A model generated the notes under the pieces. The model worked only from the letters and a program-made list of their open reading frames with translations. It did no database searches and was not told the origin of the DNA. Positions 1 to 64,000 of a stretch of DNA of 64,000 nt are shown here, piece by piece. Origin of the DNA: Bartonella massiliensis (lineage in GTDB: Bacteria; Pseudomonadota; Alphaproteobacteria; Rhizobiales; Rhizobiaceae); the NCBI RefSeq assembly GCF_902150025.1, contig NZ_CABFVS010000001.1:1-64000 (forward strand), in the 5' to 3' direction. The number at the start of each line of letters is the position of its first letter. Position 1 is the first letter of the stretch. The position numbers and the translations under genes are program-made.

Positions 1-30
1 GGAATTGCACCTAAATTAAGGGGAACTGAC

Positions 31-282
31 ATGGCACACCGCCCACCTACCATAACCCAACCAGCCATTGCACGCGCTTTAAGAGAAGCCAAAAAACAAG
101 GTGCAGAGATTGTAGAAATAAAACCCACTGGAGAGTTACTCATTCATATCAATAAAACTGTAGAACCACCAACAACAAGGCATAATGCTTATAGTATTGA
201 AGACTTTCCACCTCTTGAAAACGAACAAGAAGAATGTCGTACTCAGTCATCTTGTCCCTCTGTTGACGGCATAGAATTCTAA
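31..282 (+). CDS. Small hypothetical protein upstream of integrase
   Basis: Encodes 83 residues with no recognised domain. The start is an ATG preceded by AAGGGG. The N-terminal part (ITQPAIARALREAKKQG) looks like a short helical segment followed by a beta strand (EIVEIKPTGELLIHI). It ends 2 bases before the integrase start, so the two are probably co-transcribed. A decayed copy of the same gene next to the same type of integrase lies near 21.17-21.27 kb, so the pair travels together. An excisionase or integrase-accessory role is possible but unproven. Confidence 0.75.
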   Translation: MAHRPPTITQPAIARALREAKKQGAEIVEIKPTGELLIHINKTVEPPTTRHNAYSIEDFPPLENEQEECRTQSSCPSVDGIEF

Positions 283-284
283 CC

Positions 285-1322
285 ATGCCTAAACGTCGTC
301 CACCCTATCTTGTTCGTGAACGTACACGCCATGGTAAAATCATATGGTATGTCCGTATTGGTCATGGACCACGGCTTCGGATTGAAGGAACTTACGGAAC
401 GCAAGAATTTGTTGACAATTATACACTTGCCCTTAAGCATGCGCAAAATGGCTCTTCTAAAATAATAAAACGCACTAAGCTTACAGAAGGATCTTTTGAC
501 TGGTTATTGCATCAGTATTTACAAAGCATGCAATGGCATAATCAATCAGAGTCAACAAAAAAAGTTAAATATAGAATTCTAAACAATGTTTCTAAACATA
601 TTGGTAATCGCGCTTATAAAAGCATAGAAAAACAACATATTCTTGATGCCGTAGAAAGAAGACGCAATACTCCCGCAGCAGCAAGACACTTTTTAACGGC
701 TTTAAATGGTCTTTTTAATTGGGCGGTTGATAATGCTCTTTTAAACAGAAACCCCGCTTTTAACATAAAACCGCCAAAATCCTTTAACGCAGAAGGCTTC
801 ACCCCATGGTTAGAAGAAGACATAGATAAATATTATCACAAATGGCATCATGGTACCCATGAACGCGTTTGGATTGATATTCTTTTGTATACGGGCTTAC
901 GCCGTGGTGACGCCGTTCGCATTGGCTGGAAAGATGTCAAAGATGATATTATTCATCTCAAAACAGAAAAGAGCCAATTTAAAACAGATGTTTTTCTTCC
1001 TATTTTACCAGAGCTTGCAGAAACCCTTAAAGTTGGTCCCGTAGGTGATGAAACATTTATTTGTGGAAAAGAAGGTAAAAAACTGACTAAGGAAAGTTTT
1101 GGCAACTTATTTCGTAAAGCTTGCAATGCATCAGGGATAAAAAAATCAGCCCATGGATTGAGAAAATTAGCAGCCACCCGCGCAGCTAATGCCGGTGCTA
1201 CAGTTTCACAAATGAAAGCACTTTTTGGCTGGACTGAGGATAATATGGCATCTCTTTACACAAAGAGCGCAGATCGTAAACGTCTCGCAATAGAAGCAAT
1301 TAAAAAGCTTCAAAAAAGTTAG
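285..1322 (+). CDS. Tyrosine recombinase / phage-type integrase (element at tRNA-Gln)
   Basis: A 345-residue site-specific tyrosine recombinase. Visible catalytic features are the first arginine in TGLRRGD (about residue 205), HGLRK (H-x-x-R, about residue 290), the GW box (LFGWTED) and the nucleophile tyrosine in SLYTKS (about residue 324). The N-terminal half carries a core-binding SAM-like domain (QYLQSMQW through ALNGLFNWAVDNAL). It reads toward the 3' end of tRNA-Gln, 82 bases away, the usual arrangement for an integrase next to its attachment site. The rest of the element therefore probably lies left of the window. It is not closely related to the integrase at 40.07 kb. Confidence 0.93.
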   Translation: MPKRRPPYLVRERTRHGKIIWYVRIGHGPRLRIEGTYGTQEFVDNYTLALKHAQNGSSKIIKRTKLTEGSFDWLLHQYLQSMQWHNQSESTKKVKYRILNNVSKHIGNRAYKSIEKQHILDAVERRRNTPAAARHFLTALNGLFNWAVDNALLNRNPAFNIKPPKSFNAEGFTPWLEEDIDKYYHKWHHGTHERVWIDILLYTGLRRGDAVRIGWKDVKDDIIHLKTEKSQFKTDVFLPILPELAETLKVGPVGDETFICGKEGKKLTKESFGNLFRKACNASGIKKSAHGLRKLAATRAANAGATVSQMKALFGWTEDNMASLYTKSADRKRLAIEAIKKLQKS

Positions 1323-1404
1323 GGATATACAGAAAATAAGTTAAAAGAATCAACGGAAATAAAATTCCCGCACTTCCTGATAACTCATTGATTTCATTAA
1401 AGTA

Positions 1405-1430
1405 TGGCTGGGGTACCTGGATTCGAACCA
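1405..1430. other. Putative attachment site (att) in tRNA-Gln 3' end
   Basis: Inferred. Integrases of this kind often recombine in the T-arm and 3' end of a tRNA gene, and this integrase ends 82 bases away from the tRNA 3' end. The matching direct repeat would lie outside the window, so the core cannot be delimited here. Confidence 0.4.
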
Positions 1431-1479
1431 GGGAATGCCGGTACCAAAAACCGGTGCCTTACCGCTTGGCTATACCCCA
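1405..1479 (-). tRNA. tRNA-Gln (anticodon TTG)
   Basis: Read on the minus strand, the sequence folds into a full cloverleaf. The acceptor arm is TGGGGTA/TACCCCA, the anticodon stem is CCGGT/ACCGG with loop TTTTGGT (anticodon TTG), and the T arm is CCTGG-TTCGAAT-CCAGG. The terminal CCA is encoded at 1405-1407. It is the likely insertion target of the integrase element to its left. The open frame antisense to it is not a gene. Confidence 0.96.
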
Positions 1480-1799
1480 AAAAAATATGCCTCATAATTA
1501 CTTTTGCACCTTATAGCGATTCCTGTGATTGGACGCAATATCTGAAAATCAAAGACTTTACTTTTTTATCACAAAATCTCCCTGCTGTGTGCAATATAAT
1601 GCATCGATACCCATTCGCAACAGAAAGGGATAGACTGTTATCCTTCTAACACAAGTCATAAACCTTGATCCATCAATTATTTTGCTCTTTTGTTGATTTT
1701 CTAGAAATAGAAAATTTTATCGTTTACTCATGTCTCTAATAAATTAACATATGCTTTACTTTTTTTGATATATCCAAATCTCATCTTGCTCAATTAAAA

Positions 1800-1965
1800 C
1801 AAAAGCTGTCACCATATTGAGAACTGACATAATGTATGATGACCGCTGTGCTCTTTCATTAAGCATAAAGATGATAATATCCAATGGCTTGTTATTCATA
1901 GATAGCGCTATCAAATGAGATTAAGCACATTGAGAAATGTCTCTTAAACATATGACTTAATTTTT
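1800..1965 (+). pseudogene. Integrase N-terminal relic (P4-type family)
   Basis: A short decayed match to the start of the intact integrase at 40074. It includes the stretch around 'cattaagcataaagatg' (intact copy: 'ccataagcgtaaagatg') and 'cacattgagaaatgtctctt' (intact copy: 'gcgttgagaaacgtctctt'). No frame is open. The rest of the 1480-2339 gap is AT-rich with no supportable gene. Confidence 0.6.
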
Positions 1966-2339
1966 ATTGTAAATACTATGATCCGTGAATGGATTAGAAA
2001 AGATTTGCAAAAAAATAAAAGTATTTTATGTCGTATGTGAAAAAATATTTTTAGGTATAAGAACAAAAAATGACAGTTCTCTCCATTTACTTTTCATTCG
2101 CAAAATCATGATATTTTTGCCCGTTCATAGACATAAAAAATCTTCAAAAGCACTATTTATATAGATCAGAGTCTTTTTTTTGATTCATTAACATACATTT
2201 CCTAAAAGCTACTTTTACAACAAAAAGAAAGACATTAAAATTAATTAATATAAGCATTCAACATTTGCTTTTAGATGCTGCAAATGGCAAATTAGGCTTT
2301 TAAAGTAAGCTTAACAATTAGAATCGAGGAGATTTTTAA

Positions 2340-2942
2340 ATGGCTTTTGAATTGGCTGCATTGCCTTATGATTACGATGCTCTTTCGCCTTATATGTCAC
2401 GTGAAACGCTTGAATATCATCATGATAAGCATCACCTCGCTTATCTCACCAATACCAACAATCTTATAAAAGACGCAGGCTTAGAAAATGAAAGCCTTGA
2501 AGAGGTTATTAAAAAAAGTTTTGGAAAAAATATTGGTTTATTTAATAATGCAGCGCAATATTACAATCATAACCATTTCTGGCATTGGATGAAAAAAGAT
2601 GGTGGTGGTCAAAAGCTGCCTGAAAAGCTAGCAAAAGCGATTGAATCTGATCTAGGTGGCTATGACAAGTTCCGTGCTGATTTTATTGCTACTGCTGGTG
2701 CCCAATTTGGTTCCGGATGGGCATGGGTTGTTGTTAAAGATGGTAAGCTTGAAATTATGAAAACGCCGAATGGTGAAAATCCCTTGGTCCATGATGCTCA
2801 ACCTATCCTGGGTGTGGATGTGTGGGAACATTCCTATTACATTGACTATCGCAATGCTCGCCCGAAATATCTTGAAGCTTTCGTAGATCATTTGATCAAT
2901 TGGGATTATGTTTTAAAACTTTATGAAAATTGCGGTTTGTAA
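2340..2942 (+). CDS. sodB: Superoxide dismutase, Fe/Mn family
   Basis: A 200-residue iron/manganese superoxide dismutase that converts superoxide to hydrogen peroxide and oxygen, normally in the cytoplasm. Metal-ligand and active-site motifs are visible: the first-ligand region YHHDKHH (residues 26-32), NHNHFWHWM, and DVWEHSYY near the C-terminus. Length is typical of the family. A strong ribosome site (GAGGAG) precedes the ATG. It is monocistronic and converges with the oligopeptidase gene; a long perfect hairpin separates them. Confidence 0.97.
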   Translation: MAFELAALPYDYDALSPYMSRETLEYHHDKHHLAYLTNTNNLIKDAGLENESLEEVIKKSFGKNIGLFNNAAQYYNHNHFWHWMKKDGGGQKLPEKLAKAIESDLGGYDKFRADFIATAGAQFGSGWAWVVVKDGKLEIMKTPNGENPLVHDAQPILGVDVWEHSYYIDYRNARPKYLEAFVDHLINWDYVLKLYENCGL

Positions 2943-2967
2943 ACTATCTAGATAATTTTTTAGTGTC

Positions 2968-3006
2968 TATCAGACCCTATAATTCAATGAATTATAGGGT
3001 CTGATA
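2968..3006. terminator. Bidirectional hairpin terminator between sodB and ptrB
   Basis: A perfect 19-bp inverted repeat with a one-base centre: arms 2968-2986 and 2988-3006, left arm starting TATCAGACCC. It lies exactly between two convergent stop codons. T runs are weak, so termination is inferred from position and stem strength. Confidence 0.7.
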
Positions 3007-3016
3007 AGCAAAGATA

Positions 3017-5116
3017 TTATAGATTAACAACTGTCTTTTCTGCTATCTTTAGAATATAAGCATAGATATAGGCAACTTCTTCTAACTTTGAAAAACGTCC
3101 AGCTGCACCAGCATGTCCTGCGTCCATATTAATCCGCAATAAAATTGCATTATCATCTGTTTTTAACGCACGCAATTTTGCTACCCATTTTGCAGGTTCC
3201 CAGTAAGTTACACGAGGATCGGTTAATCCTGCGATTACAAGCATGGGGGGGTATTTTTGCGCTTTGACGTTATCATAGGGAGAATAAGAAGCTATAAGAT
3301 TATAATCTTCTCGTGATTCAAGAGGATTTCCCCATTCGGGCCATTCAGGGGGCGTTAGGGGTAAGGAAGCATCGAGCATCGTTGTTAAAACATCAACAAA
3401 AGGCACATTCGCTACGATTCCAGAAAAATCTTGTGGCGCTATATTGGCAATAGCCCCCATCAACATTCCTCCTGCCGACCCACCGTGCGCAATAAGCCGA
3501 TCATGAGCTGTGAAGTTATTGTTTACAAGATAACGCCCACACGCAATAAAATCGGTAAATGTGTTATATTTAAAACGATGTTTTCCTTTCTCATACCATT
3601 CAACCCCTTTTTCCTTGCCTCCACGAATATGTGCAATAGCATAAATAAAACCTCTGTTTACGAGAGAAAGTGCATTACTATTAAAACTCGCAGGAATAGA
3701 GATCCCATAAGCACCATAACCGTAAAGCAGACAAGGTGCACGACCATTAAGAGGTGTCGTTTTATGATAAAAAAGTGAGATGGGAATTTTTTCACCATCC
3801 TCTGCAGTGGCTATAATGCGTCGCGTTATATATTCATCTTTATTATGGCCAGAGGGAATTATTTGCGTCTTTAACAATGTTCTTTTGCGACTTTTTACCT
3901 CATAATCAAAGATTTGATCAGGCGTTGTCATCGATGAGTAAGAAAAACGAATGGACTGACTATTATATTCCGCTGCACCTTGCAAACCTAAAGAATAAAC
4001 CTCTTCATCAAAAGCAATGGAATGGATTTGTTTTGTCGTACGATCCATAATTCTTATACGAGGAAGTCCTTCAAAGCGTTCGAGCCAAATAAGAAAGTCT
4101 TGATACGCATCATGAGATAGGATCAAACGTCCAAGCTGATGAGACACAAGCTCTGACCAATTTTCTGATTGCGGCGCAGCATACGGCGCAACCATCATTT
4201 TAAAGTCTTTTGCATTATCTATATTGGTAAGGATATAAAAGACATCACCACCTTCTGTCAGTGAATATTCAACACCTTTTTGCCGTTTTCGTACACATTG
4301 AGGAGCATTAAGAGGCGCTTTTGCAGAAATTAACCAGATCTCTGACGTTTCATGGTCACGAATACTCATATAAATAACATCATGAAGCTTAGAACCGCTT
4401 ACATTTAAGAAAAAGCCTGGATTATCTTCATGAAAAATAAGTATATCTTGCGATTGATCTGTGTTTAAGCGATGATAATAAAGCTTAGAAGGACGGTGAT
4501 TTTCATCTACTTTTGTATAGAAAAAACCTTCAGATTGAGCATCCCACACAATTTGTCCAGATGTATCAGTAATGGTGTCCATAAAATCAGATAATGTGTC
4601 TAAATTACGAATTTTAGCTGTATAAAATTCTGATCCTTTATCGTCATAGGTCCATACAACATATTTATGATCAGGAGATTCTTGAATGGAACCAAAATTG
4701 AAATATTCCTTACCTTCAGCCAAAAGATCACCATTAAGATAAACATGTCTTTCTCCACCATTCCTTAGTGTCCGAAAATAATGTGGTTGTTGCCCTCCGG
4801 TAACATAAGAAAAACCATAAGCAAAAGGTCCATTTTGTATAGGAACGGAACTATCGTTCTCTTGGATCCTGCTTTTCATTTCGCTAAAAAGCAAATCTCG
4901 TAATGGCTTTGTATCAGCCATTTGAGCCGCCTGATAAGCATTTTCTTTTTCGAGATAATGTCGAATATTGGAATCAAGACAGTTAGGATTTTTTAAAACA
5001 TCTTGCCAGTTAGACGCACGTAACCAATGATAGGGATCATCACGAAAAATACCATGATATATTTCCTTATGAGTGATTCTAGATGCTTTGGGAGGAATTA
5101 CAAAAGTGTGGGTCAT
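3017..5116 (-). CDS. ptrB: Oligopeptidase B (protease II), S9 family
   Basis: A serine peptidase of the prolyl oligopeptidase family, about 699 residues, that cleaves short peptides after basic residues. The N-terminal part (to about residue 400) is the beta-propeller domain. The C-terminal alpha/beta hydrolase domain carries the nucleophile in HGGSAGGML, the acid region in AGLTDPRVTYWEP and the histidine in DAGHAGAAGR. The ATG at 5116 is preferred over an in-frame TTG two codons upstream. It runs convergent to sodB and divergent from mucR. Confidence 0.94.
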   Translation of the reverse strand: MTHTFVIPPKASRITHKEIYHGIFRDDPYHWLRASNWQDVLKNPNCLDSNIRHYLEKENAYQAAQMADTKPLRDLLFSEMKSRIQENDSSVPIQNGPFAYGFSYVTGGQQPHYFRTLRNGGERHVYLNGDLLAEGKEYFNFGSIQESPDHKYVVWTYDDKGSEFYTAKIRNLDTLSDFMDTITDTSGQIVWDAQSEGFFYTKVDENHRPSKLYYHRLNTDQSQDILIFHEDNPGFFLNVSGSKLHDVIYMSIRDHETSEIWLISAKAPLNAPQCVRKRQKGVEYSLTEGGDVFYILTNIDNAKDFKMMVAPYAAPQSENWSELVSHQLGRLILSHDAYQDFLIWLERFEGLPRIRIMDRTTKQIHSIAFDEEVYSLGLQGAAEYNSQSIRFSYSSMTTPDQIFDYEVKSRKRTLLKTQIIPSGHNKDEYITRRIIATAEDGEKIPISLFYHKTTPLNGRAPCLLYGYGAYGISIPASFNSNALSLVNRGFIYAIAHIRGGKEKGVEWYEKGKHRFKYNTFTDFIACGRYLVNNNFTAHDRLIAHGGSAGGMLMGAIANIAPQDFSGIVANVPFVDVLTTMLDASLPLTPPEWPEWGNPLESREDYNLIASYSPYDNVKAQKYPPMLVIAGLTDPRVTYWEPAKWVAKLRALKTDDNAILLRINMDAGHAGAAGRFSKLEEVAYIYAYILKIAEKTVVNL

Positions 5117-5850
5117 ACACAATCCTATATAAAATATGTTAATAGCTTCATTTATATGTTAGAATCACAATTATTGATGCAAGCGCAAAAATATAAATTC
5201 TACTTAACTGCAAAAATAACGTCGTGATAATTTTTACACTTAATATCCTTCTATTCATTAGCTGTCATAGCTATTGTTTTTTAAAGATGGAATACCACTT
5301 TTATAATAGAAGTGACTGGTCAGACAATATAAGTCATAAGAGGAATAATTGATTTTTTTTGAAACAGTATAAATTTATAGTTTTATAGCAGTAAAATAAA
5401 TATATCTAATTTTTTTGTCATCATACCATAAAAAAATAAATAAATATTCTATCAAATATCGATAAATAGTTTATACTATAAACAATAATATATTGTCATA
5501 TTTATAGTTATATTTTTATAATTCCTAAATTTATTTTACATTCTCAAAAAAAATCAATAAATTATCTTATATTTTTTTATATTTGTGATATGCTATATAT
5601 TATGCATAACATGTTATAGAATAGAACTATATTTTAACATGTAAAAAATTTCATTTTTCTTATTGTATATTATGACAAAAAAGAGGTATTTATTTGATTT
5701 TTTGTGATTTTGGCAATTTTATAGAATAATTGAATTGACAAAAAGATTTTTGTACAATATGAAGCTCATGTGCATGGCATCTTTGTATTATGAGTATATG
5801 CACTATATCTCGATTTTGAATTACTCGATTTTAAATTAAAGGAAACAAGA
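5117..5850. other. AT-rich intergenic region upstream of mucR-like gene
   Basis: About 730 bases without a credible gene, extremely AT-rich with many TA steps. MucR/Ros regulators are known to bind AT-rich DNA and often control their own promoter, so this is a plausible autoregulatory region (inference). The short frame at 5027-5227 overlaps the start of ptrB and is not supported. Confidence 0.5.
5735..5763 (+). promoter_or_regulatory. Putative sigma-70-type promoter for mucR-like gene
   Basis: A TTGACA box (5735-5740) is followed after 17 bases by TATGAA (5758-5763), about 90 bases upstream of the MucR-family start. Position and spacing fit a housekeeping promoter; there is no experimental support. 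Confidence 0.5.
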
Positions 5851-6288
5851 ATGGAACATCGTGCAGTCTTAGAGACTGAAAGCAATTTAGTTATTACATT
5901 GGTTGCTGATATTGTTGCTGCCTACGTGAGTAATAATTCTATTCGACCGACTGAAGTGCCAAGTTTAATTGCTGATGTCCATGCTGCTTTTCGTAAAGCA
6001 GGGAATCCAGAGTTAACGGAAGTCGAAGTTGAAAAACAAAGGCCTGCCGTTAATCCAAAGCGTTCAGTATTTCCTGATTATCTCATTTGTCTTGAAGATG
6101 GAAAAAAATTTAAATCTCTCAAGCGTCATCTCATGACACATTATGGAATGTTGCCAGAGGAATATCGTGAAAAATGGCAGTTAGACAGCTCTTATCCTAT
6201 GGTGGCGCCTAATTATGCAAAAACACGATCAGCTTTGGCTAAAGAAATGGGGCTTGGACGCAAAAGCAAACGAAAAAAAGCTAAATAA
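5851..6288 (+). CDS. MucR/Ros family transcriptional regulator
   Basis: A 145-residue zinc-finger regulator of the Ros/MucR family. Family members control surface polysaccharide, motility and virulence genes in rhizobia, Brucella and Bartonella. The zinc-finger region spans residues 80-97: C80, D83 at the second-ligand position as is usual in MucR, and H93 and H97 (KRHLMTH), followed by GMLPEEYREKW. The C-terminus is rich in lysine and arginine. RBS AAAGGAAA precedes the ATG. Bartonella genomes carry several paralogues, so no specific symbol is given. Confidence 0.93.
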   Translation: MEHRAVLETESNLVITLVADIVAAYVSNNSIRPTEVPSLIADVHAAFRKAGNPELTEVEVEKQRPAVNPKRSVFPDYLICLEDGKKFKSLKRHLMTHYGMLPEEYREKWQLDSSYPMVAPNYAKTRSALAKEMGLGRKSKRKKAK

Positions 6289-6387
6289 GTCATATTTTGC
6301 GAGAAAATGATTCGTATATAAAGTTGTTTTTTATTGTATGTGTTTTTTGTAGAGTTTTTATGTGTATAGTCCTCTCTGCAAAGAGGA

Positions 6388-6798
6388 TTATACATAACTT
6401 TCGTTGCGAATCCGTTTAATCATTGATTTTAGACCGTTTGATCGTTGTGGTGTGAGATTTTCATTTAAGCCAAGTTTTTCAAAAAGATCTTGAGCATTAG
6501 AATTACGAATTTCAGAAGCTTTCTTGCCTGAATAAAAAGCCAGAAGAATGTAAATGAGTCCACGTACAATATGAGCATCGGAATCGCCTTGAAAGGTTAA
6601 TATTGGATCTTCCGAATTATTCCGTGAAGATAAAAGCCATACTTGGCTAACACAACCAGGAACTTTGTGGGCTTCGTTTCGAGCACTTTCTGGAAAAGGC
6701 GGTAACTCATGACCAAGCTCAATGACATAACGATAACGATCTTCCCAATTATCCAAAAGCGAAAAGTTCTCTATAATATTATTGATTGTTTCTGTCAT
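6388..6798 (-). CDS. sufE: SufE family cysteine desulfurase sulfur acceptor
   Basis: A 136-residue SufE-like protein that accepts persulfide sulfur from a SufS-type desulfurase and passes it to Fe-S cluster assembly in the cytosol. The acceptor cysteine is C49 in KVPGCVSQVW, in the canonical context. Length is typical. No suf operon is adjacent, so the gene stands alone; in rhizobia it is commonly found near the DUF5330 gene, as here. Confidence 0.92.
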   Translation of the reverse strand: MTETINNIIENFSLLDNWEDRYRYVIELGHELPPFPESARNEAHKVPGCVSQVWLLSSRNNSEDPILTFQGDSDAHIVRGLIYILLAFYSGKKASEIRNSNAQDLFEKLGLNENLTPQRSNGLKSMIKRIRNESYV

Positions 6799-6905
6799 TA
6801 TCTTGGTCCTGTTTTATCTGAATAATCATGTTAAGTACATTTATTGACAGATCAATATTTATTTTCCTAACATAATGAATATGAAGTGCGTTAAAAAATA
6901 TTATT

Positions 6906-7280
6906 TCAGGATAACATTGTACATTTTTGTAAGAACTTTTGTATTTCCATTTTGCGAGAAATATTAGAAGAATTCTCTATATTATTTTTGTTTCCTAATA
7001 TGTTCCCTAAATATTCATAAGCAGCTCTTGCACCGTAATATGCGCGTTCGCCAAGTAAACTTAAAAAGGACTTACCTACTTTGCAGGCTTCTATATTACG
7101 GTCACAAAATGTTCCTAAGTCACTTAAAGCTTCCTTAAAAGCAACAATCACATCGCTCGTTGTTGTCTCATTATTTTGGGAGCTAGGAGAATGGTTACTA
7201 CTTGGATTTGCGACAAAAAATGAAATAATGATAAAAATAAAAAACAAAAAAAATGATAATTTGATTAAAAAACGTATCAT
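6906..7280 (-). CDS. DUF5330-like small membrane-anchored protein
   Basis: A protein of about 124 residues with a strongly hydrophobic N-terminal segment (residues 1-26, an anchor or signal peptide). The C-terminal motif FCDRNIEACKVGKSF followed by GARAAYEYLG is reminiscent of the rhizobial DUF5330 family. The two cysteines could form a disulfide in the periplasm. Function is unknown. The ATG at 7280 is preferred over a TTG two codons earlier. It lies 107 bases downstream of sufE on the same strand. Confidence 0.7.
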   Translation of the reverse strand: MIRFLIKLSFFLFFIFIIISFFVANPSSNHSPSSQNNETTTSDVIVAFKEALSDLGTFCDRNIEACKVGKSFLSLLGERAYYGARAAYEYLGNILGNKNNIENSSNISRKMEIQKFLQKCTMLS

Positions 7281-7527
7281 AGGCAATCACTGTACCGCAG
7301 TGGTCAACACAATAAAAAAAGCATTTTATACGCCGCTTCTTTATAAAAAATTTATAAAATGAGTTTTATAGAATTGAGTCTTCATTTCTTTGATCCATAT
7401 CATTGGTTTTTTTATAAATAATATAATGCCGCGGCATAAAAATTATACACTTACAGGCTCATTATATATAATGAGTATACGGAGAGATATAATTATGTTA
7501 GTGCATAAGGAATAGAGAATGTACAGC

Positions 7528-7850
7528 ATATTGATTTATCATAATAACTTATCAATGCCTATGTTGCATGAAAGACCTTAAGATCGCAAGATCATCTCAT
7601 TGAAAGTCTGTTCATATTGAAACAATCAAAACTATTCATTTGCACATTACAAACGAGGAGAGCTATATGGATAAAAGCCTTATAAAAAACTAGAAATGCT
7701 TCTTATTGAAGAGTTTCAAATGGTAAGGGCCGTTAAAAACGTTGAACGCTGGAGAAATGTGTGATAGTGTAGCTTACTGCTTTATAAGCGCAAAGATAAA
7801 GGTGCTCAATAAATTTACCGTTACAACACAGCTCTGCAACTTTTTATTCC
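7528..7850 (+). pseudogene. Integrase leader and N-terminal relic (P4-type family)
   Basis: This carries the characteristic leader (cagcatattgatttat near 7530, then 'tgttcatattgaaacaatca' and 'ggataaaagccttataaaaa'). A decayed start follows at 7696 and a later match near 'tttataagcgcaaagataaa'. Frames are broken throughout. It is homologous to 39905-40200 of the intact copy. Confidence 0.7.
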
Positions 7851-8636
7851 ACAAAAAATGCAACAATAAGATAAGGATTAAATATATAGTCCAATTTCTT
7901 TCCTATGTTGTCTATATATTTATTTTAAATAATAACGCATCATTTTAATCTTAGCTGCAAAGTCTAAAAAGAGTTAAATTCTGTTATTCTTATTCTCTTA
8001 TCGATAAAATCTTTACATTGCCTATAAAATTTTACTTTATTCATGAATTTTTTACTGGCACGTCATGACAATAATCAACATGTCGATAAAACATTAAAAA
8101 AATAGATACATTTCTTATAATTCCATCTAAAGGAGAAGTTTTTCTATAATATGTAAACATCAATTTCATTAATCCTTATACAAATTATTGAATATGCGTA
8201 GAAGGCATTTATACGAAAATATAACACTATTAAGAGATCATTTCTCTTCTTAAACCCTTTACAGAACAGTACCCCTTCTATATGTAAATTATGAAAAATA
8301 TATATAATGGTTGTCTTTTTTGAGCGTTATAGACAAATAGTCTCAACTTAATTTTAAATTATAGGCAACTTGCAAAAACCAAAATAACCTTGAATGTTAA
8401 TTCATTCAACACTTTCTTTATACATATTAAAGATTTTTAAAATATAAAATTAATGAACGTTGCTAAGAGCTCTTGTTGATTTATCAACGTATAAATTGAT
8501 ATAATGAGATTGCTTATTTCAGGAGTTTGAAAGGAAAAAATCAATAATGTAAACACACTCTTCTCTGGCTAAAAGTAAGAACTAATTTACATTCGTTTCT
8601 TTTTTGAAAAATAAACGCAACTGAAAATAAAAAATA
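7851..8636. other. AT-rich non-coding gap
   Basis: About 790 bases with no supportable gene, RNA or repeat beyond the integrase relic to its left. Short open frames on both strands have no ribosome site or recognisable content. Confidence 0.5.
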
Positions 8637-9470
8637 ATGACAGCAAAACGAAAGACATCCCGAAGAAAAACTGTGAAACATCGTAAATACCAGAGTAGTA
8701 TTGTTATCACACTTATTCTTATAATTTTTCATGTTATTTTTTGGATAGGAAAAACTCTTTATTTCTATACACGAAAAAATACTTTATTTTTTGTTGGATC
8801 TCTTCTTTTTAGCATCAGTTTTTTATTTGTTTCATTTAATGCTTTATTTTCACAAATGACAACGCATCAAAATATTTTAACTCAAATGAAATTTTCCTCC
8901 GCTCAAAATATAGGGCAAACCCCTCATTTATCTGAAAAGACAGTAAAATCACAAAAACTCTCTCGTGTAGATTCTGTAAATTTTCCAAATCATCCCCATA
9001 CAAACTCATCTTTTCCCTCTCAATCAGCAAGAATGCTGGAAAAGCAAAAAGCACTAGCAGAATTGGGACTTTATGATGGACCTTTAGATGGACTGGAAGG
9101 ACCTAAGACGCGTCATGCTATCGCTTTATGGAAACAACAAACGGCTCAGAAAATGCCAAACAATATTTCACCTAACTCTCAAAAAGATGAAATTGCAATA
9201 TTAATTAAACAGAGCGAAGTAGAAATAGCAAAGACAGAAAATATGGCGCACTCAAAAGAAGCTGTTTTAGAGCCTTCTGTCGAAGATATTATACAGGTGC
9301 AAAAAGCTTTACATATTTTTGGTCATGAAGAGGTTATTGTCACAGGAATAGAAGATCAAGAGACAATAGAAGCCTTAAAACAGTTTCAAAAAATGTTTGA
9401 TCTTTCTGTAACAGGTAAAATTAACCACACAGTTTTGATGAAAATGCGTGAAGTTGGTTTATTAAATTAA
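8637..9470 (+). CDS. Membrane protein with peptidoglycan-binding-like domains
   Basis: A 277-residue protein. The N-terminus is highly basic (residues 1-23), followed by hydrophobic membrane segments at about residues 24-40 and 48-66. After a Ser/Pro/Gln-rich linker there are two peptidoglycan_binding_1-like modules: one around ALAELGLYDGPLDGLEGPKT and one near the C-terminus (IEDQETIEALKQFQKMF then VTGKINHTVLMKM). The likely location is the inner membrane with the C-terminal part periplasmic, binding or sensing cell wall. No catalytic domain is visible. Confidence 0.8.
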   Translation: MTAKRKTSRRKTVKHRKYQSSIVITLILIIFHVIFWIGKTLYFYTRKNTLFFVGSLLFSISFLFVSFNALFSQMTTHQNILTQMKFSSAQNIGQTPHLSEKTVKSQKLSRVDSVNFPNHPHTNSSFPSQSARMLEKQKALAELGLYDGPLDGLEGPKTRHAIALWKQQTAQKMPNNISPNSQKDEIAILIKQSEVEIAKTENMAHSKEAVLEPSVEDIIQVQKALHIFGHEEVIVTGIEDQETIEALKQFQKMFDLSVTGKINHTVLMKMREVGLLN

Positions 9471-9724
9471 AAGCTAATCATCTATATTATAAAAACAAGC
9501 TATGGATCGATAATGATAATTTATCATCTTCTTGTTTAATGCCCTCCAAATACAAAAATATTCCTTCCCCGCAAACCCTTTTATATTAAATAATCAGAAT
9601 GGTTTTCTTATACACATTCCATATTGAACCATACATTTTTCTGCAAACAACTTATGACCGGTTGCAGAAAAATCATTGTGAGAAAGCCAACGCCCTTATT
9701 TTAAAAACTTTATTGCTTCTTATG

Positions 9725-10570
9725 ATAAAAGAACGCGAAATTCTGTTGTAGTATCACGCTTGCCTTTCATATTCTCTAGCCAGCAATGATCCATTTCTTA
9801 TTGTCAATTTGATTTTATGCATATGACGCAAAGACTATATACGAACAGCTATAAGAATCAGTAGATGAAAAGCTAGTTGTGTTATAATTTTTGTTTTGCA
9901 AAGTATTTTATAAAAGGACAGCACATTTCTCTAATTCATGACTGGAAAAGTTTTGTATTTTATGACGTTGTTTTCTAAAAAATCCTATGCTTTTTTGTTA
10001 TCTGTAAATCAATATTCAATCCTCATTCAATCGCATGATTGTGATAAAGACCATGCATGTTTTTTCTGCTGTTGTGGCTTTTGCATACCAAATGGATACA
10101 AGCGCATAGTGTATCTCGTTTTGTGTAATCTCTTGAAATAGAGAGGCAGCTTGTAATTTGAGCAGAATATAAAATTTTAAGGGTAGAAACCATCTTCCCA
10201 TTTTGCCCATTTCTTTTCATTCGGCTTTACGGCTTTCAAAGATATCTAAAGGAGTGACTTCTTTTAAATAATGGCGATTATTGCCCTACACTTTTTTAAC
10301 ACGTGTCTTTTTAGGCCCCCCCTCATGGAAAACAAAACATCCTAAATGGAATATACTTGGGTTGCATATTCACGGGCTTTCTTTCAAGAAACATCTCTCA
10401 AAATCCCCAAGCCCATTTCACAACAACACCCATGAATAATATACCCCTCTGGGGCTATCTATCATCTTTACACTTGTAAATAAGTAAGCAGGCACCATTA
10501 CACACTGTGCCTTTCTCCAATGTTGCGATAACTCTTAGCACTTGAGCAATTTATAAGAGATATATCCTTG
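9725..10570 (-). pseudogene. Decayed P4-type integrase gene, minus strand
   Basis: Read on the minus strand it matches the intact integrase at 40074 over most of its N-terminal and middle regions. The residues WFLPLKFYILLKL near 10190 correspond to WFLPLQLYVLPKL in the intact protein, and the DNA near 9730-9765 corresponds to the GRRDATEEFR region. Frameshifts, stops and an internal deletion (roughly 9870-10020) destroy it, and the C-terminus is missing. Its leader extends to about 10750. Confidence 0.85.
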
Positions 10571-10750
10571 CTTTAATTTTTTTATTCATCTTGCTTTCCC
10601 CATCTATAATGCGCAAAAGAAATAGTTTTGATTGATTCAATTATAAAAGAAGTTGAAGTGAGAAAAATTTCGCGATACTCAAAGCTCTCACTCAATATAA
10701 GAAATGAAAATTATCATTATAAATCAATATGTTATATAATTATAATATTC
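10571..10750 (-). repeat. Integrase leader repeat, minus strand
   Basis: The reverse complement shows the conserved leader: 'catattgatttataatgata', then 'attgaatcaatcaaaactat' and a decayed start. It faces away from the plus-strand leader that begins near 10950. Confidence 0.7.
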
Positions 10751-10944
10751 CTTCATATGTGTAAAGTTGGTCGCACGTAATGGATTTTTAAACTCTAGAG
10801 GGAATTTTATAAACTTACAAAGAGTTTTACATAGCCCCATTCCACAGCTAATAACATGAAATGGGTTAAGAGACATTTGTTCAAAATAACAAATAAATCC
10901 GCAAGATAAAGACATTCCTTTAGAGTGTTCTGTCTTTGTAAGAC

Positions 10945-11117
10945 AACACATTGATTTATAAAAATAATCTAGTCTTATTCATATTGAATTAGCCCCTCGA
11001 ATAATGTAAGATTCTCTCATTTCCAACTTGTTTATATTGAATCAATTAATGTCACTTTCTTGCACATCAAAAGCGGGGCTGGTGTGTGGGTAAAAATTGT
11101 ATAAGAAAGGTGTAAAA
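10945..11117 (+). repeat. Integrase leader repeat, plus strand
   Basis: About 170 bases, closely similar to 39905-40070 upstream of the intact integrase. Shared strings include 'acacattgatttata', 'agattctctcattt', 'attgaatcaattaa', 'aaaagcggggctgg' and 'tgtgtgggtaaaaa'. It probably carries the promoter and may carry a recombination site. Confidence 0.8.
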
Positions 11118-12095
11118 ATGGTTTTTCATGAATCGTCTTAAGTGCCAAGGGTTGGTCCACAACATTTTAGGGCTGGCAAATATAACGAGGGTGCCGGCTT
11201 TCTTCTCCGCAGACGTAAAAATGGCGGTGCTCAATGGCTTTATCGTTATACTCTTCACGAGCGTCGTCGCGAAATGGGTTTGGGTGCGCTTTGAGAGATG
11301 TCTCTAAAAAACAAATCCGTGAATTGGCAACAGGGTGATGTTCTATTTTATGTGAGGGGTGTGCCCCTATTAAAGAACGTGAGAAACAAAAGCGTGAGGC
11401 AATAAGTAATCTTCATGATTTAAAGGACATTGCTTTAAATGCTTTTGAAAGTCGCAAAGCTGAATTAAAAAGAGAGGGTGAGGCTAGTGATTGGTTTGCA
11501 TCTTTACAACTTCATATTCTCCCCAAATTAGGCTGTCTACCGGTTTCTGAGATTACACAAACAGAAATACGCAATAGGTTTGCCCCTATTTGGCATACAA
11601 AAGCTAGAACTGCTCGGATAGCATTGGTGCGTCTTAATCTTTGTCTCAAACATGTGGCTGCCTTGAGTTTGGCTGTTGATTTACAAGCAATAGAGAAAGC
11701 ATGTGCTCTCTTAAGGAAAACAACACCATAAAACGCAAAACATGCCAGCTATGGATTGTAGAGATATACCAACTTTTTATAAAACACTTTGTGAAGCATC
11801 CACCATAACACAGCTGGCTTTGCGCTTGCTTATTCTTATAGGTGTTCGTATATAGTCTTTGCGTCATATTCATAAAGATCAAATTGATGGAGATACCTAG
11901 ACTATTCTTAACTCGAGAATATGAAAGGCAAGCGTGATGCTACAACAGAATTTCGCGTGCCTCTATCATCAGATAACATTAGAAATTTAACAACAAGTAC
12001 GCTTGCTTTCTCGCCATGATTTCTTTTTTTATATCCAGTCGCGGTCTCCTTACTGCAAACTGTATAGCTCAATATAGAAGCTCCCCCTATAAAAT
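11118..12095 (+). pseudogene. Decayed P4-type integrase gene, plus strand
   Basis: The longest relic of the family. It aligns with the intact integrase (40072-41020) almost from the start codon to the region 'tccagtcgcggtctcctt', which matches SATGRGPL. Multiple frameshifts and stops are present, for example at 'gcgctttgagagatg' near 11290. The C-terminal catalytic segment (H-x-x-R and Tyr) is not recognisable, so it cannot make an active recombinase. Confidence 0.88.
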
Positions 12096-12276
12096 AGCAA
12101 GCGTATGAATTAACTGCACAATGGCACACCCTGCTCTATCAAGAATATACTTTTTCTCATGATATAAATTATAAGTGCATTATAGAAATGCTTTTATTTT
12201 CTTTAAGGAAAGAAATAAAAGAGTGTCCATAAAAATTTATTGCAGTGGTAACGATATAATAAAAATATTAAACCTG

Positions 12277-14943
12277 TTATACCCTTTTTGCTATTGCGGC
12301 TTGCGCTGCTGCTAAACGAGCAATTGGAACTCGAAAAGGAGAACATGAAACATAATCGAGGTTATTTTCTTCACATAAAGCAATAGAAGCAGGATCACCT
12401 CCATGTTCACCACAAATTCCCAATTTTATTTTTGCACGCTTTGAGCGTCCACGCTGTGCAGCAATGGCAATCAATTCTCCTACGCCATCACGATCAATCG
12501 ATACGAAAGGATCTTGTTCCAAAAGGCCTTTTTGAAAATAGGTTGCCAAAAAAGGAGCAGCATCATCACGAGAAATTCCAAAAGTAGTTTGTGTCAAATC
12601 GTTTGTTCCAAATGAAAAAAACTCCGCTGTTTCAGCAATTTCATCGGCTCGAAGCGCTGCTCTTGGAAGCTCAATCATTGTCCCAACCATATACTGAATA
12701 GTACTTTTCTTTTCTTGCATCACGTCCTTAGCAACCTGATCAATACGCGCTTTTACAAAATCGAGTTCAGATTTAAGCGCAATAAGTGGCACCATAATTT
12801 CAAGCATAACAGGAGAGCCAGATTTTTGGGCAGCTTCTGCTGCTGCTTCAAAAATCGCTCGCGCTTGCATTTCAGCAATTTCAGGATAAGTAATGGCTAA
12901 ACGGCACCCGCGTAATCCAAGCATAGGATTAAATTCGTGCAACTGCTGTGCTCGTTCAGAAAGCACCTCAGCCGAAACGCCCATAGCTGTTGCAACTTCA
13001 AGAATTTCTGCATCGGTTTTAGGTAAAAATTCATGGAGTGGCGGATCTAACAAGCGAATGGTCACAGGCAAACCACACATAATTTCAAATAATTCGCTAA
13101 AATCTGAACGCTGCATTGGCAAAAGCTTATCTAACGCTTTGCGACGACCACTTTCATCATGACTTAAAATCATTTCACGCATGGCAACAATACGTTCACC
13201 AGAAAAAAACATATGCTCTGTACGGCAAAGACCAATACCTTCAGCCCCAAAAGAACGCCCCATACGCGTGTCAGATGGTGTCTCAGCATTAGCGCGAATC
13301 CTTATACGTCGCATGCCATCAGCCCATTCCATTAACGTTGCAAAGTCTCCGCAAAGCTCTGGCTGCAACATCGCAACCTTCCCTTTGAAAATTTCTCCAC
13401 TTCCACCATCAATCGTGATAATGTCACCCTTTTTAAAGCTTTCTCCCGAAGCAAACAGCGTATTTGTGTTATAATCAATTCGTACACTACCAGCACCAGA
13501 AATACATGGCTTTCCCATCCCCCGCGCGACAACAGCAGCGTGGCTTGTCATGCCGCCACGCGTTGTTAAAATTCCTTCAGCCGCATGCATACCATGAATA
13601 TCTTCTGGGCTTGTTTCTACACGGACCAAAATAACTTTGCGCCCTTCTGCCGACGCTGTTTCTGCCTCTTCTGAGGTAAAAACAATTTCACCCGTTGCAG
13701 CTCCAGGAGAAGCTGGTAAACCACGTCCTATAACAAAACGTTCTGCTTTTGGATCCAGTGTTGGGTGTAAAAGTTGGTCAAGTGACTTTGCATCAATACG
13801 CATCACAGCCTCTTCACGACTGATGAGCCCCTCCTCAACCATTTCAATTGCCATTTTGAGAGCGGCACGAGCTGTGCGTTTTCCTGAACGAGTCTGCAGC
13901 ATCCATAATTTACCTTTTTCAATGGTAAATTCGAGATCTTGCATATCCCGATAATGCTGCTCAAGCTTCTGTGCGATCTGACATAACTTCAAAAAAGCTT
14001 CAGGCATGATTTTTTCTAAAGACGGCTTATTTGAACCAGCAACAATACGCGCATTTTCTGTAATATTTTGAGGCGTTCGAATACCCGCTACAACATCTTC
14101 CCCTTGCGCATTAACTAAAAATTCACCATAAAGTTCTTTTTTCCCCGTCGACGGATTGCGTGTAAAAGCCACACCTGTTGCCGAATCTTCTCCCATGTTA
14201 CCAAAAACCATAGCCTGCACATTCACTGCTGTTCCCCAATCTTCAGGAATGTTCTGTAAACGGCGATAAGTCACCGCACGTGCTGTCATCCAACTTGAAA
14301 AAACAGCCCCAATCGCCCCCCATAACTGTTGTTCGGGCTCTTGAGGAAAAGGGATTCCTGATTTTTCTTCAACATAAGCCTTATAAGAAGTAATAACATC
14401 CTTCCAATCATCAGCTGTCATTTCTGTATCAATAGTGTAACCATTGCGTGCTTTTGCTTCATCAAGAATCTCTTCAAAATACGAATGATCTAATCCCAAA
14501 ACAACATTAGAATACATTTGGATAAAACGCCGATAACTATCATAAGCAAAACGTTCATTATTGGCTTGTAAAGCAATTGCTTTTACGGTTTCATCATTCA
14601 TACCAAGATTCAGCACTGTATCCATCATCCCAGGCATAGATGCTCGTGCTCCTGAACGAACAGAAAGCAAAAGTGGTCTTTGCTTATTCCCAAATTCACG
14701 TCCTGTTTGTTCACAAATGCGTCTTAGTGCTTTTTTAACAGCTTCCTGTAACTCTTCTGGATATGATTTGTCATGGGCATAATAAAAATTACAAACTTCG
14801 GTTGTCAAAGTAAAACCAGGCGGTACCGGCAAACCAAGATTACTCATTTCTGCCAAATTAGCGCCTTTACCTCCTAGAAGATTACGCTCGCTTGCACTTC
14901 CTTCTGCGTTGCCATCTCCAAAACTATAAACCCATTTTTTCAT
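12277..14943 (-). CDS. ppdK: Pyruvate, phosphate dikinase
   Basis: An 888-residue enzyme that interconverts pyruvate, ATP and phosphate with phosphoenolpyruvate, AMP and pyrophosphate. Domain order is as expected: N-terminal nucleotide-binding domain (GGKGANLAEM, SVRSGARASMPGMMDTVLNLG), central swivelling domain with the phospho-histidine (GGMTSHAAVVARGMGKPC), and C-terminal PEP/pyruvate barrel (GTNDLTQTTFG, CGEHGGDP). A strong Shine-Dalgarno (GGGAGGA) precedes the ATG. It appears monocistronic, and the length matches the family. Confidence 0.97.
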   Translation of the reverse strand: MKKWVYSFGDGNAEGSASERNLLGGKGANLAEMSNLGLPVPPGFTLTTEVCNFYYAHDKSYPEELQEAVKKALRRICEQTGREFGNKQRPLLLSVRSGARASMPGMMDTVLNLGMNDETVKAIALQANNERFAYDSYRRFIQMYSNVVLGLDHSYFEEILDEAKARNGYTIDTEMTADDWKDVITSYKAYVEEKSGIPFPQEPEQQLWGAIGAVFSSWMTARAVTYRRLQNIPEDWGTAVNVQAMVFGNMGEDSATGVAFTRNPSTGKKELYGEFLVNAQGEDVVAGIRTPQNITENARIVAGSNKPSLEKIMPEAFLKLCQIAQKLEQHYRDMQDLEFTIEKGKLWMLQTRSGKRTARAALKMAIEMVEEGLISREEAVMRIDAKSLDQLLHPTLDPKAERFVIGRGLPASPGAATGEIVFTSEEAETASAEGRKVILVRVETSPEDIHGMHAAEGILTTRGGMTSHAAVVARGMGKPCISGAGSVRIDYNTNTLFASGESFKKGDIITIDGGSGEIFKGKVAMLQPELCGDFATLMEWADGMRRIRIRANAETPSDTRMGRSFGAEGIGLCRTEHMFFSGERIVAMREMILSHDESGRRKALDKLLPMQRSDFSELFEIMCGLPVTIRLLDPPLHEFLPKTDAEILEVATAMGVSAEVLSERAQQLHEFNPMLGLRGCRLAITYPEIAEMQARAIFEAAAEAAQKSGSPVMLEIMVPLIALKSELDFVKARIDQVAKDVMQEKKSTIQYMVGTMIELPRAALRADEIAETAEFFSFGTNDLTQTTFGISRDDAAPFLATYFQKGLLEQDPFVSIDRDGVGELIAIAAQRGRSKRAKIKLGICGEHGGDPASIALCEENNLDYVSCSPFRVPIARLAAAQAAIAKRV

Positions 14944-15123
14944 TGTACAAATCCTCCCATATCAGCATCAAAACATTATTCAACCTAGGTTCATTTAAAA
15001 GCAATGATTTGATTTAAAAATCGAACAAACAAAATAATACCGCTTCATAAGTGCATAAGACCAATCCTTCCAAAAGAGATAATAACCACAAGTACCACTA
15101 TCCATCTTCTGGAAAATTAAAAA

Positions 15124-15780
15124 TCAGTTTTTAAGATAACGATCAATCACCGACAAAAAGTCTTCTACGTTCATAGCACCTTCATATTTATCACCATTGA
15201 TAAAGAAAGTAGGTGTTGCTGTAACACCAAGTTCTTTACCACGCTCAAAAGATGCATTCACTTCATCTAAAATGGTCTGGTTTTTCAAACACGCAGTAAA
15301 ACTTTCATCGCTAAAACCTGCCATTAAGCTAATTTTTTTCAATGGTGTTAGAGCGTCTTTTCCCCAAACCCAATCATTTTGTTTTTGAAATAAAACCTCT
15401 ATCAAAGGAAAATAACGATCTTCTGGCGCACAGCGCGCTAACATAAAACCCGCTGTTGCCCGAGGATCAAAAGCATAATCGCGGAAAATCAGTTTTACTT
15501 TTCCTGTTTTGATATATTTCTTACGAATTTGAGGAAGTATATCATTATAAAAATGCGCACAATGCGTACATGTTAACGAAGCATATTCAACAATGATCAC
15601 TGGTGCATCTGCCTCTCCCTCAAAGCGGTCCTTTACTTTACCTGATTGAAGAAGTTCAGCCATATCCACCGTTGCAACGGGTTTGGGACCACGCGCTAAA
15701 GCAACTGTTATACTGTTTTGTACAATCGTTATGAAGAGAAAAATTATCCCGAAAAATAAAAAAGAACGACACTTTATCAT
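15124..15780 (-). CDS. DsbA-like periplasmic thiol-disulfide oxidoreductase
   Basis: About 218 residues after choosing the ATG at 15780 (signal peptide MIKCRSFLFFGIIFLF). The thioredoxin-fold active site is C-T-H-C (residues 71-74), and the cis-proline segment is visible in GVTATPTFFING. Secreted DsbA/Com1-like proteins of this type introduce or reshuffle disulfides in the periplasm. Its order with the DUF721 gene and mutY is a typical rhizobial neighbourhood, and it is probably co-transcribed with the DUF721 gene 84 bases upstream. Confidence 0.9.
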   Translation of the reverse strand: MIKCRSFLFFGIIFLFITIVQNSITVALARGPKPVATVDMAELLQSGKVKDRFEGEADAPVIIVEYASLTCTHCAHFYNDILPQIRKKYIKTGKVKLIFRDYAFDPRATAGFMLARCAPEDRYFPLIEVLFQKQNDWVWGKDALTPLKKISLMAGFSDESFTACLKNQTILDEVNASFERGKELGVTATPTFFINGDKYEGAMNVEDFLSVIDRYLKN

Positions 15781-15864
15781 AAATATTACTTTTCTGTTGT
15801 TATTAAACGAATAGGAACCCAATGCTTTCTCATATACTATAAGGAAAATATATAAAATATCTTT

Positions 15865-16365
15865 CTATTTATTATTTTTTTCCGAGAAAATGCAACAGCC
15901 AAGTTTGTAAAGTGATTGGCGTAAGCTTTTATCTTCAATTCCTTCAAGCATTTTTTCCACGCATTTTTTATCCTGTTCACTCAAAATCGGCTTGAAAGAC
16001 ACATGCTTCATAAAAATCGACATACTCCTTTGCTCAATCTTGATACGATCAACAGCAATATAGCCAAAAAATCCATTAATTCTATGAAGCAATTCCTCTG
16101 TTTCATGCATCAATTTTAACGCAGAAAATCCTTCACATGCAACAATAAGTGTTGCTGGCTGAAAAACTTCATCTTGATCCGCGTGACGTTTCCAAATAAT
16201 TTTAAGGGGCATTGTATGTTCACTGATATCATAGCCCGCAATTTGTGGCCAATGCTCTATTAGCGCGACATTGAGCCCTGTCCGTTTGCGTAAAACTGGA
16301 TCAAGTATTTTGAATACCGTCTCAGAAAGAGAATGAAAAGCATGTTTTTTTAGTTGTTTTCTCAT
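15865..16365 (-). CDS. DUF721 (DciA-like) protein
   Basis: A 166-residue DUF721 protein. The conserved N-terminal DciA-like region is visible in LDPVLRKRTGLNVALIEHWPQIAG followed by the H-TMPLKI segment. Distant relatives of this family (DciA) load the replicative helicase DnaB. The ATG at 16365 is chosen; an in-frame TTG at 16395 would add 10 residues. It is divergent from mutY, an arrangement common in Rhizobiales. Confidence 0.82.
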   Translation of the reverse strand: MRKQLKKHAFHSLSETVFKILDPVLRKRTGLNVALIEHWPQIAGYDISEHTMPLKIIWKRHADQDEVFQPATLIVACEGFSALKLMHETEELLHRINGFFGYIAVDRIKIEQRSMSIFMKHVSFKPILSEQDKKCVEKMLEGIEDKSLRQSLYKLGCCIFSEKNNK

Positions 16366-16570
16366 CTTTAGATCATTGTTCAACTGTTTATCCAATTAAA
16401 ATCACTTGTTTCATCTAAAAAATATTTCTTTTCTAATTTATAAAATATCAACAAAATAGAAATTTGTCTCCTAACCAGAGCCTCGATAATAAAAGAACAA
16501 AAACACATGAATTCCCCAATAAATGCTTTTTTCTTTTGCATTTTACCTCTTCCTATGCTTGAAAACAATT

Positions 16571-17629
16571 ATGTATGAAATTTCTTCGCACCTCCTTTCT
16601 TGGTACGATCAAAAGCACAGACATCTCCCATGGCGGATCACTCCTGAAGAGCAAAAACAAGGTATCCGTCCTGATCCTTATCAAATTTGGCTTTCTGAAA
16701 TCATGCTTCAACAAACAACCGTTGAAACGGTTAAGCCTTATTTTAAAAAGTTTCTGAAACTTTGGCCTGATCTTTCTTCTTTAGCAAAAGCCTCACAAGA
16801 TGACATCATGAAAGCATGGGCTGGGCTTGGTTATTATTCACGTGCACGTAATCTTAAAAAATGTGCAAGACAGCTTGTTGAAAACTACGCAGGACAATTT
16901 CCACAATCTGTAAAAGCCTTGCGAACTCTCGCTGGTATTGGAGATTATACAGCCGCGGCCATTGCTGCAATTGCTTTTAACCACCCTGTAGCCGTGGTTG
17001 ATGGTAATGTCGAACGTGTGGTCGCCCGCCTTTTTGCTATCACTTCAATATTGCCAAAAGCAAAAGCTGAAATCAAAGAAAAAGCACAAAAAATTACTGA
17101 TTTAAACCGCCCTGGTGACTTTGCTCAAGCAATGATGGATTTGGGAGCAACAATTTGTACTCCACGCAAACCATCTTGTTATATCTGCCCTCTTGAAATT
17201 TTATGCAAAGCAGCAAAGATGCAACAAGCGGAATCTTTTCCAGTCAAAGCTCCTAAAAAAGAACGTCCTTCCAAAACAGGTATTGCTTTTGTAGTTCTTA
17301 ATAAAAAGAAACAAATTTATTTGGAAAAACGACAAACGCAAAAACTCCTTGGCGGAATGACTCAAATTCCTAACAATATTGGCATAAATAATGAAAATGG
17401 ACTCCAAAATGCACCCTTTACTGCCAATTGGCAATTCAAAGGACAAATTACCCATGTTTTTACTCACTTTTCTCTAAAACTCGATGTTTACTATACTGAG
17501 GAGGTTCATGAAATGAATTGTGAAAATGGTTGGTGGTGTAACATTCAACATCTTGCCGAAGAAGCGCTCCCTACTGTTATGAAAAAAGCCATATCCATAG
17601 CACTTCCCAATGCTTTCAAATTTAAATAA
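16571..17629 (+). CDS. mutY: A/G-specific adenine DNA glycosylase
   Basis: A 352-residue MutY that removes adenine mispaired with 8-oxoguanine. Visible features are LPWR near the N-terminus, the catalytic glutamate E43 in SEIMLQQTT, the helix-hairpin-helix region LRTLAGIGDYTAAAI, the catalytic aspartate in VVDGNVERV, the [4Fe-4S] ligands in CTPRKPSCYICPLEILC, and a C-terminal NUDIX-like domain (QTQKLLGGMTQIP). The ATG at 16571 is chosen because family members start about 20 residues before LPWR; an ATG at 16523 is also in frame. Confidence 0.95.
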   Translation: MYEISSHLLSWYDQKHRHLPWRITPEEQKQGIRPDPYQIWLSEIMLQQTTVETVKPYFKKFLKLWPDLSSLAKASQDDIMKAWAGLGYYSRARNLKKCARQLVENYAGQFPQSVKALRTLAGIGDYTAAAIAAIAFNHPVAVVDGNVERVVARLFAITSILPKAKAEIKEKAQKITDLNRPGDFAQAMMDLGATICTPRKPSCYICPLEILCKAAKMQQAESFPVKAPKKERPSKTGIAFVVLNKKKQIYLEKRQTQKLLGGMTQIPNNIGINNENGLQNAPFTANWQFKGQITHVFTHFSLKLDVYYTEEVHEMNCENGWWCNIQHLAEEALPTVMKKAISIALPNAFKFK

Positions 17630-17789
17630 CCGTTCCTATTCGTGAAAATGCTTTCTAATAGAGAATTTTGCATCTCTAGAAACCATTTCTTCCTCTGTAA
17701 AAGAAAAATTTAAGAACGTTAAATAATAAGTTTTTGACAGATAAAATTTAAAAAGGAATCAAGAAACTTAGAAATCTTAGATTTAAATT

Positions 17790-18060
17790 TCAAGATTTAT
17801 CCTTTTTGTGCTTATGAAAAAACAGCACCATCTCATACATTTTGTCAGCCCTCTGCAACAGCCCTTGGCACTTGAGACAGTTCACGAGAGATATTTAATT
17901 TTTTCTTGTAGGCTTTTATCCATACGCAGCTCCGCTTATGACACGCAAGCCTAGTAATTTTAATTGTTGCAACACGGAACAAGTTTGAAATGAAAAAGTC
18001 TTACAATATTCGGGGGGTAAGTTTAATAATGATAAATTATATTTATAAATCAATGCATTG
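17790..18060 (-). pseudogene. Integrase leader and N-terminal relic, minus strand
   Basis: The reverse complement gives the leader (gcattgatttata, agactttttcatttcaaac, aagcggagctg) followed by a decayed integrase start and the GLLLHKHK-like segment (tttttcataagcacaaaaag). It points away from the plus-strand relic at 18.34 kb. Confidence 0.7.
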
Positions 18061-18339
18061 TATGTAATTTATAGATGTATGTTTGCCTTTAAAAAAATAT
18101 TCAATTTTGAGTTTCTGAATGAGCCTTTCTGTTATTTTATTTGCATAAAAGTATATCGATTGAGAATTTGACTATTTTGGAACTTAAATGAAAGCATAGA
18201 GTAAAAATTTCTCATTTTAATTTTTCTATAAAAAACATAAAAACACGCGTTTACCGCTTACAAGCGAGATTGTTATATTGAAAAAATGCCTCGGACAAAG
18301 CATAAAATGCTCTCATGTTCACCTAAAATCATGCAGCAT

Positions 18340-18805
18340 ATTGACTTATAAAGATAATTTAGAGTTATTTAATTTAAATTAGAGCCTAAAATCACGTAAG
18401 ATTTTTTCATTTCAGACTTGTTGCGTGTTAAATCAATCAAAATTATTTGCTTGCACACCAAAAGCGGACTGGCACATGGGTAACAGCTCAACAAGAAAGA
18501 ACTAAAATGTCTCTCATGAATTGTCTCAAATGCCAAGGGTTGTTGTAACATAGAAGTTGGCAAAGTGTGTGGTAACACCCGTTTGCCCCTTCATAAGCAT
18601 AAAAATCGGAATACTCTATAAATTTTATACATGTCATAGGACTTTACCATTACATTATTCATGGATGTCATATATGCCATCGCGAAACGAGATTGAGTGC
18701 ATTGAAAAATGTTTCTTTTAAAAAGCACATCAATCGGCAACCCAATAGCATTGTGTTTTGAATGAAAGGCGTAACTCTATCGAAAGCAAATTGGTGATCA
18801 ATAAA
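18340..18805 (+). pseudogene. Integrase leader and N-terminal relic, plus strand
   Basis: The leader begins at 'cagcatattgacttataaa' and the former start codon is at 18507 (actaaaatgtctctcatgaa). Matches to the intact gene continue through 'cataagcataaaaatcgg' and 'ccatcgcgaaacgagatt'. All frames are interrupted. It ends about 30 bases from the ccrM stop. Confidence 0.75.
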
Positions 18806-18835
18806 ATAAAACAAGAATGATGCGATCAGCCTAGT

Positions 18836-20294
<1,459 letters not shown>

Positions 20295-20990
20295 ATGCCT
20301 CAGATAGATCTTATTATTTTTGATTGTGACGGCGTTCTCGTCGACTCTGAATATCTTGCCGCAAAAATTGGATCCCAATTGCTCAAACAAACAGGATATG
20401 AAATATCACCCGAAGAATTAAGTGAACGTTTTTCAGGGCTTATCTTTCGCGATATTCTTAAACACGTTGAACAGGAAACAGAAAAACCAGTTTCTGCTCA
20501 TCTCATAGATCAGATGTCCAATATTTTTCGTACACAAATAAAAACTGAATTACGGGCTATTAATGATGTAAGAGAAGCCGTAGAAATTATTCAAACGCGC
20601 TATCCCTACTGTATCTGCTCTAATGCAAAGAGCCTAGACATAAAAGAGATGCTCACGACGGTTGATCTCTATGACCTTTTTGAAGGAAAAATATTTTCAG
20701 CACCTGAAGTTGGAACAAAAAAAACGAAACCTGCCCCTGATGTTTTCCTTTTTGCCGCACAACAATTACAGGTAGAGCCTCAAAACACGATTGTTATAGA
20801 AGATTCACTTCATGGTGTGCATGCTGCCATAGCAGCAGGTATGCGTGTTATCGGCTTTACAGGAGGATCCCATAGCTATCTTGGCCACTCTAATGCACTT
20901 GCAGAAGCTGGTGCGGAAACGGTTATCGCAAAACATGCACATTTAGGAGAAGTCTTAGAAGCAATGGCAGTATGGCGCGATTTATTATAA
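20295..20990 (+). CDS. HAD-superfamily phosphatase (subfamily IA)
   Basis: A 231-residue haloacid dehalogenase-like hydrolase. Motif I is DCDGVLVDSE with nucleophile D10 and D12; the later motifs are CSNAKS, the lysine region KTKPAPDVF, and the acidic motif VIEDSLHGV. The cap is inserted between motifs I and II. It resembles beta-phosphoglucomutase/phosphoglycolate-phosphatase-like enzymes; the substrate cannot be read from sequence. RBS AAAGGAA precedes the ATG. Confidence 0.9.
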   Translation: MPQIDLIIFDCDGVLVDSEYLAAKIGSQLLKQTGYEISPEELSERFSGLIFRDILKHVEQETEKPVSAHLIDQMSNIFRTQIKTELRAINDVREAVEIIQTRYPYCICSNAKSLDIKEMLTTVDLYDLFEGKIFSAPEVGTKKTKPAPDVFLFAAQQLQVEPQNTIVIEDSLHGVHAAIAAGMRVIGFTGGSHSYLGHSNALAEAGAETVIAKHAHLGEVLEAMAVWRDLL

Positions 20991-21164
20991 AAAAACTCTT
21001 GACTATATCAGTTTGTAAACTCTTTTAAGAGGGCATTTTACCCCAAATGTCCTCCCCTTCTCGTTTCTTTCCTTTTATAATAACTTCAAGAAATACGCGA
21101 TTCACAATACGGAATAACTGCATCTCAATGTGAAGAAAAATATGGTCCCTCGTCCATAAACCAC

Positions 21165-21660
21165 GAGTCTAACCATTGCACATGCTTTAACAGAAGCAAA
21201 AAAGTAAGGATATGAACCCATAAAATCCAGCCTCTTGGAAATCAAATCTACCGGTAAACGACTTATCTCTCTCAAATCCAATAGCCTAGTCTCACCATCA
21301 GTCGTCCATCCCGATAAATGGTTAGATTTGTCAAAAAAAGAATATTATGCTACCTTATTCAATAAGATATAAAAATTGCTATGCTGAAACAACGCCCCCT
21401 TAGCTTATTCAATACATGACCCAGCATGATAAAATTTTGTGGTATGTGCGTATTGAGCATAAGGGAACACATTAAAATTCACGAAATCTATAGATTACAA
21501 AAGTTTGTTGAAAACAACAAAAGAACTTTTGCTGGGTTACAAGATTTTATGCTTCCTCAAACCAAATCTCGTAAATTTGTTGAAGAGTTATTGATCTTAC
21601 TGCTTAAACAATCTTTTGACAACATCGATTGGTGTAATCTCTCTAAGATTATATAAAAAC
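21165..21660 (+). pseudogene. Relic of the small ORF plus integrase pair seen at 31-1322
   Basis: The DNA at 21170-21270 matches the 83-residue gene at the window start (gcacatgctttaacagaagc against gcacgcgctttaagagaagc). The segment from 21426 matches that element's integrase (aaaattttgtggtatgtgcg against aaaatcatatggtatgtccg). Frameshifts and stops are present and most of the integrase is missing. The order small ORF then integrase is preserved. Confidence 0.75.
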
Positions 21661-21734
21661 TAAGAGAATATATCTTTGATAAAGATATGCGCTTTTATAA
21701 GCAATATTTCTTACCAAGAAACTGATGATCAATA

Positions 21735-22085
21735 TATTGATTTATAATGATAATAATTGATAATCTAGCCTTATTTAGATTAAGCAAAAAAATGAATATC
21801 GTAAAATTCTCTCCTTTCAAATCTGGATATGTTAAATCAATTAAAGCAATGAATAAAAACGCCTCTTCATGAAGCATCTTAAAAACCAAGGATTTGCATA
21901 ACATTCAGAACGAGAAAGGTGTGTGATAGTGCCATCTTTTCCTGTATAAACATAAAAAAGGCAGTGCCCTATGAATTTGATATTATGGAGCTTTATCATT
22001 ACACCTCTCACGTACATCATTGTGAAATAAGCTTGTGTACCTTGAGAAAGATTTCTTTAAAACAAAAAAGATTAACATAAAGCAT
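21735..22085 (+). pseudogene. Integrase leader and N-terminal relic (P4-type family)
   Basis: The leader starts at 'atattgatttataatgataa'. The former start lies near 21860 (cctcttcatgaagcatctta), with later matches at 'cctgtataaacataaaaaagg' and 'acatcattgtgaaataagc'. No frame is intact. Confidence 0.7.
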
Positions 22086-22869
22086 ATAATAATATTGTAA
22101 TAATATTGAATAACGAAAGAGATATGCGCAAACGGCTTAAAATTTTCTGAAAACACTTAATAAAATTTAAAAATAAGCAATGAAACCAGATCTTTCTATC
22201 GTAATTTAACTTTAGAAAAAATACCCTTTTTAAAAAACAAAAATGGCTTTTCCATTTAAACAAAGAATATAGAAAAAATTATCCAATGCTCATTTTTCAG
22301 CATGCGTAAATATTGTCTGAATTTATGTTCTTCATACACTATCCGCGGTCATGCTGTTCACATTAATGAAAAAGATAATAATATTCATCTCTATCCAACT
22401 CGAGGTCTATTTCACTATCAAAAAATGTACATTTTTTAGCATCTATAAAACAAAAGGAAATATAATTAAGCGTAAAGTAATTAATATTAATATATTATCA
22501 TGATATAATTAAAAAAATTGTATAATAATTTATACCATCTATAGAACACACACTTTATAATAAAAACCATCATAGCAAATAAAAATTCAGTGCTTCACTT
22601 CATATTTATTATTGATAAGATCATTATATATTATTTTATAAAATAATATATATTAACTTATAAATTAAATTTTAAAAATATTTTTCGTAACTATTACTGT
22701 TACTTTTTTTGCAATATTTTATAAAAAAGTATATCTATATTTTTTAATATGTATTTTTAATATTGACTAAAAATACATAATGATATATCTATACTCATTA
22801 TAAATGAAGTTATATACACATACTGTTATATTTACTAATATATAAAAATTAAAATATTTGAGGTAAGTT
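22086..22869. other. Very AT-rich gap upstream of the small exported-protein cluster
   Basis: About 780 bases without a supportable gene; 22440-22860 is extremely AT-rich. It presumably contains the promoter of the following cluster, but no unambiguous -35/-10 pair can be chosen. Confidence 0.4.
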
Positions 22870-23228
22870 ATGGTAAAATATTTAAAAGTTATGTCTTAAG
22901 TGTTTGTATAGCGAGCGCTTTTTTTCTTTCACAAACTATAAATGTTAATGCAAACTATTTGAGAACCAATACCCCAAAAGAGGAACTTTCTGTTTCTTTC
23001 ATCGAGCACGTAAAGAATGCAAAATCTGATGCTGTTTCTACAACTGCTTTCTATGCTCCATCTGTAAGTTATCAAACAGAAAATGAAACCAATGCAGACG
23101 GAAAAGTTGAAAAAGTCCTTGAACCTGTGACTTTAGGAATGGGACTATTATTTGCTGGATATGCAGTGAGTTTTATAGGATCGATCATAGGTTGGATAAA
23201 AGACATCGTAGTGATGTTTAAATATTAA
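22870..23228 (+). pseudogene. Small exported protein, copy 1 of 3 (frameshifted)
   Basis: ATG at 22870 after GAGGTAAGTT, then a reading frame that stops after 8 codons. One extra base within 22870-22892 would restore a signal peptide like those of copies 2 and 3 (VLSVCIASAFFLSQ) and join the open frame that continues to 23228. The mature part has the family signature NE-T-x-DGKVEKVLEPVTLGMG followed by a hydrophobic Gly-rich segment. A one-base deletion is the simplest reading; a sequencing error cannot be excluded. Confidence 0.7.
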
Positions 23229-23252
23229 ATCTAGTATAACACGAGAATAATG

Positions 23253-23300
23253 GCTTCATTATGTATTATTGGATTGTTGTAAGTAATTACATAATGAAGC
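23253..23300 (+). terminator. Hairpin after copy 1
   Basis: A 13-bp perfect stem (GCTTCATTATGTA at 23253-23265 pairing with 23288-23300), followed by a short T-rich stretch. Confidence 0.6.
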
Positions 23301-23415
23301 TACTTTTACTAACAATATAAACGCTGTAGAATACATTTAAATATCCAAATACCAAATATCCAAATTATAAATGTACGCATATATATTGAATAGTATAAAG
23401 TATTTGAGGTAAATT

Positions 23416-23778
23416 ATGATTAAGTTTTTTAAAAGTCATATATTAAGTATTTTCATGATATCTACCTTCTCTCTTTCACAGGTTGCAAATGTCCATGCAA
23501 GCTATTGGCAAGAGAGTACTCACCGTGAAAATATTTTTGTTTCTGCAATAGAACAAAAAAGAAAGGATGCAGTCCATCTCGTTTCTCTCTATACACCAAA
23601 TATAAATCGTAGTGTAGGAAATGAAATTACCCTTGAGGGAAACTTTGAAAAGGTCGTTGAATCTCTTAGACTGGGGAATTTTGGTTTGGGAATGGCACTT
23701 GGATATGCATCACATGCGGTAGGCATGTTGTTAGGATGGATGATCTTTAAAATGATATGCTATTTTAAATCTTGTTAA
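23416..23778 (+). CDS. Small exported protein, copy 2 of 3
   Basis: A 120-residue protein of unknown function. It has an N-terminal signal peptide (KSHILSIFMISTFSLSQ, likely cleaved after VHA), a charged middle region (EQKRKDAVHLVSLYTPNI), the family signature NEITLEGNFEKVVESLRLG, and a C-terminal hydrophobic segment (about residues 92-116) that could insert in a membrane. The start is set by GAGGTAAATT before ATG, the same context as copy 1. It resembles copies 1 and 3; no known family is recognised. Confidence 0.8.
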   Translation: MIKFFKSHILSIFMISTFSLSQVANVHASYWQESTHRENIFVSAIEQKRKDAVHLVSLYTPNINRSVGNEITLEGNFEKVVESLRLGNFGLGMALGYASHAVGMLLGWMIFKMICYFKSC

Positions 23779-23879
23779 AATTGAAAATTCATAAGAATAC
23801 AATTTTATTTTATAAAACATAAACTATAGATACACCCTGCTTTTATCCATTGTTGATGATAAAAGGTGAATGAATTATC

Positions 23880-23924
23880 CCATTAAGAATAAAAAAAGCT
23901 TTGAATGCTTCTGTTTTTCTTAAT
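23880..23924 (+). terminator. Hairpin after copy 2
   Basis: Outer arms CATTAAGAA and TTCTTAATG pair, and the interior contains A- and T-rich arms around a GC pair. It is a plausible rho-independent terminator between copies 2 and 3. Confidence 0.5.
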
Positions 23925-23983
23925 GTACACTCATTTTGTTGATGTATCTATTCAATTCAGATTAAAATAAAATTATTGGTGAA

Positions 23984-24400
23984 ATGATGATTAAGGTATT
24001 GAAAACTTATGTATTAAATGTTTTTATAGCAGTTGCTTTTTTACTTTCACAAATTACAAATGTTCATGCCAATCATTTGAAAAATGATACTCAATGGGAA
24101 ACGATTACTCTCATGGAACAAGCAAAGAAAAAAGCTGTCAATATCGCTACTTTCTATATCCCTAATTTCATTCATGGAGCAAAAAATGAATCTACCATTG
24201 AAGGAAAAGTAGAGAAAGTCTTTGAACCCATTACTCTAGGCGTTTTTTCTACAGTAGGTGCTTTGGGTTTTGGATTCCTGACCGGATCTGTTATGGCTAT
24301 GTTTAGTGCGGTTATTGGATACGCCATAGGGAAAATTAAAGGCGAACAAGCTAAAGAGGCTCAATTATTTTGGCCATTTGGATACGCGTGTTCGCGTTAA
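23984..24400 (+). CDS. Small exported protein, copy 3 of 3
   Basis: A 138-residue protein. It has a signal peptide (LNVFIAVAFLLSQITNVHA), the family signature NESTIEGKVEKVFEPITLG, then a long Gly-rich hydrophobic segment (about residues 90-122) with GxxxG-like spacing, and a polar tail. It is likely exported and membrane-associated. A strong terminator follows. Copies 1-3 are tandem paralogues of unknown function, possibly lineage-restricted. Confidence 0.8.
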   Translation: MMIKVLKTYVLNVFIAVAFLLSQITNVHANHLKNDTQWETITLMEQAKKKAVNIATFYIPNFIHGAKNESTIEGKVEKVFEPITLGVFSTVGALGFGFLTGSVMAMFSAVIGYAIGKIKGEQAKEAQLFWPFGYACSR

Positions 24401-24410
24401 ATAGGAATTT

Positions 24411-24445
24411 ACAGCCTGCTTTGCATCATTTAGCAGGCTGTTTTT
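24411..24445 (+). terminator. Rho-independent terminator after copy 3
   Basis: A perfect 10-bp stem, ACAGCCTGCT (24411-24420) with AGCAGGCTGT (24432-24441), followed by a run of T. Confidence 0.9.
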
Positions 24446-24509
24446 ATGCTTTCTATGAATAAACTTTACATGACCACCCTGTGTAGCACAAACATAATAT
24501 CTATTCTGA

Positions 24510-24955
24510 TAATACTTTGATTTATAACGATAACCTAGCGTCATTCAACTTGAAATAAGAGTCCTGAATATCGTAAGATTTTCTCATTTCAAACCTGCTC
24601 CATGTTGAATCAATAAAAATCACTTGCTTGCACGTCACAAACGAGATGAGTGTGTGGATAAAACTGTATAATAAAAATGGCTTTTTATGAACCGTCTTAA
24701 GTGCCAAGATCTGTCGCAACACTCAAAGGTTGGCAAATAGTATGATGGTGCCAGCTTGTTACTCCATAAGCGTAAAGATGGGGGAGATCAATGGATTTTA
24801 TATTATTCTAGGGGGGCTTTACCGTTATACCATTCACAGGCAGCATCGTGAAATAATGTGGTGTGTGCTTTGAAAGATGTTTCTTTAAAAAAGCCCGTGA
24901 ATGTGCAAACCAATGGCACTCTATTCTTCGTATATAAGCAGAGAAATTAAGCTAA
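24510..24955 (+). pseudogene. Integrase leader and N-terminal relic (P4-type family)
   Basis: Leader from 'ctttgatttataacgataac'. The former ATG is at 24677 (aaaaatggctttttatgaac) and is followed by a well-preserved stretch 'ttgttactccataagcgtaa' identical to the intact gene, then 'aagcccgtgaatgtgcaaac'. Frameshifts prevent translation. Confidence 0.8.
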
Positions 24956-25387
24956 ACAAAGATTATTAAAAATATATTTGCATATGAAATGCCCTAAATT
25001 TACCTTATAAATTTTCCAGTATGAATTTGAGGAGGTATCACTTCAATATTCATTTTAGCGAACTTAATTGTCACAAAGTATTCAGAGCATAAAATAGCTC
25101 TGAACAGTTGAGTTTTACAGAAGAGATCTTCAATAAATACTATTTTATCTATTTGATTTCATGATTTAAAAAGATACATTAAGTGAAGATATGCTATAAA
25201 TTTCAAGTGAATGAATAATAGAGAGAAAATTTTCAGTTGTAACAGATTTTTTGTAAATATCTGAGTTTATAGCTCAAAAATAAACTTCTATGGAATTAAT
25301 AATTTAAATATTATGAAAAACGTGAAATAAATAACTTCACCAATTTGCTAGAAATAAAAAAACAGAAATAAAAAAAGGATAAAACTT
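24956..25387. other. AT-rich gap before thrC
   Basis: About 430 bases with no supportable gene. It should hold the thrC promoter. Confidence 0.4.
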
Positions 25388-26785
25388 ATGAAATATATCA
25401 GCACGAGAGGTCAATCTCCTGCTTTAAACTTTACAGAAACCATCATGACAGGACTGGCAAGTGATGGTGGACTTTACCTTCCAGATAAATTTCCGCAACT
25501 ATCATTTGATGCGTTACGCGCACTTCGTGGTCAGTCTTATACCACAATTGCTAAAACACTTCTGTGGCCTTTTGTGAATAATGAGATCGAGTATACAGCT
25601 TTTGAAAATATGGTTGCTGAATCTTATGCAACCTTTCACCATCCAGCAATCTGCCCGTTACGACAAACTGGAACAAATGAGTTTATCCTTGAACTCTTTC
25701 ATGGGCCCACTTTAGCTTTTAAAGATGTTGCCATGCAGTTTCTTTCTCGATTGATGGATTATGTTTTAACTGAAAAAAACAGATGTGCAACAATTATTGC
25801 TGCAACATCGGGTGATACTGGAGGAGCTGCGATACAAGCTTTTGCTGGAAAAAAACACTCAGATATTTTTATTTTATTTCCTAAAGGACGTGTATCGCCG
25901 ATTCAACAACGACAAATGACAACCAATAAAAATACCAATGTTCATGCCATTGCCATTGAAGGAAATTTTGACGATTGCCAAGCTCTGGTTAAAGCAATGT
26001 TTAACGATCATGATTTTCGTAAAAAAAGAGCGCTTTCAGGTGTTAATTCTATAAACTGGGCGCGTATCATAGCACAAATTGTTTACTATTTTTCATCTGC
26101 TCTTTCTTTAGGTGCTCCTGATAGAGCTGTTTCATTTACTGTTCCTACTGGAAATTTCGGTGATATTTTTGCAGGTTATGTCGCTGCTCGTATGGGACTA
26201 CCCATTGCTCAACTGATTATAGCAACCAACGATAATGACATCCTCGCTCGGACATTGACCAGCGGTACTTACAAAACACAACCAATCGTCCATACCACAT
26301 CACCTTCTATGGATATTCAAGTCTCTTCTAATTTTGAACGTTTACTTTTTGAAAGTAGCAATCGTGACCCAATGTGGATTCGCAATGCGATGGAAAACTT
26401 GAAAAAAACGGGATCATTTACTCTTGATGAAAAGCAACTCAAAAATATTCGTTCCCTCTTTTCGGCTGGAAAAAGTAACATAGCTGAAACAGCACAAACA
26501 ATTGATCGTGTCTATAAAGAAAGTGGCTATCTTATTGATCCACATACAGCCGTCGCCCTTAAAGTAGCGCGCGAAAATAAAAAACCGCATATTCCCATGA
26601 TCGTCCTTGCCACAGCTCATCCAGCTAAGTTTCCTGATACAATCAAAAGTGCTTGTGGACTTCATGCCCCATGGCCATCTCATCTCAATGATATCATGGA
26701 ATGCGAAGAACACTTCATAAGCCTTGCTAATGATGAAAAAATAGTAAAAGATTATATTTCTTTAAAATCACGTGCATCTTATTAA
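25388..26785 (+). CDS. thrC: Threonine synthase
   Basis: A 465-residue PLP enzyme that converts O-phosphohomoserine to threonine. The PLP lysine lies in HGPTLAFKDVAMQ, and the phosphate-binding loop in ATSGDTGGAA and PTGNFGDIFAGY. Length fits the larger threonine synthase class of proteobacteria. RBS AAAAAAGGAT precedes the ATG. The homoserine kinase gene at 33.9 kb, which would supply its substrate, is frameshifted in this sequence. Confidence 0.96.
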   Translation: MKYISTRGQSPALNFTETIMTGLASDGGLYLPDKFPQLSFDALRALRGQSYTTIAKTLLWPFVNNEIEYTAFENMVAESYATFHHPAICPLRQTGTNEFILELFHGPTLAFKDVAMQFLSRLMDYVLTEKNRCATIIAATSGDTGGAAIQAFAGKKHSDIFILFPKGRVSPIQQRQMTTNKNTNVHAIAIEGNFDDCQALVKAMFNDHDFRKKRALSGVNSINWARIIAQIVYYFSSALSLGAPDRAVSFTVPTGNFGDIFAGYVAARMGLPIAQLIIATNDNDILARTLTSGTYKTQPIVHTTSPSMDIQVSSNFERLLFESSNRDPMWIRNAMENLKKTGSFTLDEKQLKNIRSLFSAGKSNIAETAQTIDRVYKESGYLIDPHTAVALKVARENKKPHIPMIVLATAHPAKFPDTIKSACGLHAPWPSHLNDIMECEEHFISLANDEKIVKDYISLKSRASY

Positions 26786-26869
26786 AGTTAGCTGCATTAA
26801 TTTAAATCAAGAATATTCTAATACCCTTAACAATGAGGTGTGTAGCTTGTTTAATGGAGTCGTAAATAC

Positions 26870-28144
26870 ATGGATGTAGATGTTAGTCGTCTTAGTAATG
26901 GTTTGACTATCGCCACACATACAATGCCACAGATTGAGAGTGTTGCACTTGGAATATGGGTTAAAGTAGGCTCACGCAATGAAACCTTCACACAGCATGG
27001 TATCGCCCATCTGCTTGAACATATGGCTTTTAAAGGAACCGAAAACCGTACTGCTTTTCAAATTGCAACCGATATTGAAGATGTTGGTGGTGAAATCAAT
27101 GCCACAACCAGTATTGAAACAACAGCTTACTTTGCACGTGTCCTTAAAAGCGATATACCACTTGCTATCGACATTTTAGCCGATATTTTGATGCATTCAA
27201 AGTTTGACGAAGATGAACTAGAACGAGAAAAGCAAGTCATTTTTCAGGAAATTGGTGCCGCTCATGACACGCCTGATGACATTGTTTTTGATCATTTTAC
27301 TGAAACAGCCTTTCGTCATCAATCCCTTGGTCGTTCTATTTTAGGAACAGCTAAAACTATTCAATCATTTACATCTGCCGATCTTCATGATTTCATCAAT
27401 AAACAATATAGTGCAGATCGTATGATTGTCGTTGCAGCAGGAGCTGTAAAGCACGAAAGCTTTCTAAAAGAAGTTGAAAGTCGTCTTGGCACTTTTCGCT
27501 CTCATTCAACCGCCTCCCTTACTAATCTTGCAAATTATGTTGGTGGCGACTTTCGTGAATATCGCGATTTAATGGATACACAAGTTGTTTTAGGATTTGA
27601 AGGACGTGCTTATCACGCGCGTGATTTTTATGCGGCCCAAATTCTTTCCATCCTCCTTGGTGGGGGGATGTCCTCACGTCTTTTTCAAGAAATAAGAGAA
27701 AAACGTGGATTATGCTATTCTATTTATGCTTTCCATTGGGGGTTTTCAGATACTGGGCTTTTTGGTGTTCATGCCGCAACTGGACAAGAAGGTCTCAAAG
27801 AACTTCTGCCTGTGATTCTTGATGAACTTTCCAAGGCAAGCAACAACATTCATGCCAATGAACTCCAACGAGCACAAACGCAATATCGTTCTAATCTCAT
27901 AATGTCACAAGAAAATCCTTCTAGTCAAGCACATCTCATTGCGCGCCAAATACTTCTTTACGGTCGCCCCATTCCAATCTCAGAAACAATTGAACGTCTC
28001 GATCTCATCACGCCTAAAAAGTTAACTGATTTAGCCCATCGTCTTTTTACAAGTTCCACACCAACACTCACAGCTGTAGGACCTGTAGGATCCCTCATGA
28101 ATTTTGATGATTTAACATCAACTCTTTCACACAAGTTAAAGTAA
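26870..28144 (+). CDS. M16 family zinc peptidase (processing-peptidase-like)
   Basis: A 424-residue M16 peptidase. The inverted zinc motif H47-x-x-E50-H51 is in AHLLEHMAFKG, and the third ligand region is in EREKQVIFQEI. The glycine-rich loop characteristic of mitochondrial processing peptidases is visible as ILLGGGMSSRLFQEIREKRGLCYS. Placement directly after thrC is conserved in rhizobia. It probably degrades or processes peptides in the cytoplasm or periplasm; no signal peptide is visible. Confidence 0.95.
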   Translation: MDVDVSRLSNGLTIATHTMPQIESVALGIWVKVGSRNETFTQHGIAHLLEHMAFKGTENRTAFQIATDIEDVGGEINATTSIETTAYFARVLKSDIPLAIDILADILMHSKFDEDELEREKQVIFQEIGAAHDTPDDIVFDHFTETAFRHQSLGRSILGTAKTIQSFTSADLHDFINKQYSADRMIVVAAGAVKHESFLKEVESRLGTFRSHSTASLTNLANYVGGDFREYRDLMDTQVVLGFEGRAYHARDFYAAQILSILLGGGMSSRLFQEIREKRGLCYSIYAFHWGFSDTGLFGVHAATGQEGLKELLPVILDELSKASNNIHANELQRAQTQYRSNLIMSQENPSSQAHLIARQILLYGRPIPISETIERLDLITPKKLTDLAHRLFTSSTPTLTAVGPVGSLMNFDDLTSTLSHKLK

Positions 28145-28559
28145 AAAACTGCTTTTCTAAAGCCGCATCACAATAATATACACCAATATACACATACTTT
28201 ATTTTTATCATAAAATTTACTACAAAGACTCTCCTCATTAAATAAGTTTTGGAAATATTGGACAAAGAGGTATACAAAACTATCCAATTCCTCCTTCATG
28301 TGATAGAGATCCTAATGAGTAAAAAGATATATCTGCGAAATTTAGCGATTCATGGTTTAACGTTGCCCTTTTAAAATATGAGATTCCATCCACTTCAAGT
28401 TTTATTGAAGCAAATGGGTATATGATCTATTTATAGATAAAATCATATAACTTTAAGAGAAAGTGATAACAATTTATTCTGTAAAATGATAAAAGGTGGA
28501 TGTTTTTCTCAAAAATCTAAATGATATTAAACATCTTAAAATATTGAGAGTGGGACATT
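28145..28559. other. Intergenic region before GGDEF/EAL gene
   Basis: A gap of 415 bases. No credible gene, hairpin or integrase relic is visible. Confidence 0.45.
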
Positions 28560-31447
28560 GTGAAGAGTTTGCGTAAAATAATTGACATCATTTTCATTAT
28601 CGTCTTTAGTTCTCTTGTCCATCTTACATCAGCATATGCCATTGAGCCCGTTAAGATTTCTTCTCAGGATGCTGCTCTTGATCTCTCAAAAGCAATTGAA
28701 ATTCATCATACAAACAACGCTATTTTTCAAACAAGTACAGCGCCAGGACCAGATGGTATTGTATGGCGTATTGAAGTGCAGGCAAAAAGTAAAAAATTTT
28801 CTGGAAACTGGGCAGTTTTTTCTCTTGCAAACCCAACAGATGAACAAGTCGATCGTCTCATCGTTGCCCCCCATTACCGCATGGCGCATTCTGGATTTTT
28901 TTGGCCAGACCTTGGATCAGAACGGATTCAATCTATAACACCAAGTGAAGGTTTTTCTCTTGATCGTCAACCTAGTGCAAGTTCTGATATCTTTCGTATT
29001 ACCCTTAACCCTGGTGCTGTTGTTACATTTGTAGCCGAACTTAACTCTGCAAATTTACCGCAAATCTATTTGTGGAAGCCTGAAGCTTATAAGGATGCTA
29101 TTAATTCTTATACGCTTTATCATGGTATTCTTCTTGGAATATCCGGTCTCTTAGCACTTTTGTTAACTGTTCTCTTCGTTGTCCGTGGGACAGGCCTATT
29201 TCCTGCAACAGCCGCTGTCGCTTGGGCCGTGCTTTTTTATATTGGGATTGACTTTAATTTTTTAAATAAATTTTTTTCCGTTACCCTCGCAACACAACCA
29301 ATCTGGCGTGCTGGTACAGAGGTCGCACTTGCGGCAACACTCTTTATTTTTCTTTTTACCTACCTCAATCTTAATCGCTGGCATTATCACTTTAGTTATG
29401 GTGCTATTGCTTGGATCATTGCCTTTTGCAGTTTAGGAGCCTTTGCTATTTATGATCCGATCAGAGCAGCAGGAATTGCTCGTCTATCATTTGGCCTTAC
29501 CGCAGTGCTTGGCATATTGCTAATCTTCTATTTTTCAATCCGAAATTATGACCGCGCCATTATGCTTATCCCAACATGGTTGCTTATTAGCTTTTGGTGT
29601 GTTGGAGCCTATGCCTGCATAGAAGGACATTTAAACAATGATATTATCCAGCCAGCATTGGCAGGAGGATTAGTTCTCATTGTTCTTCTCATTAGCTTTA
29701 CTGTCCTGCAACAAACTTTTTCTAATGACGCTTTCCATGAAGGAATATTTTCCGACCTTGAACAACAAGTTCTCGCAGCAAAAGGAGCTGGAAATATTAT
29801 TTGGGATTGGAATATTGAACGTGATCGTATTGTTGTTCATCCAAACATGACAACCCTTTTTTGGTACTGAAAGCCACAACCTCAATGGAACTATGCGCAA
29901 CTGGATTTCAGCTTTGCACTACGATGATCGTGAGCGCTTTCAAGCCGTATTGGATATCATTCTTAAAAATAAAAAAAGGACGCATTGATCAAATTTTTCG
30001 GCTTTCTTCTGGTGGAGGTTATTATCATTGGTTTTCTCTTCGTGCACGTCCAGCTATGCAAAAAGATGGGAAAATCACGCGTGTCATTGGAACCATTGTC
30101 AACATTACAAACCATAAAAAATCTGAAGAACGCTTATTGCATGATGCAATCCACGACAGCTTAACCGGCCTTCCTAACCAACAAATTTTCTTTGATAGGC
30201 TACAAAATTATACCTCTTTGGCGAAAGCAAATATCAAAATTAGACCCACGGTTTTTATGATTGATTTTGACAATTTTCGTCAAATTAATCGTAAATTAGG
30301 CATAGCTGTTGGCGATACTGTACTCCTTATAATCGCCCGTCGTTTAAATCGCCTTATTAACTTTCAAGATACTTTATCGCGCCTTTCAGCAGACCGTTTT
30401 GCAATTATTTTACTCAGTGAAACTGAACCACAAAAAATTGCAGCATTTGCAGATCATTTGCACAAAACAATTTCAGCCCCTATTTCACTTTCAGAAAATA
30501 AAATAGTCCTTTCAACGTCTATCGGATTGGTTACATGGAGCGAAAGCCGATCGACAGCGAAAGATATTTTTAATGATAGTGAATTAGCGATGATTCGTGC
30601 AAAACAAATGGGTGGAAACCATATTGAACCTTTTCGTCCTAATTTTCGCACTTTGGGTCTCGAACATAATACGCTGGAAAAGGATGTCCACTATGCCATA
30701 AAACGCCATGAGATGAAAATCCTCTACCATCCTATTCTTAATTTATCAGACGGACATATTATTGGTTTTGAAACAATTTTAGAATGGCATCATCCAACTT
30801 ATGGAAAATTAAATGTCTCTGATTTCATAAAGATCGTAGAAAACGAGAAAATCGTTATGGATTTGTCACAATTTATTATCGATAATGCTATTATCGATCT
30901 TATAAATGTACAAGAAAAATTTTCCCAACAGCCTTTCTTTATTTCAATTAATTTACCAAGCGCAGAAATGATTCATTCTCGTTTTATCAGTCAATTGCGT
31001 GCCGCTCTGCTTCGCAATCCGCTCCACAAAGGGCATTTGATGATTGAAATATCTGAATTTGTTTTAAGAAACAATCCTGAACAATCTGCACACTTTCTCG
31101 AACAAATTAAAGCACTTGGAATGAATCTCGCACTTGATAATTTTGGAACTGGTTATTCATCACTGACCTATCTTGTGCGTTATCCATTTGATATGGTTAA
31201 ACTTGATCGTTCACTTATCTCAATTGACTCACTCAAAAAGAAACTTGTTCTTAAATCTATCATTAATATGGCAACAGATCTTAACTTGCAAATTATCGCA
31301 GAAGGTGTTGAAAATGAAAAAGAAGCGATCTTCCTCCGTCAAGAGGGTTGTAAATATGTTCAAAGCACACTTGTAACAAAACCTATTGCCATAGAAGAAT
31401 TAATCACTCTCGTTCAAAGCCATTTCCCTTATAAGACAACATACTGA
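28560..31447 (+). pseudogene. 7TM-sensor PAS-GGDEF-EAL protein, two frameshifts
   Basis: The gene starts GTG at 28560. Part 1 (to 29870) has a signal peptide, a periplasmic sensory region (7TMR-DISM-like) and about seven membrane segments (residues about 185-390), ending in a PAS start (NIIWDWNIERDRIVVH). Part 2 (in frame from about 29975) completes the PAS domain (RIDQIFRLSSGGGYYHW), then GGDEF and EAL domains. Removing one T from the run at 29857-29862 and one A from 29971-29977 gives one continuous protein. The GGDEF signature is degenerate (SADRF) and the EAL signature reads ETILEW, although DNFGTGYSS and IAEGVEN remain. It may be a pseudogene, a sequencing artefact, or a c-di-GMP receptor. 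Confidence 0.85.
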
Positions 31448-31810
31448 TTTATAATGATAGTTTAGCATTATAAAACTTGAATGAAAATTCTGAATACCAT
31501 ACGATTTTCTTACTTCAAATCTCTCTCATGTTGAACCGTTCGCTTGGTTCATCACAAAGTGAGGAGAGCCGTGTGGCTCAAAAACTATTAAAAAAAAGAA
31601 GTAAAAATGCCTTTTTATGAATCGTCGAGAAATGCCAAGAGCTTGTCTGCAATATTTTAGGGCTAATAAAGTGTGTGATGGTGCTACCAGCTTATGGCTT
31701 CACAAGCATAAAATGAGGACTTAATGGTTTTACCATACCATTCACAAGCATGCCCCATCGCGAAATGGGTTTGGGCGTACTGAGAAATGTTTTAAAACAT
31801 AAGGAGTAGA
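31433..31810 (+). pseudogene. Integrase leader and N-terminal relic abutting the GGDEF/EAL gene
   Basis: The repeat begins inside the last codons of the preceding gene (aagacaacatactgatttataatgat). The former ATG is at 31607 (gtaaaaatgcctttttatga), with further matches 'atgggtttgggcgtactgagaaatg'-like near 31760-31790. All frames are interrupted. Confidence 0.75.
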
Positions 31811-31842
31811 ATAACGTGTACAGTTAAAAAGCTCAAAAAGCT

Positions 31843-32445
31843 CTACGCATGTCCCATTTCAGACGCAAGATAAGTTGGATCAATCCCCATGCGTGTTAAA
31901 CTTTTATCATATTTGCAACTTAAATCACTTTCAAAAAGAAAACTAGGTGATGTCGAACTGATTAACCAACCGTTTGTAGAAATTTCTGCCTCAAGTTGCC
32001 CTGCTTTCCATCCGGCATAGCCTAATGCTACCAACGCATGCTGTGGACCTTGTTCACAACTGATCGCTTTTAATATATCAATTGTTGCAGTAAAGCAGAC
32101 CTTATCTGCAATAAAAACAGTTTCTTCACAAACATAATCATCTGAATGAAGGACAAAACCACGCGAAGGATCAACAGGACCACCATAGCGAACTGGAAAC
32201 TGTTTTATTGGTTCAGAAAGACATTTTTTTTGGCCACTATCTATGACGCCAAGATGAAGCAAAAGCTCTGGAAAATCAATATGATGCAATCGATTGAGAA
32301 TAATGCCCATCGCACCGGCATCAGAATGCGCACAAATATAAATAACAGAACGAATAAAGCGTTTGTCATTGATCCCAGGCATTGCTATGAGTAATTGTCC
32401 GCCCCAAAAGCCATTACACTGCTTCATTAATCTGTTATTCTCCAT
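31843..32445 (-). CDS. YqgE/AlgH family protein (UPF0301)
   Basis: A 200-residue UPF0301 protein. Family hallmarks are [16 protein letters not shown] near the N-terminus, [17 protein letters not shown], and [17 protein letters not shown]. The biochemical role is not settled. It is divergent from the DsbD-alpha-like gene, with 53 bases between the start codons. Confidence 0.93.
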
Positions 32446-32498
32446 AATTTATACGATAAAAGTTTGTTCATTTATTACAGTAGGAAAATAAAACTCCA

Positions 32499-33377
32499 AT
32501 GAAAAAAAGTTACATATTTACAAATTTACAAAATATCTCAAATTTCTTTTATAAAAAGATTTTCGTTACTTTAAGCTTAACATTCATAATTTTAGAATTA
32601 CTTAATATTTCTGTAAAGGCTCAAACAGAACAAAAATTCCAGCTTTTTCCAACCTCTTGGTATGAATCAGAGGGCGGTCGTATTCGATTGGCAATCACAG
32701 AACCTTCTCTTAGTGGAATGAGAGAGGGCTTTATTGAAATTGTGCTTACACCAGGATGGAAAACGTACTGGCGTAATCCAGGTAATTCAGGAATGGCACC
32801 CTTTTTTAATTTCAACCAACAGGTTTCTTATGAAATCTTTTATCCTACTCCACAACTTTTTGAAACAGAAAATGATTGGTCATTAGGCTATAAAGATAAA
32901 GTGATATTGCCCTTTAAGCTATCTTCTTCCAGCAAAAATTTAAGTGGTACTCTCACTCTTGGATTATGCCATGAAATCTGCCTTCCATTGACTGTTAACT
33001 TTGATTTTTCACCATCTGCTCTAAAAAACAACCCTCTTCCCGCTTCCTTGTTAAAAAATGCCCAAGATTCTTTGCCGCGCATGATGCACAATGCTTTAAA
33101 AATAAGTGCCGAAAAAAATAATAATACTCTCCTTATAAAAATACAAAATAACAACAAAACTAAGCCTTTTTCTCTCTTTTTAGATGGAGGAGAAATGCAA
33201 ATTGGAGTCGCAAAAAAGATCAGTGATAACGCAGAATATACACTCTTTAGCGCTCCACTCTATTTCGTACCAGAGGAAACAGATCAAAAAATTTTTTATA
33301 CAGTTTCTTTTAAAGATCATGCTTTAAGTGGAACATTTATATTCCATACACAATCATCCCCTCTTGCTATCCCATGA
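32499..33377 (+). CDS. Periplasmic DsbD alpha-domain-like (disulfide corrector-like) protein
   Basis: A 292-residue protein with an N-terminal signal anchor (residues about 18-40, FVTLSLTFIILELLNI). Its domain resembles the N-terminal periplasmic domain of DsbD/ScsB (PF11412-type): GWKTYWRNPGNSG, DWSLGYKDKVILPF and the cysteine pair LCHEICLP. It probably transfers electrons to periplasmic thioredoxin-like proteins. No transmembrane DsbD part follows, so a partner must be encoded elsewhere. Pairing with yqgE is common in rhizobia. Confidence 0.82.
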   Translation: MKKSYIFTNLQNISNFFYKKIFVTLSLTFIILELLNISVKAQTEQKFQLFPTSWYESEGGRIRLAITEPSLSGMREGFIEIVLTPGWKTYWRNPGNSGMAPFFNFNQQVSYEIFYPTPQLFETENDWSLGYKDKVILPFKLSSSSKNLSGTLTLGLCHEICLPLTVNFDFSPSALKNNPLPASLLKNAQDSLPRMMHNALKISAEKNNNTLLIKIQNNNKTKPFSLFLDGGEMQIGVAKKISDNAEYTLFSAPLYFVPEETDQKIFYTVSFKDHALSGTFIFHTQSSPLAIP

Positions 33378-33408
33378 TAAGAGAGAGAAAAAATTCTTAA
33401 AACAGCAA

Positions 33409-33876
33409 CTACGTTGCGCCCCCCCCATTTTCGCGGTATTGAGTAATTGCTTTGCGAGCAAGAGCATCAGCGCGTTCATTGTCTGGATGTCCTGCGTGCC
33501 CTTTTATCCAGTGCCATCTGACTGTATGACAAGAACAAGCATCTTCAAGAGTCTGCCATAGTTCCATATTTTTCACAGGACTGTTTGATGCTGTGCGCCA
33601 ATTATTCTTTTTCCAACCTTCAAGCCACTGAGATATACCGTTACGCACATAAACTGAATCTGTATAAAGATCGATTGAACAAGGCTCTTTAAGCGCTTTT
33701 AATGCACAAATTGCCGCCATGAGTTCCATTTGATTGTTTGTTGTGTGGGCCTTACCACCATAAAGCTCCCGTTCATGACCATTCCAGCGTAAAATTGCTC
33801 CCCAACCTCCGACTCCAGGGTTTCCTGAGCACGCACCATCTGTATAAATTTCAACGATTTTTTGTTGAGTTGCCAT
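33409..33876 (-). CDS. rnhA: Ribonuclease HI
   Basis: A 155-residue RNase HI that cleaves RNA in RNA-DNA hybrids. The catalytic acids are visible in order: [12 protein letters not shown], the glutamate in [17 protein letters not shown] and [11 protein letters not shown]. Length is normal. It lies 5 bases downstream of the homoserine kinase gene in the apparent ispH-thrB-rnhA operon. Confidence 0.96.
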
Positions 33877-33881
33877 AAAAT

Positions 33882-34840
33882 TTAAAAACCTAATTCACTG
33901 AGCGAATTTACATGACTGAAAAAACAAAGCTTATGCCAATATTCCCATGGATCTTTCCTAATAACAAAGCTATCAGGCGGTGTATAAAACCAATCATAAA
34001 GACGTGTGAGTAAAAAACGTAAAGATGCGCCACGAGCCAATAAAACAATCTTTTCCAATTCTAAAGGGATCAATGGTCTTATTTTTTGATAATTTTCTAA
34101 TAACTTACGTGCTTTGGTAAGATTATAGGAATGATCAGGCTCAAAGCACCAAGCATTTAAACAAATCGCTAAATCATAAGAAAAAAAGTCATTACAAGCA
34201 AAATAGAAATCTATTATACCAGAAAGATGATGATTCACAAAAAAGACGTTATCATTAAATAAATCTGCATGGATAATACCTGTTGGTAAATTGAATGGCC
34301 AATTTTCTTGTAAAAAAGCCAATTCTAACTCAATTTTTTGTCCAAATTCTTTTAACAATGCATCTTGTGTGTTTTGGCAACGTTGCCACAATACTCGCCA
34401 ATCCATAACAGAAAGCGTATTTTTACGACTGAGTGTAAAGTCCTGTCCTGCTAAATGCAATTGTGCTAATCCTCTACCGACTTCGCTGCAATGAACTATA
34501 TCGGGCTGTCGGATCCACTCTCCTTCCAGAAAGGTAATAATAGCAGCAGGACGCCCTGCTAGTTCACTGATCATCATTCCATCATTTTGAATCACCGGTT
34601 GTGGACAAGAAATCCCACGCTGCCCTAAATGCTGCATCAAGCGACAAAAAAAGGTAAATCATCTTTTGAAATACGCTTTTCATAAAGTGTTAAAATAAAC
34701 CGCCCTTGTGTTGTTTCCAGCATAAAGTTAGAATTTTCAATCCCCTCTTCTATCCCTTGATAAGACAAAAGTGATCCTATTGCATAGCGTGTTAAAAACG
34801 CTTTTAAATCGTTTGAGTGAATATTTGTATAAACGGCCAT
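33882..34840 (-). pseudogene. thrB: Homoserine kinase, frameshifted
   Basis: An APH-fold homoserine kinase (homoserine to O-phosphohomoserine) that feeds threonine synthase. The first 67 codons (from ATG 34840) encode the N-lobe ([22 protein letters not shown]). The remaining 252 codons in another frame carry the catalytic loop (GIIHADLFNDN) and DFYFACNDF. The break is at a run of seven T (minus strand, 34646-34652); one more T would give [12 protein letters not shown], matching the family. The start overlaps the ispH stop (TAATG). A sequencing error or recent inactivation are both possible. Confidence 0.88.
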
Positions 34841-35901
34841 TATTCTGCTTTCGTTGTAGACATATCTGTGTTCTGATTTTCATGTTTTGCAGTATTTGCG
34901 CGACCATTCACAAATGCCATATCTTGGGATGTTAAAATGACGTCACGTAATTCTCGACTCACTAAAAATCTTTCCGTTTCCACCAGTGTCTCAGCTAATT
35001 CTATTGTTACCTCATAACGCGCACGAAATGCTGAGATAATTTCATCAATAATAATTTCAGGCGCCGAAGCCCCTGCTGAAAGACTAACAACAGAAACAGA
35101 AAGAGCTTTTAGTTTTTCAAAATTAATTTCATCAGCGCGCTGCACTAAAATGGCCTGCTGCGCACCAGATTTTTGGGCGACCTCTACCAAACGTCGTGAA
35201 TTAGAAGAATTGGGTGCTCCAACAATCAAAAACAAATCACTCCCCTTTGCTGCTGCCTTAACCGCATCTTGTCGGTTTGTTGTAGCATAGCAAATTGACT
35301 CAGCTGCTGGAGCTACTAATGTAGGAAAACGTCGTTGTAATACATCCAAAATTCCTGCTGTATCTTCAACAGAAAGCGTTGTTTGGGTAACAAACCCTAA
35401 TTTATCTGGATCATTGGGATGATAATGCAAAGCATCTTCTATCGTTTCAATGAGCGTCACAGCCCCTTCTTCAAGCTGTCCCATTGTTCCTATAACCTCG
35501 GGATGACCAGCATGACCAATCAATATAACATGACGACCGTGGCGTTGATGCCTTATTGCTTGTTTGTGAACTTTCGAGACCAACGGACATGTTGCATCGA
35601 GATAAAACAAATTATAGCGTCGTGCCTCTTCTGAGACAGATTTTGGGACACCATGGGCAGAAAAAACAACCGGTTGATTGCGATGTTCTTCTGGAATCTC
35701 ATCAAGTTCTTCAACAAAAACAGCACCCCTTTGCTGTAATCCCTCAACTACATAGCGGTTATGTACAATTTCATGACGAACATATACGGGAGCACTGTAT
35801 TTTTTTAATGCAAGGAGAACAATCTGGATAGCACGATCAACCCCTGCACAAAATCCACGCGGCCCACAAAGACGTATCGTTAAAGGGGGAAGTCCAGACA
35901 T
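34840..35901 (-). CDS. ispH: 4-hydroxy-3-methylbut-2-enyl diphosphate reductase
   Basis: A 353-residue IspH (LytB), the last step of the non-mevalonate isoprenoid pathway, producing IPP and DMAPP. The three [4Fe-4S] cysteines are in [12 protein letters not shown] (C18), [11 protein letters not shown] and [10 protein letters not shown]. The C-terminal tail beyond about residue 325 is longer than usual and polar. It is the first gene of the ispH-thrB-rnhA set. The same pathway's dxs lies at 57.4 kb. Confidence 0.97.
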
Positions 35902-36072
35902 ACACCATCCTTAATCTCTATAGCTTTAGTCTCATATTCAAACAACCTATCATTATACACGAATAAGTAATGTAAAAAAAATGCGCAATACCATCTTTTT
36001 CATAAGAACACACTCTATAGTGTTTTCTTGCAGCAAGGCTCTTTTAAAATTCGCTTTTTTTATTTTATTAGC

Positions 36073-37017
36073 CTAAAGGTCGATAAAATGCCAAACAAGG
36101 GATTCAATCAAAAGAACGCCAAAGAGAGCTGCCAAATAAAGTAATGAAAAGAAAAATGTTTTTTTGGCCATCAAAATAGTTTCATCATGTGTATCAGCTT
36201 TCAACAAACGATAAGCAAAATGAATAAAAATAATGCCTAAAATTGTCGAAAATATACCATAAAAAATTCCACCAAGACCTGTAAAGCAAGGCGCCACAGC
36301 GCAGAGCACCATCAAAATAGTATAAAATAAGATCTGTTTTTTTGTTGAGTATTCACCTCGTACATTAGGCATCATTGGGATACCCGCAGCCTCATAATCA
36401 AGAGATGAAAATAAAGAAAGTGCCCAAAAATGAGGAGGAGTCCACATAAAAATGATTAAAAATAATAAAAAGCTATCGAAACTCACTGTTCCAGTTGTTA
36501 CAGCCCATCCAATCATTGGTGGGAAAGCCCCAGAAGCACCACCAATAACAATATTTTGTGGTGTAATACGCTTTAACCAAATTGTATAGATAACAACATA
36601 AAAGAAAATTGTAAATGCAAGAAAAAATGCCGCAAACCAATGAATAAAGCTCCCCATAACCAATACCGAAAGCAGAGACAAAACCATACCAAAAATAAAT
36701 GCTCTCCGGGGGCTGATTTTACCCATAGGAATAGGACGCTTTTTGGTCCGTTCCATCACGGAATCAATGTCAGCATCATACCACATATTCAGTACTCCCG
36801 CACCACCGCCACCAGCAGCAATACATAAGATTGCCAAAAAACCATACCACGGATTGATGGGAACAGGAGATACCACTAAACCAACCAATGCTGTAAAGAC
36901 CACGAGTGACATAACACGTGGCTTTAATAATGTGATATAATCAATGATACTGGATTTTGGTGGCGTTGATTTACCATTCGCAACCGATAACTCTTCTGAA
37001 ACAGACATTCCACTCAA
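36073..37017 (-). CDS. ctaB: Protoheme IX farnesyltransferase (heme O synthase)
   Basis: A 314-residue polytopic UbiA-family prenyltransferase that converts heme B to heme O. The Asp-rich active site N-x3-D-x-D-x-D is in NMWYDADIDSVMERTKKRP, and a second conserved region is SLDYEAAGIPMMP. About nine membrane segments are visible. In rhizobia it sits in a cox gene cluster, but no coxA/B/C, ctaG or surf1 gene is present on either side here. Confidence 0.95.
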   Translation of the reverse strand: MSGMSVSEELSVANGKSTPPKSSIIDYITLLKPRVMSLVVFTALVGLVVSPVPINPWYGFLAILCIAAGGGGAGVLNMWYDADIDSVMERTKKRPIPMGKISPRRAFIFGMVLSLLSVLVMGSFIHWFAAFFLAFTIFFYVVIYTIWLKRITPQNIVIGGASGAFPPMIGWAVTTGTVSFDSFLLFLIIFMWTPPHFWALSLFSSLDYEAAGIPMMPNVRGEYSTKKQILFYTILMVLCAVAPCFTGLGGIFYGIFSTILGIIFIHFAYRLLKADTHDETILMAKKTFFFSLLYLAALFGVLLIESLVWHFIDL

Positions 37018-37446
37018 AACCCTTTTTCATTTCTGTCATTTACAAACAAATATTATTTGGCAAATATTATTTGGCAAACATTATCTAGCGTATGGTAATG
37101 ACCAATTAAGATCCATCGTATTTTTGAGAAAATATGGCATACTGTTCTTGTACCCCTTAAAAATAGGGAGGAATATTTGCAACAAAAATACACTTTTTCA
37201 ATTAACACGCTCTCTCTATATTACAAATGTATCATAAAAATGTATCCTACCTAGCATCATAAAGCCATGCTGAAAATTTATCTCCTATAAAATGCTCTTG
37301 TCTCTCATTTCTCTTTATTTTCTTGCATAGAAATGAATATATTTTGGTAAATACTGGTTTTGTGTTATAGTTTTTATGTGAAGAATTCATTTTTTTATGC
37401 AAATCTATGCATGATTGTGTGTGTGTTGAGTCGGATAGGATTTTCT
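37018..37446. other. Intergenic region with short tandem duplication
   Basis: A gap of about 430 bases between divergent genes. A direct repeat of AATATTATTTGGCAA occurs twice in tandem near 37050-37080. Otherwise it is AT-rich, without a visible gene. Confidence 0.5.
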
Positions 37447-37986
37447 GTGATATTTTATAAATTACTTAAAAAAACTTTTTTTATTGGTGCTGTTCTTCAC
37501 ATACTTTATGGTGCTTTGATCAGTCATGCTTTTGCACAAACATCCTATGCGCAAAATGTGCCTGCGCCACAAAACTATGGTGCATGGACAAAGGTTTGTG
37601 CTCTACCACCAGGGACACCTAATATGCAATGTGAAGCTGTACAAAACGTCCACACACAAGGGCGTCATGATATTACCTTGCGCATTACATTTTATAAACT
37701 TCCTCAAAAGCAAGGGACTTTAATGCGTGTTTTTGTTCCAAGTCGCGTTGAGTTACGTCCCGGTGTTGGAATTAAAATTGATGATAAAAATATGGGAAGA
37801 ATGGAATATCGTCGTTGTCTTGGTGATAATTGTGTTGCTGAAGCTTTTCTTAAAGAAGACATACTGCAACTCTTTTTAAAAGGAAAAATGGCAACCTATT
37901 TTATCTTTACAACCCCTGAACAAGGAATTGGAGGTCTCGTTGATCTTCAAGGCCTGAATGAAGCCTATGCAGCCCTCCCTACATGA
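37447..37986 (+). CDS. Invasion-associated locus B (IalB) family protein
   Basis: About 179 residues. The GTG at 37447 is preferred: AGGA lies 6 bases upstream and the product begins with a good signal peptide (residues 1-27, ending SHAFA). A TTG/ATG start further upstream would bury it. The mature part has the IalB fold signature: WTKVCALPPG, QCEAVQNV, FVPSRVELRPGVGIKID and a cysteine pair in YRRCLGDNCVAEAF. IalB proteins are envelope proteins linked to erythrocyte invasion in Bartonella. Its position before tldD is typical of rhizobia. Confidence 0.88.
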   Translation: MIFYKLLKKTFFIGAVLHILYGALISHAFAQTSYAQNVPAPQNYGAWTKVCALPPGTPNMQCEAVQNVHTQGRHDITLRITFYKLPQKQGTLMRVFVPSRVELRPGVGIKIDDKNMGRMEYRRCLGDNCVAEAFLKEDILQLFLKGKMATYFIFTTPEQGIGGLVDLQGLNEAYAALPT

Positions 37987-38100
37987 ATGGAACCAAATGC
38001 ATATTGGACGATTAAAATCTCAACGCATGTCTTAAGAGCTTCTTAAATTAGATCAATAAAAATCTTCTGAACCCTCAATAATAACAATAGGATAATTCTT

Positions 38101-39525
38101 ATGAAATCGCTGATTGATCATTTTGATGTTGCTTCCTCTAAAATTCAGTCTCTGGTACAGGAAACGCTTCATCATGCTGATGATGGCGAGCTTTACCTCG
38201 AGTATAAAGAAAGCGAAGCTCTTTTATTTGATAATGGACAGCTTAAAAACGGCTCTTTCCATCAAGATATGGGGTTTGGTCTGCGTGTCGTTGCTGGAGA
38301 AGCGACTGGATATGCACATTCTAGTGAATTATCTGCTGCTGCACTCAAACGCGCTAGTGAAGCAGCTAAAGCTGTTACCTATAATAATCATGGAGGGCCT
38401 TATAGCATAGCTCCTCAACAAACAAATAAGAGACTTTATCAACCGCAGAATCCCCTTGATACGCCGTCTTTTGAAGAAAAAAGTGCTCTTTTGCAAAAAA
38501 TTGATGCCTATTTACGGGCTAAAAATGATAAATTGCACCAAGTGACTGTTTCTCTTTCTGGTTCACTACAACATGTCGAGATTTTACGGGCAGATGGACA
38601 TTTGATTCGTGATATTCGTCCCCTTGTACGGCTTTCTATATCTGTGGTTGCTGCTGAAGGCAATCGACGTGAAAATGGCTTTTATGGCTGTGGGGGGCGA
38701 CAAGCATTTGACCAATTTATTCGTGAAGACAATTGGAAAAAAGCCGCAGATGAAGCCTTACGTATGGCTTTAACAAATTTAGAAGCAGAAGCAGCACCTG
38801 CTGGAACATTTGATGTTGTTTTAGCCAATGGATGGCCTGGCGTTATGCTCCATGAAGCCGTGGGGCATGGTTTAGAAGGTGACTTTAACCGCAAAAAAAC
38901 ATCTGCTTTTGCTGGACTTTTAGGACAACAAGTTGCAGCAAAAGGTGTTACAGTTGTGGATGATGGAACAATTCCGCAATGCCGTGGTTCACTTACTATC
39001 GATGATGAGGGGACCCCTTCAGGATATAACGTTCTCATTGAAGATGGAAAACTCGTTAGTTTTATGCAAGATCGGCTTAATGCACGGCTTATGGGGGGAC
39101 AATCAACTGGAAATGGACGGCGTGAATCCTATGCACATGCCCCAATGCCACGAATGACCAATACAATTATGTTAGGAGGAGACAAAACACCGGAAGAAAT
39201 CCTTTCTTCCCTAAAAAATGGTATTTATGCTGTTTCATTTGGTGGAGGACAAGTGGATATTACTTCTGGAAAATTTGTCTTTGAATGTACTGAAGCATAC
39301 CGCGTAGAAAATGGTAAAATTTGTGCACCCATCAAAGGAGCAACTCTTATCGGAAATGGTCCGGATGCTATGAAACGTATCACAATGATTGGAAATGATA
39401 GTAAATTGGATAATGGTATTGGGATGTGCGGAAAAGCAGGGCAAAATGTTCCTGTTGGTGTTGGACAGCCTCATTTGCGAATCAATAATATGACAATCGG
39501 TGGAACTGCACTGATAAATGAATAA
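38101..39525 (+). CDS. tldD: Metalloprotease TldD
   Basis: A 474-residue TldD/PmbA-family peptidase. The zinc motif H-E-x3-H is visible in MLHEAVGHGLEGDFNRK, and GGGQVDITSGKFVFECTEAY near the C-terminus is also characteristic. With PmbA (TldE) it degrades unfolded or modified peptides. It is the last conserved gene before the genomic island. Confidence 0.97.
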   Translation: MKSLIDHFDVASSKIQSLVQETLHHADDGELYLEYKESEALLFDNGQLKNGSFHQDMGFGLRVVAGEATGYAHSSELSAAALKRASEAAKAVTYNNHGGPYSIAPQQTNKRLYQPQNPLDTPSFEEKSALLQKIDAYLRAKNDKLHQVTVSLSGSLQHVEILRADGHLIRDIRPLVRLSISVVAAEGNRRENGFYGCGGRQAFDQFIREDNWKKAADEALRMALTNLEAEAAPAGTFDVVLANGWPGVMLHEAVGHGLEGDFNRKKTSAFAGLLGQQVAAKGVTVVDDGTIPQCRGSLTIDDEGTPSGYNVLIEDGKLVSFMQDRLNARLMGGQSTGNGRRESYAHAPMPRMTNTIMLGGDKTPEEILSSLKNGIYAVSFGGGQVDITSGKFVFECTEAYRVENGKICAPIKGATLIGNGPDAMKRITMIGNDSKLDNGIGMCGKAGQNVPVGVGQPHLRINNMTIGGTALINE

Positions 39526-39604
39526 ACTTGCTCATTTCTTCCAAAGGTTTTCTCCTTCTTAATCTATTAAGGCGGTTTGTAAGGGGGTGCATTTTTTATG
39601 CAAC

Positions 39605-39870
39605 ATATTATTTAATAAAGATCGTCTAGCGTTGTTTAACTTGAATGAAAACCTCGAACCGTAGAATTCTCTTATTTTAAATCTGTGTATATTGAAGCAA
39701 TAAAAATCATTGGTTTATATGCTATAAGCGAAGAGAGCTGTGTGGCGTGAAACTGTATAAGAAAAACATACCTTTCATGAATTCTTCCACATGCCAAAGG
39801 CCGTCATGATATTGCAAGGTAGTAAATATAAAGGTGGTATCGACTTGTTTAGGCCCCCTCAGACATATCT
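39605..39870 (+). pseudogene. Integrase leader and N-terminal relic, tandem with the intact copy
   Basis: Leader from 'taataaagatcgtctagcg', a decayed start near 39768 (catacctttcatgaattctt), and a match to the KYNDGAGL region (aatataaaggtggtatcgac). It lies directly upstream of, and in the same orientation as, the leader of the intact integrase. Confidence 0.65.
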
Positions 39871-39904
39871 TTTTCATAATATGTTCGTCTTTTGTGTGGC
39901 AACA

Positions 39905-40071
39905 CATTGATTTATAATGATAAATCATTCTTTTTCAACTTGAATCATAGCTCCGAATATAGTAAGATTCTTTCATCACAAACCCTCTCATATCGTATCA
40001 ATTAATATCACTTGCTTGCATGTCAAAAGCGGGGCTGGCGTGTGGGTAAAAACTATAGAAGAAAGGACTAA
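39905..40071 (+). promoter_or_regulatory. Leader/promoter repeat of the intact P4-type integrase
   Basis: About 165 bases that recur, with drift, in front of every relic of this integrase in the window. Conserved blocks are 'cattgatttataatgataa', 'cgaatatagtaagattcttt', 'atcaattaatatcacttgct', 'aaaagcggggctgg' and 'gaaaggactaaaa' just before the ATG. Conservation of the whole leader suggests that it contains the promoter and possibly the attachment site. Confidence 0.6.
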
Positions 40072-40073
40072 AA

Positions 40074-41255
40074 ATGCCTCTTATGAACCGTCTTAATGCA
40101 AGATCTGTCGCAACATTGGGGGCTGGCAAATATAATGATGGTGCCGGCTTGTTACTCCATAAGCGTAAAGATGGTGGTGCTCAATGGCTTTATCGTTATA
40201 CTATTCATGGGCGTCGTCGCGAAATGGGATTAGGCGCGTTGAGAAACGTCTCTTTAAAAAAAGCCCGTGAATTGGCAAACCAATGGCGTTCTGTTTTACA
40301 TGAGGGTCGTGACCCTATTAAAGAACGTGAAAAACAAAAGCGTGAGGCAATAAGTAACCTCCATTATCTAAAAGACATTGCCTTAGATGCTTTTGAAAGT
40401 CGTAAAGCTGAATTAAAAGGAGATGGCAAGGCTGGGAACTGGTTTCTACCTTTACAACTTTATGTTCTCCCCAAATTAGGCTGTATTCCCATTTCAGAGA
40501 TTACCCAAACAGAGATACGCAATGTACTTGCTCCCATATGGCATACAAAAGCTGCAACAGCAGAGAAAGCAATAAATCGTCTTAATCTTTGTCTCAAACA
40601 CGCTGCTGCATTAGGATTGGATGTTGATTTACAAGCAACAATAAAAGCACGCGCTCTGTTAGGGAAGCAACGCCATAAAGCACAAAATTTACCTGCAATG
40701 GATTGGAAAGATGTGCCTGCCTTTTATCAGTCACTCTGCAAAACAACAACCATGACACAACTGGCTTTGCGTTTACTTATTTTGACTGGTGTTCGTACTC
40801 GCCCTTTGCGTTATATGCGTGAAGATCAGATTGATGGGGATATATGGACTATCCCTGCTGAAAGTATGAAAGGACGACGCGATGCTACAGAAGAATTTCG
40901 CGTTCCTTTATCATCAGAAGCACTAAAAGTGATTAAACAAGCACATCTGCTTTCTCGTAATGGTTTTCTTTTTTCTGCAACCGGTCGTGGTCCTCTTGCA
41001 CAAAACAGCATGCTACAATACATGAAAAAAATTGGTCTGGAAGCTTGTCCCCATGGTTTTCGCTCTAGTTTACGCGATTGGCTCGCAGAAACAACCGATG
41101 CTCCTTATGAGGTCGCAGAAACCATTCTAGGTCATACGGTCGGGGGTAAAGTGGAACGTGCCTATCGTCGTACAGATTATTTAGAACAGCGTCGCATCTA
41201 TATGGATAAATGGGCTTCTTATGTCACTGGTCAAAACAATAAAAGTTGTGGATAG
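40074..41255 (+). CDS. P4-type tyrosine integrase of the genomic island
   Basis: A 393-residue integrase with an N-terminal Arm-DNA-binding domain (GLLLHKRKDGGAQWLYRYT, MGLGALRNVSLKKARELA), a core-binding domain, and a C-terminal tyrosine recombinase domain: Arg in TGVRTRPLRYM (about residue 240), HGFRSSLRDWLAE, ILGHTVGGK and Tyr in AYRRTD (about residue 363). It is intact, unlike at least ten decayed relatives in this window. An ATG at 40083 (MNRL) is also in frame. It probably mobilised the island to its right. Confidence 0.94.
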   Translation: MPLMNRLNARSVATLGAGKYNDGAGLLLHKRKDGGAQWLYRYTIHGRRREMGLGALRNVSLKKARELANQWRSVLHEGRDPIKEREKQKREAISNLHYLKDIALDAFESRKAELKGDGKAGNWFLPLQLYVLPKLGCIPISEITQTEIRNVLAPIWHTKAATAEKAINRLNLCLKHAAALGLDVDLQATIKARALLGKQRHKAQNLPAMDWKDVPAFYQSLCKTTTMTQLALRLLILTGVRTRPLRYMREDQIDGDIWTIPAESMKGRRDATEEFRVPLSSEALKVIKQAHLLSRNGFLFSATGRGPLAQNSMLQYMKKIGLEACPHGFRSSLRDWLAETTDAPYEVAETILGHTVGGKVERAYRRTDYLEQRRIYMDKWASYVTGQNNKSCG

Positions 41256-41430
41256 CTCTATCTCTTTTTTCATATTTAATCCATAATGAATAGTATAATC
41301 ACAAATTATGGCTTATTTTGAATAAAAAATCACAAGATATTGTTTTTTTGCTGGAAAAGTTTGCTACGAATTGCTATTTATATATAGCAAATTGATGCTG
41401 ATTCGATCATTTAAATAGAGAGGGGATTCC

Positions 41431-41631
41431 GTGATTCCAAATGAACCACTTCTCACGGTACGTGAGAGTGCAAAAATACTTAATATAAGCGTTTCAACAC
41501 TTTGGCGGCGGGTCGCTGATGGCTCGGTGCCAAAACCTTTAAAGATTGGTTCCTTAGCGCGTTGGTTAAAATCCGACCTTGACGACGTAATCGAAAAGGC
41601 AAAAAACCAACGCAGCAACGACGCCGCCTAA
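41431..41631 (+). CDS. AlpA-family helix-turn-helix regulator / excisionase
   Basis: A 66-residue DNA-binding protein. The MerR-like/AlpA winged helix is clear: LTVRESAKILNISVSTLWRRVADGS followed by PKPLKIG and RWLKSDLDDVI. In P4-like elements AlpA activates integrase expression or excision. A GTG start follows GAGAGGGG. It lies 175 bases after the integrase. Confidence 0.9.
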   Translation: MIPNEPLLTVRESAKILNISVSTLWRRVADGSVPKPLKIGSLARWLKSDLDDVIEKAKNQRSNDAA

Positions 41632-41706
41632 AGAAAACTTCGCCTTATAGGACAGACAAAGTATTTCGACTTTCACAAATCCTGAAATAACAGAATCTGT
41701 CCTGTA

Positions 41707-42660
41707 ATGCAAGTAGCAGGAAGGGATTTTATGCATTTTACAAATGCTACAACAAGCAATGCTTATGCATTGCATACAACAGCTCGAAAAATTACTTGTG
41801 CATTACGTGGAGTTTGGCATGGACGTTATGGAACAGCCCGTTGCCCTGCTCATGATGATAGGCTGCCTAGTTTATCCATTACCAATGGACTTGATGGGCG
41901 TCTTTTACTCTATTGTTATGCCGGTTGCTCTTTTAGAGAGATCATACAAGCGCTTAGAAGAATTGGCTTGCTGGAGAAACAAGCCTTTGTTGATAAAACT
42001 TATGATCATACGCTTTCTTTCTCAAAACAGTTTTGTGCTGATTTCAAAAGAGCAAAACAGAAAGCAGAAAGAGCAAAAAAGATTTGGCAACAAAGTCAAC
42101 CGATCAAAAATACTTTAGCAGAAACCTATTTACGCATGCGGGGGCCCACATGTGAATTGCCTGCTGATTTACGTTTTCACGATAAATGTCCACATCCATT
42201 AGGAATGACACTGCCCGCGTTGGTGGCTCTTGTTAAGGGGGCTGGCTCTTTTGCCATTCATAGGACCTTTTTAAAAGCCAATGGCTGCAAAACAGATCAG
42301 AAACCAGCCAAAGCCATGTTGGGTTCTGTCATGGGCGGTGCTGTGCATTTAAGTCAAGACAATCCCAAACATCTGGTTATTTGTGAAGGCATTGAAACGG
42401 GGCTGTCTCTGCTGTCTGGATTGTTATCAGAGCCCGTGAATGTATGGGCGTCTCTTTCTACCAATGGCATGATGCGTGTGAATTTACCCCCGATAAAAGG
42501 GCGTCTGACAATTGCAATGGATGGCGATGATGCGGGTCGTAAAGCAGGTTTTACCCTAGCAAATCGTGCTTATAGACAAGGCTTTGAGGTCTTTATGATG
42601 CAAGCCCCAAAAGGAATGGACTTTAATAACGTATTAGTTTCTAGAGAAAGGAAAATATGA
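41707..42660 (+). CDS. Toprim-domain primase-like protein
   Basis: A 317-residue protein. The N-terminal CHC2-like zinc finger has ligands in RCPAHDDRLPS and YCYAGCS. The C-terminal Toprim domain has the glutamate in HLVICEGIETGLSL and the DxD-type motif in AMDGDDAGRKAG. This architecture is typical of primases of phages and satellites. Its stop overlaps the next start (ATGA), indicating translational coupling. It is probably part of the island's own replication module. Confidence 0.9.
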   Translation: MQVAGRDFMHFTNATTSNAYALHTTARKITCALRGVWHGRYGTARCPAHDDRLPSLSITNGLDGRLLLYCYAGCSFREIIQALRRIGLLEKQAFVDKTYDHTLSFSKQFCADFKRAKQKAERAKKIWQQSQPIKNTLAETYLRMRGPTCELPADLRFHDKCPHPLGMTLPALVALVKGAGSFAIHRTFLKANGCKTDQKPAKAMLGSVMGGAVHLSQDNPKHLVICEGIETGLSLLSGLLSEPVNVWASLSTNGMMRVNLPPIKGRLTIAMDGDDAGRKAGFTLANRAYRQGFEVFMMQAPKGMDFNNVLVSRERKI

Positions 42661-44264
42661 AAAATAGTAATTTACAACACAATAATAAAACTGCTCCCGT
42701 TAATGATAACGATCATGCCTTTTTAAATGATAATACTTGTTTAAAAGCTATTCCTTATGAACAAGCCTTGCAACAAAACGGTTGGGGGGAATTACAGTCT
42801 ATTGATAAAGCTCTTTTACCCGTCGAGCCTTTTAAAGTATATCTGCTCCCAACACCATTAATAGACTATGTTTATGACGTTTCTGATATGCAACAATCTT
42901 CTATCGACTTTGTTGCTATCTCTGCTTTATGCGGTTTGGCTGCTGTTATTGGAAATGGCGTGCGTATCGCTCCAAAACAATATGCCAATTGGGAAATTGT
43001 TCCTAATCTCTGGGGCGCCATTGTGGGGCAACCTTCAACCATGAAAACACCTACCATGGAAGCTGCTTTAGCCCCTCTCTATGCTTTTCAAGAGGAATGG
43101 CATCAAGAATGGATAAAGCAGAAAAAACAGCAAGAAACAAAAGATATTCTGATTGAATTAGACAAGAGAGAAAAGAAAAAACAAGCCTACAAAGCACTCA
43201 AAGATCAAGACGAGGAACACGCCCTTGCTCTTCTTTCTCAAGCTCTTGAACACAAAGAAAGTGACGATGATGACACGCTTAATAAACGACGTCTTATCGT
43301 CAATGATGTCACGGTCGAAAAGCTTGGGGAATTGTTAAAAGAAAACCCCCGTGGTCTGTTGTTGGTTCGTGATGAATTATCTGGTTTTTTAACCAATCTA
43401 GAAAGAAAGGAATATCAATCAGACCGTTCTTTCTATCTAACAGCTTTTAATGGCAATAAGCCATATACCTATGACCGTATCGAGCGTGGAACCATTCATA
43501 TTCCTAATGCAACTCTTTCCGTTATTGGGGGCATTCAACCTTCACGAATTATTCCAGTCATTCAAGCAATGCACCGTGGAATAAACGATGATGGTTTATT
43601 GCAACGATTTCAAATGCTAGTTTTTCCCGATGAACGAAAAGAACGTGAATGGGTTGATAAACCTTTCAAGCAAAAGGCATGGGAAAATTATCAAGAAGTC
43701 TTTCGTTCTCTTTACGATAAACCTTTAGGATCACCAAAACACCCCATTACCATACGTTTTTCTGCCGAAGCCCAAGAGATGTTTCGTGAATGGTGGGAAA
43801 ATTTTCAAAAAACAACCAAAGGGGAAAATTTCTCCGAAAGTTTACAAGCACATCTCTTGAAAATGGATAAAACCATACCAACCCTTGCGTTGATTTTTGA
43901 ACTGTGCGAAGGGGGGCGTTTTGAAATCAATAGAAATGCTCTTGAGAGAGCTTTGTATTGGGAAAAATATCTGATAAGTCACGCAAAACGCCTTTATGCG
44001 GCGCATGATACATTAATAGCAGAGCGTGCAAAATTAATTGTTGAACGCTGTGATTATTTACCCGATGGTTTTACTTCACGTGATGTTTATAAACGTAATT
44101 GGAAATGTTTAAAGGACAATGGAACAGTTAAGCAAGCTTTAGAGCTTTTATGCTGTTGTAACTATATTCGTGAAATCTCTGGAGACAATAACTCTCAAGG
44201 CGGTCGACCTACCATACGCTATGAATGGAATCCTTTAATAAAAAGTCATAAAACAACACAATAG
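42657..44264 (+). CDS. DUF3987 domain protein (helicase-like replication partner)
   Basis: A 535-residue DUF3987 protein. After a variable N-terminus (about 75 residues), a RecA-like region holds the Walker-A-like loop GQPSTMKTP and a Walker-B/sensor region LLVRDELSGFL. A long charged helical insert (residues about 150-205) is present. DUF3987 proteins commonly accompany Toprim primases in satellites and are thought to act as helicases. The overlap with the primase gene supports a joint function. Confidence 0.88.
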   Translation: MKNSNLQHNNKTAPVNDNDHAFLNDNTCLKAIPYEQALQQNGWGELQSIDKALLPVEPFKVYLLPTPLIDYVYDVSDMQQSSIDFVAISALCGLAAVIGNGVRIAPKQYANWEIVPNLWGAIVGQPSTMKTPTMEAALAPLYAFQEEWHQEWIKQKKQQETKDILIELDKREKKKQAYKALKDQDEEHALALLSQALEHKESDDDDTLNKRRLIVNDVTVEKLGELLKENPRGLLLVRDELSGFLTNLERKEYQSDRSFYLTAFNGNKPYTYDRIERGTIHIPNATLSVIGGIQPSRIIPVIQAMHRGINDDGLLQRFQMLVFPDERKEREWVDKPFKQKAWENYQEVFRSLYDKPLGSPKHPITIRFSAEAQEMFREWWENFQKTTKGENFSESLQAHLLKMDKTIPTLALIFELCEGGRFEINRNALERALYWEKYLISHAKRLYAAHDTLIAERAKLIVERCDYLPDGFTSRDVYKRNWKCLKDNGTVKQALELLCCCNYIREISGDNNSQGGRPTIRYEWNPLIKSHKTTQ

Positions 44265-44351
44265 GCAATCTGGATATCTTATAAAACATTAAACCCTATA
44301 ACCTTGTATTATCGAAGAGAGCCTTCAAAGCATTCCGCATCTATTGGTTTT

Positions 44352-44544
44352 GGGGGTTTTGGGTGTTCTTTTTACACCCCTTCTATATATTTTTTAAATC
44401 AAAAATAAAAGTTATTATATTTCAATATGTTAATGTTTTAAATAAACAACCTATATTAAACACAACACGTAAATACAATCTTTAATATATATTTAAGAGG
44501 GTTTTGTAGGGGTTTTGGGTGTTTTAAACACCGTCAAAACCTAT
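44352..44544. repeat. 193-bp inverted repeat, left copy
   Basis: An exact inverted copy of 50116-50308 apart from one base (C at 44532 against T in the complement of the right copy). The element has GGGGTTTTGGGTGTT near each end, at 44353-44367 and 44509-44523, in direct orientation and 156 bases apart. They flank an AT-rich core ('caatatgttaatgttttaaa'). Short palindromes at the edges include GTGTTTTAAACAC. Confidence 0.95.
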
Positions 44545-44825
44545 CTATTAAATTCGTGATAAAATGCTTTAAAATAATCATTATGATATTTTAAAAGAAC
44601 GTATTGCATCTGTCTTGATTAACATATCAAACGATAAGCAAATTTCACTATTTTGCTGATCTGATCTTTCTCATAGGCTGTGGATAAGTCCCTTTAAAAA
44701 CACCATTTTGAAAAAATTTATCCATTTTTTCGCATTTTTCTACATTTTTTTCTCAATTCACTCAAAATGGATTTAATAAGCTTCATTTCGATTCTTTTGA
44801 AAAGAATTGACCATATCATACCAAA
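44545..44825. other. AT-rich region upstream of the restriction-modification gene
   Basis: About 280 bases between the left inverted repeat and the type ISP gene, with T-rich runs near 44730-44760. It must hold its promoter unless transcription reads through from the replication genes. Confidence 0.4.
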
Positions 44826-47800
44826 ATGGAGCTCTGTTGTAATATGCTGCAATCTATTAAGTCTGATCATGAACAAGTCACTCTACGCTCTCTGTTGGAC
44901 TATTATCGTAAACGAGCAAAATCACCCCGTGAATTGGGAACTCTGTTTGAAAATCTTGTGAAGGATTATCTGTCTGAAGACCCCTTGCAAAAGCAAGAAT
45001 ACGAAAAGGTTCAAACTTATTTGGAATGGGCTGGGGAGCATGATGAAGATGGGCGTGATATTGGCATTGATCTGGTCGCTACAATCCGTGATGACGGAGG
45101 CTATGCGGCTATTCAATGTAAATGCTATGATGCTTCTCACATCATTAAAAAAGAAGATATTGATAGTTTTATCGCTGCCTCTGGGAAGAAAATATTCACA
45201 CGTCGCATATTGGTTGATAGCACTGAAAGCAATTGGAGTGATAATGCGAACAACACATGTGATGGTCAAGAAGTTCGTATTCAACAGATTAATCTGTTTG
45301 ATTTAGAAAACAGTCAAATTGATTGGGGGGCTTATAAAGAAAGAGGACAAGCCGTCCTTAAAGAGCAACCGAAAAAAAAGCTTTTAGATCATCAAAAGGA
45401 AGCACTGAAAGATGTCTGTGAAGGTTTAACAGAAGCAGACCGTGGCAAGCTGATTATGGCATGTGGTACGGGGAAAACGTTTACTAGTTTGAAGATAGCA
45501 GAAACTCTCGCCGGAAAAGGCAAGCGTGTGTTGTTTTTAGTGCCTTCTCTTGCTTTGATGTCACAAACGATACGCGAATGGACCATTGATACAGAAATTC
45601 CTTTACGTTCTTTTGCGGTATGTTCTGATACACAAGTAGGAAAACGTCGTAAAGGGAAACATGATGATGAATCTGGTCTCGATGCTTCTGATCTTGTTTT
45701 ACCCGCTACCACGGATTCACAAGAGCTTGCACGTAAAGCCAATAAAACCTCTCTTGATGTGATGACCGTCATCTTTTCAACCTATCATTCCATTCAAGTG
45801 ATTTCGGATGCACAAAAGGATTATGGGTTACCCGAGTTTGATCTGATTATTTGCGATGAAGCTCATAGGACGACGGGGGTTGTATTGGGAACAGACAAGC
45901 ATGAATCTGAATTTATCAAGGTTCATGACAACAGCATCATTGGCGGCAAAAAACGTCTATATATGACAGCAACGCCTAAGATCTTTGCTGACAATGCTAA
46001 AAAACAAGCTCATGAAATGAATGGCATTCTGGCGTCTATGGATGATGAAGCGCTTTATGGAAAAGAGCTTTACACCTATACATTCTCAAAAGCCGTCCAG
46101 AATGAACTCTTAGTCCCTTATAAGATTATTATCTTGGGTGTTAATGAAGAAGAAGTGAGTGAATCCATTCAACATCTGATGACCGATGAAAATTATGAAC
46201 TTACCCTTGATGATAAGACTAAGATTATAGGCTGTTATCAAGCTCTGAGTAAAATAGATCTGAAAGTTGATTTGAGTGATGACCCTAACCCTATGCGGCG
46301 GGCTTTGGCTTTTTGTAAAGATATCAAGACCTCTGAACGTATCCGTGATACATTTAACTCTCAAGAAATCCAGAAAGAATTATTAAATCTTCATAAGCTC
46401 TATAAAGAGACACCGCCTCTTCAGTGCACCTTTGCGCATATTGATGGAACACAAAGTGCCAAGAAACGCAATGAAGCCCTTGATTGGTTAAAGGAAGATG
46501 CGGGGGAGCATGCGTGTCGTGTGTTGACCAATGTGCGCTGCCTATCTGAAGGTGTCGATGTTCCTGCTCTTGATGCGATTATGTTTTTACACCCGCGCAA
46601 AAGCCAAGTGGATGTGATACAGGCGGTGGGGCGTATCATGCGTCGTTCCAAAGGCAAGAAGAGAGGTTATATCATTTTACCCGTTGGGGTACCTGCTGGG
46701 GTTTCTGCTGAAGAGGCTTTAAAATACAACAAGAGATACAGTGTTGTCTGGCAAGTGATCAATGCGTTGCTTTCCCATGATGAGAATTTTGAAGTAACCC
46801 TTAACCAGATGATTTTAGGTCAAGACGTCAGTCATACTTTAGAGATTGCTGCCTTAAAGAGTATGACGACGGTTGAAGATAAACTCCATGTTTATGAGAA
46901 ACCAGAAAGCACGGGTCTTGATATTGGAAAAGCAGCCTATGAACCACAAAAATACATTCATAGCGTAACCGGAAGATTACCCTTTTATAAAGAGTTTCCT
47001 AATGCCCTTAAAACTCTTCTGGCTAAGAAATTTACCCTTGCGGATTATTGGGGCATATGGGCTGGCAATGTTGCTGAGATTGCGCAAAATCATATCAATC
47101 ATCTTAAAGATATCCTATCCGATGAAAGCAGTGAAGCCTATCATGCTTTTGAGAGCTTTCATAAAGAACTAAAAAACAACTTAAACAGCGACATCAAACA
47201 AGAAGAAGCTCTAGAGATGTTAGGACAACATCTTGTAACGCGCCCCGTGTTTGAAGCTTTGTTTGATGGCAATGAATTTGTGCAAAACAATGCCATTTCT
47301 CAAGCGATGGAAAAGATCTTAGCTGAGTTGGATAAAACCAATATCCAGCAAGTCTCTAAAGAATTACAAGAGTTTTATGACAGTGTAAAATTCCGTGCCT
47401 CTGGAATTACAACCCCCCAAGCAAGACAGAACCTTATTATCAAACTTTATGAAGACTTTTTTACCAAGGCATTTAAGAAAACCACGGATAGGCTTGGAAT
47501 TGTTTATACCCCCGTTGAGGTTGTTGATTTTATCATTCACTCTGTTGATGATGTTTTACGCAATGAATTTGGCAAAAGTCTAGGATCACGGGGTGTTTCT
47601 ATTCTCGACCCTTTTACAGGTACTGGAACCTTTATCACACGGTTGTTACAATCAAATCTCATCAAACCAGAAGATATGGAATATAAGTTCCGTCATGATA
47701 TTCATGCTAATGAGATTGTCTTGCTCGCCTATTACATAGCCGCGATTAACATTGAATCGACCTATCATAGTCTTATGAAAGGTGATTATATCCCATTCAA

Positions 47801-49808
47801 GCATATTGGTTTAACCGATACGTTTCGAATGCTTGAAGAGAAAGATCTTATGGAAGGTATACTCAAAGAAAACAGTGAATATTTAGAACATCAAAAGAAA
47901 CTGGATATCAAAGTTATTTTTGGTAACCCTCCTTATTCCATAGGACAAAAAAGTGAAAATGATAATAATGCTAATATAACCTATATTGCACTTGATACAA
48001 GAATTCGTAATACATATGCATCAAGATCTCAAGCAACACTAAAAAGAAATCTGTATGATAGTTATATCCGTGCTATCCGCTGGGCTAGTGACCGTATAAA
48101 AGACCGTGGTGTTATTGGTTTTGTTACAAATGCAAGTTTTGTAGATGCAAACGCTATGGCTGGCTTACGAAAATGCCTCGTTGAGGAATTTAGCAGCCTT
48201 TATATTTTCCATTTACGGGGGAATGCACGAACGTCTGGAGAGCAGCGTAAAAAAGAAAGTGGGGGAATTTTTGGTGAGGGATCTCGAGCCCCTATAGCTA
48301 TTTCCATTCTTGTAAAAAATCCAGAATCTGAACAACGTGGCAAGATATATTTCCGTGATATTGGAGATTATCTTAAAAGAGAAGAAAAACTTACGATAAT
48401 TGAATCCCTTGGAAGCATTGATGGCATCACACGGAGTGAACAAGGTTGGAAAATAATTACACCAGATAAGCACGGTGATTGGATCAATCAACGTGATGAA
48501 AGTTTCAAATCATTTTTAGTGTTAGGTGATAAAAAGGTTGGTAATAAAAAGCTTTTTGATACTTTTTCTTGTGGTATTGTAACAAGTCGTGATGCATGGG
48601 TTTATAACTCAAGCCGTGAAGCTTTAGCGAAAAATATGAAATCTATGATCACTTTTTATAATAGTGAAGTGGAGCGTTTTAATGATACTTATGCACATGC
48701 TGAACGTAAATCACGTGTAAAAGTTGTAAATGATTTCGTAAATTCAGATGTGAAAAAAATTAGTTGGAGTTTTAGTATTAAACAGCAATTAATTAGAGGA
48801 AAGGTTTTTGACTTTGAAGATACATGCCTTATGCAAAGTTCATATCGCCCTTTTACACAACAATGGCTCTATTATAATCATACCTTTAATGAAGCAATTT
48901 ATCAAATGCCGCGTATATTCCCAATAGGGCAAGCGGTTGATAATAAGGTGATACAACTTACAAGTACAGGAGCAACAAAAGACTTTTCTGTCATCATGAT
49001 TAAGAAAGTACCTGATTTTCATGCAATAGATACTAGCCAATGCTTTCCACTATATATTTATGAAGATGTTACAGCCTTAAAAGATAATAATCAGTCTTAT
49101 TTATTTACGAATTCTATAGAGAAAAGCAAAAATACTGGTTTACAGAGGCGTGATGCCATTACTGATGAAGGACTAGACCATTTTAAAGCTACTTATCCGA
49201 ATGAAAAAATTACTAAAGATGATCTATTCTATTATGTTTATGGGATCTTACATTCGGAAGATTATCGTACCCGTTATGCTGATAATCTCTCTAAAGAATT
49301 ACCTCGTATCCCTTGTGTAAAGAGTGCTGATGATTTTTGGAAATTTGTTACAGCAGGGCGTGAACTGGGTCATTTGCACGTAAATTATGAAGATGTAGAG
49401 CCTTATCCAGTGACCTTTAAAAAAGGCAATCCAAAACAGACAGATATTTCTAATCCAGAAGAATTTTACCACGTTAAAGAAATGAAATTCGCAAAAGTTA
49501 AGAATAGTAAGGAAAAGGATAAAACAACAGTTATTTATAACAGCAATATCATCATAACAGATATCCCTCTTGAAGCTTATGAGTATATCGTAAATGGTAG
49601 ACCCGCCCTTGAATGGGTTATGGGTCGTCAATGTGTAAAGACTGATAAAAAGAGTGGTATTGTGAATGATGCCAATCGCTATGCTGTTGAGACCGTTGGA
49701 AACCCTGCATACCCTCTAGAATTGTTTCAAAGGGTTATTACCGTAAGTTTAGAGACAATGAAAATCGTGAAAAAACTACCAAAATTAGAAATTAAAGAAA
49801 CTGAATAA
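44826..49808 (+). CDS. Single-chain restriction-modification enzyme, type ISP architecture
   Basis: A 1660-residue fusion. In order: an Mrr-like nuclease (about residues 25-160; D in DGRDIGIDL and the QCK of AAIQCKCYD), an SF2 helicase/translocase (Walker A MACGTGKTF near 212, DEAH in IICDEAHRTTG near 341, motif VI QAVGRIMRRSKG), a helical coupler, a gamma-type N6-adenine methyltransferase (DPFTGTGTF near 928, NPPY near 1033), and a C-terminal target-recognition region (about 1090-1650). This is the layout of type ISP enzymes such as LlaGI/LlaBIII, which restrict foreign DNA and protect their own by one-strand methylation. All catalytic motifs are intact. A second ATG at 44844 is possible. 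Confidence 0.93.
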   Translation: MELCCNMLQSIKSDHEQVTLRSLLDYYRKRAKSPRELGTLFENLVKDYLSEDPLQKQEYEKVQTYLEWAGEHDEDGRDIGIDLVATIRDDGGYAAIQCKCYDASHIIKKEDIDSFIAASGKKIFTRRILVDSTESNWSDNANNTCDGQEVRIQQINLFDLENSQIDWGAYKERGQAVLKEQPKKKLLDHQKEALKDVCEGLTEADRGKLIMACGTGKTFTSLKIAETLAGKGKRVLFLVPSLALMSQTIREWTIDTEIPLRSFAVCSDTQVGKRRKGKHDDESGLDASDLVLPATTDSQELARKANKTSLDVMTVIFSTYHSIQVISDAQKDYGLPEFDLIICDEAHRTTGVVLGTDKHESEFIKVHDNSIIGGKKRLYMTATPKIFADNAKKQAHEMNGILASMDDEALYGKELYTYTFSKAVQNELLVPYKIIILGVNEEEVSESIQHLMTDENYELTLDDKTKIIGCYQALSKIDLKVDLSDDPNPMRRALAFCKDIKTSERIRDTFNSQEIQKELLNLHKLYKETPPLQCTFAHIDGTQSAKKRNEALDWLKEDAGEHACRVLTNVRCLSEGVDVPALDAIMFLHPRKSQVDVIQAVGRIMRRSKGKKRGYIILPVGVPAGVSAEEALKYNKRYSVVWQVINALLSHDENFEVTLNQMILGQDVSHTLEIAALKSMTTVEDKLHVYEKPESTGLDIGKAAYEPQKYIHSVTGRLPFYKEFPNALKTLLAKKFTLADYWGIWAGNVAEIAQNHINHLKDILSDESSEAYHAFESFHKELKNNLNSDIKQEEALEMLGQHLVTRPVFEALFDGNEFVQNNAISQAMEKILAELDKTNIQQVSKELQEFYDSVKFRASGITTPQARQNLIIKLYEDFFTKAFKKTTDRLGIVYTPVEVVDFIIHSVDDVLRNEFGKSLGSRGVSILDPFTGTGTFITRLLQSNLIKPEDMEYKFRHDIHANEIVLLAYYIAAINIESTYHSLMKGDYIPFKHIGLTDTFRMLEEKDLMEGILKENSEYLEHQKKLDIKVIFGNPPYSIGQKSENDNNANITYIALDTRIRNTYASRSQATLKRNLYDSYIRAIRWASDRIKDRGVIGFVTNASFVDANAMAGLRKCLVEEFSSLYIFHLRGNARTSGEQRKKESGGIFGEGSRAPIAISILVKNPESEQRGKIYFRDIGDYLKREEKLTIIESLGSIDGITRSEQGWKIITPDKHGDWINQRDESFKSFLVLGDKKVGNKKLFDTFSCGIVTSRDAWVYNSSREALAKNMKSMITFYNSEVERFNDTYAHAERKSRVKVVNDFVNSDVKKISWSFSIKQQLIRGKVFDFEDTCLMQSSYRPFTQQWLYYNHTFNEAIYQMPRIFPIGQAVDNKVIQLTSTGATKDFSVIMIKKVPDFHAIDTSQCFPLYIYEDVTALKDNNQSYLFTNSIEKSKNTGLQRRDAITDEGLDHFKATYPNEKITKDDLFYYVYGILHSEDYRTRYADNLSKELPRIPCVKSADDFWKFVTAGRELGHLHVNYEDVEPYPVTFKKGNPKQTDISNPEEFYHVKEMKFAKVKNSKEKDKTTVIYNSNIIITDIPLEAYEYIVNGRPALEWVMGRQCVKTDKKSGIVNDANRYAVETVGNPAYPLELFQRVITVSLETMKIVKKLPKLEIKETE

Positions 49809-49929
49809 GCTTATTAAGGTATGCTCATATAATGGGTATGCTATCTTATAAGGGGTATAGAGTCTTATAATCATAATCTATACTTCTTTTATTAAGTTAA
49901 TTAGATACAATCTTAAAAGGAGTGTTTAT

Positions 49930-50070
49930 ATGTGTTCTTCTAAAAAGAAATCATTTGCACTTTTAAACACCCTTATTTGTATTGCTTTAAGACTTATAAG
50001 AAATCCATTCTTAAATAGAATACGCTTCTTTTGGATTACCTTTAAAAGGTTATACCGTAATCTCAAATGA
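49930..50070 (+). CDS. Small basic peptide ORF (46 residues)
   Basis: An ATG with an excellent Shine-Dalgarno (AAAGGAG, 7 bases upstream) opens a 46-residue frame that is rich in Arg and Lys. The hydrophobic-basic segment (LLNTLICIALRLIRNPF) could form an amphipathic or membrane helix. No family is recognised. It sits between the restriction enzyme and the right inverted repeat, so it may be part of the same cargo. Ribosome-site quality is the main support. Confidence 0.5.
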   Translation: MCSSKKKSFALLNTLICIALRLIRNPFLNRIRFFWITFKRLYRNLK

Positions 50071-50115
50071 TAGCTTTATTGTTTTCATAAGCTTTGTTTA
50101 AAGAGAATTTTATCT

Positions 50116-50308
50116 ATAGGTTTTGACAGTGTTTAAAACACCCAAAACCCCTACAAAACCCTCTTAAATATATATTAAAGATTGTATTTACGTGTTGTGT
50201 TTAATATAGGTTGTTTATTTAAAACATTAACATATTGAAATATAATAACTTTTATTTTTGATTTAAAAAATATATAGAAGGGGTGTAAAAAGAACACCCA
50301 AAACCCCC
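50116..50308. repeat. 193-bp inverted repeat, right copy
   Basis: The reverse complement of 44352-44544 with a single mismatch. Together the two copies bracket the type ISP gene and the 46-residue ORF. Near-identity over mostly non-coding, AT-rich DNA implies recent duplication, gene conversion or functional constraint. Confidence 0.95.
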
Positions 50309-50439
50309 TAAACCTCCAAAACTCATAACCATAATAATTTTAATAGCATTTCTTATGATTATACCCCCTTTCTATTGAAAGGCTTTAAAGGATCACATGC
50401 TTTCATAAGACATGTTTTAATCACTCACTAAAATGATCA

Positions 50440-50628
50440 CTTTTGTCAGTTCAATTTACTGACACATAACTGACATATATATATTATGGATTGAATTTAT
50501 GGTTGTGTTGTCGATATAGGTTGTATCATTAAAATGCTAATATATTGAAATATAATGTTTTTAATTTTCTCTCATTTAAAAAAAAAAATAATAGAGGGTC
50601 TAGAGTTAACTGACAGCACTGACAAAAG
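50440..50628. repeat. 189-bp diverged relative of the inverted-repeat element
   Basis: The AT-rich core is recognisably related to the right repeat, in the same orientation ('gatataggttgt' and 'aatatattgaaatataat'). The ends differ: an 11-bp inverted repeat CTTTTGTCAGT / ACTGACAAAAG at the outer edges, and several further ACTGAC copies inside. The size is nearly the same as the 193-bp elements. Confidence 0.8.
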
Positions 50629-51139
50629 TCTATTAAAAGGGATTTTGCTCATCTCTATAGTTATCAATCTCTCTTTAGATGTTTTCATAACAAGCTATAA
50701 ATCACAATTATCCTATTTATAATCTCTCTTATGAAAATGAAAAATGATGCGGTGGCTATAAAGCAGATAAGAGCTATAGAGAATGCGTGAAAAAAGCAGG
50801 TTTTATAATCAAAATGCAAATGAAAGCATTGGTTATAAAGACAGTTCCTATAAAAATCTGTTAAGTTGCAAATGTGTTATTAAAAGAAATTAACAGAAAT
50901 CTTTAAAACCATTTAGTAAAAAACAAGATAGGTTATAAAGTTAAAAATACGCATGATGAGAGCGTTTCTAAATATTATAAATGTATAGATTCAAAAAATA
51001 ACGCAATCGCTTAATAAAGCCCATAATATATCTTTAAAAGCACATAATACAAAAGAAGAAATTAATAAGCATATGATAAATATTTATACACAATGCATTA
51101 AAAAAATCATAAAAAATATCAAAAAAGATAAAATATTAT
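50629..51139. other. AT-rich gap
   Basis: About 510 bases with no credible gene. Short frames lack ribosome sites. Confidence 0.4.
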
Positions 51140-51168
51140 TTGACAATAAATACGTATTTTGTTATATA
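51140..51168 (+). promoter_or_regulatory. Strong promoter with palindromic operator
   Basis: TTGACA (51140-51145), 17-base spacer, TATATA (51163-51168). The spacer contains the perfect 12-bp palindrome AAATACGTATTT (51148-51159), well placed for a repressor that would block RNA polymerase. It drives the beta-solenoid gene cluster. Confidence 0.7.
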
Positions 51169-51169
51169 A

Positions 51170-51418
51170 ATACTCAAGTGATCAAAACACTAAACTACTA
51201 GCGAATAGGTTACGAAATAACCTTTCCAAAGTATTTAAAATACTAATTGTCTTTTATGCTTTTATTAGTATATAGAGATTTTTGTCGGGTGTAGTTACAC
51301 CATACAATACTCTTTTATGAGAAAAGTGTAACAACGGACTAGTAGCCGTGTTTTGAGCGCCCGGCGCCTTTATAGGCTGTCAATTTCAAAACTTTTTAAA
51401 CTACTAGGAAATATTCCA
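51170..51418 (+). promoter_or_regulatory. Long structured 5' leader of the beta-solenoid cluster
   Basis: About 250 nt between promoter and start codon, with several hairpins: AGGTTA/TAACCT (51207-51223), AGTATTT/AAATACT (51230-51244), TACTAAT/ATTAGTA (51241-51247 with 51264-51270) and GGTGTA/TACACC (51288-51301). Hairpins two and three share 51241-51244 and cannot form together, as in attenuators. It ends with a GC-rich GCGCCCGGCGCC and an RBS (AGGAA). Confidence 0.55.
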
Positions 51419-51910
51419 ATGAAAAAATACGAATTTACGAATGAAACTAAGATTATTGAAGGATTTACCTTACATCGCATTAAAGCCATTAGAGATTTTG
51501 CTGATATCAAAGCAGGTACTTTAGGTGGCTTTATTGAAAGTGAAGATAACCTTTCTCATAATGGGAATTGCTGGGTTGGTGATAATGCTTATGTTGTAAA
51601 AACTGGTCGTGTTTATGAAAATGCAAGGGTTTTTGGCAATGCTGGTGTTGGTGGCTATGTATATGGTAATGCCAAGGTTTATGATTTTGCCAAGGTTTTT
51701 GCTCATGCTCATGTTTATGATAACGCTCAGGTTTTTGACAGTGCAAAAATTATCAGTCATGTGCATATTTATGAAAATGCTTGTGCTTATGGCATGGCTA
51801 TTGTCACTAAAAATGCCTTTGGTGATACAAGAGAGAATGTTTATACAGAACGCCTTTCTCCTTATGGTGAGATCTCATTTGTGATGTGTAGGCCCATAAT
51901 AAAGCAGTAA
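51419..51910 (+). CDS. Beta-solenoid (hexapeptide-like repeat) protein, copy 1
   Basis: A 163-residue protein. The N-terminal module (about residues 1-60: KKYEFTNET, RIKAIRDFADIKAGTLGG, NLSHNGNCWV) is followed by about ten six-residue turns of the type V-Y-G-N-A-x (VFGNAGVGGYVYGNAKVYDFAKV), predicting a left-handed or related beta-solenoid. The short C-terminal tail is unique. Similar proteins occur in prophages and satellites with unknown function. ATG at 51419 is chosen for its AGGAA site; an upstream in-frame start at 51353 lacks one. Confidence 0.85.
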   Translation: MKKYEFTNETKIIEGFTLHRIKAIRDFADIKAGTLGGFIESEDNLSHNGNCWVGDNAYVVKTGRVYENARVFGNAGVGGYVYGNAKVYDFAKVFAHAHVYDNAQVFDSAKIISHVHIYENACAYGMAIVTKNAFGDTRENVYTERLSPYGEISFVMCRPIIKQ

Positions 51911-51919
51911 TAAATAAAC

Positions 51920-51940
51920 GCGGGCGCGGCGGGGGCGCCC
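51920..51940. repeat. GC-rich hairpin spacer, copy 1
   Basis: A 21-base GC-only string identical to the one at 52781-52801. Arms GGGCGC and GCGCCC form a stem around a G-rich loop. It is followed by 'ctctttaaaacatt', which is also shared. It stands out sharply in AT-rich surroundings. Confidence 0.85.
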
Positions 51941-52000
51941 CCTCTTTAAAACATTTCATTTCATTTAAAAATTTATCGAATATTAGATTAGGAGTTACCT

Positions 52001-52774
52001 ATGACCAGTACAATTGTATCTAAAAAATATGAATTTACTAATGAAAGTTTCACTTTTGATGGGATTACTTTATACCGCATTCGTGCTTTAAGAGATTTTG
52101 ATGATGTTAAAGCCGGTTCTTTAGGCGGCTTTATTGAAAGTGAAGATAACCTTTCTCATAATGGGAATTGCTGGGTCTATGATAATGCTGCCGTTCTTTT
52201 GAATGCAACTGTTTATGAGAATGCTAAAATTTATAAGGAAGCTAAAATCTTTAGAGGTGCAAAGGTTTATGGCAATGCTATCATAAATGGAAAAGCTTTG
52301 GTTTTTGATACAACCGCTCATATTTATGAAAATGCAAAAATTCATGATAACGCTAGGGTCTGTGGCCATGTTTATGGCAATGCCGTGATCAGTGATAATG
52401 CTACCATTTCTAATGATGCCTATGTTTATGACAATGCGCATGTTTATGAAAGTGCTCATGTTTGTGGCTATGTTTTTGGCAATGCTTGTGTATATGGCAA
52501 GTCACGTATTTATGTCTTTGCACGGGTTTATGATAATGCCCATGTCTTTTGTAATGCTTGGATTAAGAATTGTTCTAGTATCTATGGCAATGCTAGGGTT
52601 TCTGGCTCGGCGCGTGTTGGTTGCTTTGTGAGAATTTATGATGATGCCCATGTATATGGTAAATCCAATATTGATCATCACGTGCAAATCTATGGCAATG
52701 CTGTTGTGAATAGCGGTGCAAAAATTCGTAATGATATTTGTGATAATGATCAGTCTATAAAAGACGTTGCTTAA
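52001..52774 (+). CDS. Beta-solenoid (hexapeptide-like repeat) protein, copy 2
   Basis: A 257-residue paralogue of copy 1 with the same N-terminal module (KKYEFTNESFTFDGITLYRI, KAGSLGGFIESEDNLSHNG) and about twice as many repeat turns (YENAKI, YGNAII, HDNARV, YGNAVI and so on, up to about residue 240). RBS AGGAG precedes the ATG. The DNA encoding the N-terminal module is near-identical to copy 1 over about 60 bases, indicating recent duplication or conversion. Confidence 0.87.
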   Translation: MTSTIVSKKYEFTNESFTFDGITLYRIRALRDFDDVKAGSLGGFIESEDNLSHNGNCWVYDNAAVLLNATVYENAKIYKEAKIFRGAKVYGNAIINGKALVFDTTAHIYENAKIHDNARVCGHVYGNAVISDNATISNDAYVYDNAHVYESAHVCGYVFGNACVYGKSRIYVFARVYDNAHVFCNAWIKNCSSIYGNARVSGSARVGCFVRIYDDAHVYGKSNIDHHVQIYGNAVVNSGAKIRNDICDNDQSIKDVA

Positions 52775-52780
52775 ATAACA

Positions 52781-52801
52781 GCGGGCGCGGCGGGGGCGCC
52801 C
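52781..52801. repeat. GC-rich hairpin spacer, copy 2
   Basis: The same 21-base GC-only string as 51920-51940, again 7-10 bases after a solenoid-gene stop codon and followed by 'ctctttaaaacatt'. Confidence 0.85.
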
Positions 52802-52868
52802 TCTCTTTAAAACATTCTATTTCAAATTTTATCCAATGTTTATCACATTAGATTGTGAGGGTATCCTT

Positions 52869-53639
52869 ATGTCTAAAAAATATGAATTAACCAATCAAAT
52901 AAAACAAATTAAAGACAGATTAACAAAACAAATGACAAACCTTTATCGCATTCGGGCTTTAAAAGATTTTGATGATGTCAAGACTGGCGATCTAGGTGGC
53001 TATATCGAAAATGAAAGCAACTTATCACACTATGGCAATTGCTGGGTTTATGATGAGGCTCTTGTCTATGGCTATGCTCATGTTTCTGATCATGCTAAAG
53101 TAAGGCATCTTTCTCATGTGCGGGGGCGTGTCTATGGCAATGCTGAGGTTTATGGCAAGGCTGTAATCACTCGATATGCGAAAATTTATGACCATGCTTG
53201 TGTCTATGACAGTGCTCATGTCGCAGGCAATATTTATGGCAATGCGCATGTGAGTGGTGGCGCCCGCGTTTATAGCAATTCCCATATTTATAATCATGCG
53301 CGCGTTTCTCATAATGCTTTTGTTTATGATCATGCAAGGATCTATGGTCATTCAAAGGTTTCTGGGTCTGCTTGTATTTACAGCAGTGCAAAAATTTATG
53401 GACAAGCTGCTATCAAAGGCTTTGCAAAGATTTATGGCAAGGTCTATGGCAATGCGATTGTGAGTGGTCGTGCCGCGGTTTATGGCTCTGTTTATGGGAA
53501 TGCAAAAATCTCTGGTTATGTCAAAGTCTGGGGTCGTGCCTATGGAAGAGCAAAAATAGATACACAAAGTAAGATAAAATTGGTTCCTGATAATTATGAG
53601 GTCTATAAAAGCGATGAGGTTGTAAAGATTGAGAAATAA
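52869..53639 (+). CDS. Beta-solenoid (hexapeptide-like repeat) protein, copy 3
   Basis: A 256-residue paralogue. The N-terminal module is more diverged (SKKYELTNQ, RALKDFDDVKTGDLGGYIE, NLSHYGNCWV). The repeat region spans about residues 60-235, with turns such as YGNAEV, YGKAVI, YSNSHI and YGRAKI. The ATG at 52869 is chosen because GAGGG lies just upstream; an ATG at 52836 lacks a site. A terminator follows about 95 bases downstream, closing the cluster. Confidence 0.86.
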   Translation: MSKKYELTNQIKQIKDRLTKQMTNLYRIRALKDFDDVKTGDLGGYIENESNLSHYGNCWVYDEALVYGYAHVSDHAKVRHLSHVRGRVYGNAEVYGKAVITRYAKIYDHACVYDSAHVAGNIYGNAHVSGGARVYSNSHIYNHARVSHNAFVYDHARIYGHSKVSGSACIYSSAKIYGQAAIKGFAKIYGKVYGNAIVSGRAAVYGSVYGNAKISGYVKVWGRAYGRAKIDTQSKIKLVPDNYEVYKSDEVVKIEK

Positions 53640-53734
53640 AACAAATAATAGTGTGTGAGTGCCTTCTTTATGGCTATAAACGCATTATAAAATACATTGT
53701 TTAAAACGTATCATAAAAAAGAGAATTCAAAAAG

Positions 53735-53767
53735 AAAGCCGTGCCAAGTGATATGACGCGGCTTTTT
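53735..53767 (+). terminator. Rho-independent terminator of the solenoid cluster
   Basis: Stem AAAGCCG (53735-53741) with CGGCTTT (53759-53765), followed by T residues. The loop is about 17 bases. Confidence 0.7.
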
Positions 53768-53784
53768 AACGGAGGTATGTAAAA

Positions 53785-53886
53785 ATGATTCATACAAATG
53801 AAATCAATAATGAATGCCTATATACAAAACGTATCATATTGCAAGCGCTTTATTGTCTTTATGAAAACTTATCAAAAGAACCTTAA
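53785..53886 (+). CDS. Small ORF (33 residues) with strong ribosome site
   Basis: GGAGGT lies 8 bases before the ATG, an almost ideal site. The peptide (MIHTNEINNECLYTKRIILQ... ending NLSKEP) matches no known family. It comes directly after a terminator, so it would need its own promoter or read-through. Confidence 0.45.
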   Translation: MIHTNEINNECLYTKRIILQALYCLYENLSKEP

Positions 53887-55436
53887 ATGATGGCTATAAT
53901 TTTGATAGCATGCATTTGAATGAGAGAGTGAATTTAGAGCCTATAAACGCTTTTATGACTATCAAACGTATTAATCATAACGCCCTTTTCTTTAAAGAGA
54001 TTCATTTGAAATAAAGCACATTGTCAAAACGCTTCTTTAAAACGTTTTAATATGCTACTAAGCTCAAAATTGAATTGAGTAAATTGAAATAAATGACATT
54101 CTAAAATCAAATTTATAAAACAAATCAAAAGCAAATATGTATTAAGTGAAATGTCTATAACAAAACCCGTTTTTAATATTTACAAGCGTTGGTTTTTAAA
54201 AGCAGCTTTTCATAAGACAAATAAACAAATGCTTTTTTTATAGAATGTAAAGATTTCAAGATTTGCTCTGCTATAAAATCTAGATCTTTGTTTTTTCGTA
54301 AATGAAACGTTCTTAAGAGAAAATGATAACTAAGTGATAACTGTTATAAAAAGTGTTTTAAACGTTTCTTATAAAGATCTCATTTTATGTTTCAAAGTTT
54401 AAACATTCACTTAAAGAGGTTCTCATAAGCGTATTTTAATTTTGCACTCAAACATAATTTCTTTGCAAATTAACCAGCTCAAATTTGATCTCGTTATCTT
54501 TAGATAAAGCATTCTTTAAACATTATAGCTTTTGACTCAAAATTGAGTAAAATCCTATGTATTGAGATTACAACGGTTTTGAATTTTGCTTGCTTATCTT
54601 TGTCTTAATAGGTGCCCCCATTTGACTTTGTATTTTTAAACGATAACTTTTAAAACGTTTTTTGATAGCTTGCTTGCATACGTCAAAAAAGGCTTTTGAT
54701 TTCATAAGATATAACGTTTTGAATTTCATAGTTGTTATAATGCATGATGGTAGTGTCTGTATAATTATCTGCCTATCATTTTCTAAATTTTTAGAAAGCG
54801 CTTTAAAAACGATTTTGTCTTTAAATCTTTTTATGCGCCTTTAATGAATGAAAACCTATAAGCTTATAACAGTTTCAAACGATTATTCCTTTTAAGTTTC
54901 GCTCAAAAAAGAGCAAAATACATACCATTCTTTAAACGCATGAAATTATGTTATCGATAATTTAAAACGACTAAATTTTAAAACAATGCGATTTTTGAGT
55001 GATAAAAACGTATCATAAAATTTATAAACTGTTATGAATGATAGCTGCTTTTCATTTCATTCGAATACACACATGCGTTATAATATTTACATCATGATTT
55101 GCTTTTTATGCTCTATTCATACGTGACAATCTTATATAAAAAATGGTCAAATGAATCACGTATAAAAGTGTGGATTCCTAAGTGGATTCATATAAAATAA
55201 ATTCACATAAGATACTGAATTTACTATGTTTTTATGCAATAAATGTTTCCTTTGTGTGGAGTAACACTGTTTTTTATATTTCATAATAAAAAATCTCAAA
55301 TAAAAAAGCTTCCGATATTTCGTGTTCTTCATTCCATGAGAAAAAAGTCATTATTATCGATAAATTTTGGAGATATTTTTATAATAATACTCAACGAGAC
55401 TTTAAAAAATCTTCATGGCGTAAAAAAAACTTCAAG
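53887..55436. other. Gene-poor right end of the island
   Basis: About 1.5 kb, AT-rich, without a convincing gene. The string AAAACGTATCAT occurs here (near 55005) and also near 53703 and 53825, with looser relatives (AAACGTATTAATCAT near 53963). It may be a decayed island end. A 65-residue open frame at 55243-55440 lacks a ribosome site. Confidence 0.45.
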
Positions 55437-56687
55437 CTAAAGCTTCCAGCTCTTCTTCTTTTTCTTTTTGCTCAAAACAGCAACAACTTCAACATGGGGG
55501 GACCATAAAAATTGATCGATTGGTATGATTTTTTCTATCATATATCCGCCTGCAACAAGAAGAGATAGATCACGCGCAAATGTAGCAGGATTACACGAAA
55601 TTGCTACAACGCGTGATACTGTTGCCTTCGCCAGTTCACGGACTTGTTCCTCTGCCCCAGAACGAGGAGGGTCAAAAACAACACTCTCAAAACACTCAAG
55701 TTCCTTGACAGAAAGAGGATGACGGAAAAGATCACGTTTTTCACACGTGACTCTTTTCAAACCAGTTGCAAAACGAGCGGATGAGTTTAAATTTCTTAAT
55801 GCACCTTCATTATTTTCTACAGCATGAACATTCATCTTTTTTGCCATACGCAAAGTAAATGTTCCTACCCCTGAAAATAAATCAAGAGCATTCTTTGCTT
55901 TTTTTAAATGAGTTAAAATAATATTGTCCATTATATTTTCAGCTTCGCAGGTTGCTTGAAGAAAACCACCAGAAGGAAATTCAACACGGACATCTCCAAA
56001 ATAAATTACTGGTTTTTCTCGTTCGATCAAAACTTCACCAGCAACAGATAAACGTGTTATCCCAGATGAAAGAGCGACATTGATCATCTTTTGACGAAGT
56101 GATTGGGGTACAATACAACCGCTTAACGCAACATCTAAACCATTTTTAACGCGTGTTATCGTGACATGAAACCGTTTAACAGAACTGCTTAAAAAAGCAC
56201 AGAGCTCTCTGATATTATGCAACTGAGAAATAAGTTCTGGATGGCTTACTGGACATTCCTCAAAAGCGACAATCTCATGAGAGAGATAACGGTTAAAACC
56301 AACTTTTTGACCTTGTGGGGTCATGGATGCAGTGAGAGTCATCCGCCGTCGGCTATAAGGTTTACATTCTATTAAAGGCGCAACAACGCTCTTAATTCCA
56401 TAGTTTTGAAGCGCATCAACAACCAATTGTCGTTTCCATACGCGATAAGCATCAGCACGCCAATGCTGAAGAGCACACCCTCCACATTCTCCAAAATGCT
56501 GACAAAGAGCATCAATGCGTTCTGATGATTTTTCTTTTAATGCGATACATGTCGCATATTTTCCGTGAACAATAATTTCAGCATGCTCTCCTGGCAAAGT
56601 AAAAGGAACATAAACAAAGTCGTGCGCTGTCTTAGCAACACCACAACCATTTTCTCCTATATGGTTGATGATGACATTGTCACTCAC
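55437..56687 (-). CDS. 23S rRNA m5U methyltransferase family (RlmD/RumA/TrmA-like)
   Basis: About 416 residues with the GTG at 56687, which overlaps the tlyA stop (GTGA) and fits the family N-terminus (NHIGENGCGVAK). Features: an N-terminal TRAM-like part, [4Fe-4S] ligands in CQHFGECGGCALQHW, SAM-binding DLFSGVGTFTLRMAKK, DPPRSGAEEQV, and the catalytic cysteine in ISCNPATFARDL. It methylates a uridine in rRNA or tRNA; the exact site is not decidable. It is translationally coupled to tlyA. Confidence 0.92.
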   Translation of the reverse strand: MSDNVIINHIGENGCGVAKTAHDFVYVPFTLPGEHAEIIVHGKYATCIALKEKSSERIDALCQHFGECGGCALQHWRADAYRVWKRQLVVDALQNYGIKSVVAPLIECKPYSRRRMTLTASMTPQGQKVGFNRYLSHEIVAFEECPVSHPELISQLHNIRELCAFLSSSVKRFHVTITRVKNGLDVALSGCIVPQSLRQKMINVALSSGITRLSVAGEVLIEREKPVIYFGDVRVEFPSGGFLQATCEAENIMDNIILTHLKKAKNALDLFSGVGTFTLRMAKKMNVHAVENNEGALRNLNSSARFATGLKRVTCEKRDLFRHPLSVKELECFESVVFDPPRSGAEEQVRELAKATVSRVVAISCNPATFARDLSLLVAGGYMIEKIIPIDQFLWSPHVEVVAVLSKKKKKKSWKL

Positions 56688-57430
56688 TGTTGTTTTTCTC
56701 CGAATAGTAAATATTCCACATTGCCATCCCCACCTGTAATAGGGGAAGGAAGTAAAGCTTTTGCACGCCATCCCGTTTGTATATTGAGCCAATCAAAAAG
56801 ATTTTTAGCAGTTTCTCTAGCCCTTGATGGATCTTTTAATATCCCCCCCTTACCAAGGTATTGACGGCCAACCTCAAACTGAGGCTTTACCAATAAAACA
56901 GCTTGAGCCCCTTTTTTGGCTAAGGATAAAATAGGAGGCAATGCAAGTTTGAGAGAAATAAAGCTAACATCTGAAACGATAAGATCAATTTCCCGCCCAC
57001 CTAAATGCTCCTGTTGAAAATCTCTAACATTCAAGCCTTCTAATAAGGTTATCGCACTGTTGCCCAATAAACGTTTATCAAATTGATGATGCCCAACATC
57101 AACAGCAATGACATGCACTGCTCCACGCTCTAAAAGAACTTGTGTAAAACCACCTGTTGATGCACCAATATCAATGGCTGTCACTTTATCTGTTACAATC
57201 GGAAAAGCATCAAGTGCAGCAATCAATTTTAATGCTGCCCGTGAAACATAATTTTGCGCTGGATCACAAACAACAATCTCTGCGTTATCAAACACTATTT
57301 GCCCCGCTTTAAAGACGATTTCACCATTAACTTTAACAGTTTGGCGCATGACAGCATCACGTGCACGGGAACGTGTCTTAAAAAAGTTTTTTTCAACTAA
57401 AAGAATATCGAGCCTTTTTCTAGAAGCCAT
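56684..57430 (-). CDS. tlyA: TlyA family rRNA methyltransferase / hemolysin-like
   Basis: A 248-residue protein with an N-terminal S4 RNA-binding domain (RLDILLVEKNFFKTRSRARDAV...VNGE) and an FtsJ-like methyltransferase domain (DIGASTGGFTQVLLERGA, LIVSDVSFISLKLAL, LVKPQFEVG). TlyA proteins 2'-O-methylate ribosomal RNA in some bacteria. Its end overlaps the next gene and it begins 17 bases after dxs. Confidence 0.93.
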   Translation of the reverse strand: MASRKRLDILLVEKNFFKTRSRARDAVMRQTVKVNGEIVFKAGQIVFDNAEIVVCDPAQNYVSRAALKLIAALDAFPIVTDKVTAIDIGASTGGFTQVLLERGAVHVIAVDVGHHQFDKRLLGNSAITLLEGLNVRDFQQEHLGGREIDLIVSDVSFISLKLALPPILSLAKKGAQAVLLVKPQFEVGRQYLGKGGILKDPSRARETAKNLFDWLNIQTGWRAKALLPSPITGGDGNVEYLLFGEKQQ

Positions 57431-57446
57431 CTCATATTTGAATTTT

Positions 57447-59354
57447 CTATTCCATGCGAATCTCGCGTCCCAAAGCCATCAACACCATATTGACAATACC
57501 CATAGCATCAAGCCCAACAGTTGAAAGAACTTTTTCTGGTGAACCATGATTCAAGTATTCATCAGGAAGTTTTAGTGTACGAACTTTTAAACCATGCTCT
57601 AAAAGCCCTTCTTGTGCTAAAAATTGTAATAAATGTGCTCCAAATCCACCAATTGCCCCTTCTTCAATAGTTACCAGTACTTCATGCTCACGTGCTAGAC
57701 GACGCATTAAATCCTTATCCAAAGGTTTTGCAAACCGTGCATCTGCAACCGTCGTCGATAACCCTTTAGCTCCCAACATATCAGCAGCGCGCAATACTTC
57801 TGACATCCGTGTTCCGAAACCAACCAGAGCGATCCTATTCCCTTCACGCAGAACACGTCCTTTTCCAATCTCTAATACCGCACCACGTTTTGGTAAATCG
57901 ATACCAATACCTTCACCACGCGGATAACGAAAAGAAATGGGCCCCTGATCATAAGCTGCAGCTGTACGCACCATATGCATCAGTTCAAGTTCATCTGAAG
58001 GCGCCATAACAACAAACTGAGGAAGTGTCGCCAAAAAAACAATATCAAAACTGCCGGCATGCGTTGCGCCATCTGCCCCCACAAAACCTGCTCTATCAAT
58101 GGCAAAACGTACCGGTAACTTTTGAATTGATACATCATGAATAATTTGATCATAAGCACGCTGTAAAAAAGTAGAATAAATTGCAACAAAAGGCTTATAC
58201 CCTTCACAAGCAAGCCCTGCTGCAAAAGTTACGGCATGTTGCTCAGCAATCCCAACATCAAACATCTTTTCAGGAAACTTTTCTGCGAAAGCATCAAGTC
58301 CTGTCCCTGTTGGCATCGCTGCTGTTATGCCAACAATCTTATCATCATGGCAAGATTCTTCTATTAAAGCTCTAGAAAATACCTTGGTATAGGGTAGAAT
58401 ATTGCTTGATGCTTTAACCTGTTGTCCTGTTGTAACATTAAAACGATTAACACCATGATATTTATCAGATGAAGCTTCTGCAGGCGGATATCCCTTCCCC
58501 TTATGGGTTACGACATGAACCAAAACAGGACCATGAGGACATTCACGAACATTTTTTAAAACAGGCAATAAGTGCCCCAAATTATGCCCATCTATGGGAC
58601 CAACATAATAAAAGCCAAGCTTATCAAATAAAGTTCCCCCAACCAAAAGGCCACGCGCAAACTCCTCTGAACGACGTGCTTTATCCAAAAAAAATCTTGG
58701 CAACTTTTCGCTCAATACCTTTACGCGTTCACGCAAATGACGATAAGAAGGACGAGAGACTAACCGTGCAAGATGCGCACTCATAGCACCTGTAGGCGGT
58801 GCGATAGACATATCGTTATCATTCAGAACAACAATCAAACGTGCATCCAAAGCACCAGCGTTATTCATTGCTTCATAAGCCATGCCGGCAGACATTGCAC
58901 CATCACCAATGACAGAAATGATATTGCGTTTTGTCTCCGCTTTCAAAGCACTCGCCACCGCCATACCAAGACCTGCCGAAATAGAAGTAGACGAATGACC
59001 CGCTCCAAATGGATCATACTCGCTTTCTGAACGTTTTGTGAAACCTGATAGCCCCCCCTCTTGACGTAATGTACGAATTTTTTTTCTACGCCCCGTTAAA
59101 ATCTTATGCGGATAGGTTTGATGACCAACATCCCAAATAATCCTATCTTCTGGTGTATTAAAAATATAATGTAATGCAATCGTAAGCTCAACAACACCAA
59201 GTCCTGCCCCAAGATGACCACCTGTTACAGAAACAGCATCAATTGTTTCAGCCCGCAACTCATCAGCTAACTGTGCCAAATCAGACTCGGGTAATGCCCG
59301 CAAATCTTGCGGAAAACAAACACGGTCAAGTAATGGTGTTAAGACCTGAGACAA
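57447..59354 (-). CDS. dxs: 1-deoxy-D-xylulose-5-phosphate synthase
   Basis: A 635-residue thiamine-diphosphate enzyme, the first step of the non-mevalonate isoprenoid pathway (pyruvate plus glyceraldehyde 3-phosphate). Visible are the ThDP/Mg motif [50 protein letters not shown] and a C-terminal transketolase domain ([13 protein letters not shown]). Length is standard. It heads a dxs-tlyA-methyltransferase operon. Confidence 0.97.
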
Positions 59355-59599
59355 AAAAAATCCTTCCTATTATCTTAATTCAAAAGAAAGCAACGATAAA
59401 AATATATCTTTTTTAATCTTTTATTGAAAGCATTGCATCTTTTTTACTGAAAAATACTTTTCTCTCTTTGAGGTGATTGATGATTGTTTCTGTTTTTAAC
59501 TTATTTTATAAAAAAGAAATCAATAAATTTCATTCTCTATAAACTAGGATTATTGCATCTCTTCAGTCCCACAATTTAAATATCCAAAAATATTTAATA

Positions 59600-59854
59600 T
59601 TATTGAGCATCAAGTGGTTCTACTCCTTCCGGAGAACCTTCCTGTGAAAGCTGAATTTTTTCAACTTTGGCTTCAGCAACCTTCAAAAGTTTTTCACAAT
59701 GTTTTTTCAGCGCTTCACCACGTTCATAAATATCAATAGATTGTTCCAAAGGCACATCGCCACGCTCTAATTTTTCAACAATAACTTCAAGTTGCTTAAG
59801 CGCTTGCTCAAAGCTTAAAGTTGAAATATCCCCCTCTTGTATCTCTTTTGTCAT
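59600..59854 (-). CDS. xseB: Exodeoxyribonuclease VII small subunit
   Basis: An 84-residue XseB. The characteristic helical core is visible: [27 protein letters not shown] followed by [15 protein letters not shown]. The ATG at 59854 is chosen because GAGG lies just upstream; the longer frame to 59896 would overlap the ribB end. The catalytic XseA is not in the window. Confidence 0.93.
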
Positions 59855-59861
59855 ATGAACC

Positions 59862-60965
59862 TCAAAAAATATCTGTTCTGGATATACGAATTCCAAAACC
59901 TTCTAAACCTACATAATGATGCTCTTTAGAAGCATAAACAATAACAGAGTCTATTCCTAAATATTTTAAAATTTGTGATCCTAAACCAATTTTACGCCAT
60001 TCTTCTTCGCGTTCAATCGCCTGCACATGGTTTTCTGAACTCTCTCTTGCCATGTTTTGAATGCCAAGAGTTGACTTTATAACAGATCCTTCACGCAAAT
60101 AAACAAATACACCGCGTTTTTCTTTTTCCATCATACGCTGCATCATAACCATGAGATCTGAAGATTGACAAAAAACATCATTTATAATGTTTTCATAATG
60201 TAAATGCACAGGAATATCCTTACCCTCACTGATATCGCCAAAAATAATGGCAATATGCTGAATGGTTTCCCAAGGGAGTTGATAACTTTGAACAATAGCG
60301 GGACCAACAGGTGTTTCAATCGGCATTTCTCCGACATGCTTGATTAATATTTCTTTACGCTGGCGGTAAGCAATTAAATCTGCTACCGTTATGGTATGCA
60401 ACCGATGTTCTTGTACAAATTTTTTAATCTGATCACCATGTTTAACACTACCATCATCATTGACTAACTCACCAATAACACCAACCGGCGGTAAACCAGT
60501 TAATTTACATAAATCAACAGCAGCTTCCGTGTGACCTGAACGCATGAGAACTCCCCCTTCATGCGCAATCAAAGGGAAAACATGTCCTGGACGAACAAAA
60601 TCATCCGCACTTGCATTTAAATTTGCAAGATTACGTACCGCTAATGTACGATCGTGCGCTGAAATCCCTGTTGTTATGCCGTGTTTATAATCAACAGTAA
60701 CCGTAAATTGCGTCCCGTGTGCAGAGTTATTATCTTGTACCATAGGAGTAAGATTAAATCGTTGCGCTTCTTCTTTTGGCATAGGTGTACACACAATACC
60801 TGTTGTGTGACGAAGAATAAATGCCATCTTTTCTTCTGTACAATGGACAGCAGCAACCGTTAAATCACCTTCATTTTCACGGTCATCATCATCTGTTACC
60901 ACAACAATTTTACCGCGTTCAAAAGCTTTAAGTGCAGAAACAATTTTTTTTTCATCATACGCCAT
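59862..60965 (-). CDS. ribB: 3,4-dihydroxy-2-butanone 4-phosphate synthase with degenerate GTP cyclohydrolase II domain
   Basis: A 367-residue riboflavin enzyme. The N-terminal RibB domain is intact: [44 protein letters not shown]. The C-terminal part (about residues 205-367) aligns with GTP cyclohydrolase II in layout. It lacks the zinc cysteines normally in GDVFGS-xx-CDC; the corresponding stretch reads [18 protein letters not shown] cyclohydrolase activity is therefore unlikely and must come from a separate RibA. Confidence 0.93.
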
Positions 60966-60980
60966 TATTCACCTTCTCAA

Positions 60981-62069
60981 TCACCCAACTTGACCGCGAT
61001 GTCTTAAATAATGGTCAGCAAGTGCACAAGCAACCATCGCTTCACCAACAGGAACGGCACGAATCCCAACACATGGATCATGGCGACCCTTCGTTATAAC
61101 GTCTACATCATGACCATCAACATCTATAGAGCGACGAGGCGTTAAAATTGATGACGTAGGTTTGACAGCAAAACGTGCAACTATCGGCTGTCCACTCGAT
61201 ATTCCCCCTAAAATACCACCAGCATGATTAGATAAAAAAAGTGGTTTTCCATCATTTCCCATCCGCATTTCATCAGCATTTTCTTCTCCCCTCAAGCGGG
61301 CTGCCGCAAAACCATCACCAATTTCAATCCCTTTGACCGCATTAATGGACATAAGGAAGGATGCAATGTCTTGATCCAGTTTTGCGTAAATAGGGGCTCC
61401 TAAACCTGCCGGAACATTTTCCGCAACAATCTCTACAACCGCGCCAACAGATGTACCATCTTTACGGATTTTACGGATATAATCACTAAAAATCTGAACC
61501 ATCTCTGCATCAGGTGTAAAAAAAGGATTGTTCTCAACTTCTGACCAATCCCAACGATCACGATTAATGTTATGGGGACCAATGGCGACCACGGCTCCTC
61601 GTACAACCAAACCAGGAACAATTTTACGCGCAAAAGCACCAGCCGCAACACGCGCTGCTGTCTCACGTGCTGAAGCGCGTCCTCCTCCTCGAAAATCACG
61701 AATACCATATTTAACATCATAAGTATAATCGGCATGACCAGGACGATATTGATGAGCGATTTCTCCATAATCTTGAGAGCGCTGATCTGTATTTCGAATC
61801 AACAGAGAAATTGGTGTGCCCGTTGTAACGAATGTTATTCCGTCGTCCTGAACAACCGCTCCTGAAAGAATTTCTACTTGATCTTGCTCAAGACGCTGCG
61901 TTGTATATAAGGATTGCCCAGGTCTACGCTTATCAAGATAAGCTTGAATTTCTGCACGCGTAAAAATAATTCCGGGGGGACAACCATCGATGACACAACC
62001 AAGAGCAACCCCATGGCTTTCCCCCCATGTTGTTACACGAAACAAATGACCAAATGTATTATGCGACAT
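60981..62069 (-). CDS. aroC: Chorismate synthase
   Basis: A 362-residue FMN-dependent enzyme for the last step of the shikimate pathway (EPSP to chorismate). Signature motifs: [55 protein letters not shown] and [15 protein letters not shown] (here TKGRHDPC). The start at 62069 (MSHNTFG) matches the family; the longer frame to 62132 adds an unlikely N-terminus. It lies 15 bases upstream of ribB on the same strand. Confidence 0.96.
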
Positions 62070-62215
62070 GAAAAAAAGATCCGTTTCTTTGTCAAATATA
62101 CACAACGACAACGCATGTTGAGCTCTACACAAAACAGCTCTTTACGCCAAAATATTCTTGGCCGATTTAAATTGGTCAAATCACCGCTGTCCAATACAAT
62201 CTTATAAACCAAACT

Positions 62216-63034
62216 TTATTCTTTAACGACGGAAATGTCTGGTGCATCAACGGCTTTCATACCGATGATATTATAACCCGAATCAACATGATGAACTTCA
62301 CCGGTAACAGAACGAGACAAATCCGAAAGAAAATAGAGGGCAGAATCACCCACCTCTTCAATTGTTACCGTACGACGTAAGGGAGCATTATATTCATTCC
62401 ATTTTAGAATATAACGGAAATCACCAATACCTGAAGCCGCTAACGTTTTGATGGGTCCAGCAGATATTGCATTAACACGAATATTTTGGGGGCCTAAATC
62501 TACCGCTAGATATTTCACGCTCGCTTCAAGAGCTGCTTTGGCAACCCCCATTACATTATAATTGGGAACAACCTTTTCTGCCCCATAATAGGTCAGTGTT
62601 AAGATTGAACCACCATCTGGCATCAATTTTTCTGCACGCTTTGTCAAAGCCGTTAGGGAATAAACGGAAATATTCATGGTCATCATAAAATTTGATTCGC
62701 TGATATCAATATAACGACCACTTAATTCATCTTTATCTGAAAAACCAATAGCATGAACTAAAAAATCGAGTTTACCCCATTTCTTTTCTATGGTTCTAAA
62801 GACCGCATCAATAGAAGCGCTATCAGAAACATCACAATGTCCAAAAACAAGCCCCTTTAATTCATCAGCCAAAGGCTCAACACGCTTTTTCATTGCGTCA
62901 CCTTGATAAGTGAAAGCAAGCTCTGCCCCCGCAGCGCTCGCTGCTTTAGCAATTCCCCAAGCGATGGAGCGATTATTGGCCAATCCCAAAATTAAACCAC
63001 GCTTACCGCACAATAAACCATTACCCTTAGCCAT
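62216..63034 (-). CDS. fabI: Enoyl-[acyl-carrier-protein] reductase (NADH)
   Basis: A 272-residue short-chain dehydrogenase-type enoyl-ACP reductase that completes each cycle of fatty-acid elongation. The NADH-binding segment is GLANNRSIAWGIAKA, and the catalytic Tyr-x6-Lys is in YNVMGVAKAAL. The downstream SAGPIKTLAASGI motif is typical of FabI. The ATG at 63034 is preferred to a GTG two codons upstream. Confidence 0.95.
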   Translation of the reverse strand: MAKGNGLLCGKRGLILGLANNRSIAWGIAKAASAAGAELAFTYQGDAMKKRVEPLADELKGLVFGHCDVSDSASIDAVFRTIEKKWGKLDFLVHAIGFSDKDELSGRYIDISESNFMMTMNISVYSLTALTKRAEKLMPDGGSILTLTYYGAEKVVPNYNVMGVAKAALEASVKYLAVDLGPQNIRVNAISAGPIKTLAASGIGDFRYILKWNEYNAPLRRTVTIEEVGDSALYFLSDLSRSVTGEVHHVDSGYNIIGMKAVDAPDISVVKE

Positions 63035-63161
63035 TAGCACTGCCCCATTGTTACTTAAAATTAATATTATTCATCTGCCTATGACACAGGTCAACTTTTT
63101 CTTCAAGTAATTGGATTAAAATCAAACAAAAACGACGCTTTAATATATAAAAAAATTTAAA

Positions 63162-64000
63162 TTAACCTTTTTGCGTCTGCAAAAACTGTTCTAGCGCAGC
63201 ATTTTTATCTTCCGGCAACATAATACGAACATGCACATAAAGATCATCTCTTGTACCATTTTTTAAACGAAGCCCTTTTCCTTTCAACCGCAAAACGCGA
63301 TCAGAACTTGACCAAGCAGGAATCGTTAAAACCACACGTCCCTCCAACGTCTTAACTTCTTCTTTTGCCCCCAAAACAGCATGTTTAAGAGAAACCGGTA
63401 AATCAAGATGGAGCGCCCTTCCTTCAACTCGAAAGCGAGGATGTTTTTGAATCTGAATGGTTATCAACGCATCTCCTGCTTGCCCATGAGGCACTTCTTC
63501 TCCTTGACCTTTTAAACGAATAGTTTGCCCATCCTCAATATAATCTGGAAGTTTAATTTTTAATTTTTTTCCATGAGGAAAAACAGCTTCCACCTTTTCT
63601 GCGCTAACCATCTGCTCTAATGTTATGGTAAGATTAGCGCGGATATGGGCTCCTTGTTGAGAACGGTTATAGTGTGCGGAATTTGAAAAGCTACTGCCTC
63701 CTCCAAACAGATCGCGAAAGATATCACTCGCATCAAAACCTGCCCCCCCTGAAGAAGAAAAATCAAATCCTTTCGCTCTTCCTGAAAAGGGATTTTGTTT
63801 ATTGCTAAAATTTTCACCAGCGCCATAAGCTTGATAAAGCGGTTTACCTTCCATATCAATTTCACCGCGGTCAAATTGTGCTTTTTTATCTTTATCACCT
63901 ATAATCTCATAAGCTTGATTAATTTCAGCAAACTTTTCTTTAGCCTTTACATCATTTTTATTATGATCTGGATGATACTTCTTTGCTAATCTTCTAAATG
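63162..64000 (-). CDS. DnaJ-like co-chaperone (CbpA type), cut by window end
   Basis: Partial: the first residues lie beyond the window. The J-domain end is visible with the HPD motif ([11 protein letters not shown]), then a Gly/Phe-rich linker ([24 protein letters not shown]), and two C-terminal beta domains ([14 protein letters not shown] onward to [12 protein letters not shown]). There is no zinc-finger Cys cluster, so it is CbpA/DnaJ class B rather than DnaJ. It stimulates the ATPase of DnaK. The frame is open across 63855-64000. Confidence 0.92.

Follow-up and report, generated by a model that had tools for sequence, protein, structure and literature searches.

The inverted repeats on either side of the type ISP restriction-modification gene in an integrated island of Bartonella massiliensis are probably origin-like modules: the one that directly follows the helicase gene (U) most likely serves as the replication origin read by the island's own DUF3987 helicase, and the near-perfect identity of the two repeats would be due to gene conversion. 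We regard U as the candidate origin because its class matches that of the helicase, because it is located 3' of the helicase gene as in SaPI, and because a DnaA-box-like site adjoins it. The case is built from sequence comparison, namely from the anatomy and position of the modules, the matching between helicase and U, the independence of the first module beyond the restriction gene (D1), the conversion signature and the ends of the island, and from it we infer binding of the helicase at U and replication from there. Of the options raised in the initial annotation, duplicated replication or regulatory sites is supported for U, as a probable origin; for D1 and a further module (D2), what stands of it is the origin-like build only.

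The island and its repeat modules

The window, i.e. the whole stretch of 64,000 nucleotides that was analysed, contains an integrated island between tldD and rlmD. In 11 of 12 relatives this site is empty, and in the remaining one it is occupied. The insertion ends are at about 39.89 and 55.26 kb, 4.4-4.9 kb outside the repeats, which are internal to the island. The 9-bp string TTTGTGTGG, chosen by eye, is common to the two junctions (39891-39899 and 55251-55259), and a search of the junctions for common strings of at least 10 gave only an unrelated 10-mer. The features are as follows.

39891..55259, + strand: integrated island of about 15.4 kb between tldD and rlmD (empty-site comparison, junction sequences)
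40074..41255, + strand: tyrosine integrase (PF00589, PF13356, PF22022; phrog_1)
41707..42660, + strand: Toprim DNA primase (PF23639, PF13362; phrog_510)
42657..44264, + strand: DUF3987/YfjI helicase, proposed replication initiator (PF13148, E 1e-80; phrog_2373)
about 44004-44246, + strand: winged-helix-like C-terminal domain of the helicase (AF2 model)
44091-44093 and 44097-44099, + strand: key helicase residues K479 and N481 (covariation with U class)
44346..44555, + strand: U, proposed origin, class G (profile, arm comparison)
44348-44357, 44357-44366, 44513-44522 and, inverted, 44530-44539: iterons of U around the AT-rich core
44679..44687, - strand: DnaA-box-like site TTATCCACA (spacer motif search)
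44826..49808, + strand: type ISP restriction-modification gene, 1660 aa (PF18135, PF22240, PF13156, PF04851, PF02384)
49930..50070, + strand: 46-codon ORF, kept at the same place in many islands (tblastn)
50105..50314, - strand: D1, second origin-like module, class G, 98% identical to U
50441..50624, - strand: D2, third, diverged module, class S (GTCAGT iterons)
51353-51910, 52001-52774 and 52836-53639, + strand: three related repeat-protein genes (18-bp-periodic repeats)

The island combines an integrase with replication genes in a small integrated element, which is a feature of phage satellites. For the helicase, PF13148 (DUF3987) was the sole Pfam match at E 1e-3, with no match to the SaPI Rep families (DUF927, Primase_Cterm/D5), and a Pfam scan found the complete type ISP chain in the restriction gene, i.e. 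the Mrr nuclease, SF2 helicase, coupler, methylase and ISP specificity domains. The 46-codon ORF has 100 tblastn matches, 29 of them with an internal stop. The three repeat-protein genes are presumably of the left-handed beta-helix kind; the first gave a YdcK_fam match under the cut-off and falls into phrog_5070, whose function is unknown. No known RNA was found by Rfam at gathering score over 39800-55400, which sets aside a known RNA as the explanation.

Positions 44352-44544 and 50116-50308 are indeed inverted copies of each other that differ at one of 193 positions, and this pair encloses the type ISP gene and the 46-codon ORF, as first described. The match extends to 44346-44555 and 50105-50314 (210 nt, 98% identity), a likeness that short-read assembly can exaggerate in a draft of 90 contigs such as this one; equally alike arms are found on plasmid pBT01 (L176, identity 0.995). 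The G+C content of the 193-bp arm is 26%, and the BLAST E-value between the U and D1 arms is 1e-100, so that their identity is not due to chance. The presence of TTTTGGGTGT at either end of both arms with a spacing of 156 bp was borne out, while the suggested 15 helical turns fail as a general rule, since the spacing varies by class: it is 155-158 bp in 18 of the 21 measured GG-class arms, whereas for the AA class 20 of 21 listed values (out of 25 measured) fall at 135-151 bp. Moreover, a third, diverged copy at about 50441-50624 (D2) had been overlooked. The search for the 193-bp element outside the island, proposed with the initial annotation, gave eight further matches in the same genome, which together with the arm pair and the third copy make 11 module matches; seven of the eight are on contigs that also bear a type ISP gene or a fragment of one. 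In addition, both arms in the window contain a terminator-like GGGTGT-ACACCC hairpin with a T tail. Since this hairpin is mostly absent from arms of other classes among those listed, termination was not taken as the function of the modules.

Across Bartonella, a module consists of an AT-rich core flanked by short iterons of the form TTTTG-NNN-GT; U lies 3' of the helicase gene, and D1, often together with D2, lies inverted beyond the restriction gene. Of 81 distinct helicase 3' ends, 72 are followed within 700 bp by a match to the module profile, 70 of these in + orientation, and eight of the other nine show one iteron or more. When 56 non-duplicate units that extend 3 kb or further upstream were compared, U was found in 40 of the 42 that have a helicase and in 5 of the 14 that have none (Fisher P 1e-5). 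For class assignment, classes A and C were merged, the iterons TCT, TCG and TTA were scored as S, and arms spanning fewer than about 100-120 profile positions were left unclassed. Ten repeat-fetched loci were excluded from the identity, class, conversion, small-ORF, U-presence and DnaA-box counts and retained in the counts of codirectionality, homology past the arms and unit layout (U distance, D1 presence). On plasmid pBT01, the module adjoins the repC gene, so that U is not necessarily the origin of that plasmid.

Matching between the helicase and U

Of 67 callable pairs (three of the original 70 were uncallable), 62 have a U whose class agrees with the type of the helicase C-terminal domain. 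The pairs are distinct by sequence and not by relatedness, close relatives included, and were scored by class rules set after inspection of the data. Residue 479 goes with the U iteron as K with GGN, R with TCA and Q with ANG. K479 carries 1.21 of 1.57 bits and N481 1.09, both above the tail residues that are closer to U. The mismatched pairs are L253, L255, L249, L047 and L245; the helicase frame is full-length (534 aa) in L249 and shorter than 250 aa in the other four, and short frames also occur in matching pairs (8 of the 27 with a measurable frame). On the best tree, which comprises 29 rows with enough pre-domain sequence, U class changes 10 times versus a shuffled mean of 13.0. Among these rows, where the pre-domain parts are at least 80% alike and U class differs, 53 of 56 pairs, not independent of each other, also differ in domain type; below 70% likeness, 19 pairs differ in U and not in domain type, and 9 show the reverse. 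The specificity segment is only about 250 bp from U, and linkage alone could therefore carry both together, but the ranking of the residues and the distant homologues speak against this.

In the AF2 model (mean pLDDT 67), residues 441-530 are mostly at 76-88 and the wing at 56, and the strongest covarying residues are located at the end of the model's second helix, outside the canonical recognition helix. The best Foldseek matches are MCM complexes and are weak, the top three reaching a TM of 0.33-0.37 relative to the model at 10% identity, and a sequence search of the PDB gave a single match with E 0.47.

The profile had missed six distant HQ-type helicases of Bartonella, which were not used for deriving the rule (two pairs among them, L279/L280 and L239/L240, are near-copies). 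All six are followed by TTTTGANGGT at a distance of 50-120 bp, four of them twice. Outside Bartonella, the downstream repeat score is above 95% of the other windows of its own locus at 17 of 29 DUF3987 loci and above all other windows at 12 of 29; it does not exceed the 95% mark at 12 loci, zero at four, and not over the best of 200 shuffles at 12. A TTTTG 10-mer occurs at least twice at 8 of the 29. With R at the 479 position, TTTTG is followed by TCAGT (L305, L308, L324), GCACT (L289), TCGGT (L331) or CAGTT (L311, which violates the rule), with Q by AGGGT (L307) and with V by ATGGT (L328). At another ten R-type loci, the repeats are of other kinds or missing, and TTTTG-type sites are absent in the Q-type L321 and the V-type L326. 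As for the DnaA-box-like site, at most one mismatch is found in 45 of 51 spacers between U and the type ISP gene (23 perfect), versus 3 of 58 spacers between that gene and D1 and 1 of 54 stretches beyond the last D module (none perfect in either set).

Probable gene conversion and the modules beyond the restriction gene

The D1 of the window has the core of U with D1-type flanks on both sides and looks gene-converted by U. Between U and D1 of the same class, the median identity is 0.938 within islands (n = 17) versus 0.751 between islands (n = 886), and 0 of 2000 permutations gave a within-island likeness as high. The near-perfect identity of the arms here is thus attributed to U and D1 being of the same class and to D1 having been homogenised by U via gene conversion. 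Most islands have unlike arms (U-D1 identity 0.586 at the median, n = 46, counting flanks of 20 bp), and an outer-end class is common to U and D1 in 15 of 41 islands versus 14.0 expected; the class of D1 is independent of that of U.

This independence would also suit the possibility, which we consider rather less than even, that D1 and D2 are functionless relics of the origins of other islands, left after inverted fusions of neighbours. L167 is a convergent fusion of two islands that share one arm, and 6 of the 125 arms classed at both ends are hybrids, as expected of such a history. On the other side, 68 of 80 units have a D1, whose place is mostly constant, and both ends of D2 are of class S in 32 of 34 cases, its right iterons falling in a bin of 0.96 mean conservation, compared with only 0.68 for the bin of the left ones.

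Control of transcription is improbable as the sole role of the modules, i.e. as operators at which the helicase or another island protein would regulate the restriction gene and adjacent genes, without the modules having a part in replication. The fixed arrangement, with U mostly 280-490 bp ahead of the restriction gene and D1 and D2 behind it in constant orientation, would agree with operators, and binding specificity of this kind would produce the same covariation. However, the DnaA-box-like site lies beside U and is rare beside the D modules, repeats stand right behind the helicase gene outside Bartonella too, and there is the precedent of SaPI and SCCmec as described in PMC7581432. Furthermore, promoter-like matches in the region number 31 versus 31.4 expected from shuffles, which removes promoters as an explanation.

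The two remaining options of the initial annotation have very little left in their favour. Symmetrical repeats about one cargo gene, in many copies per genome, could be the ends of a moron-type cassette or transposon-like unit, but two results speak against boundaries at the repeats, namely homology that continues beyond either arm in nearly all 16 island pairs listed, and empty-site ends outside the arms; moreover, arm classes within an island agree no more than by chance, the arms remain after loss of the restriction gene (L245), and there are none at six helicase-less type ISP paralogues (L142, L150, L153, L156, L162, L168). Recombination between two near-identical inverted arms that flips the restriction gene as an on/off switch is just as improbable: the inferred conversion does imply recombination of some sort, but the arms are dissimilar in most islands, the window's D1 has kept its inner and outer flanks, and in each of the 54 units (of 82, counting the ten repeat fetches) with a helicase in range the restriction gene points the same way as the helicase gene, a count from assemblies only that is compatible with an even number of flips, with U-D2 flips or with a rare state absent from assemblies.

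Proposed mechanism and comparison with known systems

Under the origin reading, the winged-helix-like C-terminal domain of the DUF3987 helicase would bind the TTTTG-NNN-GT iterons of the adjoining U, the helicase would then melt the AT-rich core or load at it, and the Toprim primase together with host DnaA and replisome would take over. D1 and D2, which have the same build in inverted orientation, no DnaA-box-like site and often another iteron class, may titrate or answer initiators that belong to other islands in the same cell, or keep copy number down.

In SaPIs, an AT-rich stretch lies between the iterons, and Rep and origin show mutual specificity. In P4-like satellites, one primase-helicase binds two separate iteron regions (ori and crr), whereas here primase and helicase are separate and the downstream modules are often of a non-matching class. 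The island resembles SaPIs in having a primase and a helicase with short iterated sites directly 3' of the helicase gene. According to the description in PMC7581432, the C-terminal domain of SaPI Rep helicases acts on iterons directly 3' of their own gene, and that of SCCmec Cch2 binds three iterons, which are short direct repeats immediately 3' of its gene, the same position as here. The differences from SaPIs are the DUF3987 helicase in place of the Rep families DUF927 or Primase_Cterm/D5 (PMC7581432), the presence of as many as three modules in one island, of which two lie inverted past the restriction gene and often differ in class, and the DnaA-box-like site. Cch2 differs in its primase-polymerase partner, its D5-type helicase and its one site, and a class system is absent from the description of it (PMC7581432). 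PICMI satellites of Vibrionaceae are minimal, with an integrase and a DUF3987 'primase', and carry defence genes, restriction-modification included, between prim and fis (PMC10803314). They are similar to our island in integrase, DUF3987 protein and restriction-modification cargo and differ in being defined by AlpA and Fis as well; the words 'iteron' and 'winged' are absent from the main text of PMC10803314. Defence hotspots are described for P4-like satellites (PMC9122126). For the fha-repeat islands of Bartonella grahamii, compared by description only, both origin-like modules and initiator matching are absent from that description.

If U is the origin, the puzzle of the inverted repeats becomes a testable pair of initiator and origin, and a role is suggested for DUF3987, listed by Pfam as of unknown function. 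The islands would supply naturally occurring variants of initiator and site that match each other, for the study of winged-helix DNA recognition, origin incompatibility and competition among co-resident islands, and the other-class modules beyond the restriction gene make the interaction of mobile elements within one cell directly testable. A bolder generalisation, which we put forward as speculative, is that DUF3987/YfjI proteins are widespread self-loading initiators with a code at residue 479, and that up to about 20 co-resident Bartonella islands are networked via modules of their own and foreign classes. The code would then be R to TCA, K to GGN and Q to ANG after an invariant TTTTG, and the restriction gene would be framed by an own-class origin and by foreign-class modules sensing, titrating or borrowing the initiators of others. 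A literature search returned nothing that pairs Bartonella with 'type ISP' or YfjI with 'replication origin'. Among the type ISP genes of the bee clade, no inverted pair of this sort was found, while a search at the level of the order gave a match in 3 of 249 genomes, the window's own among them, and a search of phage records gave six distant matches.

Inverted modules and iteron classes around the type ISP gene

The inverted pair described in the initial annotation is real, with one mismatch in 193 positions and an extended match of 210 nt at 98%, but the two-copy picture was incomplete, since a third, diverged copy (D2) had been overlooked. The features concerned are as follows.

~39.89 to ~55.26 kb: island insertion, based on the empty tldD-rlmD site in relatives
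42657-44264: gene for the DUF3987/YfjI helicase, the proposed initiator
44346-44555, + strand: module U, first arm of the pair
44826-49808, + strand: type ISP restriction-modification gene (1660 residues)
50105-50314, - strand: module D1, second arm
50441-50624, - strand: module D2

The window's own genome has eight additional, weaker repeat matches, seven of them on contigs bearing another type ISP gene or fragment, and the repeat is present in 40 of the 71 Bartonella genomes searched. Relatives of the type ISP protein are encoded at 76 loci, Bartonella by name. The survey took in 82 full-length type ISP units, including 10 repeat fetches. Where 600 bp or more of upstream sequence was available (78 units), U is present in 63, usually 280-490 bp ahead of the gene. 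D1 lies downstream in 68 of 80, usually 250-550 bp after it; D2 follows in 39 of the 68 D1-bearing units, and the opposite orientation of the modules was found in none of the units surveyed. A type ISP subfamily of about 60% identity (L142, L150, L153, L156, L162, L168) has neither helicase nor arms; its member L162 (G000:C4:5333-10255) has counterparts in several relatives.

In the arm alignment the AT-rich core is conserved and the ends are variable. The ends carry 10-mers (iterons) of the form TTTTG-NNN-GT, mostly direct on the left and direct plus inverted on the right, and the NNN part sorts them into class G (GGN), class A (A[ACG]G) or class S (TCA). U occurs in every class; D1 is mostly AA or GG (45/58), and both ends of D2 are S in 32/34.

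Several variants were also observed. At L167 (~4860-16772) two islands are fused convergently, and a truncated type ISP gene extends into the neighbouring island's downstream module; L118 / L287 has a tandem pair of DUF3987 helicase genes ahead of one type ISP gene; and a 2.7-Mb Bartonella genome (G027) has 21 matches to the helicase C-terminus, an extreme island load. A 46-codon ORF (49930-50070), preceded by a ribosome-binding-site-like AGGAG and encoding a basic, partly hydrophobic peptide, is kept 3' of the type ISP gene across many islands; of its 100 matches, 29 contain internal stops.

Correspondence between the helicase and U

A match to the module profile lies within 700 bp of 72 of 81 distinct helicase 3' ends, in + orientation in 70 of the 72; eight of the nine 3' ends missed by the profile show at least one iteron, and the ninth, L238, has none behind the helicase. 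Among 56 non-duplicate units, each with at least 3 kb of upstream sequence, U is present in 40/42 with the helicase versus 5/14 without it. This placement ties U to the helicase.

A short stretch in the helicase C-terminal domain predicts which class U has: U is G behind YKRD or YKRN, S behind YRRC (once YRQC), and A behind HQR or LQR. Type and class agree in 62 of 67 classable pairs (70 in all). In the disagreeing pairs the open helicase frame is full-length at L249 and shorter than 250 residues at L253, L255, L047 and L245; short frames also occur in 8 of the 27 matching pairs with a measurable frame. L245, where type and class disagree, is a deletion derivative: it retains the 3' part of a helicase gene, U and one inverted module, and nothing matching type ISP lies between the two modules. 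The most informative residues, numbered as in the window's protein, are K479 (1.21 of 1.57 bits) and N481 (1.09), followed by wing residue 509 (1.05); K479 and N481 outrank tail residues nearer U. The AlphaFold model is modest (mean pLDDT 67), with the C-terminal domain better, and the predicted order of helices and strands there is that of a winged helix; Foldseek gave three hits at E <0.001, all MCM complexes, with low TM-scores. The covarying residues form two groups, one where the second helix ends and in the next turn, the other in the wing; because they are outside the canonical recognition helix, we speak only of a specificity segment.

Some of this match may be due to tight linkage. 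In the 29 of 67 rows with enough sequence before the domain, U class needs 10 changes on the best tree of the pre-domain part versus a shuffled mean of 13.0, and well-supported branches force fewer than 10. Of the pairs at least 80% alike before the domain with different U class, 53/56 also differ in domain type; among pairs less than 70% alike, 19 differ in U only and nine in the domain only.

Similar matching is seen at greater distance. Six distant Bartonella HQ-type helicases (about four distinct sequences, whose downstream DNA was missed by the repeat profile) are followed by TTTTGANGGT, twice in 4/6. An Acinetobacter plasmid helicase, 32% identical and encoded near a type ISP gene, has R at the 479 position (FRKNW) and three TTTTGTCAGT copies no more than about 50 bp from its stop codon. 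Genome samples gave matches in 12/385 (class) and 15/398 (phylum), the window's own genome counted in each. Outside Bartonella 30 loci were inspected and 29 scored, as one was cut off by the end of its sequence; some of the loci are not independent, since L325/L334, L310/L318 and L308/L319 each share a genome. Scored for recurring 9-mers over the 200 bp that follow the helicase gene, 17/29 exceed 95% of the other windows of their locus, 12/29 exceed every other window and 17/29 exceed all 200 shuffles, and 4/29 have no repeated 9-mers there. A TTTTG 10-mer occurs at least twice behind the gene in 8/29. On an Acinetobacter plasmid (L305) a type ISP gene lies near a DUF3987 helicase gene, so that this association is wider than Bartonella.

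Residue at the 479 position and TTTTG 10-mer ending behind helicase genes outside Bartonella
R, at least twice: TCAGT (L305, L308, L324); GCACT (L289); TCGGT (L331); CAGTT (L311; breaks the rule, alignment doubtful)
Q, at least twice: AGGGT (L307)
V, at least twice: ATGGT (L328)
R, single full copy: TCAGT (L309, L312, L325, L334); GCACT (L327)
Other repeats or none, these loci included: R (L290, L310, L314, L317-L319, L322, L323, L332, L333); Q (L321); V (L326)

U as a probable origin, and candidate roles of D1 and D2

The SaPI origin has an AT-rich part. U, with its iterons and AT-rich core immediately 3' of the helicase gene and a primase gene preceding the helicase, resembles the SaPI and SCCmec replication modules (PMC7581432). 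Allowing one mismatch at most, a DnaA-box-like site is found in 45/51 U-ISP spacers (23 perfect) versus 3/58 ISP-D1 spacers and 1/54 stretches after the last D module (none perfect); by consensus, the site beside U is presumably a DnaA box. The suggestion that the arms are duplicated replication or regulatory sites holds in part: iterons, DnaA-box-like site and helicase match make U a probable origin, and D1 and D2 share the origin-like build. Judged from sequence, the system appears to be a variant of the island initiator with a 3' origin. In the literature as far as it was consulted, we found no description of a residue-level match of DUF3987 helicases to iterons, nor of a restriction gene framed by origin-like modules of differing class. 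The module also occurs on pBT01, a plasmid with a repC of its own.

D1 and D2 are inverted, lack the DnaA-box-like site and often differ in class from the resident helicase; their position is fairly constant, and the right-hand D2 iterons are well conserved. Their role could be to restrict copy number, through pairing with U where classes match, to take up initiators from other islands, or to give those initiators a site of action in this one; alternatively, they may be remnants of island fusions like that at L167.

Inversion, gene conversion and the limits of the island

The segment between the arms had also been proposed to be invertible. The type ISP and helicase genes point the same way in 54/54 units having the helicase in range, and the window's D1 retains D1-type flanks, as in L163, on both sides, which argues against this reading. 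The core of this D1 is that of U, with the U-type indel and GGGTGT at both ends; it shares one base of the window's U that differs from the orthologous L165 U and from other compared D1 copies, and a second U-specific base also occurs in the D1 of L163. A U-type core between D1-type flanks points to gene conversion of D1, not to a single flip. For U and D1 of one class, median identity is 0.938 within islands (n=17) versus 0.751 between islands (n=886), a likeness equalled in 0/2000 permutations. In U and D1 the outer ends are of the same class in 15/41 islands versus 14.0 expected, and the inner ends in 13/37 versus 12.6; because class sharing is close to expectation, the islands do not maintain a matched inverted pair.

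tldD and rlmD are adjacent and island-free in 11 of 12 relatives, which places the insertion limits at ~39.89 and ~55.26 kb; the remaining relative has DNA resembling the island's integrase between them. Both junctions share a 9-bp string, chosen by eye. The island has genes for an integrase, a Toprim primase and the DUF3987 helicase 5' of U, and three repeat-protein genes downstream of the arms. A moron-type cassette bounded by the repeats is contradicted by the insertion ends, which lie 4.4 and 4.9 kb outside the arms, and by homology that passes both arms in nearly all of the 16 island pairs shown; the mobile unit is probably the whole island, not the arm-to-arm stretch. After two of the repeat-protein genes there is a 53-bp repeat (91%; 51911-51963 and 52772-52824), whose first half is G+C-rich in an otherwise AT-rich island.
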